Positions 1 through 47,203 of a stretch of 47,203 bases of DNA are shown here, one piece after another (within the stretch, counting starts at the first letter, position 1; each line of letters starts with the position of its first letter). The notes under the pieces are model-generated. The model was given only the letters and a program-made list of their open reading frames with translations. It was not told the origin of the DNA and made no database searches. The stretch is taken from positions 46,393 through 93,595 of the forward strand of contig JAUNGZ010000007.1 in NCBI GenBank assembly GCA_030524205.1, in the 5' to 3' direction. Source of the stretch: Eubacteriales bacterium. Lineage in GTDB: Bacteria > Bacillota > Clostridia > Oscillospirales > Butyricicoccaceae. The position numbers were made by a program, and so were the translations under genes.

Positions 1-730
1 GGTGAAGTCCGCTGCCGGGCGCGTCCGGCAGGGGCTTTGGCAGGAAGGAAGCGTACAGGCCGCTCGAGGAAGCCATGGATTTGACCACCCATTTGAAGGT
101 GACGAAATTGTCAGCGGCTTCAAGCGCGTCGGCATAGCGAAAATCAATCTCGTGCTGGCCGGGGCCCTGCTCATGATGAGAGGACTCCGGTTGGATGTTC
201 ATCTCCTCGAGCGTCAGGCAGATTTGACGGCGCACATTCTCCGCCTTGTCGAGCGGCGCGACGTCAAAATATTCGCCGTGGTCGTGCGGAATGACGGTCG
301 GATGGCCATTTTCGTCCAGCTCGAACAGATAGAATTCGCTTGCCGTTCCCATGGTAAGAGAATATCCCGCTTTGCGCGCGCGGCGCGTGGCCTCGCGCAG
401 CAAATAGCGGCCGTCGCCCTCGAACGGGGTGCCGTCGGGATAGCGGATGTTGCAGTAGAACCGCACGACGCGGCCCTGCGCCGGCCGCCACGGAAGCACG
501 GACAGCGTCGCGGGATCGGGGAAGAGCAGCAGGTCGGATGCGTCGACATTTAGAAAGCCGCGCAGCGCCGATGCGTTAAAGTGGATGCCGTGCTCGAACG
601 CGCGCTCAAGCTCGGTCGGCATAATCGCAATATTCTTTTGATTGCCGAAAATATCGCAGAATGCCAGACGGATGAACTTAACGTCGTTCTCCTCGATAAA
701 TTGTACGACTTCACTCATGGTGGTATCCAT
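1..730 (-). CDS. glnA: Glutamine synthetase type I (GlnA), 3' end outside window
   Basis: Catalyses ATP-dependent condensation of glutamate and ammonium to glutamine in the cytoplasm. About 243 N-terminal codons are present and the frame is open to the window edge. Visible are the beta-grasp segment (residues about 1-100, with RLAFCDIFGNQKN) and the start of the catalytic domain, with metal/substrate motifs SEFYLFEL near 131 and HHEQGPGQHEIDF near 185. The ATG at 730-728 follows AGGAGG at 745-740. It is the last visible gene of the minus-strand glutamate-synthase operon, 97 bp after the GXGXG gene, so glutamine made here can feed the glutaminase subunit of the same operon. A separate type III synthetase (glnN) lies across the divergent promoters. 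Family assignment is firm; the C-terminal half and regulatory loops cannot be judged. Confidence 0.95.
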   Translation of the reverse strand, partial: MDTTMSEVVQFIEENDVKFIRLAFCDIFGNQKNIAIMPTELERAFEHGIHFNASALRGFLNVDASDLLLFPDPATLSVLPWRPAQGRVVRFYCNIRYPDGTPFEGDGRYLLREATRRARKAGYSLTMGTASEFYLFELDENGHPTVIPHDHGEYFDVAPLDKAENVRRQICLTLEEMNIQPESSHHEQGPGQHEIDFRYADALEAADNFVTFKWVVKSMASSSGLYASFLPKPLPDAPGSGLH

Positions 731-827
731 AAAGCCGCACCTCCTAAAAAATTCTTCGCTCCAAACCGCGGGTTTGGACGAGCGGGAGTCTGCCGGTTTG
801 TGTGCGCGCCGGCACGGAAACGCCGGG

Positions 828-1556
828 TCAGGATTCATAGGTGTAAAGCTGTTGGTAGCCGGCCTCGGGGTTGGGCGACAGGACAAAGTACCGTCCGGCC
901 TTGAGCGCCGCCGCGTCGCCGCCGAAAAAGCGGCAGAAATCGTCGATATAAGGCGCGATGGCCGCGAGGTCAGCGGGGGAGGCCTCGTTTACCAGCACCT
1001 GCCGGGGCAGGCCGGCGGGGGCCTCATCACATTTTAACACAATTTTTCCGCCGTGCATACCGGTGCCGCAAAAGTTGCTGACCGGATACGCGCCGTCCGC
1101 GCCCGCGCCGAGCACCAAGATCAGGCCGCCCGCCTGATACTCGCCGAGAAAGGAGCCCGCCGTGCCGCCGATGATAACGGCGGGAAAGTGGTCCTGATAC
1201 GCCTTCATGTGAATGCCGCCGCGGTAGCCGCAGTCGCCCTCGATGAAGATGCGGCCGCCGCGCATCCCGTAGCCGCAGGCGTCGCCTACGCTGCCGTGGA
1301 TGATGATGTCGCCGTCGTTCATCGTGTCGCCGACGGCCTCTTGCGCGTTGCCGAACACCTCGATAGTCGAGCCGTTAAGATACTGCCCCAGCCCGTTGCC
1401 CGGCGTGCCGTGGATCGTGATTTTCTTGCCGGATGAGCCGCAGCCGAGATAACGCTGGCCGAGTACGTTTTCCACCGTGATCTCACTGTCGGAAACGGCG
1501 CGCACGGCTTCGTTCACCTGCCTATAATAGGTCAAATCTGCTTGTATGGTCGTCAT
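828..1556 (-). CDS. Glutamate synthase GXGXG-domain subunit (GltB domain 3 as a separate protein)
   Basis: A stand-alone version of the C-terminal GXGXG beta-helix domain of the glutamate synthase large subunit. In the fused enzyme this domain is structural and helps hold the glutaminase and synthase sites in register. The 242-residue protein has the repeating glycine pattern of the fold, for example GTPGNGLGQYLNG, GNAQEAVGDTMNDG, GDCGYRGGIHM and GGTAGSFLGEYQAGG. Its ATG overlaps the stop of the preceding oxidoreductase gene by four bases, so translation is probably coupled. Similar domains occur in FwdC/FmdC and in split archaeal-type glutamate synthases; the neighbours decide for glutamate synthase. 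The last roughly 60 residues are less typical and may be a lineage-specific extension. Confidence 0.93.
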   Translation of the reverse strand: MTTIQADLTYYRQVNEAVRAVSDSEITVENVLGQRYLGCGSSGKKITIHGTPGNGLGQYLNGSTIEVFGNAQEAVGDTMNDGDIIIHGSVGDACGYGMRGGRIFIEGDCGYRGGIHMKAYQDHFPAVIIGGTAGSFLGEYQAGGLILVLGAGADGAYPVSNFCGTGMHGGKIVLKCDEAPAGLPRQVLVNEASPADLAAIAPYIDDFCRFFGGDAAALKAGRYFVLSPNPEAGYQQLYTYES

Positions 1557-2794
1557 GCGTGTACGCCTCCTAACTTTTTTGCGCGTTCGGCGCGGGAGAA
1601 TGCCATCAGCTGCGGCTTTTCGCGGATCAGCTCGAAGTCGATGCTGTCGAGCGGCGTCTGTTCGCGGATGAGCGAGGTGTAGATGCCCGCGCGGTCGACG
1701 TCGCCGATCATGATGTAGCCGACCAGCCGGTTATCCCGCGTGACGAGCAGCTTGTAGCGCTCGCTGTCTTGTTCCAGATACTGCTCGCCCTCGTAACAGC
1801 CGGCAGTGATCATGTGCAGCCCCATAAAGCCGGAAGCGTTCATCGGGATGGCCTTGGTAAACGCGCGGTCGCCGCCCGCCATGTTCATGCCGGCGGCCTC
1901 GCCCTGTAAATAAGCGCCCGGCAGGATAGCGAGGATGCGGTCGGTATTAGCCGAAATATCGTGCGACACCGTGCAGTCGCCTGCGGCGTAAATGCCGGGC
2001 ACGGTCGTCTGCGCGTGGTCGTCGATCAGGATGCCGCGGTTGATCTCGCACCCCGCGTCCTCCGCGAGCGAGATGTTGGGCCGCACGCCGACGGCGACGA
2101 CCAGCACGTCAAAATCGACCGTTTTGCCGCTTTTCAGCCGCGCGCCGTAGGGGAAGAACTGCTCGACGCTGTCCTTCAGCAGGAATTTTACGCCCTTACC
2201 TTCGATGTGCCGCTGGATGATCGCGGCGGGCTCCTCGGTGAGCACGTTGGGAAGGATGCGAGGCGCGAGATCGACGACGGTCAGCTCCTTGACGCGCTGA
2301 TAAATACCCTCCGCGCACTTCAGGCCGATCAGCCCCGCGCCGAGGATGAGCACGCGCTTGTCGTTTTTTACGCCCAGCATCCGGTCAAGGCGCTTGGCGT
2401 CGTCGAGCGTCATGAAGCTGGTCTGGTTTTCAACCAGCTCGAGGCCGTCCATCGGCGGGACGAACGGGCGCGAGCCGGTGCAGACGCACAGCCGATCATA
2501 GGGCACAGTCTCGCCGCTTTCGAGCGCAACCGTTTTGCCCGCGGGGTCGATGCGCGAAACGGTTTTGCCCAGCAGCGCGGTCACGCCGTTGTTTTCGTAA
2601 AAGCCCTCGGGGCGGTAATGCAGCATTTTGTCCTCGCTCGTCTTGCCGTACAGCAGATAGGAGATGAGAGGGCGGCCGTAAACCGGATACGGCTCGGTTG
2701 AGATTACCGTGATCGGGCCGGTCTTGTCGACGACGCGTATGCCCTCGATCACGCCGACGGCGGCGGTGCCGTTGCCAATGATAACGTAATTCAT
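1553..2794 (-). CDS. NAD(P)/FAD-dependent oxidoreductase of the modular glutamate synthase
   Basis: A pyridine nucleotide-disulfide-type flavoprotein of 413 residues, likely the electron-entry subunit that passes reductant to the glutamate synthase module through the neighbouring ferredoxins. The N-terminal FAD site is VIIGNGTAAVGV (about 3-14), a second Rossmann site is VLILGAGLIGLKCAEG, and the flavin motif GIYAAGDCT lies near 275. The relatives are nitrite-reductase- and rubredoxin-reductase-like oxidoreductases, not the longer GltD with an N-terminal Fe-S domain. An in-frame ATG at 2815 has no ribosome site. The ATG at 2794 is preceded by AAAGGTGA, which includes the stop codon of the upstream ferredoxin gene, so 2794 is preferred. 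Spacing to that gene is seven bases. Confidence 0.9.
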   Translation of the reverse strand: MNYVIIGNGTAAVGVIEGIRVVDKTGPITVISTEPYPVYGRPLISYLLYGKTSEDKMLHYRPEGFYENNGVTALLGKTVSRIDPAGKTVALESGETVPYDRLCVCTGSRPFVPPMDGLELVENQTSFMTLDDAKRLDRMLGVKNDKRVLILGAGLIGLKCAEGIYQRVKELTVVDLAPRILPNVLTEEPAAIIQRHIEGKGVKFLLKDSVEQFFPYGARLKSGKTVDFDVLVVAVGVRPNISLAEDAGCEINRGILIDDHAQTTVPGIYAAGDCTVSHDISANTDRILAILPGAYLQGEAAGMNMAGGDRAFTKAIPMNASGFMGLHMITAGCYEGEQYLEQDSERYKLLVTRDNRLVGYIMIGDVDRAGIYTSLIREQTPLDSIDFELIREKPQLMAFSRAERAKKLGGVHA

Positions 2795-2801
2795 CCCTGT
2801 C

Positions 2802-3230
2802 TCACCTTTCTTCATATACGATGGCCTTGTTCGGGCAGCCCTGCACGCACATCGGCTGGCCGAACGCGTTTTTGGCGCACAGCTCGCATTTCTGGATCGC
2901 GCCCTCGTTCGAGGTCGACAGCGCGCCGTAGGGGCAGGACAGAATGCAGGTGTAGCAGCCGACGCACTTGTCGGAGTCGATATGCACCGCGCCGTCCTCG
3001 ATGGTCAGCGCGCCCGAGATACAGCCCTTGACGCACAGCGGATCCTCGCAGTGGCGGCAGTTGACCGCGAAGGAGATGTTGTTGCGCTCCTCGATGCGGA
3101 TACGGGGCGCGATGCGGTGATCCTTGAGTGCCTTGACCATCGAGGATTTCCCGGAGTTGGCGAATGCGCAGTAGTATTCGCACAGATGGCAGCCGAGACA
3201 CCATTTTTCGTTGACGTAGACTCGTTTCAT
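2802..3230 (-). CDS. 4Fe-4S dicluster ferredoxin-like electron-transfer protein
   Basis: A 142-residue iron-sulfur protein of the HycB/CooF/DmsB-like ferredoxin family. Cysteine groups visible in order are CLGCHLCEYYC (about 11-21), CRHCEDPLCVKGC, CVGCYTCILSC and a final CELCAK...CVQGC, enough for up to four clusters. It has no signal peptide and is therefore cytoplasmic. It lies between the FAD oxidoreductase and the Fe-S/FMN synthase subunit, so the likely job is relaying electrons between them; that role is inferred from position. It starts at ATG 3230 with GGAGGAACGC just upstream and is separated from the synthase gene by ten bases. Confidence 0.9.
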   Translation of the reverse strand: MKRVYVNEKWCLGCHLCEYYCAFANSGKSSMVKALKDHRIAPRIRIEERNNISFAVNCRHCEDPLCVKGCISGALTIEDGAVHIDSDKCVGCYTCILSCPYGALSTSNEGAIQKCELCAKNAFGQPMCVQGCPNKAIVYEER

Positions 3231-3240
3231 GCGTTCCTCC

Positions 3241-4745
<1,505 letters not shown>

Positions 4746-4746
<1 letters not shown>

Positions 4747-5843
4747 TACTGCTTTCCTCCCTCGTTCAGACCTACGATGACCGCCTCGCCGCCGCGCGGC
4801 GCCCAAACGGCGTCGAGCGCGGGCTCGATCATGCGGATCGCGCATTCCTCAGACGCGATGTAGACCGCGTCGTCCTTTTCGCCCACGACCATTGAGCGCA
4901 GCTTCAGCCGGTCGTTCAGCGCCATCAGCCCGCCTTCGTAGCCAACTAAAATGGAAAACGGACCCGTTACCATCAGCGATGCGAAGGCGTTGCGCAGATA
5001 AGTCAGGCGCTCGCGCTCGGCGGGCGGCTGCTTTTCAATGGTCGACCAGAAGGGCGCGGCGATGACGTTTGCAATCTCGGGGTAGGTCAGGCCGAGCTTG
5101 CGGCTCAAATAATCAATAATATAGGTGATGACCTCGGTATCGGTCAGCAGGTCGCACGAGTAGCCGAACATCTCGATGAAGCGGCGGTTGGCGTCGTAGG
5201 ACGAGATTTCGCCGTTGTGCACGACCGTCGTGTCCAGCAGCGCAAACGGATGCGCGCCGCCCCACCAGCCGGGCGTGTTGGTCGGATAGCGTCCGTGGCA
5301 CGTCCACGAGTAGGCCTCGTAGTTTTCCAGCATGTAATACTCGCCCACGTCCTCCGGAAAGCCGCTGGCCTTAAAAACGCCCATATTTTTGCCGGAAGAG
5401 AAGATGTACGCGCCCTCCAGCTCGTGGTTGATGCGGATGACGAAGCGGGCGACGAACTCGCGCTCATCGAGCTGGCTGGCCGCGAGCTTTACGTGCAGCG
5501 GCGCGACGAAGTAGCGCCAGATCATCGGCTCGTCGGTGATGCGGGGATGCCGCCGCGTTGGGATTTTCGACAGGTTTACAATGTCGAAGTGTGCTTCCAG
5601 CTCGCGCTCGCATTCCTCCTTGGCGGCCTGCGTGTCGTAAAACACGTGGAAGGCGTAGAAGTCTGCATATTCGGGATAGATGCCATAGCCGGCGAAGCCG
5701 CCGCCGAGGCCGTTCGAGCGGTCGTGCATGGTGCGGATCGAGTCGATGATGCGCGTTCCGTTTTCCCGTGCGCCGTCCTTGTGGAAGATGCCGGAGATCG
5801 CGCAGCCGGCCGGGATGCGTACCTGACCTTCTTTTTGCAACAT
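4746..5843 (-). CDS. Class II glutamine amidotransferase subunit of glutamate synthase (GltB domain 1)
   Basis: Hydrolyses glutamine to release ammonia for the synthase subunit. The 365-residue protein carries an Ntn-type nucleophile within AGCAISGIF; Cys14 should become N-terminal after removal of a 13-residue propeptide, as in classical GltB. Other class II amidotransferase hallmarks are WTCHGRYPTNTPG and VVHNGEISSYDANR. It is the first gene of the minus-strand operon. The frame stays open upstream to 6023, but only the ATG at 5843 has a strong AGGAGG (5857-5851), and the upstream stretch lies in the leader hairpin, so 5843 is chosen. The leader of roughly 170 bases contains a strong terminator-like structure, described separately. 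Confidence 0.93.
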
Positions 5844-5950
5844 GGGTGTTCCTCCTTTATATCGTGCGTTTGCAAGGCCCCGCGTTGGGAGGGCCGCCGC
5901 CCGTCTGCTTGGTTTGAAAGGCGAAGCAGGGCGGAAACTTACAAAATAAA

Positions 5951-6012
5951 AAAGGCGCCCGCCGCAGCCGAGAATGGGAAAACCCAAATCCTCAGCTGCG
6001 GCGGACGCCTTT
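5951..6012 (-). terminator. Long leader hairpin with U-tract upstream of the glutamate synthase operon (attenuator candidate)
   Basis: The arms 5951-5968 and 5995-6012 pair over 18 positions with one G-U, and the 26-base interior pairs further (GAG/CTC, GGG/CCC, AT-rich tetraloop). Read on the minus strand the stem is followed by TTTTTTATTTTG, the layout of an intrinsic terminator. It lies between the predicted promoter (6026-6053) and the first ribosome site (5857-5851), so it would stop transcripts after about 70 bases unless antiterminated. The plus-strand reading has only TTTGTCC after the stem, so the minus-strand role is favoured. Confidence 0.75.
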
Positions 6013-6025
6013 GTCCGCTTCATAT

Positions 6026-6053
6026 TTTATAGCAGCGGAAGGGGAAGCGTCAA
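6026..6053 (-). promoter_or_regulatory. Predicted sigma-A promoter of the glutamate synthase operon
   Basis: On the minus strand TTGACG (6053-6048) and TATAAA (6031-6026) are separated by 16 bases. Transcription would start near 6019, only a few bases before the leader hairpin begins. Confidence 0.65.
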
Positions 6054-6174
6054 GCAAAAAGCGCGTACTTTTATGATTTGTTGCAAATTGCATAGAAAAT
6101 GTCTTGTTTTATGTTTGATAATTCAGTATCTTGCAATAAATCTTGAAAAAACGAAAAAAGAAGGCCGTTTGCAC
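6054..6174. other. AT-rich divergent intergenic spacer between glt and glnN promoters
   Basis: About 120 bases with A and T tracts and TTGCAA-like repeats at about 6082 (TTGCAAATTGCA) and 6131. It contains no credible gene. It could hold regulator sites or UP elements for the two divergent promoters; no match to a defined operator is claimed. Confidence 0.4.
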
Positions 6175-6203
6175 TTGACAAAGAAAAGCCCGGTGGCTAT
6201 AAT
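6175..6203 (+). promoter_or_regulatory. Consensus sigma-A promoter of glnN
   Basis: TTGACA at 6175-6180, a 17-base spacer, and TATAAT at 6198-6203: both hexamers are perfect consensus. Expected start is near 6210. Confidence 0.9.
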
Positions 6204-6221
6204 GCAAGGTGTAAACAGCAA

Positions 6222-6252
6222 AGGCGCTGTGGGAACACGACCCGCAGCGCTT
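6222..6252 (+). terminator. Leader hairpin of glnN with interrupted U-tract (attenuator candidate)
   Basis: A 12-pair stem (6222-6233 with 6241-6252, two G-U pairs) and the seven-base loop AACACGA, followed by TTATTTTATTTTTATTT. It begins about 12 bases after the predicted transcription start and ends 45 bases before the ribosome site. The layout matches the leaders of the glt operon and amt. Confidence 0.65.
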
Positions 6253-6312
6253 ATTTTATTTTTATTTACTTTGTTGCTGGTGAAATTAACATATGTAAGG
6301 AGCGATGCGTTC

Positions 6313-8400
<2,088 letters not shown>

Positions 8401-8421
8401 ACGGCGGTTCAGAACTGCAAC

Positions 8422-8450
8422 TTTATATTGATTGTAAAAATTTTTACAAT
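8422..8450 (+). promoter_or_regulatory. Possible amt promoter
   Basis: TACAAT (8445-8450) is a plausible -10, with a weak TTTATA (8422-8427) 17 bases upstream. The -10 is embedded in the right half of a perfect 20-base palindrome. Because a terminator hairpin occupies 8456-8515 and only 15 bases then remain before the ATG, a dedicated promoter would have to lie here. The alternative is readthrough from glnN. Confidence 0.4.
8431..8450. promoter_or_regulatory. Perfect 20-base palindrome, operator candidate for amt
   Basis: ATTGTAAAAATTTTTACAAT is a perfect inverted repeat with no central loop, so it looks like a dimeric repressor or activator site rather than an RNA hairpin. The core TGTAA-N6-TTACA resembles the GlnR/TnrA consensus TGTNA-N7-TNACA but is one base shorter. 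It overlaps the predicted -10. Confidence 0.6.
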
Positions 8451-8455
8451 ACACA

Positions 8456-8515
8456 ATGGCGTGTGTTTTCACCGTTTCCGTAAGGGGACGGAGGAGATAC
8501 ACGCCATATTTTTTT
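8456..8515 (+). terminator. Terminator hairpin abutting the amt ribosome site (attenuator candidate)
   Basis: The outer stem ATGGCGTGT (8456-8464) pairs with ACACGCCAT (8499-8507). An inner eight-pair stem (8472-8479 with 8484-8491) is capped by a GUAA tetraloop. Seven T follow (8509-8515) and the ribosome site GAGGGGG starts at 8516. It may end glnN transcripts and at the same time gate amt. Confidence 0.75.
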
Positions 8516-8530
8516 GAGGGGGTTTCAACA

Positions 8531-10273
8531 ATGGACATCACAACTCTTGCATCCGCCGTAGACACGGGGTGGGTACTGATCGGCGCGGCGCTTGTGTTCT
8601 TTATGCAGGCGGGCTTCGCAATGGTCGAGACGGGCTTTACCCGCGCGAAGAACGCGGGCAACATTATCATGAAGAACTTGATGGACTTTTCGCTCGGTAC
8701 GCCGATCTACTGGATTTTGGGCTTCGGCCTGATGTTTGGCAGCTCCGGTCTGGTGATCGGCGGGCTTGACCTATTCACCAACGGCGGCGAGGGCGATTTT
8801 AAGACGCTGATTTTCCAGACAGTGTTCTGCGCAACCGCCGCGACGATTGTATCTGGCGCGATGGCGGAACGCACCAAGTTTTCCGCCTACTGCGTCTATT
8901 CGATGGCAATTTCCGCCTTCGTCTATCCGATTTCCGGACACTGGATCTGGGGCGGCGGCTGGCTGGCCAGCCTGCCCGACCTGACGAACGGTGCGCTGCC
9001 CGCGTTCCATGATTTCGCGGGTTCGACGGCGGTTCATATGGTCGGCGGCGTGGCGGCGTTCATCGGCGCGCTGATTCTCGGGCCCCGCATCGGCAAATAC
9101 ACCAAGGACGGCAAGGCGCGCGCCATTCCCGGCCACTCGCTGACGCTGGGCGCGCTTGGCGTATTTATCCTGTGGTTCTGCTGGTTTGGCTTTAACGGCT
9201 GCTCGACAGTCGCCCTGTCGGGCGGCGCGGACGTAACCGCGGCGCGCGTGTTCGTCACGACCAATCTGGCCGCGGCAGTCTCCACCGTCGCTGTTATGTG
9301 CATTACGTGGATTCGCTACAAGAAGCCGGATGTGTCCATGACGCTTAACGGTTCGCTGGCCGGCTTGGTTGCGATCACAGCGGGCTGCGACGTGGTCACC
9401 CCGACGGGTGCGGCGATTATCGGCATTGTCGCAGGCTTTGTGGTCGTATTCGGCATTGAATTTATCGACCAGAAGCTCCGCGTCGACGATCCGGTAGGCG
9501 CGATCGGCGTGCACGGTCTGTGCGGCGCGACGGGTACGCTGATGGTCGGTCTGCTGGCGCACTATTCTGGCAATGAAGTGACCAACATGGGCTTGCTCTA
9601 TGGCGGCGGCGCGGCATGTCTTGCCTCGCAGGCGGTCGGCGTTATCTCGGTCATCGTATGGGTCGCGGCCACCATGACAGTGATCTTCCAGATCATCAAG
9701 CATACAATCGGCCTGCGCGTCACCGAGGCCGAGGAGATTCAGGGCCTCGACACGAAGGAGCACGGTCTGGCCTCGGCCTATGCGGACTTTATGCCGGTCG
9801 TACCGAGCGTGCTGGGCACCAAGGCCGGGGAGAAGGTCGCTAGAAGCGGCAACAGCGCGCCTGTCGCGGTGGAGCACGCGGTGCCGGTTACCAAAATTAC
9901 GACAGAGGGCAGCGCGCATAAGCTGAGCAAGGTGGTCATCGTCACCAAGCAGTCCAAGTTTGAGGAGCTGAAGAACGCGCTGAATTTGATCGGCGTGTCG
10001 GGCATGACGGTAACCAACGTCATCGGCTGCGGCTTGCAGAAGGGTGCTGCGGAGTACTACCGCGGCGCGGAGGTCGATATGACCCTGCTGCCCAAGATCA
10101 AGATGGAGGTCATCGTCTCCGCTATTCCGGTAGAGACGGTTGTCGAGGCGGCCAAGAAGGTGCTGTATACCGGCCATATCGGCGACGGCAAGATCTTTGT
10201 CTACGACGTGGAGAACGTCATCAAGGTTCGCACGGGCGCCGAAGGCTTCGACGCGCTGCAGGACGACGAATAA
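8531..10273 (+). CDS. amt: Ammonium transporter fused to a C-terminal PII signal protein
   Basis: A 580-residue protein. Residues about 1-405 are an Amt/MEP/Rh ammonium channel (QAGFAMVETGFTRAKNAGN, AFIGALILGPR, VGAIGVHGLCGATG) with around eleven membrane helices. A linker of about 55 residues follows. Residues about 465-575 are a PII/GlnK domain: FEELKNALNLIGVSGMTV, the T-loop GCGLQKGAAEYYRGAEV, and the nucleotide/effector motif TGHIGDGKIFVYDVENVI. In most bacteria GlnK is a separate gene beside amt and blocks the channel when nitrogen is plentiful; here the regulator is tethered. The T-loop Tyr is present, so uridylylation is conceivable but not shown. ATG 8531 matches the family N terminus. 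Confidence 0.95.
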   Translation: MDITTLASAVDTGWVLIGAALVFFMQAGFAMVETGFTRAKNAGNIIMKNLMDFSLGTPIYWILGFGLMFGSSGLVIGGLDLFTNGGEGDFKTLIFQTVFCATAATIVSGAMAERTKFSAYCVYSMAISAFVYPISGHWIWGGGWLASLPDLTNGALPAFHDFAGSTAVHMVGGVAAFIGALILGPRIGKYTKDGKARAIPGHSLTLGALGVFILWFCWFGFNGCSTVALSGGADVTAARVFVTTNLAAAVSTVAVMCITWIRYKKPDVSMTLNGSLAGLVAITAGCDVVTPTGAAIIGIVAGFVVVFGIEFIDQKLRVDDPVGAIGVHGLCGATGTLMVGLLAHYSGNEVTNMGLLYGGGAACLASQAVGVISVIVWVAATMTVIFQIIKHTIGLRVTEAEEIQGLDTKEHGLASAYADFMPVVPSVLGTKAGEKVARSGNSAPVAVEHAVPVTKITTEGSAHKLSKVVIVTKQSKFEELKNALNLIGVSGMTVTNVIGCGLQKGAAEYYRGAEVDMTLLPKIKMEVIVSAIPVETVVEAAKKVLYTGHIGDGKIFVYDVENVIKVRTGAEGFDALQDDE

Positions 10274-10281
10274 ACATAGTT

Positions 10282-10304
10282 GTCCGAACCATATCGGTTC
10301 GGAC
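10282..10304 (+). terminator. Hairpin after amt without a U-tract
   Basis: GTCCGAACC (10282-10290) pairs perfectly with GGTTCGGAC (10296-10304) around ATATC, but CGGGGAG follows rather than T residues. It may protect the mRNA 3' end while the next hairpin terminates. Confidence 0.5.
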
Positions 10305-10346
10305 GGGGAGCGCAGTCGACCGCCGGCTGAAATACCGATTGCGCGC

Positions 10347-10380
10347 AAGCGCCCGCAGAATGACCATTCTGCGGGCGCTT
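10347..10380. terminator. Strong hairpin terminator after amt
   Basis: A perfect 16-pair stem (10347-10362 with 10365-10380) with a two-base gap at the centre. The plus strand continues CGCTTTCAATTTTCTG, a mediocre U-tract. It separates the nitrogen locus from the apbE promoter. Confidence 0.65.
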
Positions 10381-10418
10381 CGCTTTCAATTTTCTGTTCC
10401 GGCGCGCGGCGGCGCGGG

Positions 10419-10447
10419 TTGCTTATTCCGGTGCGGTGTATTATAAT
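10419..10447 (+). promoter_or_regulatory. Predicted sigma-A promoter of the apbE cassette
   Basis: TTGCTT (10419-10424), a 17-base spacer and a perfect TATAAT (10442-10447). The apbE ATG is 39 bases downstream. Confidence 0.7.
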
Positions 10448-10486
10448 GGGGAAGTGATTTTTGAAGCGGGAAAGGCATCTTATTTT

Positions 10487-11488
10487 ATGAAACGAATTTT
10501 TGCGGCCTTGCTGCCGCTTTTGCTGCTGTGCGGCTGTGCGGCCAAAGAATACAGCACGGATTTTTTTGCAATGGATACCTTCATGTCGGTTAAAGTGCTG
10601 GGGAAGGAGAGCGAGGCGCTGGCGCAGGACTGCGAGCGCCGGATCAACGAATTGGAGCGGGAGCTGTCCCGCACAAGGGAGGAAAGCGGGGTTTGGCTGT
10701 TAAATCACGCAAACGGCAAAGCGGTGCCAATCACCGACCGGGAGGCGGACGTGCTTGCCGCTGCGCTGGCAATCAGCGGGCAGACCGGCGGATTGTATGA
10801 TCCGACTGTTGCGCCGCTGACTGACTTATGGGGCGTCGGCACGGAGTATGCGCATGTGCCGGAGCAACGTGAAATCGCAAACGCGCTGCTGCAAGTCGGA
10901 GCCTCCAAGCTGCATCTCTCAGCGGATGGGCGGCAGGTGCAGGCTGACGGCGGCGCGCAGCTTGATTTAGGCGGCATCGCCAAGGGCTATGCCGCCGACG
11001 AGTGCGCGGCCATCCTGCGGGCTGCGGACACTTCCGGCCTGCTGACGCTGGGCGGCAATATTTACGCCGTGGGAACGAACCATGGCGAGCCGTGGGTGAT
11101 CGGCATTGCCGATCCGGATGAAAGCACAGACTATATTGCGACAGTCGCCGTGCAGGATAAGTCGGTTGTCACCTCGGGCGACTACGAACGGTATTTTGAA
11201 CAGGACGGCAAGCGCTATCATCACATTTTCGATCCGCGCACCGGATATCCGGCGGATAACGGCCTGCGCAGCGTGACGGTGATCGACGAAAACTCGACCC
11301 GTGCGGACGCGCTGACGACCGCGCTGTTTGTCATGGGGCTGGACGAAGGCATGGCATTCTGCGAGCAGAACGGTATTGCCGCCGTGTTTGTAACGGCGGA
11401 CAAGCAGGTGATCACGACGCCGGACGTCCCAAATGTCTGCACGTTCTTCTTCGCAGGCGCGGAAAAGGGATATACTGATGCGCAGTAG
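10487..11488 (+). CDS. apbE: FAD:protein FMN transferase, lipoprotein (ApbE family)
   Basis: Attaches FMN covalently to Thr/Ser of extracytoplasmic target proteins using FAD. The 333-residue protein has a lipoprotein signal MKRIFAALLPLLLLCGC, with lipidation expected at the Cys of LLLCGC. Family motifs are FFAMDTFMSVKV, GLYDPTVAPLTDLWG, LDLGGIAKGYAADECA, TLGGNIYAVG and HHIFDPRTGYPA with the Mg-binding Asp region, and DALTTALFVMGLDEG. An in-frame start at 10436 would bury the lipobox; ATG 10487 is correct. It is the first gene of a cassette with a NusG-domain-II protein and a Gx transporter, overlapping the next gene by 11 bases, which points to extracellular flavinylation. No obvious flavinylation target is encoded beside it. 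Confidence 0.95.
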   Translation: MKRIFAALLPLLLLCGCAAKEYSTDFFAMDTFMSVKVLGKESEALAQDCERRINELERELSRTREESGVWLLNHANGKAVPITDREADVLAAALAISGQTGGLYDPTVAPLTDLWGVGTEYAHVPEQREIANALLQVGASKLHLSADGRQVQADGGAQLDLGGIAKGYAADECAAILRAADTSGLLTLGGNIYAVGTNHGEPWVIGIADPDESTDYIATVAVQDKSVVTSGDYERYFEQDGKRYHHIFDPRTGYPADNGLRSVTVIDENSTRADALTTALFVMGLDEGMAFCEQNGIAAVFVTADKQVITTPDVPNVCTFFFAGAEKGYTDAQ

Positions 11489-11849
11489 AATGAAATGGGG
11501 CGACTTCGTCATTATTGGCGCGGTGCTGCTGCTTGCGGCGGCGTTGGCCGCCGCGCTGCTCTGGCAGGCGGCGGGGGACCGGCTGTATGCCGAGGTCTGG
11601 CAGGACGGCGTTCTTTTAGAGCGTGTGCGGTTAAGCGACAATACCGACCGCGTGATCGAGGTGGACGGGCATAATACTGTTGTCCTGTCCGGTAAAACGG
11701 CACGGATGCAGACGGCCGACTGCCGCGATCAGGTTTGCGTGCGCACGGGCACGCTGACGCGCGTCGGACAGTCCGCGGTTTGCCTGCCCAATCGGGTTTT
11801 GGTCAAGCTGGTGGGGGAAAAGGCCGAAGTTGACGCGATTGCGGGCTAA
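11478..11849 (+). CDS. NusG domain II-containing membrane-anchored protein (EetA-like)
   Basis: A 123-residue protein with one N-terminal membrane helix (about residues 8-30, FVIIGAVLLLAAALAAALLW) and an exposed domain related only to NusG domain II: GVLLERVRLSDNTDRVIEV, DCRDQVCVRTG, VCLPNRVLVKL. It is not the transcription factor NusG. Proteins of this type sit next to ApbE and Gx transporters in Gram-positive flavinylation and extracellular electron-transfer loci, where the Listeria counterpart is called EetA. The exact biochemical role is not settled. The start at 11478 has AAAAGGGA upstream and overlaps the end of apbE; ATG 11490 is an alternative. Confidence 0.85.
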   Translation: MRSRMKWGDFVIIGAVLLLAAALAAALLWQAAGDRLYAEVWQDGVLLERVRLSDNTDRVIEVDGHNTVVLSGKTARMQTADCRDQVCVRTGTLTRVGQSAVCLPNRVLVKLVGEKAEVDAIAG

Positions 11850-11866
11850 GGGAGGTGCGCGGCGGC

Positions 11867-12379
11867 ATGAAATCAAAGCGAATAACGCTCTGCGGCCTGT
11901 TGACCGCATTGGCCATTGTGCTGTCTCTGGCGGAACGCCTGTTTCCGCTTGACGCGGTCGTTCCGGTGCCCGGCGTCAAGCTGGGCCTCGCCAACGTCGT
12001 TACGCTGTTTGCGCTGACGCGCTTGCCGTCGCGCGACGCGGCGGCGATCCTGCTCTGCCGCGTGGCCTTATCCGCGCTGCTGATGGGCAGCGTGACGGCT
12101 TTTTTATTTTCGCTGTTTGGGGGCGTGCTGTCACTGCTTGTCATGTGGGCGCTTTTGCGTGCGGAAGGGAAGTTTTGCTCGCTGCTCGGCGTCAGCGTGG
12201 CGGGCGCGGCGGCGCATAATGTCGGACAGGTGCTCGCGGCGGTAATTTGGATGAAAACTTCAGCGGTTGCTTCCTATCTTCCTTTTTTGCTGCTGATGAG
12301 CGTGCCGCTCGGCCTTATTACCGGGCTGACCTGCGCGGCTGCGCTTGCACATATGAAAAAAATTGATTTTGACGTATAA
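11867..12379 (+). CDS. Gx transporter family membrane protein (EetB / heptaprenyl diphosphate synthase component I-like)
   Basis: A 170-residue integral membrane protein with about five to six helices. The signature GVKLGLANVVTLFAL, with an ordered N-terminal LCGLLTALAIVLSLAERLFP, matches the Gx/HepSI family, which resembles substrate-binding (S) components of ECF transporters. In flavin-based extracellular electron-transfer loci this member is EetB and is thought to help supply flavin or quinone precursor outside the cell; that function is inference here. ATG 11867 follows GGGAGGTG. It is the third gene of the apbE cassette; no ndh2, pplA or polyprenyl synthetase gene is adjacent. Confidence 0.85.
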   Translation: MKSKRITLCGLLTALAIVLSLAERLFPLDAVVPVPGVKLGLANVVTLFALTRLPSRDAAAILLCRVALSALLMGSVTAFLFSLFGGVLSLLVMWALLRAEGKFCSLLGVSVAGAAAHNVGQVLAAVIWMKTSAVASYLPFLLLMSVPLGLITGLTCAAALAHMKKIDFDV

Positions 12380-12429
12380 ATTCGCGTTGTCCTCCCATAC
12401 TATCAGCAAATACACAAGGAGGAAATGCA

Positions 12430-12750
12430 ATGAAAAAGCTTTTTGCTTTGCTTGCCATGCTGACCCTTCTGGTTGGCTGCGGCTGCTCGAACACGTCTAA
12501 CAATCCGGACAAGAACGGTACGGACAACGGCGTAACCGACAATCAGGACAAGCAGAACGGAACCGCGAATAACGGCACAGCGGACAGCAATAACAACGGC
12601 ACGGTCGGCGGCGACATCGAGGACGGCCTCGACGACGCGGGCAACGCGATCGAAAACGGCGCAAAAGACCTTGGCGATGCCGTAACCGGCAATGAGAACA
12701 ACACTGCGAATAACGGCAATGCAAACACGCCGTCCGATAAAAATCCGTAA
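12430..12750 (+). CDS. Small Asn/Asp/Gly-rich lipoprotein
   Basis: A 106-residue predicted lipoprotein with signal MKKLFALLAMLTLLVGCGC and lipidation expected at the Cys in LLVGC. The mature part is low-complexity and hydrophilic, dominated by Asn, Asp, Gly and Thr with recurrent NGT/NNGT units and a short mid-segment DIEDGLDDAGNAIENGAKDL that could form a helix. I recognise no domain. A [ST]GA[ST]-type flavinylation motif is not present, so it is not an obvious substrate of the ApbE encoded upstream. It has a strong ribosome site AAGGAGGA and ends just before a bidirectional terminator. Function is unknown; it may be a cell-wall spacer or small surface lipoprotein. Confidence 0.8.
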   Translation: MKKLFALLAMLTLLVGCGCSNTSNNPDKNGTDNGVTDNQDKQNGTANNGTADSNNNGTVGGDIEDGLDDAGNAIENGAKDLGDAVTGNENNTANNGNANTPSDKNP

Positions 12751-12760
12751 TGGAAAAGAA

Positions 12761-12789
12761 AAGGCCGCCGGGGAACCGGCGGCCTTTTT
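12761..12789. terminator. Bidirectional terminator between the lipoprotein gene and ilvA
   Basis: An 11-pair perfect stem (12761-12771 with 12776-12786), loop GGAA, with T runs on both sides: CCTTTTTG on plus and CCTTTTCTTTTCC on minus. Confidence 0.9.
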
Positions 12790-12790
12790 G

Positions 12791-14002
12791 TTATATCTGG
12801 GTGGTAAATACTTGATAGCCCTGTCTGGTCATCTCGTCTAGCAGACGTTTGGCGTGTTCGATGCCGCCGACTTCGCAGACGACTTGAATGATCGCTTCCC
12901 CGATGTCCAGATCGGCCTGTACACGGTCGTGCTGAAAACGGATGATGTTTGCATTCTGTTCGGCGACTAAATGTGCGAAACGCTCAAGCGCGCCGGGCGC
13001 GTCGGGCATAACGGTGGAGAATTTGAGGTGCCGGCAGCGGGTGACAAGGCCCTTCTCAACAATCTTGTGGATGAAAGACACGTCAATATTACCGCCCGAA
13101 AGCACGCAGACGACTTTCTTGCCCTTGACGTCCACCTTGTTGTTCAGCACGGCGGCAAGCGAAGCGGCGCCGGAGGTTTCGACGACCTGCTTGGTGCGCT
13201 CAAGCAGCAGCAGAACGGTGGCCGCTATTTCGTCGTCTGACACGGTGACGACACGATCCACATACTTCTGGATATACTGGAAGGTGTTTTCGCCCGGGCA
13301 TTTAACCGCGATGCCGTCGGCAATGGTGCGTACGGAATCGGAGGGCTGGAGCGTGCCCGAGCGGAAGGAATTGGCGATGGCGGGCGCGCCCTCGGCCTGC
13401 ACGCCGATGATCTGTATGCGAGGATTGATCTGCTTTGCGCAGGCTGCGATGCCCGAAATCAGCCCACCGCCGCCCGCCGGAACAAACATCATATCGACAA
13501 ACGGCAGGTCGCGCAGAATTTCAAGCGCGATCGTGCCTTGGCCGGCCATGACGTCCTCATCGTCGAACGGATGGATGAATTCGGCGCCCGTTTCTTCGCA
13601 GATTTCGCAGGCGCGGGCGTATGCTTCGTCGTAAATATTGCCTGCAAGAACGACTTCCGCACCGTATCCCTGCGTAGCGGACACCTTGGCGATCGGCGTG
13701 GAGCGCGGCATGACGATGGTCGCCGGAACGCCGACGGAAGAAGCCGCGAACGCGACACCCTGTGCATGGTTGCCCGCGGAGGACGCGACGACGGCATGAA
13801 GGTCGCCTTCGGCATAGCGCTTCATAATTTTGTTATAAGCGCCGCGCACCTTGAAAGAACCGGTCTTTTGCTGGTTTTCGTATTTCAGGTATACCTCGGC
13901 TCCCGTCATGGCCGAAAATGTACATGAGGTTGACAGCGGAATGTTGTGGATCACATTCTTCAGGCGGTCGGCGGCCGCTTCAAAATCTCTTAATTCTAAC
14001 AT
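12791..14002 (-). CDS. ilvA: Threonine ammonia-lyase with C-terminal ACT domain
   Basis: A PLP enzyme that deaminates threonine to 2-oxobutyrate and ammonium, the entry to isoleucine or to threonine catabolism. The 403-residue protein has the Schiff-base Lys51 in KTGSFKVRGA, SSAGNHAQG (about 74-82), the phosphate-binding glycine loop PAGGGGLISG, and VVCVLSGGNID. Residues about 325-403 form a single ACT domain (FSTVMPDAPGALERFAHLV). The length matches the short TdcB/IlvA form rather than the 500-residue biosynthetic enzyme, so the catabolic symbol tdcB is an alternative. ATG 14002 is preceded by GGAGAAAG. It is a single-gene unit with its own promoter and a shared terminator. Confidence 0.93.
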   Translation of the reverse strand: MLELRDFEAAADRLKNVIHNIPLSTSCTFSAMTGAEVYLKYENQQKTGSFKVRGAYNKIMKRYAEGDLHAVVASSAGNHAQGVAFAASSVGVPATIVMPRSTPIAKVSATQGYGAEVVLAGNIYDEAYARACEICEETGAEFIHPFDDEDVMAGQGTIALEILRDLPFVDMMFVPAGGGGLISGIAACAKQINPRIQIIGVQAEGAPAIANSFRSGTLQPSDSVRTIADGIAVKCPGENTFQYIQKYVDRVVTVSDDEIAATVLLLLERTKQVVETSGAASLAAVLNNKVDVKGKKVVCVLSGGNIDVSFIHKIVEKGLVTRCRHLKFSTVMPDAPGALERFAHLVAEQNANIIRFQHDRVQADLDIGEAIIQVVCEVGGIEHAKRLLDEMTRQGYQVFTTQI

Positions 14003-14030
14003 AGCATCTTTCTCCGATTTAACGTGTTGA

Positions 14031-14059
14031 ATATTATCATAGCACCATTATCCTGTAAA
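14031..14059 (-). promoter_or_regulatory. Predicted promoter of ilvA
   Basis: On the minus strand TTTACA (14059-14054), 17 bases, TAATAT (14036-14031). Start would be about 20 bases before the ATG. Confidence 0.55.
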
Positions 14060-14160
14060 TGCAAGAGGAAGGGGGCGGCTGCGCATGATTTTATTCATAT
14101 TATAGCAGCGTTGACATTTGCACACAAACATGAAATGCTAAAATATACGCATGTTTTGTG

Positions 14161-14189
14161 TTGCCATTGCCGTCCCGCTTTGTTATACT
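14161..14189 (+). promoter_or_regulatory. Predicted promoter of the DivIVA-like gene
   Basis: TTGCCA (14161-14166), 17 bases, TATACT (14184-14189). The translation start is 36 bases downstream. Confidence 0.6.
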
Positions 14190-14225
14190 ATTAACGAATG
14201 AGATCGTATAATGGAGGATCATGCC

Positions 14226-14951
14226 ATGGACGAGCAGGATAAGGGGTTTCGCGGCGCGGTATTCGGCGGCTTTAAACGCGAAGACGTGCTGCGGTACATA
14301 GAACAGACAGACAATAAATATCATACGGAAACAGAGGAACTGCGTCGTCAGCTGACTGAGGCGCAGTCTGCTATGAGCGAGCTGCGCGAGCAAAATGAAA
14401 CGCTCACCGAGAAAAATGCGGAACTGCTCGAGCGTCTGGGTGAAATGACGCTTGACACGGATAAGATACGCGCCCAACTGGATGAAATTGAGAAGGGCTT
14501 CACCATGCAGACAGCGGAGATCGAGGCACAGAACGACCGGGCGGAGGCGCTCGCTGCGGAAAACGACCGGTTGACCGCGGAAAACGCCAATTTATCCGCT
14601 AAGTGCGGCGAGTATGACGCGTCCAAGGAAAAGATCGCCGAGATGGAGCTTTCCGCGTACCGCCGCGCTAAGCAGATTGAGGAGGACGCCAAAGCCGAAC
14701 TGCAAAAGCTCCGCCGCCAGTCGATGGAAATGATTGGAGAGGTCAAGCGCCAGCTTGACACCGCAAAGGAGAATTACCGCACCGTTTTGGCGCGAAGCCA
14801 GCAGGAATCGGCTGAAATGGCGCGCAAGGCCGGTGAAGTGCTCGGCGAAATAGACCGAATTGCCGCTTCTTTGGGCAAAAACGAGTCGGATAAGTCCAGA
14901 ACGGGCCTGCGCGACGTACTGAACAACCTGCGGCCCAAAACGGAGGAATGA
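14226..14951 (+). CDS. DivIVA-domain coiled-coil protein
   Basis: A 241-residue, highly charged protein. Residues about 5-22 (FRGAVFGGFKREDVLRYIE) match the N-terminal membrane-curvature region of DivIVA/GpsB-like proteins. Residues about 25-215 are almost continuous coiled coil rich in Glu, Lys, Ala and Leu heptads (TEELRRQLTEAQSAMSEL, ENDRLTAENANLSAKC). Family members scaffold division, polar growth or cell-wall enzymes; the partner here is unknown. ATG 14211 is possible, but GGAGGA (14213-14218) supports ATG 14226. The next gene starts three bases after its stop and uses a ribosome site inside this gene, so the two are translationally coupled. Confidence 0.8.
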   Translation: MDEQDKGFRGAVFGGFKREDVLRYIEQTDNKYHTETEELRRQLTEAQSAMSELREQNETLTEKNAELLERLGEMTLDTDKIRAQLDEIEKGFTMQTAEIEAQNDRAEALAAENDRLTAENANLSAKCGEYDASKEKIAEMELSAYRRAKQIEEDAKAELQKLRRQSMEMIGEVKRQLDTAKENYRTVLARSQQESAEMARKAGEVLGEIDRIAASLGKNESDKSRTGLRDVLNNLRPKTEE

Positions 14952-14954
14952 GCG

Positions 14955-15506
14955 ATGGCCCACTACGATTTGAAGACCGAAGAATTAAAGGAAATGGCGT
15001 CCAAGCTGCGTGCCGGCGATACGGTTTCGCTCACGGGGACGGTTTATACGGCGCGTGACGCGGCGCACAAAAAAATTGTCGCAGCGATGGACGCGGGCGA
15101 AGAACTGCCCTTTGCGCTGGAGGGCGCCGCAATATACTATGCGGGCCCGACGCCTGCAAAGCCCGGGCAGGTGATCGGCTCGGTCGGTCCGACGACGTCG
15201 GGCCGCATGGATCCCTTTGCGCCCAAGCTGCTTGACGCAGGCCTATCCTGTATGATCGGTAAAGGCGTGCGGAATCAAGCGGTGCAGGACGCAATGGCGC
15301 GCAACGGCGCGGTGTATATGGTGGCCATCGGCGGAGCGGGCGCGGCGAAAGCGGCGTCGATCAAAAATGTCGAGGTTATCGCATATGAGGAGCTTGGATG
15401 CGAATCCGTTAAGCGCCTGACGGTTGAAAACTTCAGCGCGATCGTTTCGCAGGACTGTATGGGCGGAAATTTGTACAGCGAAGGCGTGGAAAAGTATAAA
15501 AGGTAA
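14955..15506 (+). CDS. Fe-S hydro-lyase beta subunit (class I fumarase / tartrate dehydratase C-terminal type)
   Basis: A 183-residue protein of the fumarase C-terminal domain family (FumA C-terminal half, TtdB). Characteristic stretches are AGDTVSLTGTVYTARDAAHKKI, YYAGPTPAKPGQVIGSVGPTT, SGRMDPFAPKLLDAGL, MIGKG and the C-terminal GNLYSE. In class I enzymes the alpha subunit carries the 4Fe-4S ligands and the beta subunit supplies part of the substrate site, so this subunit alone should not be active. The alpha gene normally lies immediately upstream; here that place is taken by the DivIVA-like gene. The partner is probably elsewhere in the genome. The preferred substrate (fumarate/malate or tartrate) cannot be read from this part. 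Confidence 0.88.
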   Translation: MAHYDLKTEELKEMASKLRAGDTVSLTGTVYTARDAAHKKIVAAMDAGEELPFALEGAAIYYAGPTPAKPGQVIGSVGPTTSGRMDPFAPKLLDAGLSCMIGKGVRNQAVQDAMARNGAVYMVAIGGAGAAKAASIKNVEVIAYEELGCESVKRLTVENFSAIVSQDCMGGNLYSEGVEKYKR

Positions 15507-15576
15507 TCGACTGTGAGAAAGAGATAAAATTCAGGCTTCCCGCGCGGCGGGATGCCGGTTTGGGAGGAAAACGACT

Positions 15577-17010
15577 ATGCGTAACTTTGAAACCGACGTA
15601 CAAATGCTGAAATACCGCGTGCTGAAAGAAGTAGCGGCGCGCGCATATGAAGGCAATCTGATGGAGAGCTATTATGAAATCCCCAAGATCATTTCGCCCG
15701 GCCCCAAGGCGACCATGCGCTGCTGCATCTATAAAGAGCGCGCGATCGCGCAGGAGCGTGTGCGGTTGGCGATGGGCGGCGACCGGCGCAACCCCAACGT
15801 AATCGAAGTGATCCCGATCGCCTGCGACGAATGCCCGGTCGAGCGGTATCAGGTCAGCGAATCGTGCCGCGGCTGCATTTCGCAGCGCTGCATCAAGAAC
15901 TGCCCCAAGCATGCGATCACCAAATCCAAAAACGGCCGCGCGCAGATCGACCCCGACGCCTGCATCGAGTGCGGCAAATGCGCGAAGGTTTGTCCATATG
16001 GAGCGATTACCGAGCATGTGCGTCCCTGCGAACGCTCGTGCAAGGTAGGCGCAATCAAGATGAATGAAGAAAAAAAAGCGGCTATTAACATTGACAAGTG
16101 CATCGCCTGCGGCGCCTGCGTTTACCAGTGCCCGTTTGGCGCGATTATGGATAAGTCGTTCATGGTGGACGCGATCAACATCATCAAAAATTCCCGTTAT
16201 GGCGAGAATTACCGCACGGTTGCCATTGTCGCCCCCGCGCTTGCTTCTCAATTTGACGAATGCAGCTTGGGGCAGGTTGTTACCGCGATACGCCATTTGG
16301 GCATCGACTATGTTGTGGAAGCTGCGATGGGCGCGGATATGGTTGCGTCCAAGGAAGCGGAGGAGCTGGCCGAAAAGGGCTTCCTGACCTCGTCCTGCTG
16401 TCCGGCGTTCGTGTCCTACATAGAAAAGCAGGTGCCGGAGCTGGCGGAGCATATTTCTCATAACCTGTCTCCTATGGCCGAAATCGGCCGCTTTGTCAAG
16501 ATCAACGCGGAAATGCCGGTCAAAACTATTTTTATCGGGCCCTGCACGGCAAAAAAACAAGAGCAGCAAAAGCCGACGGTAGACCTGTGGATCGACTGCA
16601 TCCTGACCTTTGAAGAATTGCAGGCGATGATTGACGCGCGCGAAATCGACATGACCGCACTGGATGAAACGCCGCTGGTTGACGCTTCTCCGTGGGGCCG
16701 TATTTTCGGCCGGAGCGGCGGATTGACCGAGGCGGTTCTTGAAGCGGTAAAGGAAAAGGGGCTGGACTTCGAGGTCAAGGCGGAAATCTGCGATGGGATC
16801 GAAGCCTGCAAGCTCGCGTTGCTCAAGGCTAAAGCGGGCAAGCTGGATAAGAACTTTATCGAGGGCATGGCGTGCGTCGGCGGCTGCGTCGGCGGCGCGT
16901 GCAGCCTGAACCACGAACCGAAAAGCCGCGTCAAGGTTGATCAATACGGTAAGAAAGCGGAGAATAAAGAAATCGAAGCCGCAATTACAAATTACAAGGT
17001 TCAAGTTTAA
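15577..17010 (+). CDS. [FeFe] hydrogenase, group B type
   Basis: A monomeric iron-only hydrogenase-like protein of 477 residues. The N-terminal third holds ferredoxin-type cysteine sets (CDECP near 83, CRGCISQRCIKNC near 97, CIECGKCAKVC near 129, CIACGACVYQC near 175). The H-cluster domain has P1 TSSCCPAF (271-278), P2 GPCTAKKQE (321-329) and P3 MACVGGCVGG (431-440). All four H-cluster cysteines and the extra P1 cysteine thought to pass protons are present. The motif variants fit the little-studied group B rather than standard group A. The likely role is cytoplasmic H2 production or uptake with ferredoxin, which is inference. It starts at ATG 15577 after GGGAGGA, with a terminator following. 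Confidence 0.92.
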   Translation: MRNFETDVQMLKYRVLKEVAARAYEGNLMESYYEIPKIISPGPKATMRCCIYKERAIAQERVRLAMGGDRRNPNVIEVIPIACDECPVERYQVSESCRGCISQRCIKNCPKHAITKSKNGRAQIDPDACIECGKCAKVCPYGAITEHVRPCERSCKVGAIKMNEEKKAAINIDKCIACGACVYQCPFGAIMDKSFMVDAINIIKNSRYGENYRTVAIVAPALASQFDECSLGQVVTAIRHLGIDYVVEAAMGADMVASKEAEELAEKGFLTSSCCPAFVSYIEKQVPELAEHISHNLSPMAEIGRFVKINAEMPVKTIFIGPCTAKKQEQQKPTVDLWIDCILTFEELQAMIDAREIDMTALDETPLVDASPWGRIFGRSGGLTEAVLEAVKEKGLDFEVKAEICDGIEACKLALLKAKAGKLDKNFIEGMACVGGCVGGACSLNHEPKSRVKVDQYGKKAENKEIEAAITNYKVQV

Positions 17011-17043
17011 CGCAAAGGACTGCGTTTGAACGGGCGCCTTCAT

Positions 17044-17101
17044 AAAATCCCCTCTCCGGACATACGCTTTGCTGAGAAGCAGTCCGAGGAGGGGATTTTT
17101 T
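17044..17101 (+). terminator. Terminator after the hydrogenase that overlaps the next gene's ribosome site and start
   Basis: Left arm 17046-17061 pairs with 17082-17097 (AATCCCCTC with GAGGGGATT, CGGAC with GTCCG, one mismatch), followed by six T (17096-17101). The right arm contains the AGGAGGGG ribosome site of the deacetylase gene, and the last two T belong to its TTG start codon. Confidence 0.8.
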
Positions 17102-17957
17102 GAAATTGGGATTTCGTCATACGGCGGTGCAAGCTGTGTGCACGGTGCTGGTGCTGTGTTTTGCCGTCGGGTTGCTGCAGCGGAGCGGGACACGCATGGT
17201 GTTTGGGGAGCAGGATGGGACGCGTGTGCCGATCCTGATGTACCACAGTATTCTGAAGGATGGCGCGCGGCAGGGAAAATATGTGATTTCGCCCGATACG
17301 CTGGCCGCCGATTTGGATGCGCTGCAAAAACGCGGCTATCAAACCATTACCGTTTCCGATTTGCTGGCATATGTGCAAGACGGCACGGCGCTGCCTGAAA
17401 GGCCGGTTATGATCACATTTGACGATGGATATTACAACAACTATGTTTATGCATACCCGCTGCTGCAGCAGCGCAATATGCGCGCGGTCGTTTCGATCAT
17501 CGGCAGCCAGACGGAATTATATACGGAGAACGGACAGGAAAATGCCTATTGGTCCCATTTGAAATTGGAACATCTTGCGGAAATGCAGGATGTTTTTGAG
17601 GTGCAGAATCACTCGTGGAACCTGCACGAATACGGCGAGCGGCGGGGCTGCCTTCGCCGCAAAGGAGAGGACGGCACGGCTTATGAAAGCCTGCTGCGCG
17701 AGGATACCGAGCAGACGCAGAAGCTGCTGACGGCCGCAGGTTTGCCAACGCCGCAGTGCTATACCTATCCGTTCGGCGCGTGCTCGGACGAGAGCGAGCG
17801 GGTGCTGAAAGAGATGGGATTTTTGTGCACGCTGGGCTGTGAGGAGCGGATCAATACGGTGACGCGGGATCCAAATTGCCTATATGAAATGGGGCGGTAC
17901 AATCGTGCGGCGGGAGAAAGCACCGAGCGTTATCTCAAAAGAGCGTTGGGAGAGTGA
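17100..17957 (+). CDS. Polysaccharide deacetylase family protein, membrane-anchored
   Basis: A 285-residue NodB-homology protein that probably removes acetyl groups from peptidoglycan or another surface polysaccharide. It has an N-terminal signal or anchor helix (about 9-27), then the catalytic domain: VPILMYHSILKDG, the metal/catalytic motif VMITFDDGYYNN (TFDD), EVQNHSWNLHEYG (H-x3-H-like metal motif) and CYTYPFGACSDE. The start is a TTG at 17100; the first ATG would remove the membrane segment, so TTG is preferred. The ribosome site is in the stem of the upstream terminator, so expression may depend on readthrough or RNA refolding. Its stop lies five bases before ymxH. Confidence 0.87.
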   Translation: MKLGFRHTAVQAVCTVLVLCFAVGLLQRSGTRMVFGEQDGTRVPILMYHSILKDGARQGKYVISPDTLAADLDALQKRGYQTITVSDLLAYVQDGTALPERPVMITFDDGYYNNYVYAYPLLQQRNMRAVVSIIGSQTELYTENGQENAYWSHLKLEHLAEMQDVFEVQNHSWNLHEYGERRGCLRRKGEDGTAYESLLREDTEQTQKLLTAAGLPTPQCYTYPFGACSDESERVLKEMGFLCTLGCEERINTVTRDPNCLYEMGRYNRAAGESTERYLKRALGE

Positions 17958-17961
17958 AAAA

Positions 17962-18201
17962 ATGGGGCCAATGCGTTTTTCCGAGCTGCATTGCCGCGAG
18001 GTGATCAATTTATGTGACGGCGCGCGGCTGGGCGAGGTGTGCGATTTGATTTTCGATCCGGTATGCGGACAAATTACAGCGATCGTCGTGCCGGGGCAAG
18101 GCGGACTGATGAGCCTGTTTTCTCGTGAGGACTGCGTCATCCCATGGAGCTGCATTGAAACGCTGGGGGAGGATTATATTTTAGTGCGGTGGAAACGATA
18201 A
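17962..18201 (+). CDS. ymxH: YlmC/YmxH family sporulation-associated PRC-barrel protein
   Basis: A 79-residue single PRC-barrel protein. MRFSELHCREVINLCDGARLGEV and the closing VIPWSCIETLGEDYILV match the short YlmC/YmxH family, which is conserved in endospore-forming Firmicutes but has no firm biochemical function. The start at 17962 follows GGGAG. It is adjacent to and probably co-transcribed with the deacetylase gene, hinting at a shared cell-envelope or sporulation role; that is inference. Confidence 0.88.
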   Translation: MGPMRFSELHCREVINLCDGARLGEVCDLIFDPVCGQITAIVVPGQGGLMSLFSREDCVIPWSCIETLGEDYILVRWKR

Positions 18202-18219
18202 AAGAAGAACAGAAAATGT

Positions 18220-18248
18220 TTGACAAACGGTGCATGCGGTGCTAAACT
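18220..18248 (+). promoter_or_regulatory. Predicted sigma-A promoter of rpsB-tsf
   Basis: TTGACA (18220-18225), 17 bases, TAAACT (18243-18248). Confidence 0.8.
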
Positions 18249-18254
18249 ATTAGA

Positions 18255-18363
18255 GCATGAATTCACACATCCCGTGATGAACGCGGCCGGTGGCGGAGGA
18301 AACCTTCCGTTGCCGCAGTCAGATGATCAGGGATGGAGGAAACAAACCAAGGAGGAAATAAAA
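18255..18363 (+). promoter_or_regulatory. Structured 5' leader of rpsB
   Basis: A leader of about 108 bases with a stem-loop near 18288-18318 (GGTGGCGGAGG with CCTTCCGTTGCC). Ribosomal protein leaders are often autoregulated, and an S2-binding leader is known in other phyla. I do not see a match to a defined motif, so only the structure is claimed. Confidence 0.35.
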
Positions 18364-19104
18364 ATGGCAGTAATTTCTATGAAGCAGCTTCTGGAAGCCG
18401 GCGTACACTTCGGCCACCAGACCCGTCGGTGGAACCCGAAGATGGCGACCTACATCTTCACCGAGCGCAATGGTATCTATATCATTGACCTGCAGAAGAC
18501 CGTAAAGAAGCTTGAGGAAGCGTACTTCTTCGTCCGCGATATCGCCGCCGCAGGTGAGTCGATCCTGTTTGTCGGCACCAAGAAGCAGGCGCAGGACGCA
18601 ATTAAGGAAGAAGCCGAGCGTTGCGGCCAGTTCTTTGTGAACGCCCGCTGGCTGGGCGGTATGCTCACCAATTTCAAGACCATGCGCACCCGCATCGCGC
18701 GCCTGAACCAGCTGCAGAAAATGCAGGCGGACGGTACGTTTGATCTGCTTCCCAAGAAGGAAGTTATCAAGCTCCAGCTCGAAATCGCCAAGCTGGAAAA
18801 ATATCTCGGCGGCGTTCGTGAAATGAAGAAGCTGCCGGGCGCGCTGTTTGTCGTCGACTCCCGCAAGGAGAAGAATGCGATCGCGGAAGCCCGTAAGCTG
18901 GGTATCCCGATCGTTGCGATCGTCGACACCAACTGTGATCCGGATGAAATCGACTATGTCATTCCGGGTAACGACGACGCGATCCGCGCCATCAAGCTGA
19001 TCTCCCAGACCATGGCGAACGCCGTTCTGGAAGGTAAGCAGGGCGAGCAGCTCGAGGTCGAGGCCAAGAAGGAAGAGGCCGAGGCTCCCGCCGCGCAGGC
19101 TTAA
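18364..19104 (+). CDS. rpsB: 30S ribosomal protein S2
   Basis: A small-subunit ribosomal protein of 246 residues, normal for the family. Signature regions are [45 protein letters not shown] (S2 signature) and [19 protein letters not shown]. The C terminus is a Glu/Ala-rich tail. ATG 18364 follows GGAGG. It is the first gene of the rpsB-tsf operon, with a strong hairpin before tsf. Confidence 0.98.
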
Positions 19105-19127
19105 ATTTAATAGACGCAATTTTTAAC

Positions 19128-19178
19128 GTAGGGCGCGAGAGTCCCGGCGCGCCGGGTCACTGCGCCCTACCATTTTTT
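19128..19178 (+). terminator. Intergenic hairpin between rpsB and tsf (attenuator)
   Basis: GTAGGGCGC (19128-19136) pairs with GCGCCCTAC (19162-19170). The interior holds the palindrome CCCGGCGCGCCGGG (19143-19156), and six T follow (19173-19178). Partial termination here would lower EF-Ts relative to S2, as known for the E. coli operon. Confidence 0.8.
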
Positions 19179-19203
19179 GAAATCATAACTGGAGGAATTA
19201 AAA

Positions 19204-20136
19204 ATGGCTTTTACCGCTGCTGATGTAAAAAAGCTCCGCGAAATGACGAACGTGGGCATGATGGACTGCAAGAAGGCGCTGACCGAAGCGGACGGCGATT
19301 TTGACAAGGCGATCGAACTGCTCCGTGAAAAGGGTCTGGCAAAGGCCGCCAAAAAGGCCGGCCGAATCGCTGCCGAAGGCGTTGTCTGCGCTTCTGTCTG
19401 CGACAAATGCGGCGTAGGCGTGATCATCGAGGTAAACTCGGAGACCGACTTTGTTGCCAAGAATGTCGATTTCCAGAAGTTTGTCGCCGATCTGGCCGAC
19501 GTGGTCATCAAGGAGAATCCGGCTGACGTTGAAGCGCTCAAAACCTGCAAGATGGGCGAGTTGACGGTGGAAGGCGCGCTGCAGGAGAAGGTGCTCACCA
19601 TCGGTGAAAACATTCAGATTCGCCGCTTTGAGCGGTTCGACGATGCCACGGTTAACGTGGGTTACACGCATATGGGCGGCGTGATCGGTGTGCTGGTCGG
19701 CCTTTCTGTTTCCGATAATCTGAAGGGCAATGCGGCCGTTAAGGAGCTGGGCAAGGATATTGGCATGCAGGCCGCCGCGATGAACCCCTCCTTTATTGAC
19801 AAGTCCGAAGTTGACGAGGCGACGCTCGCCAAGGAGAAGGAAATCCTGCTGGCGCAGGCTCTCGAGGAGAATAAGACGGCTGCCAAGCCGAAGCCGGAGC
19901 AGATCATCCACAAGATGGTTGACGGCCGCATCGGAAAGTATTACGAGGAGAACTGCTTGTTGCAGCAGGCGTTCGTCAAGGAAAACAAGATTTCTGTCGA
20001 GCAGCACATCGCGGCTGTTGCCAAGGAACTTGGCGGCGAGATCAAGCTTGCGAAGTGCGTCCGTTTTGAAAAGGGCGAAGGCATTGAGAAGAAGCAGGAC
20101 GACTTCGCTGCGGAAGTTGCTTCCATGACAAAGTAA
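19204..20136 (+). CDS. tsf: Translation elongation factor Ts
   Basis: The guanine nucleotide exchange factor for EF-Tu, with 310 residues. The N-terminal UBA-like domain has VKKLREMTNVGMMDCKKAL, with the EF-Tu contact TDFVAKN near 80. Two dimer-type core repeats follow (VNVGYTHMGGVIGVLVGL, MQAAAMNPSFI). A C-terminal LLQQAFVKENKISVEQHI segment matches the family end. Its ribosome site is GGAGGAA and the gene is closed by a strong terminator. Confidence 0.98.
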   Translation: MAFTAADVKKLREMTNVGMMDCKKALTEADGDFDKAIELLREKGLAKAAKKAGRIAAEGVVCASVCDKCGVGVIIEVNSETDFVAKNVDFQKFVADLADVVIKENPADVEALKTCKMGELTVEGALQEKVLTIGENIQIRRFERFDDATVNVGYTHMGGVIGVLVGLSVSDNLKGNAAVKELGKDIGMQAAAMNPSFIDKSEVDEATLAKEKEILLAQALEENKTAAKPKPEQIIHKMVDGRIGKYYEENCLLQQAFVKENKISVEQHIAAVAKELGGEIKLAKCVRFEKGEGIEKKQDDFAAEVASMTK

Positions 20137-20196
20137 GGACGGATCAAATCCAAGCAGGACGTTCCAACTTTTGTTTGTCAAGTATGTATAATGGAA

Positions 20197-20235
20197 AGAA
20201 CCGAAAGATGCGCTTGCATCCTTCGGTTCTTTTTT
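20197..20235. terminator. Terminator between tsf and the convergent DUF1461 gene
   Basis: A 15-position stem with one mismatch (20197-20211 with 20216-20230), loop GCTT, and TTTTT continuing to 20235. It can also serve the minus-strand gene ending at 20247. Confidence 0.88.
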
Positions 20236-20246
20236 GCGTATTTACG

Positions 20247-20906
20247 CTACGGCTTGTCGTGCTTGCGGAGCAGCGCTGCGGCCGCGGCTGTCAGCACAGC
20301 GCCGCCGAGAGAGACGGTGAGTACGAACGCCCCCGTCCTGACCCAAAAAACCTCGGGCAGGATCTGTATGATTTGATCGGCTTGCTCGTCAAAAAGCCAG
20401 TTGGTCTTGCCGGGGAAAAAGACCGAGTGGAACGCGGTGAAAAGGCTGTTAAAATCAATCAGCGCCCACAATGCCGCAAGCGCGAATACCAGAGCCATTC
20501 CCGCAGCAGCCCAAAAAGCCGGGCTGCGTCCCGCAAACCGGTGGAACGCTATTTTGCGCCGCCATCGAAGCAGCGCGAGCGCCAGCAGCAATAACGAAGC
20601 GCAGCCGAGCAGAATGAAATCCAAACGGAACAGGACTTTACAGTCGGCAAAATGCTGCATTCCGCTGGCGGACCATTTAAGCTCACCCGTGCCAAAGGGC
20701 GCGTCTGCAACGAGATAGTCCATCACCTCGTCGTACGCCTGCCGGATGACGGCTTCGCTCCATCCGGTCTGCTCTGCCAGCGCAAGGGATTCAATCTGCT
20801 CGTAATAGAAAGGCCGGTATAGGATGGGAATAGCGACGGCGGCCGAAAGAAAAAACACGGCCAGAGCCAAGGAAAGCAGCAACGATAACAGCTTGGAGGG
20901 TTTCAT
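20247..20906 (-). CDS. DUF1461 / TIGR01906-type integral membrane protein
   Basis: A 219-residue membrane protein with about four helices: one N-terminal (about 5-29), two central (about 95-112 and 129-152) and one C-terminal (about 185-212). The conserved extracytoplasmic portion has AYDEVMDYLVADAPFGTGELKWS and MQHFADCKVLF, diagnostic of this uncharacterised Firmicutes family. No catalytic motif is obvious. Its ATG lies one base after the stop of the upstream lysoplasmalogenase-like gene, and its ribosome site is inside that gene's end, so the two form a coupled operon. Confidence 0.85.
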   Translation of the reverse strand: MKPSKLLSLLLSLALAVFFLSAAVAIPILYRPFYYEQIESLALAEQTGWSEAVIRQAYDEVMDYLVADAPFGTGELKWSASGMQHFADCKVLFRLDFILLGCASLLLLALALLRWRRKIAFHRFAGRSPAFWAAAGMALVFALAALWALIDFNSLFTAFHSVFFPGKTNWLFDEQADQIIQILPEVFWVRTGAFVLTVSLGGAVLTAAAAALLRKHDKP

Positions 20907-20907
20907 G

Positions 20908-21531
20908 TTATTCTCCTTTAGAATGGGCGGATAGCACGATCAGCACCTGCGAGGGCAGGTAAAACAGCCACATGCCAACACGGGTAAACGCATTCCACAG
21001 GCCGAGGTTGTGCGCGCCGACACAGACGTCGCAGCCGATGAAAAGCAGCAGGCCGACGGCAAACAAAAGCGCCTTTCGGTCTTTCGGCTGGAAGAGGCAG
21101 GCCTCTGCCGCGTTCAGCACGAGGTTCGTAAAATAGAACAGAGAGACGGCGATCAGCAAATCCGGCTTGCACAGCAGGATGAAAAGCGGAAGCACACGGA
21201 AAGGCAGAAGCCGGCGCAGGACCCGGCCGCGCTGCATGGAAAGGCGGATGAAGTATAGGGCCTGCACAATGCAGAACAGCGAAACGCCAAGCAGATACTG
21301 TTCTCCTTTTATCAGCAGGAACCAGTCTGCACCGGCTGTAAACGCCAGCGCGGAAGCGACCAGTCGACCGTCCGCGGTTCGGATATTCGTCAGGGCGGCG
21401 AATACGCACAACAGGATGGACGCGAATTTAAGCGGTGCGCTGTCGCTCCAATATGCGATGTCCATACCCATAAAAGCTGCATAAAGGAGCAGAGACAAAA
21501 TGGGGAAAAGCCGCGTCCGAAACCACGCCAT
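20908..21531 (-). CDS. Multi-pass membrane protein, probable lysoplasmalogenase (YhhN) family
   Basis: A 207-residue protein with about seven to eight hydrophobic helices. The pattern SALAFTAGADWFLLI...YLLGVSLFCIVQALYFIRL and the later FIGCDVCVGAHNLG resemble the YhhN/TMEM86 family, whose members cleave the vinyl-ether bond of lysoplasmalogens. Anaerobic clostridia contain plasmalogens, so the activity is plausible. The match was judged by eye and a generic membrane protein is the alternative. It is the first gene of a two-gene operon with a consensus promoter. Confidence 0.65.
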   Translation of the reverse strand: MAWFRTRLFPILSLLLYAAFMGMDIAYWSDSAPLKFASILLCVFAALTNIRTADGRLVASALAFTAGADWFLLIKGEQYLLGVSLFCIVQALYFIRLSMQRGRVLRRLLPFRVLPLFILLCKPDLLIAVSLFYFTNLVLNAAEACLFQPKDRKALLFAVGLLLFIGCDVCVGAHNLGLWNAFTRVGMWLFYLPSQVLIVLSAHSKGE

Positions 21532-21553
21532 TTATTTCACTCCTAACAAAATC

Positions 21554-21582
21554 ATATTAGGGCAATGACTCGCAGGTGTCAA
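21554..21582 (-). promoter_or_regulatory. Predicted sigma-A promoter of the YhhN-like/DUF1461 operon
   Basis: On the minus strand TTGACA (21582-21577), 17 bases, TAATAT (21559-21554). Confidence 0.75.
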
Positions 21583-21629
21583 GCGGCTTGCGTTAAAATA
21601 AGTTTTTTCTCCGGTTCGCCGCGCGCGTC

Positions 21630-21658
21630 TTGCATTTGCCCTGTTAATTCGATACAAT
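21630..21658 (+). promoter_or_regulatory. Predicted promoter of the YcxB-like gene
   Basis: TTGCAT (21630-21635), 17 bases, TACAAT (21653-21658). It is divergent from the promoter at 21554-21582. Confidence 0.65.
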
Positions 21659-21687
21659 AGAAAAAACGGCAAAGGAGTCCCCGAACG

Positions 21688-22224
21688 ATGGAATTAAAGT
21701 ACGATATTACAAAAGAAGACTATATTGCGTTTAATTTGAATTATTATACCCACAATGCGGTCGTGCAGCGCAGCATATTGACGACGCGCGTCGCAACGGC
21801 GGTCATCGTGCTGCTGGCTGGAACGGCGCTGATGGTTTGGCTCAATTTATTCCCGCCGCTGGCAATTGTGGTGTATGTAGCGCTTGCGGCCCTGTGCTTC
21901 TTTGGTACGCCGTGGTACATGCGGCACAAGATGATTAAGAACGTGGATCGGATTTTGAGCCGCGCCAATAACAAATCTGCCTGCGGACCAAAGACTCTGG
22001 TGCTGCGGGAGAATGACTTTGAACTGATCGGAGAAAATGAAGATACGACCTATCAGTATGAAGTGGTTCAGCGTACCGCTTCCGATGAAGGGCACTATTA
22101 TATTTTTGTGGATGAGTTTTCCGCGTTGATCGTGCCGTTTTCGGCCTTTGCGGATGAAACGCAAAAACAGGAATTCTATGCTCGGATTACCGCGCATATC
22201 ACAGATGAAGCGCTGAGGTGCTGA
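21688..22224 (+). CDS. YcxB-like family membrane protein
   Basis: A 178-residue protein with two adjacent membrane helices (about 33-53 and 56-75) followed by a soluble domain. The N-terminal YDITKEDYIAFNLNYYTHN and the C-terminal TYQYEVVQRTASDEGHYYIFVDEFSALIVPFSAF fit the YcxB-like family of small Firmicutes membrane proteins of unknown function. The C-terminal part resembles PH-like folds. Monocistronic, with its own promoter and a hairpin after the stop. Confidence 0.75.
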   Translation: MELKYDITKEDYIAFNLNYYTHNAVVQRSILTTRVATAVIVLLAGTALMVWLNLFPPLAIVVYVALAALCFFGTPWYMRHKMIKNVDRILSRANNKSACGPKTLVLRENDFELIGENEDTTYQYEVVQRTASDEGHYYIFVDEFSALIVPFSAFADETQKQEFYARITAHITDEALRC

Positions 22225-22228
22225 ATGG

Positions 22229-22251
22229 CAGGCTCCCGTTAAGGGAGCCTG
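22229..22251 (+). terminator. Hairpin after the YcxB-like gene
   Basis: A nine-pair stem CAGGCTCCC/GGGAGCCTG (22229-22237 with 22243-22251), then TCACTTTATG. The U-tract is poor, so termination may be inefficient. Confidence 0.55.
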
Positions 22252-22318
22252 TCACTTTATGGGAACCTTTTTATTGGTGTCTCGTCAAACCAGTTAAAAC
22301 AAGACGGGAGGGATTTGT

Positions 22319-23998
22319 ATGAAAAAGCGGATATTGGCAATCGCACTGATGGTGGGTATGCTCTTGCCGGCTGCGGGCGCCGCACAGGCGGAAAGCGATC
22401 CGGCGGCTGTGCGCACGCTGAGCAGGGCGGGCTTTGTGCAGCTGCTCGCGCGGTCCTCGGGCGAGGACTTTGCGTCCTATCAAGGCGAGGAAACCCCTTT
22501 TGCGGATGCGGAGGACGACGCGGCGGTCACATGGGCATATCATAAGTGGCTGGTTAATGGAGACGAGCGGAGTCTGTTCCGTCCGGACGACGCGATCACC
22601 CGGCAGGAGGCTGCTGCGATTCTGGGGCGCTATTTGGATTACAAATACACCGCGCTGCCCGGCGGCTGCGGCACGGGCGCGCCCAGCATGGATAACGTCG
22701 CCTCATGGGCGCGGGAGGGCGCGATGAAGTGCTGGATGTACGGTGTGATCCCGACGGACGGGACGGATTTCAACCCGTTGTCCCGCATGACCGGCGCGCA
22801 CGGCGCGCTGATGATCGATAACGCGAACAGCCTGACCATGTCTGCCGTCAGTGCGCCCGAACAAAAAACCTTTGCGGATTCTCTCGTTTCGGCGGTGGAG
22901 GCGAAAGGCAACTTTACGCTGTCGCCCTACTCGGCCCGGCTGTGCCTCGCCATGCTGGCGAACGGCGCAAAGGGAGATACACAAAAAGAACTGCTGGCCG
23001 CTTTGCAGATTGACGACCTTGGCGCGTTCAACGCGGCGGTTAAGCGGCAGATGCAGACCTACGACGGCTACGCGCGCATCATGCGTCTGGAAACCGCTAA
23101 CTCCATCTGGCTGAATCAAAGCTGGTTTGACGGAAAGGGCGCGTTCCTGCCCGCGTATCAGAAGCAGATGCAGGACTTTTATGCCGCCGAGACGAAGGAA
23201 GTGACCAACCAGAACTCGGTCGAGCAGGTGAACGCTTGGGCCAATGAAAAGACGAAGGGAAAGATCCCGTCCATCCTGACCGAGGACAACCGCGAATTTG
23301 TTACCGCACTGGTAAACGCGGTGTACTTTAAGGCCGCGTGGGCAAACGAGTTCTACGAAAACAATACGAAAAAGGCCGATTTCACCAATGCGGACGGTAC
23401 AACGGGCAAGGTAGACATGATGCACCAGACCGACTATTTCGGCTATTACGCCACGCCCGGCGCCGAAGCGCTCAAGATGGACTACCGCCAATACGCGGTG
23501 GACAATGAAGAGGGAGATAACTTTGAATCCTTCCGCGACGCGGACTTCAGCATGTACCTGATCAAAGCCGACGAAACGCTCGATGTACAGAATCTGCTTG
23601 ATCAGGCGGAATTTGTGTACGAGGATAGGATCAAGGCCGCCGTACCCAAGTTTAAGATCGAATATGGCCAGCCGCTGGACGACGCGCTGAAAGCACTGGG
23701 CGTAAAGACGGCCTACGACCATGCCAAGGCCGACCTTTCCGCGATGGTCGACCCGTCCGGCCTGCCGGGCGGCGAGCTGTTTCTGGATACGGTTCTGCAA
23801 AAGACCTTTATCGCGGTGGACGAAAAGGGCACCGAGGCCGCGGCTGTCACCGCCGCGATGAACGGCGGGGGTTCGGCCCCGCCGGAGCGCCCGCCGCTGG
23901 TGCGCGAATTTACGGCCGATTCGCCGTTCTGGTTTGCCATCCGCGACAACGCAAACGGCGAGATTTTGTTCGTTGGGCGGTATGAAACAGCGAAATAA
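22319..23998 (+). CDS. Exported serpin with N-terminal SLH domains
   Basis: A 559-residue serine-protease inhibitor. It has a signal peptide (about 1-24, ending AAQA) and two SLH-like cell-wall-binding modules: about 66-110 with LFRPDDAITRQEAAAILGRYLDY, and about 125-167. A complete serpin fold occupies about 183-556 (NFTLSPYSARLCLAMLANGAKGDTQKELLAAL, VTALVNAVYFKAAW, ADSPFWFAIRDN, GEILFVGRY). The reactive-loop hinge EKGTEAAAVT (502-511) is the small-residue pattern of inhibitory serpins. Counting from P17 = Glu502 places P1-P1' at Gly518-Ser519; the loop is several residues longer than usual and Gly/Pro-rich. Gut bacterial serpins known from Bifidobacterium and Eubacterium siraeum inhibit elastase-like host enzymes; the target here is inference. 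Monocistronic. Confidence 0.93.
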   Translation: MKKRILAIALMVGMLLPAAGAAQAESDPAAVRTLSRAGFVQLLARSSGEDFASYQGEETPFADAEDDAAVTWAYHKWLVNGDERSLFRPDDAITRQEAAAILGRYLDYKYTALPGGCGTGAPSMDNVASWAREGAMKCWMYGVIPTDGTDFNPLSRMTGAHGALMIDNANSLTMSAVSAPEQKTFADSLVSAVEAKGNFTLSPYSARLCLAMLANGAKGDTQKELLAALQIDDLGAFNAAVKRQMQTYDGYARIMRLETANSIWLNQSWFDGKGAFLPAYQKQMQDFYAAETKEVTNQNSVEQVNAWANEKTKGKIPSILTEDNREFVTALVNAVYFKAAWANEFYENNTKKADFTNADGTTGKVDMMHQTDYFGYYATPGAEALKMDYRQYAVDNEEGDNFESFRDADFSMYLIKADETLDVQNLLDQAEFVYEDRIKAAVPKFKIEYGQPLDDALKALGVKTAYDHAKADLSAMVDPSGLPGGELFLDTVLQKTFIAVDEKGTEAAAVTAAMNGGGSAPPERPPLVREFTADSPFWFAIRDNANGEILFVGRYETAK

Positions 23999-24001
23999 CG
24001 G

Positions 24002-24030
24002 TTGACAAAGCGCGTTTCGGGGTATAGAAT
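24002..24030 (+). promoter_or_regulatory. Predicted sigma-A promoter of thrS
   Basis: TTGACA (24002-24007), 17 bases, TAGAAT (24025-24030), just upstream of the T-box leader. Confidence 0.85.
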
Positions 24031-24039
24031 AAAACCATT

Positions 24040-24301
24040 CACAAGCAAAAGGCGATGACGGAAACCCTGTTGCCCCCCAAACGCCCTGCAGAGAGCGGAC
24101 GACGCGGCTGAAAGCGTCCGCAGGCGTGGGAAAACAGCACCGATTCTTGAGCTGCGCGGCGGAAATACCAGTATGCCGCGACGCGTCGTTCCCGTTACGA
24201 ACTCCGAGCGGCAGGTATGGCTCGTCCAAGCCTGCAAGCAGGGTGGAACCGTGGGTTTTTACAAGCTCACCCCTGATTTTACATCGGGGGTGGGCTTTTT
24301 C
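24040..24301 (+). promoter_or_regulatory. T-box riboswitch, threonine type
   Basis: Senses uncharged tRNA-Thr and antiterminates the thrS operon. Visible are the Stem I AG-bulge and distal loop (CAGAGAG near 24090, GGCTGAAAG near 24108), a likely specifier ACC at 24139-24141 followed by the usual TTGAGC, the invariant T-box AGGGTGGAACCGTG at 24240-24253, and a terminator stem (24263-24273 with 24287-24297) ending in a T run. The boundaries are approximate. Confidence 0.93.
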
Positions 24302-24333
24302 GTTCTCCCCGACAATGACTAGGAGGAAAAATC

Positions 24334-26088
24334 ATGTCCGAAGAAAACAAGTACACGTTTGAAAATCCGGAATACCGTGATACGTACCGTCATACGGTAT
24401 CCCATATTCTCGCGCAGGCCGTCAAGCGCCTGTATCCTGAGGTCAAGCTTGCCATCGGCCCGGCCATTGAAAACGGCTTCTACTACGATTTTGACGCGCC
24501 GTTCTCCTTCACTGAAGAGAACCTTGCCGCCATCGAGGCCGAAATGCGCAAGATCTGCAAGGAAAAGCTGCCGCTCGAGCGGTTTGAACTGCCCCGCGCG
24601 GAGGCCGTTAAATTTATGGAGGAGCGCGAAGAACCGTATAAGGTCGAGCTGATCAACGACCTGCCCGAGGATGCGGTCATTTCGTTCTACAAGCAGGGCG
24701 ACTTTACCGACCTGTGCGCCGGTCCGCACCTCGATTCGACCGGCCGCGTCAAGGGCAACGGTATTAAGCTGCAAAACGTCACGGGCGCGTACTGGCGCGG
24801 CGAATCTAAGAATAAAATGCTTCAGCGCATCTACGGCACGGCCTTCCCGAAGAAGGATGAGCTGGACGCTTACCTCGAGATGCTTGAGGAAGCCAAAAAA
24901 CGCGACCACCGCCGTCTCGGCAAGGAGCTCGGCCTGTTCATGCTGACCGAGGAGGGACCGGGCTTCCCGTTCTTCCTGCCGAACGGCATGACGCTCAAGA
25001 ACACGCTGATCGACTACTGGCGCGAGGTGCACAAGCGTTACGGCTACGTCGAGGTTTCTACGCCCATCATCCTCAACCGAGCGCTGTGGGAGCGTTCGGG
25101 CCACTGGGGACACTATAAGAACAATATGTACACCACCGTCATCGACGACGAGGATTACGCGATCAAGCCGATGAACTGCCCGGGCGGCATGCTGGTGTAC
25201 AAGGCGCAGCCGCACTCCTACCGCGATCTGCCGCTGCGCGTGGGCGAGCTGGGGCTTGTCCACCGCCACGAGCTGTCGGGCGCGCTGCACGGCCTGTTCC
25301 GCGTGCGCTGCTTTACGCAGGACGATGCGCATATCTTCATGACCCCCGAGCAGATCAAGGACGAGATCAAGAACGTTGTGAAATTGTTTGACGAGGTGTA
25401 TTCGACCTTCGGTCTGTCCTACGCGATCGAGCTTTCGACCATGCCCGAGGATCACATGGGCGACGAGAGCGTGTGGGCGTTTGCCGAGCAGACGCTCAAG
25501 GAGGCTATCACTGAGATGGGCAAGGATTTCGTCGTCAACGAGGGCGACGGCGCGTTCTATGGGCCTAAGCTGGATTTCCATCTGGCCGATTCGCTCGGCC
25601 GCACATGGCAGTGCGGCACCGTGCAGCTCGACTTCCAGATGCCCGAGCGGTTTGAACTGGAATACACCGGCGCGGACGGGGAAAAGCACCGTCCGGTCAT
25701 GATTCACCGCGTCGTGCTCGGCTCGATCGAGCGCTTCATCGGCGTGATTACCGAGCACTTCGCGGGTGCGTTCCCAACATGGCTTGCTCCCGAGCAGGTG
25801 CGCGTCATGCCGATGACCGACCGCAACATCGCCTGCGCGCAGAGCGTGCTGGACACGCTGAACGACGCGGGCTTCCGCGCCGCACTGGACAGCCGCAACG
25901 AAAAGATCGGCTACAAGATCCGAGAGGCGCAGGTGCATAAAGTGCCGTATATGATCGTCATTGGCGATAAGGACGAGGAAAAGGGCATCATCTCCGTGCG
26001 CGACCGCAAGACGGGCGAGACCACCCAGATGGAGGTGCAGGAATTCGTCGAAAAGCTCGCTTACGAGGTCAAGGAAAAATTGCGGTGA
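24334..26088 (+). CDS. thrS: Threonyl-tRNA synthetase lacking the N-terminal TGS domain
   Basis: Charges tRNA-Thr. The 584-residue protein begins almost directly with the editing domain (HTVSHILAQA at about 20-29, DLCAGPHL near 131). The class II catalytic core follows (motif 2 region HRHELSGALHGLFRVRCFTQDDAHIF near 310, CGTVQLDF near 430, motif 3 VVLGSIERFIG) and then the anticodon-binding domain (about 485-584). Typical bacterial ThrRS is about 640 residues with a 60-residue TGS domain, which is absent. The upstream sequence is the T-box leader, so this is not an annotation error. ATG 24334 has AGGAGGAAA upstream. Its TGA overlaps the GTG of the next gene. Confidence 0.97.
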   Translation: MSEENKYTFENPEYRDTYRHTVSHILAQAVKRLYPEVKLAIGPAIENGFYYDFDAPFSFTEENLAAIEAEMRKICKEKLPLERFELPRAEAVKFMEEREEPYKVELINDLPEDAVISFYKQGDFTDLCAGPHLDSTGRVKGNGIKLQNVTGAYWRGESKNKMLQRIYGTAFPKKDELDAYLEMLEEAKKRDHRRLGKELGLFMLTEEGPGFPFFLPNGMTLKNTLIDYWREVHKRYGYVEVSTPIILNRALWERSGHWGHYKNNMYTTVIDDEDYAIKPMNCPGGMLVYKAQPHSYRDLPLRVGELGLVHRHELSGALHGLFRVRCFTQDDAHIFMTPEQIKDEIKNVVKLFDEVYSTFGLSYAIELSTMPEDHMGDESVWAFAEQTLKEAITEMGKDFVVNEGDGAFYGPKLDFHLADSLGRTWQCGTVQLDFQMPERFELEYTGADGEKHRPVMIHRVVLGSIERFIGVITEHFAGAFPTWLAPEQVRVMPMTDRNIACAQSVLDTLNDAGFRAALDSRNEKIGYKIREAQVHKVPYMIVIGDKDEEKGIISVRDRKTGETTQMEVQEFVEKLAYEVKEKLR

Positions 26089-26774
26089 GCGCAGAGCAGC
26101 CGCGGGCTGCCTGCGTGAGAGATGCAGCGGCCCTGTGGGGCAGGCGGCTGTTGATGCTGGCGGTGGGCACGGTCGTTTCACAGGCGGGGATTCAGTTGTT
26201 TGTCGCCGTGCGTTTGGGCTCTGACCCGTATATGGTATTCATACAGGGCGTCGCCCGGTTGACCGGCTTGTCTAACGGCATGGCGATGAATATCGTCATG
26301 CTTGTGCTGATGGCGCTGCTTCTCGCTTTTACGAGCGGATATATCCGGCCGGGTACGGTGCTGTGCACGTTCTGTGTCGGTCCCTTGGTCGGTGCATATG
26401 AGCGGTTATATGGCTTGCTGCTGCCCGCAGAACCGGCGCTGGCGCTGCGATGCGCGTTGATTTTGCTGGCTTGTGTAATCGCGTCGTTTGGGCTGGCGGT
26501 CATGCTTCAGTCAGAAGCGGGAGCCTGCCCAAACGATTTGATTTCAGTTGTGCTGTCTGACAAGATCGGGCGGCTGGAGTTTCGGTTTGCCCGAATCGGT
26601 ACGGACGCGGTTCTGGTGGCCGCAGGTTTTCTAATGGGCGGCACAGTTGGCGTTGGTACGCTGGCTTCCGTCTGCCTGTATGGGCCGATCATTCAAGTTT
26701 TTACGCCGACTGCGAAAAAGCTTGCACGCCTGCTTCATGTTGAGGAAATCGCTGCCCGGCAAGAGAAGCTGTAA
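26085..26774 (+). CDS. YczE/YyaS/YitT-type membrane protein co-transcribed with thrS
   Basis: A 229-residue protein with about five to six membrane helices. RRLLMLAVGTVVSQAGIQLFVAVRLGSDPYMVF, FCVGPLVGAYERL and SEAGACPNDLISVVLSDKIG fit the YczE-like membrane protein family, whose function is not established. The GTG start at 26085 overlaps the thrS stop (GTGA), so it is translated from the thrS mRNA and inherits T-box control. That makes a link to threonine supply, for example transport, reasonable but unproven. No separate promoter is visible. Confidence 0.82.
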   Translation: MSAEQPRAACVRDAAALWGRRLLMLAVGTVVSQAGIQLFVAVRLGSDPYMVFIQGVARLTGLSNGMAMNIVMLVLMALLLAFTSGYIRPGTVLCTFCVGPLVGAYERLYGLLLPAEPALALRCALILLACVIASFGLAVMLQSEAGACPNDLISVVLSDKIGRLEFRFARIGTDAVLVAAGFLMGGTVGVGTLASVCLYGPIIQVFTPTAKKLARLLHVEEIAARQEKL

Positions 26775-26789
26775 GTAGAAGATGCGGGG

Positions 26790-27089
26790 CTACCCCTGCT
26801 CGAGCGCGCGGATGCCGTCGGTCGATTTGAACACTTTGATGTGGTACAGCTTGCCCGATTCGAGCGGCCCAAAGGTGAAGCGGCCAAGTTCGTCGGTATA
26901 CAGCGCGCTGATCGGGCGTGTGGGCGCGTCCGCCCGGTAGACGGTGACAAGCGCGGCTTCAACCGGCTTATCGTCTCCGTCGACGACGGTGCCGACAAGT
27001 GCGGGGCGCTGGTCGAGAAACAGTGAAACTGTGGTGTCAACGACTTCGTGGGCCGCTGGTTTGACATAGAAGGACTGCGAAAGATTCAT
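26790..27089 (-). CDS. Small carboxypeptidase-regulatory/Cna-B-like domain protein
   Basis: A 99-residue protein that is essentially one beta-sandwich domain of the carboxypeptidase regulatory-like/Cna-B type: LVGTVVDGDDKPVEAALVTVYRA and TDELGRFTFGPLESGKLYHIKVF are the hallmark strands. These domains normally occur as repeats in large secreted proteins; this copy has no signal peptide, membrane helix or sorting motif. It could be cytoplasmic, exported by another route, or a fragment that became an independent gene. It has a ribosome site (AAGGGG), is convergent with yczE (16-base gap) and divergent from proS. Function unknown. Confidence 0.78.
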   Translation of the reverse strand: MNLSQSFYVKPAAHEVVDTTVSLFLDQRPALVGTVVDGDDKPVEAALVTVYRADAPTRPISALYTDELGRFTFGPLESGKLYHIKVFKSTDGIRALEQG

Positions 27090-27130
27090 GGCAGATTACC
27101 CCTTGTTCAGTACGAAATGATCTATTGCAA

Positions 27131-27143
27131 TGTATGAAATACA
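27131..27143. promoter_or_regulatory. Short dyad upstream of proS
   Basis: TGTATGAAATACA is an inverted repeat with a three-base centre in the 79-base gap between the Cna-B-like gene and proS. It is a possible operator; no clear promoter was recognised there. Confidence 0.3.
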
Positions 27144-27168
27144 CTCAGAAAAGGTGAGGGAATACAAT

Positions 27169-28608
27169 ATGGCAGAACAGAAGAAGCTGGTCAGCGAGAT
27201 CACGTCGATGGACGTGGATTTCGCCCAGTGGTATACCGATATCGTCAAAAAAGCGGAAATGATCGATTATTCCTCGGTCAAGGGCTGCGTTATTATGCGG
27301 CCTTACGCACAGGCTCTGTGGGAGAATATCCAGCACACGCTCGATGGGATGTTTAAGGCGACCGGGCATGAGAATGTCGCTATGCCGATCTTTATTCCGG
27401 AATCGCTTTTGCAGAAGGAAAAAGATCATGTCGAAGGTTTTGCGCCCGAGGTTGCGTGGGTGACGCACGGCGGCACGGAAAAATTGGAAGAACGCCTTTG
27501 CGTGCGCCCAACCTCGGAGACGCTGTTCTGCGAGCATTATGCAAAGACCGTCCGCTCGTGGCGCGACCTGCCCAAGCTGTATAACCAGTGGTGCTCGGTT
27601 GTTCGCTGGGAAAAGACCACGCGCCCCTTCCTGCGCTCGCGCGAGTTCTGGTGGCAGGAGGGACACACCGTTCACGCCACCGCCGAAGAGGCGATGGAGG
27701 AAACGCTGCGCATGCTGAACATTTATGCGACCTTCTGTGAGGAATATCTTGCCATACCCGTCCTCAAGGGCGAAAAGACCGAGAAGGAGCGCTTTGCCGG
27801 CGCGGAAAAAACCTATACGATCGAGGCCATGATGCATGACGGCAAGGCTTTGCAGTCGGGCACAAGCCATTATTTCGGAAACGGCTTCGCCAAGGCGTTC
27901 GACATGCAGTACACCGACAAGAACAATACCCTCCAGTATATGGAGCAGACCTCTTGGGGCGTGTCGACCCGCCTGATCGGCGCGATCATCATGACGCACG
28001 GCGATAACGAGGGACTGGTGCTGCCGCCGCGCATCGCGCCGACGCAGCTGGTCGTCATTCCGGTTGCCAGCCACAAGCCGGGCGTGACCGAAAAGGCGCA
28101 GGAACTGCTGGAGCAAATCAAAGCGTCGGGTATCCGCGCAAAGATCGACCTGTCTGAAAACTCTCCCGGCTGGAAATTCGCCGAATACGAAATGAAGGGC
28201 GTTCCGCTGCGTTTGGAGGTCGGCCCGCGCGATATCGAGGCCGGGCAGTGCGTGCTCGTCCGCCGCGACAGCCGCGAAAAGACCGTCGTTAAGTTTGAGG
28301 AGCTGAATACCGTGATTCCGCGCCTTTCGGAGGAGATTCAGCAGGCGTTGTTTGACAAGGCGCTCAAAAACCGCGAGGAGCACACGTACACGGCAAAGAG
28401 TCTGGACGAAATGAAGGAAATCATGAAAGAACACGTCGGCTTTGTCAAGTCCATGTGGTGCGGCGACCTTGCGTGCGAGGAAAAGGTAAAGGAAGAAACA
28501 GGCATGCCGTCCCGCTGCATGCCGTTTGAGCAGGAGACGATTTCAGACGTTTGCCCGGTTTGCGGCAAACCCGCGCATAAAATGATCGTCTGGGGCATTG
28601 CATATTGA
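27169..28608 (+). CDS. proS: Prolyl-tRNA synthetase, archaeal/eukaryal (ProS3) type
   Basis: Charges tRNA-Pro. The 479-residue enzyme has the class II core with [13 protein letters not shown], the motif 2 area [29 protein letters not shown], and motif 3 [28 protein letters not shown]. The anticodon-binding domain comes next, then a C-terminal zinc-binding-like end with CGDLACEEK and [19 protein letters not shown]. The absence of the large inserted editing domain and the final Tyr mark the archaeal/eukaryal type, scattered among Firmicutes. An in-frame ATG at 27130 lacks a ribosome site; 27169 follows AAAGGTGAGGG. It has no T-box, unlike thrS. Confidence 0.97.
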
Positions 28609-28636
28609 TCACGCGGCTTTGCGTGGCATAAAGAAC

Positions 28637-28678
28637 GGGTCCGTCCGGAACGGTTTGCCGGACGGACCCTTGTTTTCT
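28637..28678 (+). terminator. Terminator of proS
   Basis: A perfect 12-pair stem GGGTCCGTCCGG/CCGGACGGACCC (28637-28648 with 28658-28669), then TTGTTTTCT. Confidence 0.88.
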
Positions 28679-28700
28679 CAGGAAAGGAGACTGGGAGCGC

Positions 28701-29567
28701 ATGGTGGAATGGCTTGAAGCTTTTTTTGAGACACGTGCGGGAACCGCCGTGGGTGCGGTCTTGTTTGCGGCTGCGGTGGTATTGGTCACGTGGATGCTGG
28801 CCGGCGTGGTCAGCCGGGTGATGCGCCGTCTTATGGAGCGCCAGAAGCGGCGCGGCAGCGGCGCTGCGGCGGTTTTAGGCTTTGCGCGTTATGCCGCGGT
28901 GGCGGCGGTTTATTTCGCGGGCTTCATGGTCGTGGTGTCCGGCATTCCGCTGCTGTCAAGCGCGGTCAAAACGCTGCTTACCGCCGGCGGCGTGATCGCG
29001 GTGGTGGCCGGCCTTGCCGCGCAGGAGGCGCTGGGCAGCGTGGTCAGCGGTATGATGATCTTAGCCTTTAAGCCGTTTAAGCTGGGCGATGTTGTGCGGT
29101 ATATCGACAACGATATTTCGGGTGTGATTGAAGAAATTACGCTCCACCATACCACGATCCGCACGTGGGAGAATAAGCACGTAATCATTCCCAACAGCAA
29201 GATGAACAGCGCGATTATCGAAAATGCGGATTATGCCGACAGCAAAGTGTGCGTGTTCCTTGAGGTCGGCGTGTCGTACGAGTCCGATCTTGATCTCGCG
29301 AAACAGCTTCTGGCAGATGAGGTTGCGCGGCAGGCGGACTATCTGGATGTGCGCACGCCGGCTCAGAAGGCGGCGGGTGCGCCGCCGGTGCAGGTGGTTG
29401 TGCTTGCGCTGGCCGAATCTTCCGTCACGCTGCGCGCCGCCCTCTGGGCAAGGGACAACGGAACCGCTTTTGCGCTGAAGTGCGCCGTATTGGAAAATGT
29501 GAAAAAAGCGTTTGCGCAAAATGGAATTGACATTGCATATCCGCATGTGGTTGTGGTGCAAAAATAA
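28701..29567 (+). CDS. mscS: Small-conductance mechanosensitive channel (MscS family)
   Basis: A 288-residue membrane channel that releases solutes on hypo-osmotic shock. It has three membrane helices (about 17-40, 60-84, 88-110), with the pore-lining helix TM3 in AGGVIAVVAGLAAQEALGS. The beta domain follows with KPFKLGDVVRYID, GVIEEITLHHTTIRTWENKHVIIPNSKMNS, the family hallmark, and then the cytoplasmic vestibule domain. Length is standard for E. coli-type MscS. ATG 28701 follows AAAGGAGA and GGGAG. Single-gene unit between two terminators. Confidence 0.95.
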   Translation: MVEWLEAFFETRAGTAVGAVLFAAAVVLVTWMLAGVVSRVMRRLMERQKRRGSGAAAVLGFARYAAVAAVYFAGFMVVVSGIPLLSSAVKTLLTAGGVIAVVAGLAAQEALGSVVSGMMILAFKPFKLGDVVRYIDNDISGVIEEITLHHTTIRTWENKHVIIPNSKMNSAIIENADYADSKVCVFLEVGVSYESDLDLAKQLLADEVARQADYLDVRTPAQKAAGAPPVQVVVLALAESSVTLRAALWARDNGTAFALKCAVLENVKKAFAQNGIDIAYPHVVVVQK

Positions 29568-29611
29568 CCGGCGCAATGCATTGGCAAAGCGCCGGCAGCA
29601 GGAACGCGCAG

Positions 29612-29646
29612 AAAAAGCCGCCTTTCATTCGGAAAGGCGGCTTTTT
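29612..29646. terminator. Bidirectional terminator between mscS and the M13 peptidase gene
   Basis: A 15-pair stem (29612-29626 with 29632-29646), loop ATTCG, with A/T arms giving U-tracts on both strands. Confidence 0.92.
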
Positions 29647-29650
29647 GATA

Positions 29651-32005
29651 TTACCAGATGGAGATACGCTGTTCGGGCGCCATATACATGCCGTCGCCGG
29701 GCTGGATACCGAATACCTCGTAAAATTCGTCCAGCGATTGCAGCACGCGGCTGCCGCGCAGCTTGTCGGGCGCGTGCAGGTCGATCTGCGCATAATATTC
29801 CGCTGTTTCGCGCGGCATGGTTGAGGCCCACGTGCGCGCCATCGCGCGGAACATTGTTTCCAGATCAGGGTTCGCCTCGCGCTGGGCGGCTTCAAGGATG
29901 CAGGAGGCTGCGCCCAGATCGGCGATGTTTTCAGAAAGGGTCAGCGTACCGTTGCAGGTGATGCCGGGAGCGGCTTCCACGCCGTCGTAATAAGCGATCG
30001 CCTGATTGCACAGCTGCTGGAACGCTGCGTAGTCTTCCTGCGTCCACCAATCGGCGGCGTTGCCGTTTTTGTCGTACTTGGCGCCGTTATTGTCAAACGC
30101 GTGCGTAATTTCGTGCGCGATGACGTAACCGATGCCGCCGAGGTTTTCCTCGCGGGAGGCGTTCACATCGTACATCGGGCTTTGCAGGATGCCGGCAGGG
30201 AAGCAAATCTCATTATTGTTTGACACATAGCAGGCGTTTACAGTAAACGGACTCATAGCCCACAGGCCCTTGTTAACCGGCTTTTTCTGCCAGTCGATCA
30301 AAAGCTGCTTGTTGGCCTTGGCGATGGTGACCATGTTATCGAAATAACTGCCGCCCTCGGCTTTGGTTTTCAGCGTTACGCCCTTGAGCAGATCGTTCCA
30401 CTCGCCATCGTCGGGATAGCCGACCTTAACGCCCATTGTATCAAGCTTTTCGATCGCCTTTTTCTTGGTGGCATCGCTCATCCAGTCGAGCTTTTGGATT
30501 CTCTCTTTATAGATGGCGATAAAGTCATGCACCATATCCAGCACGTCGGCCTTGGCTTCTGGCGAGAAATAAGCCGCCGCATACAGGTGGCCCAGCTCGT
30601 CGGCAAGGGTGCCCTGCACGATCTGCGTGGCGGCTTCTTCGTCGGTCGTCGTACCCTCGGTGCCGAGAAAAGCCTGCTGAAAGGCGTCGGAAGCGTCCCA
30701 GAAATCGCGGCTGAGATAGCCGCCGTAGCTGATCAGCAGGGAAACGCGCGTCATTATTTTCAAATCTTCAACGTGCGCGTCGTCGAAATAGGCGGCGGTA
30801 GCCTGCATCAGACCTTTGTCGGAAACAAGGATTTTATCGGACGGGGCAAGGCCGGAATCGGCATAGACTGCGTCGAGATCGACATGCGGGAAAAGCGCTT
30901 TCAGTTCGTCCATGGTATAGGGATTGTAAATCTTATCCACGTCCGCGTATTCCTGCTGGTCGAGGCGGCTCGGAGAGAGCGCCTTTTCCATTGCCCAAAG
31001 GCGGTCCGCATCGGCCTTGGCGCTTTCCGAATCCTGACCCGCGATTTCAAGCACGCGGCGAACATAGGCTAAATAGGCTTCCTTCTTATCGCCGGCGTCC
31101 TGCGCGTATAAATCCTTGGTCATCGAGGGGAAGAAGGTGGAAAACGAGACGGTGTATTTTGTGCTGTCCTTGGCGTCGCTGGAAAGCCCGAAGCCGAGCA
31201 GGACGCTGCTGGCTAGCTCTTCGCTGAGCTGGTGGCGGACGGCAAGCAGCTCATCAAGCGTCCGCACGTTTTCAAGCGCGTCCAGATAGGGCTGGATGGG
31301 GGCAAGACCGGCGGCGTTGCGCGCATCCCAGTCAAGAATGTTGTTGTAGAGCGCGGCGATGCGCCGCTCGTCTTCGTTGCGGGGGTTGCTGACAGCTTTG
31401 TCGATCAACTCGGTCAGCGGCGCGGTGTCGAACATCAGGTCGTACAGCGTGCCGCTTTGAGGCGCGCCGGGCTTAAGCGTGGACGAATCCAGCCAGTCCT
31501 TGTTGACTGCGGCATAAAAGTCATCCTTCAGGTTGGAGCCTAACAAGGCGTAAGTACGGTTGATGAACTTGTTCAGTTGATTCATCGTTACGCTCTCGTC
31601 GGGCGAAAAGGCCGTCGCGCTTGTGCCTGCGACAATGCCTGCCTCAAACACGCTTTTCAGCTCGCTTTTGGCCCAATTGGGGATGTCGGTAAAATTGGAA
31701 GCAGGGTAGCCTTTACGCGCATTGTCTCCAACGGGCGACGGTAGTTCGCCAAAGGCGCGCTGCAGCATAACAAGTGCCTCGGCGCGTGTGACGGGATCGT
31801 TTTCCCGCAGATTGCCGTCAGGGTCGCCGTGCATGACGTCGGCGGCGGTGACGCCGGGATTATAATCGTCCGCCGCTTGAACAAGTGCGGCGCAGACTTC
31901 ACCGCGCCGTGCGGGTTCGCTTGTGTCCGCCGCCAGCGCGGCAGGCAGGGTGGAGAGCAGGGTGGCGGCGGACAGCGCCGCCGCGAGCAGTCTTTTTACA
32001 TTCAT
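29651..32005 (-). CDS. Exported M13 (neprilysin-like) metallopeptidase with N-terminal SLH domains
   Basis: A 784-residue zinc endopeptidase. It has a signal peptide (about 1-25, PAALAA), two SLH-like modules (about 30-85 with NDPVTRAEALVMLQRAFG, and about 100-160 with FTDIPNWAKSELKSVFEAGIVAG), and then the M13 peptidase. The zinc site is HEITH at 631-635 with the third ligand Glu692 in SENIADLGA. The substrate-binding NACYVSNNNEICFPAGILQ and a C-terminal aromatic end match PepO/neprilysin. M13 enzymes cut oligopeptides and usually lie outside the cell; SLH modules would hold this one on the wall. Its promoter is strong and flanked by TACAAT repeats. The substrate is unknown; pepO is the nearest named relative. 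Confidence 0.93.
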   Translation of the reverse strand: MNVKRLLAAALSAATLLSTLPAALAADTSEPARRGEVCAALVQAADDYNPGVTAADVMHGDPDGNLRENDPVTRAEALVMLQRAFGELPSPVGDNARKGYPASNFTDIPNWAKSELKSVFEAGIVAGTSATAFSPDESVTMNQLNKFINRTYALLGSNLKDDFYAAVNKDWLDSSTLKPGAPQSGTLYDLMFDTAPLTELIDKAVSNPRNEDERRIAALYNNILDWDARNAAGLAPIQPYLDALENVRTLDELLAVRHQLSEELASSVLLGFGLSSDAKDSTKYTVSFSTFFPSMTKDLYAQDAGDKKEAYLAYVRRVLEIAGQDSESAKADADRLWAMEKALSPSRLDQQEYADVDKIYNPYTMDELKALFPHVDLDAVYADSGLAPSDKILVSDKGLMQATAAYFDDAHVEDLKIMTRVSLLISYGGYLSRDFWDASDAFQQAFLGTEGTTTDEEAATQIVQGTLADELGHLYAAAYFSPEAKADVLDMVHDFIAIYKERIQKLDWMSDATKKKAIEKLDTMGVKVGYPDDGEWNDLLKGVTLKTKAEGGSYFDNMVTIAKANKQLLIDWQKKPVNKGLWAMSPFTVNACYVSNNNEICFPAGILQSPMYDVNASREENLGGIGYVIAHEITHAFDNNGAKYDKNGNAADWWTQEDYAAFQQLCNQAIAYYDGVEAAPGITCNGTLTLSENIADLGAASCILEAAQREANPDLETMFRAMARTWASTMPRETAEYYAQIDLHAPDKLRGSRVLQSLDEFYEVFGIQPGDGMYMAPEQRISIW

Positions 32006-32051
32006 AGCTCTTTCCTTTCCTTACGGCTAATTGTGTTAATGGAACGATACA

Positions 32052-32080
32052 ATAATACAATATGGACTGCGGTTTGTCAA
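32052..32080 (-). promoter_or_regulatory. Strong sigma-A promoter of the M13 peptidase gene
   Basis: On the minus strand TTGACA (32080-32075), 17 bases, TATTAT (32057-32052). Two direct ATACAAT copies (32047-32053 and 32055-32061) overlap the -10. Confidence 0.85.
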
Positions 32081-32085
32081 GAAAA

Positions 32086-32114
32086 ATATTGTACATATAT
32101 AACATATACAATAT
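32086..32114. promoter_or_regulatory. Dyad ATATTGTA-N13-TACAATAT upstream of the M13 peptidase promoter
   Basis: The inverted arms 32086-32093 and 32107-32114 lie just upstream of the -35. The same half-site recurs twice across the -10, so a regulator binding both upstream and over the promoter is plausible. Confidence 0.5.
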
Positions 32115-32161
32115 ACTGCGGAAAAATGCGGGTGTCAAGAGGATCAGCTTATTTCGGAAAT

Positions 32162-32196
32162 AAAAGACCGGAACGGAGATTCCGTTCCGGCCTTTT
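32162..32196 (-). terminator. Terminator of ldh
   Basis: A 16-position stem (32162-32177 with 32181-32196, one weak pair), followed on the minus strand by CTTTTATTTC. It directly follows the ldh stop. Confidence 0.85.
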
Positions 32197-32197
32197 A

Positions 32198-33142
32198 TCA
32201 GCCGCCCAGCTCGTCGATCAAGTTTTTCATTTTTGCTGCCGAGTCCTGAAGCTGCGTCAGCTCTTCGGAGGAGAGCGGAATGTCGAGCACATATTCCGCG
32301 CCGTTTTTGCCGACGACTGTCGGCAGTCCCAGACACAGCCCGTCAATCCCATAATGGCCGGAAATAAAAGAGGATACAGGCAAAACGGAATGTTCGTTGC
32401 GCACAATCGCCTCGGCGATGCGGCGGACGGCCATACCGATACCGTAGTAGGTCGCGCCTTTTCCTTCGATAATGGCATATGCCGCGTCGCGTACATTTTC
32501 ATAAATGCGCTGCATCGCGCCAAAGGAGTCGTCTTTGCCGGTGATACGGCAGTAATCAGCCAAATCAACGCCCGAGATGTTGGCGCTCGACCAGACGGCC
32601 AGCTCGCTGTCTCCGTGCTCGCCGATAATAAAGGCATGCACGTTGCGGCTGTCCACTTTGAGGTGCTGACCGACCAGATATTTGAGGCGCGCGGTATCAA
32701 GCACAGTACCCGAACCGATGACGCGGCCTGCCGGCAGGCCGGACATTTTCTGCGCCATATAGGTCAGTACGTCGACCGGATTGGAAACGATCAGCAGTAC
32801 GGCGTATTTGTTGACCGACATCAGATTTTCAATGATTGAGGACATAATCACACGGTTGCGCCCAAGCAGTTCGACGCGTGTTTCTCCCGGCTTTTGGTTT
32901 GCGCCGGCGGCAATGACGATCAAACCGCATTCGGACAGATCTCGATAGGTACCTGCCCGCACAAAGCAAGGCTTGGCAAACGAGATGCCATGGTTGATAT
33001 CGGCGGCTTCGCCTTCGGCTTTCTTCTGGTTCATATCGACGAGAATGACCTCGGAGAACAAGCCGGAGGTCGCCAGTGTAAACGCGCTTGTTGCGCCGAC
33101 AAAGCCGACGCCGATGACGCCGCATTTTTGCATGCTGGTCAT
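32198..33142 (-). CDS. ldh: L-lactate dehydrogenase
   Basis: Reduces pyruvate to L-lactate with NADH in fermentation, or runs in reverse. The 314-residue protein has the Rossmann motif GVIGVGFVGATSAFTL, the substrate-specificity loop GANQKPGETR (Gln rather than the malate-type Arg), VSNPVDVLTY, and the catalytic His in IIGEHGDSE. These residues separate it from malate dehydrogenase. The frame is open upstream to 33274, but ATG 33142 follows AAAGGGAG and fits the family. It is a single gene, divergent from the SLH protein gene. An inverted repeat lies over its likely -10. Confidence 0.96.
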   Translation of the reverse strand: MTSMQKCGVIGVGFVGATSAFTLATSGLFSEVILVDMNQKKAEGEAADINHGISFAKPCFVRAGTYRDLSECGLIVIAAGANQKPGETRVELLGRNRVIMSSIIENLMSVNKYAVLLIVSNPVDVLTYMAQKMSGLPAGRVIGSGTVLDTARLKYLVGQHLKVDSRNVHAFIIGEHGDSELAVWSSANISGVDLADYCRITGKDDSFGAMQRIYENVRDAAYAIIEGKGATYYGIGMAVRRIAEAIVRNEHSVLPVSSFISGHYGIDGLCLGLPTVVGKNGAEYVLDIPLSSEELTQLQDSAAKMKNLIDELGG

Positions 33143-33168
33143 ATTTGACACTCCCTTTCCAATGTACT

Positions 33169-33185
33169 GCGGATAGTATGTCCGC
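33169..33185 (-). promoter_or_regulatory. Dyad over the putative ldh promoter
   Basis: GCGGA-N7-TCCGC spans a possible minus-strand -10 TACTAT (33178-33173); the -35 is weak (TGTTTT). It is an operator candidate, and the sequence does not match the Rex consensus. Confidence 0.35.
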
Positions 33186-33191
33186 TTCTCC

Positions 33192-33220
33192 TTGGAAAAC
33201 ATGCGTGTCTGTGCTATAAT
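33192..33220 (+). promoter_or_regulatory. Predicted promoter of the SLH protein gene
   Basis: TTGGAA (33192-33197), 17 bases, perfect TATAAT (33215-33220), 34 bases before the ATG. Confidence 0.75.
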
Positions 33221-33254
33221 AAATGCAGCTTCAAAACAAAGGAGAATGTGTTTT

Positions 33255-34532
33255 ATGAATAAATGGTTTCGCACGGTGTGCGCGGGCGCACTGCTCGCGG
33301 GCGCGTTGACAGCTTCAGCGTTTGCGGCGGATTTTACCGATTGCGCGGATCATCTGAAGGATTTGGGTTTATTCCAAGGCACGGAGCAAGGCTACGAGCT
33401 TGACCGCGCGCCCACGCGGGCGGAAGCGGCGGCCATGCTGGTTCGCCTGCTTGGCAAGGAGGATGCGGCGAAAGCGCTGGAGTATACGGCGCCCTTCACT
33501 GATTTGCAGAACTGGGAAAAGCCATACGTGCAGTATTTGTATGAAAACGGCCTGACAACCGGCGCCGCGCCGACGGCTTTTGAGCCGGAAGGCCGCTGTA
33601 CCGCACAGATGTATGCGGCTTTTTTGCTGCGTGTGCTCGGCTATGCCGAGGCGGAAGGAGATTTTACATACCGCGAGGCCGTTTCGTTTGCTGAGCAAAC
33701 CGGTTTGTATGACGCGTCGACGGTCGATGTAGAAAATTTCCTGCGCGACCATGTGGCGGCCGCGAGCTACACCGCGCTTTCACTTGCACCGAAAGGGCAA
33801 AGCGATACGCTGCTGGATTCGCTGATCGGACAGGGCGCGGTGGATGCCGAGGCGGCAGCGCCCTATCGCTCCCTATTCGACGTTTACGCGCGCTACCGCG
33901 GCGCTACTGCCGGAATGGACGAGCTGACGGCGCTTTCGCTGAAACACACGCTGACGGTCGACAATACCGGCGCGTTGGGAAGCTTTGCGCTGACAAGCGC
34001 GGAAACGACTTCGATTGACCGAGGCGCGCCCGCATTGCTGACCAGCAGAACGGTTACGCTGCGCGCCGGAACCGTCGGGGAGAAGGCTTTTACCGCTGAA
34101 AGCTATACGGCGGATGGTTACAGCTATATTAAGCAGGACGGCGCAAAATCGCGCCGCGCGCTGTCCGCCCGGCAGATGCGTCTTGCTTTTACCGGTTATG
34201 CGCGCGTGCCGGTCGCGCTGATCGAGGAAATGACCGCATCCTCCGCGCAGGTTTATGCTTTCCGGTACAGCGAGGCCGGATTGTCGCGGCTGAACGGCCT
34301 GCTCGACGCGGCGCGCGCCGCGGTCGGCGGCTTTGACGAGATGGAGGTGAGCGGCCTGCGGATGGAGCAGCGCGTATCGGGCGGCCGCATTGCATCGCAG
34401 GAGCTGGAAATGGAATACAGCGCGGATGATCTGCACGGCTCGGTGGTCAGCTCGGCGCAGCTTCTTGCGGTAAACGAGCATGTTGCGGTAACCGCGCCTT
34501 CTAATTTGGATCAGTATCCGCTTGTTCAATAA
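33255..34532 (+). CDS. Exported SLH-domain protein of unknown function
   Basis: A 425-residue secreted protein with signal peptide MNKWFRTVCAGALLAGALTA(SAFA). Two SLH-like modules lie at about 27-70 (LDRAPTRAEAAAMLVRLLG) and 78-130 (FTDLQNWEKPYVQYLYENGLTTG, EGRCTAQMYAAFLLRVLGY), with a partial third up to about 190. The C-terminal half (about 210-425) is a beta-rich region that I do not recognise (SLKHTLTVDNTGALGSFALTSAET, GYSYIKQDG, LEMEYSADDLHGSV). Its pattern of glycine-spaced strands recalls lipoprotein-type carrier folds, but this is weak. Start at ATG 33255 after AAAGGAGAA. The next gene, another exported protein, follows 61 bases later. Confidence 0.8.
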   Translation: MNKWFRTVCAGALLAGALTASAFAADFTDCADHLKDLGLFQGTEQGYELDRAPTRAEAAAMLVRLLGKEDAAKALEYTAPFTDLQNWEKPYVQYLYENGLTTGAAPTAFEPEGRCTAQMYAAFLLRVLGYAEAEGDFTYREAVSFAEQTGLYDASTVDVENFLRDHVAAASYTALSLAPKGQSDTLLDSLIGQGAVDAEAAAPYRSLFDVYARYRGATAGMDELTALSLKHTLTVDNTGALGSFALTSAETTSIDRGAPALLTSRTVTLRAGTVGEKAFTAESYTADGYSYIKQDGAKSRRALSARQMRLAFTGYARVPVALIEEMTASSAQVYAFRYSEAGLSRLNGLLDAARAAVGGFDEMEVSGLRMEQRVSGGRIASQELEMEYSADDLHGSVVSSAQLLAVNEHVAVTAPSNLDQYPLVQ

Positions 34533-34593
34533 AAGGAACCTTTTTCCCCGGCCGCCGTCTATTGGGGTATAAGGATGAAAGGAGGCTGTCACT

Positions 34594-35997
34594 ATGAAAA
34601 AGAGGATTCTTTCCGCACTGCTCTGTACGGCGCTGACTGCAGCCTGTGCGTTTGCCGCTGCGCCGGAGAAGGTGGACCCGCCAGTGCGCGAGCTGCCTGT
34701 CATGCGGGAAACGCCTGTCGGTGAGCAGGCAACCGTGCTTAAAATGACGCTCAAATCGGGCGTACAGTCCGAAATGACCGTTAAGACCGACACTTACGAT
34801 GAACTGGTGCTCCATTTTGCCGATGATACGCTGCTGATGGACACACAAACAGGAAATGGGGCGGCAGAAAGCGATATCAAAAACGGTGATCAGGTTTACG
34901 TTTATTATGATGGCAGCATTATGGAGAGTATGCCGCCGCAGGCAAGCTTGCACGCCGTGCTGGTCAATCTGGACAAGGAGCACGCGCCCGCGCATCTGCT
35001 GACGGCGGAAGCCATCAGCACATCGACGAACAGCGGTCCCACCGTGCAGACGGAAAACGGCGGTATGCTTGTCATGCTGCCTGCTAATGTGGAAATTCGC
35101 CCGTTGTCGACCAAGAATATTGTCCGGCTGAGCGATATCCATATCGGAACGCGCTTTTTCGCATGGTACGATACGACGGCCTTGTCTTATCCGGGACAGG
35201 CGGTAGCCACAAGGGTGGTTCTGCCGCCGCAGACGGATGCGTCGTTCTCCATCGTGGTCGAAGGGGACATGGCGCTCTCTGCTGGCGGCCGGATGGAAAA
35301 CGGCGTGGCTATGGCGCCGGTACGCGCCGTCGGCGAGGCGCTGGGATACACGGTGACATGGAACGGCGCGCAGAAATCCGTCCATTTGACAAACGGCACT
35401 GTGCAGACCACGATTTCTATTGGAAAGGACAGCTATTTCACAGCGACGGCCGTGGAAGGCGCTGACGGCATGAGCAAACCGATGCCGCTTGGCGCGGCGG
35501 CATATGAGACCAAAGGCGTAAGCTGGGTCCCCGCCGCGTTGTTCGCGCTGATGGGTGAGCCGGTCGAACTCAAAAATGGCACGCTCGCGGTTGGCGCTGT
35601 GGAAAACAGTCAGATTCTGAATGCGGTTGAAACGCAGGATTCTGCAAAAGCGCTGGCTGATATCGGTCTGCCGATCGACGCGCCGACGGGCGCGTCGATC
35701 GTATCCTACGCCATTATCGGCGGTAATCTTGCGCAGGTGGAGTTTATGATGGACGGCGCGGCGTATACTTACCGCGCCGCCAAGACCAAAGACGATATTT
35801 CGGGTGTTTACCCTGCGCCGTTCGCCGGTGTCCCCGACAGCGGATTGGAAATGACCGCGATGCCGGACGGCGGCTTCGCGGGCCGATGGATGGATGGAGA
35901 GGTGCAGCATTCGCTGGTTACATTCGATCTGGATTACGGTCAGGACGCTAGCACGAAGGGTGTGTTTGCCGGGGTTGCCGGTATGCTGAGGAAGTAA
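34594..35997 (+). CDS. Exported protein with copper amine oxidase N-terminal-like (stalk) domain
   Basis: A 467-residue secreted protein, signal peptide about 1-22 (ending AFAA). Residues about 45-215 form a beta-rich domain of unknown type. At about 235-270 APVRAVGEALGYTVTWNGAQKSVHL is the hallmark of the copper amine oxidase N-terminal (stalk) domain common in clostridial surface proteins. It does not imply amine oxidase activity; no catalytic domain is present. The C-terminal region (about 340-467) has ALADIGLPIDAPTGASIVSYAI and a terminal strand-rich part. ATG 34594 has a strong AAAGGAGG. Likely a cell-surface or matrix protein, perhaps co-expressed with the SLH protein. Confidence 0.8.
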   Translation: MKKRILSALLCTALTAACAFAAAPEKVDPPVRELPVMRETPVGEQATVLKMTLKSGVQSEMTVKTDTYDELVLHFADDTLLMDTQTGNGAAESDIKNGDQVYVYYDGSIMESMPPQASLHAVLVNLDKEHAPAHLLTAEAISTSTNSGPTVQTENGGMLVMLPANVEIRPLSTKNIVRLSDIHIGTRFFAWYDTTALSYPGQAVATRVVLPPQTDASFSIVVEGDMALSAGGRMENGVAMAPVRAVGEALGYTVTWNGAQKSVHLTNGTVQTTISIGKDSYFTATAVEGADGMSKPMPLGAAAYETKGVSWVPAALFALMGEPVELKNGTLAVGAVENSQILNAVETQDSAKALADIGLPIDAPTGASIVSYAIIGGNLAQVEFMMDGAAYTYRAAKTKDDISGVYPAPFAGVPDSGLEMTAMPDGGFAGRWMDGEVQHSLVTFDLDYGQDASTKGVFAGVAGMLRK

Positions 35998-36014
35998 GGA
36001 GCGCAAACGCAGTC

Positions 36015-36398
36015 ATGCACTATGTGGTTGATGACCGCGCTTTGCGCGCGGAAGATTTTCTTGCTTTGGCCAACTGTGTTTGGCCGGGCGACTATGATGC
36101 TGCTAAAACGTGTCAGGCACTGCAAAAAACACTCAATATTGCAGCGTATCAGGATGGGCGGTTGATCGGGTGTCTCAGAATTTTGTCGGACGGCTACTTT
36201 TTTGGCACCATCACAGAACTTTTGGTTCTGCCCGCGTTTCAGAGGAAAGGCATTGGTAGTCATCTGCTGAAGCTGGCAAAAGCCCATACGCCGACGCTGC
36301 TGTACTTCGGCGCACAGCAGGACGCAGAAGGGTTTTATGAAAAAAACGGGTGTCAAAGAGGGATGCAGTCTTATATCATCCCAAAGGCGGGGCGCTGA
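36015..36398 (+). CDS. GNAT family N-acetyltransferase
   Basis: A 127-residue acetyl-CoA-dependent acetyltransferase. The core fold signals are IGCLRILSDGYFFGTITELLVLPAFQRKGIG (split here: strand beta4 TELLVLPAF, then pyrophosphate loop QRKGIGSHLL) and the C-terminal LYFGAQQDAEGFYEKNGC, a typical GNAT end. The substrate cannot be predicted. AAGGAG precedes ATG 36015 at 12 bases, a little far. It may be read through from the preceding exported-protein gene (17-base gap) and shares a terminator with nfnB. Confidence 0.88.
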   Translation: MHYVVDDRALRAEDFLALANCVWPGDYDAAKTCQALQKTLNIAAYQDGRLIGCLRILSDGYFFGTITELLVLPAFQRKGIGSHLLKLAKAHTPTLLYFGAQQDAEGFYEKNGCQRGMQSYIIPKAGR

Positions 36399-36430
36399 GC
36401 AAAGCTGCGTCGTTGCTGTATGTGCATTTA

Positions 36431-36476
36431 AAAAGGTAAGGCGTCGTCGCTTTCGTGCGATGACGCCTTACCTTTT
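36431..36476. terminator. Bidirectional terminator between the GNAT gene and nfnB
   Basis: A 20-position stem (36431-36450 with 36457-36476, one weak pair), loop TTTCGT, A/T ends on both sides. Confidence 0.92.
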
Positions 36477-36494
36477 GCCATATCTATGATATTT

Positions 36495-37883
36495 TTACTT
36501 GTTTTGAATGTATTTGTCCATCGCCTCGGCGGCGCGCTTGCCCGCGCCCATGGCGAGGATGACGGTGGCGGCGCCGGTCACGGCGTCGCCGCCTGCGAAC
36601 ACGCCGTCCTTGGACGTGATGCCGTGCTCGTCGTCCGCGACGATGCAGCCCTTGCGGTTGGTGTCAAGCCCGGGCGTGGTCGTGCGGATGAGCGGGTTCG
36701 GGCTCGTGCCGATGGCCGCGATCACGCAGTCAAGGTCGAGCGTGAACTCGCTGCCTTCAACCGGCACGGGGCGGCGGCGGCCCGACTCGTCCGGCTCGCC
36801 CAGCTCCATCTGCTGGCACTTCATGCCGCAGACATTGTAATTCTCGTCGGACAGCACCTCGAGCGGCGCGGTCAGGAATTTGAAAATAATGCCCTCTTCC
36901 TTGGCGTGCTCGATCTCTTCCAGACGGGCGGGGAGCTCCTTCTCCGAGCGGCGGTAGACGATGTAGACGTCCTCCGCGCCCATGCGCTTGGCGCAGCGAG
37001 CAGCGTCCATCGCGACGTTGCCGCCGCCGACGACCGCGACCTTGTGCGCGTGGAAAATCGGGGTGTCCGAATCGTCCTTGTATGCCTTCATCAGGTTGAT
37101 GCGGGTCAGGTACTCGTTGGCCGAATAAACGCCGTTCGCGTTTTCGCCCGGCACGCCGATGAACGTCGGCAGGCCCGCGCCCGAGCCGACAAAGACCGCC
37201 TCAAAGCCGTCCGCGAACAGCTCGTCGATCGTTTCGCTTCTGCCAACGACGAAGTTCAGCACAAATTCTACGCCGAGATCCTTCAGCGTGTCGATTTCCT
37301 TCTGGACGATGGCCTTGGGCAGACGGAACTCGGGAATGCCGTACATCAGTACGCCGCCCGCAGTATGTAAGGCCTCAAAAACGGTTACCTCATAGCCCAT
37401 GCGCGCCAGATCGCCCGCGCAGGTCAGCCCCGCGGGGCCCGCGCCGACGATTGCGCACTTATGGCCGTTGGAAACGGGCTTTTCCGGCTTTTCCTCGCCG
37501 TGTTCGCGCGCGTAGTCGGCGGCGAAGCGCTCCAAGCGGCCGATGGCGACCGGCTCGCCCTTGATGCCGCGCACGCACTTGCACTCACATTGGCTCTCCT
37601 GCGGGCAGACGCGGCCGCAGACGGCGGGCAGGGCGGAGGTCTCCTTGATCTTGGCGGCGGCTTCGAGGAACTTGCCCTCGGCCACCAGCGCGATGAATTC
37701 AGGGATCTTGACTTGTACGGGGCAGCCCGCGATGCAGGGCTTGTTTTTGCAGTTTAAGCACCGCTGCGCTTCCTCGATCGCCATTTCGGGCGTGTAGCCG
37801 AGCGTAACCTCTTCAAAGTTTTTATTGCGGACGTTGGCGTCCTGCTCGGGCATGGGGATTTTATTGGGATTCATGTTCGGCAT
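36495..37883 (-). CDS. nfnB: NfnB: large subunit of electron-bifurcating NADH-dependent ferredoxin:NADP+ oxidoreductase
   Basis: With NfnA it couples NADH and reduced ferredoxin oxidation to NADP+ reduction through flavin-based bifurcation. The 462-residue protein has an N-terminal Fe-S region (CLNCKNKPCIAGC near 42, CGRVCPQESQCECKC near 89), the FAD site CAIVGAGPAGLTCAGDLA, and the NADP site VAVVGGGNVAMDAARCAKRMG with DVYIVYRRSE. A final flavin motif is GVFAGGDAVTG. It is homologous to the glutamate synthase small subunit (often annotated gltA/gltD); the adjacent nfnA gene decides for Nfn. ATG 37883 follows AGGAGG and lies two bases after the nfnA stop. Confidence 0.93.
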   Translation of the reverse strand: MPNMNPNKIPMPEQDANVRNKNFEEVTLGYTPEMAIEEAQRCLNCKNKPCIAGCPVQVKIPEFIALVAEGKFLEAAAKIKETSALPAVCGRVCPQESQCECKCVRGIKGEPVAIGRLERFAADYAREHGEEKPEKPVSNGHKCAIVGAGPAGLTCAGDLARMGYEVTVFEALHTAGGVLMYGIPEFRLPKAIVQKEIDTLKDLGVEFVLNFVVGRSETIDELFADGFEAVFVGSGAGLPTFIGVPGENANGVYSANEYLTRINLMKAYKDDSDTPIFHAHKVAVVGGGNVAMDAARCAKRMGAEDVYIVYRRSEKELPARLEEIEHAKEEGIIFKFLTAPLEVLSDENYNVCGMKCQQMELGEPDESGRRRPVPVEGSEFTLDLDCVIAAIGTSPNPLIRTTTPGLDTNRKGCIVADDEHGITSKDGVFAGGDAVTGAATVILAMGAGKRAAEAMDKYIQNK

Positions 37884-37885
37884 CG

Positions 37886-38731
37886 TTATTTGACCTCCTG
37901 CTTCATCAGGTTGCATTCGTGGCGCTCCACGGCGGCTTTTTCCTGCGCCTTGTACATTGCGCCGCGGCGCATCGAGCCGTCGAAATCGACCAGATGGCCG
38001 TCGAAGTCCGGGCCGTCGACGCAGGCGAATTTGGTTTCGCCGCCGACCGTCAGGCGGCAGCCGCCGCACATGCCCGTGCCGTCCACCATGATGGTGTTCA
38101 TCGAAACAATGGTCTTGATGCCATAAGGGCGCGTGGTTTCGCAGACGAACTTCATCATAATCATAGGTCCGATGGCGATGACGCAGTCGTACTGGTTGCC
38201 CGCGTCGATCAGCTCTTTCAGCACCTGTGTCACGAGCGCCTTGCGGCCGTTCGAGCCGTCGTCCGTGACGACGTGCAGGTTCGTGCAGGCGGCGCGCATC
38301 TCGTCCTCAAGGATGATGATGTCCTTGGAACGGAAGCCCGCGATCAAATCGACCTCGCAGCCCATTTCATGCAGCTTTTTAGCCTGCGGGTAGGCGATGG
38401 CGCAGCCGAGGCCGCCGCCGACAACGGCGACCTTTTTCAGCCCTTCCAGCTCGCTTGCGCGGCCGAGAGGACCGACAAAGTCGTGCAGGCAGTCGCCCGC
38501 GTTTTTCTCCCCCAGCGCGATGGTCGTTGCGCCGACCTCCTGAAAAATGATCGTGACCGTGCCCTTTTTCCGGTCAAAATCCGCGATGGTCAGCGGAATC
38601 CGCTCGCCGTCCTCCGAAACACGCAGGATGATAAATTGTCCCGGCTCCGCTTTGCGCGCTACGTGCGGCGCGTCAACTACCATCTGCTTTGTGTTTGCGT
38701 TTAATGTCTTTTTCTCTAAGATCTGATACAC
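37886..38731 (-). CDS. nfnA: NfnA: small subunit of the NfnAB bifurcating transhydrogenase
   Basis: A 281-residue FAD/NAD-binding subunit of the dihydroorotate-dehydrogenase-electron-transfer (PyrK-like) family that takes electrons from NADH. The FAD domain has GQFIILRVSEDGERIPLTIAD, the NAD domain VAVVGGGLGCAIAYPQAKKL, and the 2Fe-2S cysteine set GMCGGCRLTVGGETKFACVDGP (CGGC...C). The start is GTG 38731 with AAGGAGG ten bases upstream; no in-frame ATG fits. It is the first gene of the nfnAB operon. The promoter has a palindrome in its spacer and a tandem repeat farther upstream, suggesting redox or carbon control, which is inference. Confidence 0.94.
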   Translation of the reverse strand: MYQILEKKTLNANTKQMVVDAPHVARKAEPGQFIILRVSEDGERIPLTIADFDRKKGTVTIIFQEVGATTIALGEKNAGDCLHDFVGPLGRASELEGLKKVAVVGGGLGCAIAYPQAKKLHEMGCEVDLIAGFRSKDIIILEDEMRAACTNLHVVTDDGSNGRKALVTQVLKELIDAGNQYDCVIAIGPMIMMKFVCETTRPYGIKTIVSMNTIMVDGTGMCGGCRLTVGGETKFACVDGPDFDGHLVDFDGSMRRGAMYKAQEKAAVERHECNLMKQEVK

Positions 38732-38772
38732 TCTTCAAGTACCTCCTTGCGTTTGTCGCATCGAACAGTATT

Positions 38773-38801
38773 ATTATACTGGTTTAGCGCGCTAAACGCA
38801 A
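38773..38801 (-). promoter_or_regulatory. nfnAB promoter with a 16-base palindrome in its spacer
   Basis: On the minus strand TTGCGT (38801-38796), 17 bases, perfect TATAAT (38778-38773). GTTTAGCGCGCTAAAC at 38782-38797 is a perfect palindrome filling the spacer and touching the -35, a typical repressor position. It does not match the Rex box (TTGTTAA-N4-TTAACAA). Confidence 0.75.
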
Positions 38802-38838
38802 GCAAAAAAGGGACAGGAAATGATACTTTTTGGGCGGA

Positions 38839-38869
38839 ATTTGTATTTCCAAACCGTTATTTGTATTTC
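38839..38869. repeat. Two direct ATTTGTATTTC repeats, 20 bases apart
   Basis: Identical 11-mers at 38839-38849 and 38859-38869, about two helical turns apart, between the end of the amidase gene and the nfnA promoter (roughly 40-70 bases upstream of its -35). They could be an activator site. Confidence 0.55.
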
Positions 38870-38876
38870 TGTACGC

Positions 38877-39623
38877 TCAATAGTTCAAAACGATATAATC
38901 ACCCGATACATAGCCCTCATATTCGTCATATCGAACGGCAAACCATCCATCGTACTGGCCGAGCACAAATAGCTGCGCGCCGTCCGGTGCTTTGCCGATA
39001 ATAGGGGCTGTCAGCGAAGGAGCGGAGCGGATATTCAGATTGCCGGACTCAGTTTCAACTGTCGCGGTCTGGATCGGCTGGGGTTCCACAAAGGGAAGAT
39101 GGAAATACTCGGTCAATGACAGCGCGACATTGCGCCCGATGTCGTCAATGTGGCTGCGAATCCATTCGGCGTCTGCCGGATTATCGTGATAGGCGAACTC
39201 GATTAAGACGGACGGAGCAAGAGGGCGGGTCACTTCCCCGAGTGAAGTGGTCGGACGTGTGCGAACGTCATTGGGGTTGGGATAAATAGCCTTTAGGCCG
39301 GCCGCGATTGTTTCCGCAAGTTGTCCGCTGCGCAGGGAATCAGGGTAATAATAGACGTCTGTTCCGCGCAGTTGGCCGGATAGGTTGACCGGCGCCGCGT
39401 TGGAATGGAGCGCGATATGCGCATCGTAAGCTCCCTCGTTGGACGCGCGAATAGAGGAAGCGGCTGTCATATCGGGCGTGTTCCGCGTGAATTCAATACC
39501 TGAGGCTGTGAGGTACGGAATCATGGCGTCTGCGATTTGGTTCATATAAAATTCCTCTGTGCCGAGGCCGTCGTAATAGACGTTGTATTCCTGCGTTGAG
39601 GGCGACAAATAAATACTGGGCAT
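38877..39623 (-). CDS. N-acetylmuramoyl-L-alanine amidase-like (Amidase_3) protein with SH3 domain
   Basis: A 248-residue putative peptidoglycan amidase. The Amidase_3 domain spans about 1-178: Glu23/24 in GTEEFYMN, His73 in ALHSNAA and catalytic Glu142 in VLIEFAYHDNP are in the expected places. The first zinc ligand, normally the His of DPGHGG, is missing: the segment reads IYLSPSTQEYN. This variant start occurs in some clostridial amidases. A C-terminal bacterial SH3 domain (about 187-246, GNLNIRSAPSLTAPIIG, DGWFAVRYDEYEGYVSGDYI) probably binds the wall. There is no signal peptide, so it may act on lysis, as mother-cell spore hydrolases do. Ribosome site GGAGG. Confidence 0.85.
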   Translation of the reverse strand: MPSIYLSPSTQEYNVYYDGLGTEEFYMNQIADAMIPYLTASGIEFTRNTPDMTAASSIRASNEGAYDAHIALHSNAAPVNLSGQLRGTDVYYYPDSLRSGQLAETIAAGLKAIYPNPNDVRTRPTTSLGEVTRPLAPSVLIEFAYHDNPADAEWIRSHIDDIGRNVALSLTEYFHLPFVEPQPIQTATVETESGNLNIRSAPSLTAPIIGKAPDGAQLFVLGQYDGWFAVRYDEYEGYVSGDYIVLNY

Positions 39624-40050
39624 AACATTACCTCCGTAATAGCGTTTCTCATTGGCAAATTATGCCGAGCTGTACAAAACGGTCACAAAGGCGCGGTTCT
39701 CAGCAAGGGAACGCCGCGCAGGCGGCGGACGGCGCGGAATGGCGGTAAAGGTGTCTATTGCATCCTGTCTGAATTTTTAAGCATGACAGCGGACGCGCAC
39801 TATTGCGCAATGACAGCGCATAGCGGTTGGTTTTGCTGGACGTATCAGCGGCCATACTGAGTGATTGACTGCATTATTTGCGCTAAATTTGCAATAACGG
39901 AACCGTTATAAAACAAATGCCCAAGCCTTGGCGGCAAAGAAACACTTAATAAATAAGGAGAATAACCCTTGCATTTTTATAAAAAGCTTGTATAATAAAT
40001 CTCGATATATAAAATTGGTTTTGTAAAACCACAATTGGGAGGACATTTTA
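39624..40050. other. 427-base gene-free region upstream of the amino-acid importer
   Basis: It holds the amidase ribosome site, two ATGACAGCG direct repeats (near 39783 and 39810), a TTGCGCAA palindrome between them, a 7+7 inverted repeat ATAACGG-AA-CCGTTAT (about 39893-39908), the importer promoter (39969-39996) and a small hairpin in the leader (TGGTTTT-GT-AAAACCA, about 40017-40032). No credible coding frame was seen. Confidence 0.5.
39969..39996 (+). promoter_or_regulatory. Predicted promoter of the amino-acid ABC importer
   Basis: TTGCAT (39969-39974), 16 bases, perfect TATAAT (39991-39996). Confidence 0.75.
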
Positions 40051-40857
40051 ATGAAGAAGTTTGTTTGCGCGCTGCTTGCCGGCGTGATGAGTATGAGCCT
40101 TTTGGCAGGCTGCGGTTCCAAGCCGACTGAGCCGGACGCGAATGCGCCTGCGGACGGCGGCGAGAATAACACGACTGCCGGTGAAACGCTGCGCATGGTG
40201 ACCAACGCCGCATTTGCGCCGTATGAGTTTGTGGACGATAATGGCGAAGTCGCCGGCATTGATGCGGAAATTGCGGCCGCGATCGCGGAAAAGCTCGGAA
40301 TGAAGCTTGAAATTACCGACATGGCGTTTGAATCGCTGCTTCCTGCGCTGCAGTCGGGTTCGGCGGATATCATTCTGGCTGGCATGACGGTTAACGCCGA
40401 GCGTCAGGAAAGCGTAGATTTCACGGATTCGTATGCCAAGGGCGTGCAGGTTATCATTGTGCCGGAGGGTTCTGAAATTGCGGGTCCGGATGATTTGAAC
40501 GGCAAGCAGATCGGTGTGCAGACCGGTACGACGGGCGACCAGTACTGCTCGGATACGCCGGAGAACGGCGGCTTTGGCGAAGACGCGGTGCAGCGTTATG
40601 ACAACGGCCCGCTTGCGGTTGCGGCGCTGCTGAACGGTCAGGTAGATGCGGTCGTCATTGACAACGAGCCGGCCAAGGCGCTGGTGGCGGCGAACGAAGG
40701 CCTGAAGATTCTGGATACCGCGTATACGGATGAGGATTATGCCGCAGCGGTACAGAAGGGTAATACGGAACTGCTTGATAAGGTGAATGCGGCGCTCGAG
40801 GAGCTCAAGGCCGATGGAACCATCGACGAGATTCTGGCGAAGTATATTCACGAATAA
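40051..40857 (+). CDS. Polar amino-acid ABC transporter, substrate-binding lipoprotein
   Basis: A 268-residue lipoprotein that binds an amino acid outside the membrane. The lipobox is LLAGC (lipidated Cys about 21), followed by a Pro/Asp/Asn-rich linker. The binding domain (about 47-268) is the SBP family 3 fold: LRMVTNAAFAPYEFVDDNGEVAGIDAEIAAAIAEKLG, SLLPALQSGSADIILAGMTVNAERQESVDFTDSY, and IGVQTGTTGDQY. The type suggests glutamine, glutamate, arginine or cystine; the exact ligand cannot be assigned. It is the first gene of a three-gene operon, with an attenuating hairpin before the permease. Confidence 0.95.
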   Translation: MKKFVCALLAGVMSMSLLAGCGSKPTEPDANAPADGGENNTTAGETLRMVTNAAFAPYEFVDDNGEVAGIDAEIAAAIAEKLGMKLEITDMAFESLLPALQSGSADIILAGMTVNAERQESVDFTDSYAKGVQVIIVPEGSEIAGPDDLNGKQIGVQTGTTGDQYCSDTPENGGFGEDAVQRYDNGPLAVAALLNGQVDAVVIDNEPAKALVAANEGLKILDTAYTDEDYAAAVQKGNTELLDKVNAALEELKADGTIDEILAKYIHE

Positions 40858-40875
40858 AATGTTTTTGGAGAATAG

Positions 40876-40903
40876 GGGGACGGCGCAAGCCGCCCCTTCT
40901 TTT
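40876..40903 (+). terminator. Attenuating hairpin between the binding protein and permease genes
   Basis: GGGG-A-CGGC (40876-40884) pairs with GCCGCCCC (40889-40896) around GCAA with one bulged A, followed by TTCTTTT. It would make binding-protein mRNA more abundant than permease mRNA. Confidence 0.7.
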
Positions 40904-40934
40904 CCTAATTAGAAAAAGAAAAGGGGGATAAGGC

Positions 40935-41720
40935 GTGACGGAACTTACTTTTGCGAATTGGCTGGGAACTGTGCCCGAGTGGCTGGCCGGTTGGCCGGAA
41001 GGCGTACAGCGATTGTTTTTTCAATTTTATCAAACCTTTGTTTATCAGGACCGGTGGACGTTTTTTACAAACGGCTTAAAAACGACCTTTTTGATCACGC
41101 TCGGCGCGCTGCTGCTCGGCGTGCTGATTGGTGTGCTGGTTGCGGTCGTCCGCTCCGCACACGACTCCAGACGCGCGGGCGCGCGGCCCAATCTGGTGCT
41201 CAACTTTTTCAACACCGTCTGCAAGCTGTATTTAACTGTCATTCGCGGCACGCCTATGATGGTGCAGCTGCTGATAATGGGGTACGTTATTCTGAAACCG
41301 CGCGGGGAACAGGCGGTTTTGGTAACGGCGATCGTCGCTTTTGGCATTAACTCGGGCGCTTACGTGGCGGAGATCGTGCGGTCCGGCATCATGTCGATCA
41401 GTGCGGGGCAGATGGAAGCTGGGCGCTCGCTTGGCTTGACATACGGGAAAACCATGTGGTACATCATCATCCCGCAGGCTATTAAAAACATTCTGCCGGC
41501 GCTTGGCAATGAAATGATCACGCTGATTAAGGAAACCTCGATCGTTACCGTAATTGCGGGTAAGGATTTGACCAAGGCGGCGCAGGTCATCGTGACAAAA
41601 ACCAATCAGTATCTGGTGCCATATATCAGTCTGGCGGTTATCTATTTGGTTATTGTTCTTATTTTGACCAAGCTGCTCGGGCTGCTTGAAAGGAGGCTGC
41701 GTACCAGTGATCGCCGTTAA
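40935..41720 (+). CDS. Polar amino-acid ABC transporter, permease
   Basis: A 261-residue membrane subunit of the HisM/GlnP family with about five helices. The N-terminal soluble stretch is about 45 residues. Then [25 protein letters not shown] and the family EAA-type loop [38 protein letters not shown] (shown in parts: [28 protein letters not shown]) contact the ATPase. [13 protein letters not shown] is also typical. The start is GTG 40935 after GGGGGATAAGG. The stop lies 11 bases inside the ATPase gene. Confidence 0.95.
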
Positions 41721-42429
41721 AAATTTGTGCAAGGCCTTCGGTGAAAACGAAGTGCTCAAGGGCGTCAACGAACATATTGAGAAGGGCGAGAAGGTCGTTA
41801 TCATCGGGCCGTCCGGCTCGGGCAAGTCCACCTTCCTGCGCTGTCTGAACCTGCTCGAGGAGCCGACCGGCGGCAGCATTATCTTTGAGGGACAGAATAT
41901 CACCGCGAAGGATACCGACATCAACCTGATCCGACGCAAAATGGGTATGGTGTTCCAACAGTTCAATTTGTTTCCGCATCTGACGGTCAAGGAGAATATC
42001 AAACTCGCGCCGGTCAAGCTGAAAATCATGGCCGACGAGGAAGCGGATAAGCGCGCCCTGCAGCTTTTGGAACGCGTCGGCCTGCCCGATAAGGCGGACA
42101 GCTATCCGATCCAGCTTTCCGGCGGGCAGCAGCAGCGCATTGCGATTGCGCGCGCGCTCGCCATGAATCCGGATGTGATGCTGTTTGACGAACCAACCTC
42201 GGCGCTTGATCCCGAGATGGTCGGCGAGGTGCTTGAAATTATGAAGGAACTGGCGGAGGACGGTATGACCATGGTCGTGGTGACGCACGAAATGGGCTTT
42301 GCCCGAGAGGTTGCCACCCGCGTGCTGTTTATGGACGGCGGCAACATTGTCGAGCAAAATGAGCCAAAGGCCTTCTTCGCAAACCCGCAGAACCCGCGGT
42401 TAAAGGATTTTCTATCTAAGGTGCTTTGA
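41707..42429 (+). CDS. Polar amino-acid ABC transporter, ATP-binding protein
   Basis: A 240-residue ATPase of the GlnQ/HisP family energising the importer. It has Walker [10 protein letters not shown] (about 33-41), Q-loop [14 protein letters not shown], signature [15 protein letters not shown], Walker [16 protein letters not shown], and the switch His in VVTHEMGFA. The frame is open from TTG 41686, but the AAGGAGG (41689-41695) lies inside that stretch and directs initiation at GTG 41707, giving a normal family N terminus ([12 protein letters not shown]). Overlap with the permease gene indicates coupling. glnQ is the nearest named relative. Confidence 0.95.
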
Positions 42430-42462
42430 AAGAACAGCCTTCCAAACGGAAGGCTGTTCTTT
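42429..42462. terminator. First terminator after the ABC operon
   Basis: A perfect 15-pair stem (42429-42443 with 42448-42462), loop AAAC; it starts at the last base of the ATPase stop codon. Confidence 0.88.
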
Positions 42463-42477
42463 GGCGTAGAAATGAAA

Positions 42478-42509
42478 AAAAGCGGACGGTTATATAACCG
42501 TCCGCTTTT
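42478..42509. terminator. Second terminator, a perfect 32-base palindrome
   Basis: The segment 42478-42509 is fully self-complementary (AAAAGCGGACGGTTAT and its complement) with A/T ends. Together with the hairpin before it, it insulates rpoB from the ABC operon. Confidence 0.85.
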
Positions 42510-42527
42510 ATAAATACAAAAATATCC

Positions 42528-42557
42528 TTGACTTGTCATGAAAAACCATGGTATAAT
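42528..42557 (+). promoter_or_regulatory. Predicted promoter of rpoBC
   Basis: TTGACT (42528-42533), 18 bases, perfect TATAAT (42552-42557). A leader of about 145 bases follows with a small stem ATCGGG/CCCGAT near 42574-42593. Confidence 0.75.
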
Positions 42558-42710
42558 AAAACGCTCAACAATATCGGGCGAATTGTCCCGATTCCTAAAT
42601 ACATGTTAGCACGACCCGCAGGGGATTGCAAGACTAAAATTTAGATTTTTGCCACGCCGCCGGGCGTATCAACACCAACACAGCCGAAAGAAACGGAGTG
42701 ATCAAAGCAC

Positions 42711-46418
<3,708 letters not shown>

Positions 46419-46475
46419 CGCCATGCCGGAACAATCAAAATCGTCTGCTAACAGGGAAGGAGCATCTTAAAATAT

Positions 46476-47203
46476 ATGGGATATCATACGTTTAACGCCA
46501 TCAAGATCGGTCTGGCTTCGCCCAGCCTGATCCGCGAGTGGTCGTACGGTGAAGTTAAAAAACCCGAAACCATCAACTACCGCACGCTCAAGCCTGAAAA
46601 GGACGGCCTTTTCTGCGAGCGCATCTTTGGCCCCACCAAGGACTGGGAGTGTCACTGCGGTAAATATAAAAAGGTCCGCTTTAAAGGCAAGGTCTGCGAT
46701 AAGTGCGGCGTCGAGGTGACGCGCGCCAAGGTTCGCCGCGAGCGCATGGGTCACATCGAGCTGGCAGCGCCCGTATCGCATATCTGGTATTTCAAGGGCA
46801 TTCCGTCGCGCATGGGCCTGATCCTCGACATCAGCCCGCGCGTGCTGGAAAAGGTTCTGTATTTTGCCAACTATATCGTCATTGATCCGGGCGATACGCC
46901 GCTGATGAAGAAGCAGATCCTGACCGAGGCCGAGTACCGCGATATGCGCGAAAAGTATGAGGACGACTTCAAGGCCGGCATGGGCGCGGAGTCTATCAAG
47001 GCGCTGCTCGCCGAGCTCGATCTTGACCAACTGTCCAAGAAACTGACCGCCGAGCTGAAGGAGGCGTCCGGCCAGAAGCGCCTGCGCCTGATCAAGCGTC
47101 TTGAGGTCGTCGAGTCGTTCCGCCTGTCCGGCAACCGCCCCGAGTGGATGATTATGGACGTGGTGCCGGTCATTCCGCCCGAGATCCGCCCGATGGTGCA
47201 GCT
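46476..47203 (+). CDS. rpoC: RNA polymerase beta' subunit, 5' part only
   Basis: The first 242 codons of beta'; the frame runs to the window edge. The N terminus [20 protein letters not shown] is followed by the zinc-binding set CHCGKYK...CDKCGVEV (about 65-90) and [29 protein letters not shown] (in parts: [18 protein letters not shown]). The last visible stretch, [24 protein letters not shown], precedes the lid and active-site regions (in part: [16 protein letters not shown]). ATG 46476 is 57 bases after rpoB, with AAGGAG about 12 bases before it. Confidence 0.98.

Follow-up and report, generated by a model that had tools for sequence, protein, structure and literature searches.

A complete serpin with a probable SLH wall anchor in Agathobaculum, and its relatives across Clostridia

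What would a serpin do at the wall of a clostridial cell? The question is raised by an open reading frame at 22319-23998 (+ strand; ATG start, 559 aa) of the 47,203-nucleotide stretch of DNA analysed here (the window), whose genus is taken to be Agathobaculum (family Butyricicoccaceae). The gene is a real, complete serpin with an inhibitory-type hinge. Its serpin domain, residues 183-555 (22865..23983, +), matches Pfam PF00079 at 256.8 bits against a cut-off of 27 (E 5e-76; positions 4-367 of 370), and the front of the reactive loop, P17-P1 from E502 to G518 (23822..23872, +), carries the hinge EKGTEAAAVT, of which P15-P9, GTEAAAV, are the small residues of the inhibitory type. The full domain and the hinge bear out what a reading of the same DNA from its letters alone (the sequence-only reading) had proposed. 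Solved relatives of the domain include 8gxv, 5ncs and 5cdx. The best two by sequence, 8gxv (which we take to be chloropin; E 1.9e-38) and miropin, 5ncs (E 5.4e-37), are 375-residue chains that match residues 195/196-555 of the query, that is, the serpin part only. NCBIfam returns no match to the protein at E<=1, and nothing is drawn from a full-length structure model (built from four sequences; pLDDT 37.7). The window's genome (2.21 Mb, 82% complete) has this single serpin.

The explanation favored here, which is held to be moderately probable, is that of a secreted serpin, held at the wall through an SLH groove, that traps foreign elastase- or subtilisin-like proteases. The protein would be exported by the general secretion route, as its N-terminus indicates. 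A spindle formed by SLH1, SLH2 and SLH3 would then bind pyruvylated secondary cell wall polymer through a single groove, G2 (Gly81, Trp130 and Arg36), a second groove kept by many members of the class having been lost in the genus; invariant residues and the presence of CsaB suggest this step. With the serpin facing outward, its Gly/Ala/Ser-rich loop would serve as bait for an elastase-like or subtilisin-like serine protease, whose S1 pocket is small, and the loop, once cut, would insert and leave the protease covalently trapped, as the hinge and the domain suggest. The last and weakest step is that the targets may be foreign, from the host or from other microbes, so that surface proteins at the wall would be shielded.

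The export signal is visible by eye, as had been claimed: residues 1-24 (22319..22390, +), MKKRILAIALMVGMLLPAAGAAQA, have a basic start, a hydrophobic core and an AQA end. What follows amounts to about two and a half SLH modules by alignment, rather than the two counted before. Of SLH1 only the rear half is present (residues ~33-46; 22415..22456, +), with the SRAG helix (LSRAGF) and Arg36 at the place of SLH-Arg43; its front half is unrecognizable in the 15 aligned genus sequences, so that three full modules are not to be counted. SLH2 (~58-105; 22490..22633, +) is full, with Gly81 as SLH-Gly29 and an ITRQE motif, and contains the only stretch of the protein (residues 68-99) that matches Pfam PF00395 (SLH), at 33.1 bits against a cut-off of 20.8. 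SLH3 (~119-170; 22673..22828, +) is full in length and degenerate: Trp130 stands for SLH-Trp13, Gly29 and Arg43 are lost, and alignment with class relatives that have three modules (L079 has three by eye) shows its signature to be largely gone throughout the genus.

The residues that are kept are informative. In the SpaA study, in the part of it available here, an SLH groove takes Gly29 from SLHn, Trp13 from SLHn+1 and Arg43 from SLHn+2 (PMC6081394). By this rule groove G2 (G81, W130, R36) is intact in 15/15 genus sequences and in all 19 class sequences counted (10 of the 29 non-genus SLH-serpins are outside this count: nine, L077, L122, L136, L138, L139, L140, L143, L145 and L148, have modules in another order or badly aligned, and L146 was shortened by trimming). 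In solved SLH structures these three positions make up the principal pocket for wall polymer. All 19 of these class sequences keep the Gly29 of G3, against 0/15 in the genus, where the Arg43 of SLH3 is also missing without exception. The pattern is imperfect and G2 is not uniquely preserved, because the Arg43 of SLH2 (R95) is retained too, in 15/15 genus sequences and in all 34 sequences together. The Sap and SpaA trimers (3pyw, 6bt4, 6cwn, 7sv5) thus resemble the window serpin in having the G2 residues; they differ in having three full SLH modules, against about two and a half, and in carrying an S-layer protein instead of a serpin.

The same region can be read otherwise. The degenerate N-terminus may no longer bind wall polymer, which would make the protein a soluble or loosely held inhibitor, and a pair of cysteines confined to the genus (Cys117 and Cys138, both in SLH3; 15/15 genus and 0/19 class sequences) would stabilize a remodelled module with another job. 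Half a module is indeed gone from SLH1. Pfam SLH exceeds its cut-off in only 2 of 15 singly scanned genus proteins (the window's and L013, at 25.1 bits); nine more fall below it at 13.4-20.5 bits (L002 20.5, L015 19.1, L007 17.9, L004 17.2, L008 16.6, L011 15.4, L005 14.2, L012 13.5, L014 13.4) and the remaining four (L003, L006, L009, L010) give no match at all. Sister serpins without SLH also exist (L124, L135, L137, L141). Against release stands the invariance of the three G2 residues in sequences that have all lost the Gly29 of G3 and the Arg43 of SLH3, and a released inhibitor is judged unlikely.

Anchorage through G2 has further support from the genome and from comparisons of fold. CsaB, the enzyme that produces the ligand of SLH domains, is present (TIGR03609, 220.5 bits against a cut-off of 213.1, hence only 7 bits above it, inside a 786-aa frame; the same model exceeds its cut-off in 4/14 control genomes), and the genome contains 99 SLH matches at E<=10. 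Of 394 genomes of the order, 192 match a 161-aa N-terminal query at E<=0.001; the match usually spans query residues 8-145, which correspond to roughly 32-169 in the protein. Outside the genus the strongest match has E 8.8e-20, and the two best extra-genus proteins, L114 and L115, both have SLH, in two stretches each, in a Pfam scan of these two. A structure model of the N-terminal part alone is modest (pLDDT 57.9, pTM 0.59) and serves only for ranking by Foldseek, in which SLH structures (3pyw, 7sv5, 6cwn and 6bt4) take ranks 1-4 of 66, at E 0.04-0.24, probability 0.82-0.99 and 17-18% identity; none of the 66 matches reaches E 0.001. The SLH tether of the sequence-only reading thereby gains support at the level of sequence, in the groove residues (15/15), CsaB and the SLH-topped ranking, and wall anchoring of the window serpin through its SLH region is likely.

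The gene has a fixed address. A YcxB-like protein (Pfam PF14317) is encoded upstream at 21688..22224 (+), and the downstream neighbor at 24334..26088 (+) is taken to be thrS. Searched by tblastn, thrS lies downstream of the serpin in 13/13 genus loci (L002-L014) and YcxB upstream in 11/14 (L002-L015); YhhN takes its place in L003 and L012, and neither is found in L014. The serpin itself occurs in 15/25 genus genomes (in G013 split across two contig ends). thrS was found in six of the 10 serpin-less genomes: in three (G005, G004, G023) tsf, YcxB and thrS are in place and the serpin is cleanly missing from among them, and the other three show neither YcxB nor serpin in the stretch available, which in one case ends 32 bases before thrS. 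Since the YcxB and thrS flanks are found with and without it, genomes of the genus differ in whether this one site is occupied by the serpin gene. Between serpin and thrS, at 24040-24300 (+), lies a leader that contains AGGGTGGAACCGTG and, at 24263-24297, a terminator-like stem; it looks like a T-box, yet Rfam finds nothing at gathering score in 17000-30000, this leader included. Other genes of the window were also noted: close to the serpin, a Lit-like lipoprotein transacylase (20247-20906, -; PF07314, 138.3 bits) adjoins a YhhN protein; a 784-aa protein (29654-32005, -) combines SLH with peptidase M13, presumably the neprilysin family, ~6 kb from the serpin; and a 425-aa protein with SLH as its only Pfam match (33255-34529, +) adjoins one with Cu_amine_oxidN1 and DUF3221 (34594-35994, +).

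What the serpin might trap has to be sought in its loop. Counted from P15 = G504, P1 is G518 and P1' is S519, the same register as in the earlier prediction of a Gly518-Ser519 bond, and P1' onward reads SAPPERPPLV (23873..23902, +). The Pro-rich extension that had been called unusual is there; its peculiarity is not, PP[EQ]P following the scissile bond in 17/29 class loops (L120-L148). P1 Gly is found in 14/14 genus loops, as are P4' Pro, P6' Arg and P7' Pro. P1 in 29 non-genus SLH-serpins is Thr (10), Ser (9), Ala (5), Asn (2), Gly (2) or Met (1), and in 79 other serpins Glu (27), Thr (14), Gly (12), Ala (11), Ser (7) or a rarer residue (8 of the 131 domains were unplaced by the pattern used, and the dockerin serpin was left out). 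By these tallies small P1 residues and a Pro-rich exit are a trait of the group, and Gly as an invariable P1 is confined to the genus; in view of the class loops, the combination of small residues at the bond with Pro is not unique to the window protein.

Conservation along the loop is uneven. Mean pairwise identity is 0.98 for hinge P15-P9 in 14 genus domains (L004 differs, with GAEA), 0.64 for P8-P1 and 0.74 for the domain, and the hinge reaches 1.0 in 22 class SLH-serpins (a set from which seven of the 29, five of them with a deviating hinge, were left out). The proportion of 8-residue windows of the domain that are less conserved than P8-P1 is 19.5% in the genus and 39.5% in these 22. A fast-evolving loop, shaped by an arms race, finds little support in these figures: conservation of P8-P1 is below average in the genus and not extreme.

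Glycine is a poor P1 for elastase. It had been argued that the target may differ, given Gly518-Ser519. The argument is weak: in the accessible description of the siropins, HNE and PR3 cleave at P3-P2 and P6-P5 and not at the nominal P1 (PMC5127057), and the nominal P1 therefore leaves the target unsettled. The P6-P5 bond of the window serpin is A513-M514. The reactive loop singles out no one target.

The proteases to be restrained might also be the cell's own, or those of its community, instead of host enzymes. Such self-protection or control of processing has been proposed for cellulosomal serpins, those of C. thermocellum acting against subtilisin-like proteases according to the part of PMC12484212 seen here, and a dockerin-serpin (L090) is found in a genome of the order. 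A search for two peptidase families, however, finds in the window's own 82%-complete genome neither an S8 peptidase (matched by the same search in 7/14 control genomes) nor a C1 peptidase (3/14), and such proteases may have been missed because of that completeness. The SLH-bearing peptidase of the window belongs to family M13 and is a metalloprotease. Serpins are not known to trap metalloproteases. Restraint of resident proteases is accordingly regarded as quite unlikely.

It may be asked, finally, whether the protein traps anything at all, or is a substrate or a sensor that is sacrificed on cleavage. Relatives with added solute-binding modules (SBP_bac_3 in L121, L123 and L127, with a 32-residue remnant in L130; PBP_like_2 in L136) would suit a sensor, 5/29 non-genus SLH-serpins (L077, L143, L144, L146, L148) deviate from GTEAAAV, and a Gly-rich P3-P1 may be cleaved slowly. 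Yet the window serpin has an inhibitory-type hinge, within the genus no part of the loop is better conserved (0.98, P8-P1 having 0.64), and in non-inhibitory serpins the hinge is usually lost. A non-inhibitory or sacrificial role is therefore given a very low probability. An inhibitory trap function is likely to judge from the hinge and domain, and the favored explanation, of a wall-held trap for foreign proteases, is kept. That the protein is a host-interaction factor is possible, and a role against the proteases of other microbes fits equally well.

The architecture reaches well beyond the genus. Serpins occur in 36/87 genomes of the family and in 184/394 genomes (an even sample) of the order. 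Among 41 fetched family and order proteins that were scanned (two of these being the window's own protein), 41 have the serpin domain, 13 have SLH (E<=0.01), three Big_14 and one a dockerin; the SLH-serpins of the order outside the genus in this set (L055, L071, L077, L079, L081) come from three families. The remaining fetched serpins, the fetched ones being a minority of those in the order, were classed by the appearance of the N-terminus, and a crude pattern marks many of those examined as lipoprotein-like. In L078, L080 and L104, as read by eye, the place of a lipobox is taken by a membrane helix with a short cytoplasmic segment, possibly a further route of tethering.

Across the class, sampled evenly with 391 genomes, the 559-aa query has, among the matches listed, near-full-length matches (starting at or before residue 76 and ending at 556 or beyond) in at least 23 genomes from 11 families outside the order. 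Of the window protein and the 29 best class matches, scanned with Pfam, 30/30 have the serpin and 25/30 the SLH domain, a set enriched for SLH because it was chosen by similarity to the window protein; the five without SLH are L147 and the four sisters named above. Not counting the window's own, 24 genomes thus have serpin and SLH together by Pfam; they belong to 10 families outside the order, and 21 of these 24 lie among the 23 near-full-length ones, two of which (G441 and G700) were left out of the scan. Additional modules were observed in two of the scanned proteins: a weak match to a fervidolysin prodomain-like module in L131 and a copper amine oxidase N-terminal domain in L147.

In a FastTree phylogeny of 131 serpin domains, 43 SLH-labelled domains and five SLH-less ones fall on one side of a branch with support 0.998, and none of the 83 remaining domains carries the SLH label (for genus members this label was given on the alignment and not on the Pfam score, and most domains labelled as other were so classed by the appearance of the N-terminus). 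The class domains in the tree had been picked for their likeness to the window protein, which favors SLH among them. Alignment with other bacterial serpins, which the sequence-only reading had put forward as a check, thus places the window protein in a class-wide SLH-serpin group. The fusion of SLH and serpin may have been one old event, with SLH lost in four short members.

Related systems have been described. Siropins 1 and 2 of Eubacterium siraeum inhibit the elastase-like HNE and PR3; they are likewise gut clostridial serpins with small hinge residues, Siropin 1 predicted to be intracellular and Siropin 2 extracellular, and SLH goes unmentioned in the part of that account at hand, by whose description alone they are compared here (PMC5127057). 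A dockerin is stated for C. clariflavum serpins, and those of C. thermocellum are localized to the cellulosome (PMC12484212 and PMC4582956, in part). These too are serpins joined to a surface-docking module; the dockerin docks to scaffoldin, while the SLH region of the window protein would dock directly to wall polymer. A large serpin phylogeny sorts prokaryotic serpins by signal peptide, and the words S-layer, dockerin and domain architecture are absent from its main text as available (PMC8233489). Searches of the open-licence literature (serpin with SLH or S-layer, surface, Agathobaculum) returned no description of an SLH-serpin. SLH-serpins are a broad group across Clostridia, not confined to one organism, for which no prior description was found. 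A wider proposal, put forward tentatively and given somewhat less than an even chance, is that they constitute an unnamed class-wide group of wall-anchored serpins derived from one ancestral fusion, with a small-residue loop and a Pro-Pro exit, forming a protease-shielding coat of suicide inhibitors on the wall and including sensor-like versions with solute-binding modules.

If this is true, such serpins would shield the Gram-positive surface from gut proteases that prefer small residues, and sister species with and without the gene at the YcxB-thrS address would allow a test of the benefit; the question is testable because the pattern occurs naturally within one genus. As modulators of host proteases, gut serpins are under discussion in the context of inflammation (PMC8201313, in the part available). 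If many of them are seated at the wall, the bacterial surface would be their first site of action, and surface seating would change both what serpins protect and the dose that host proteases meet.
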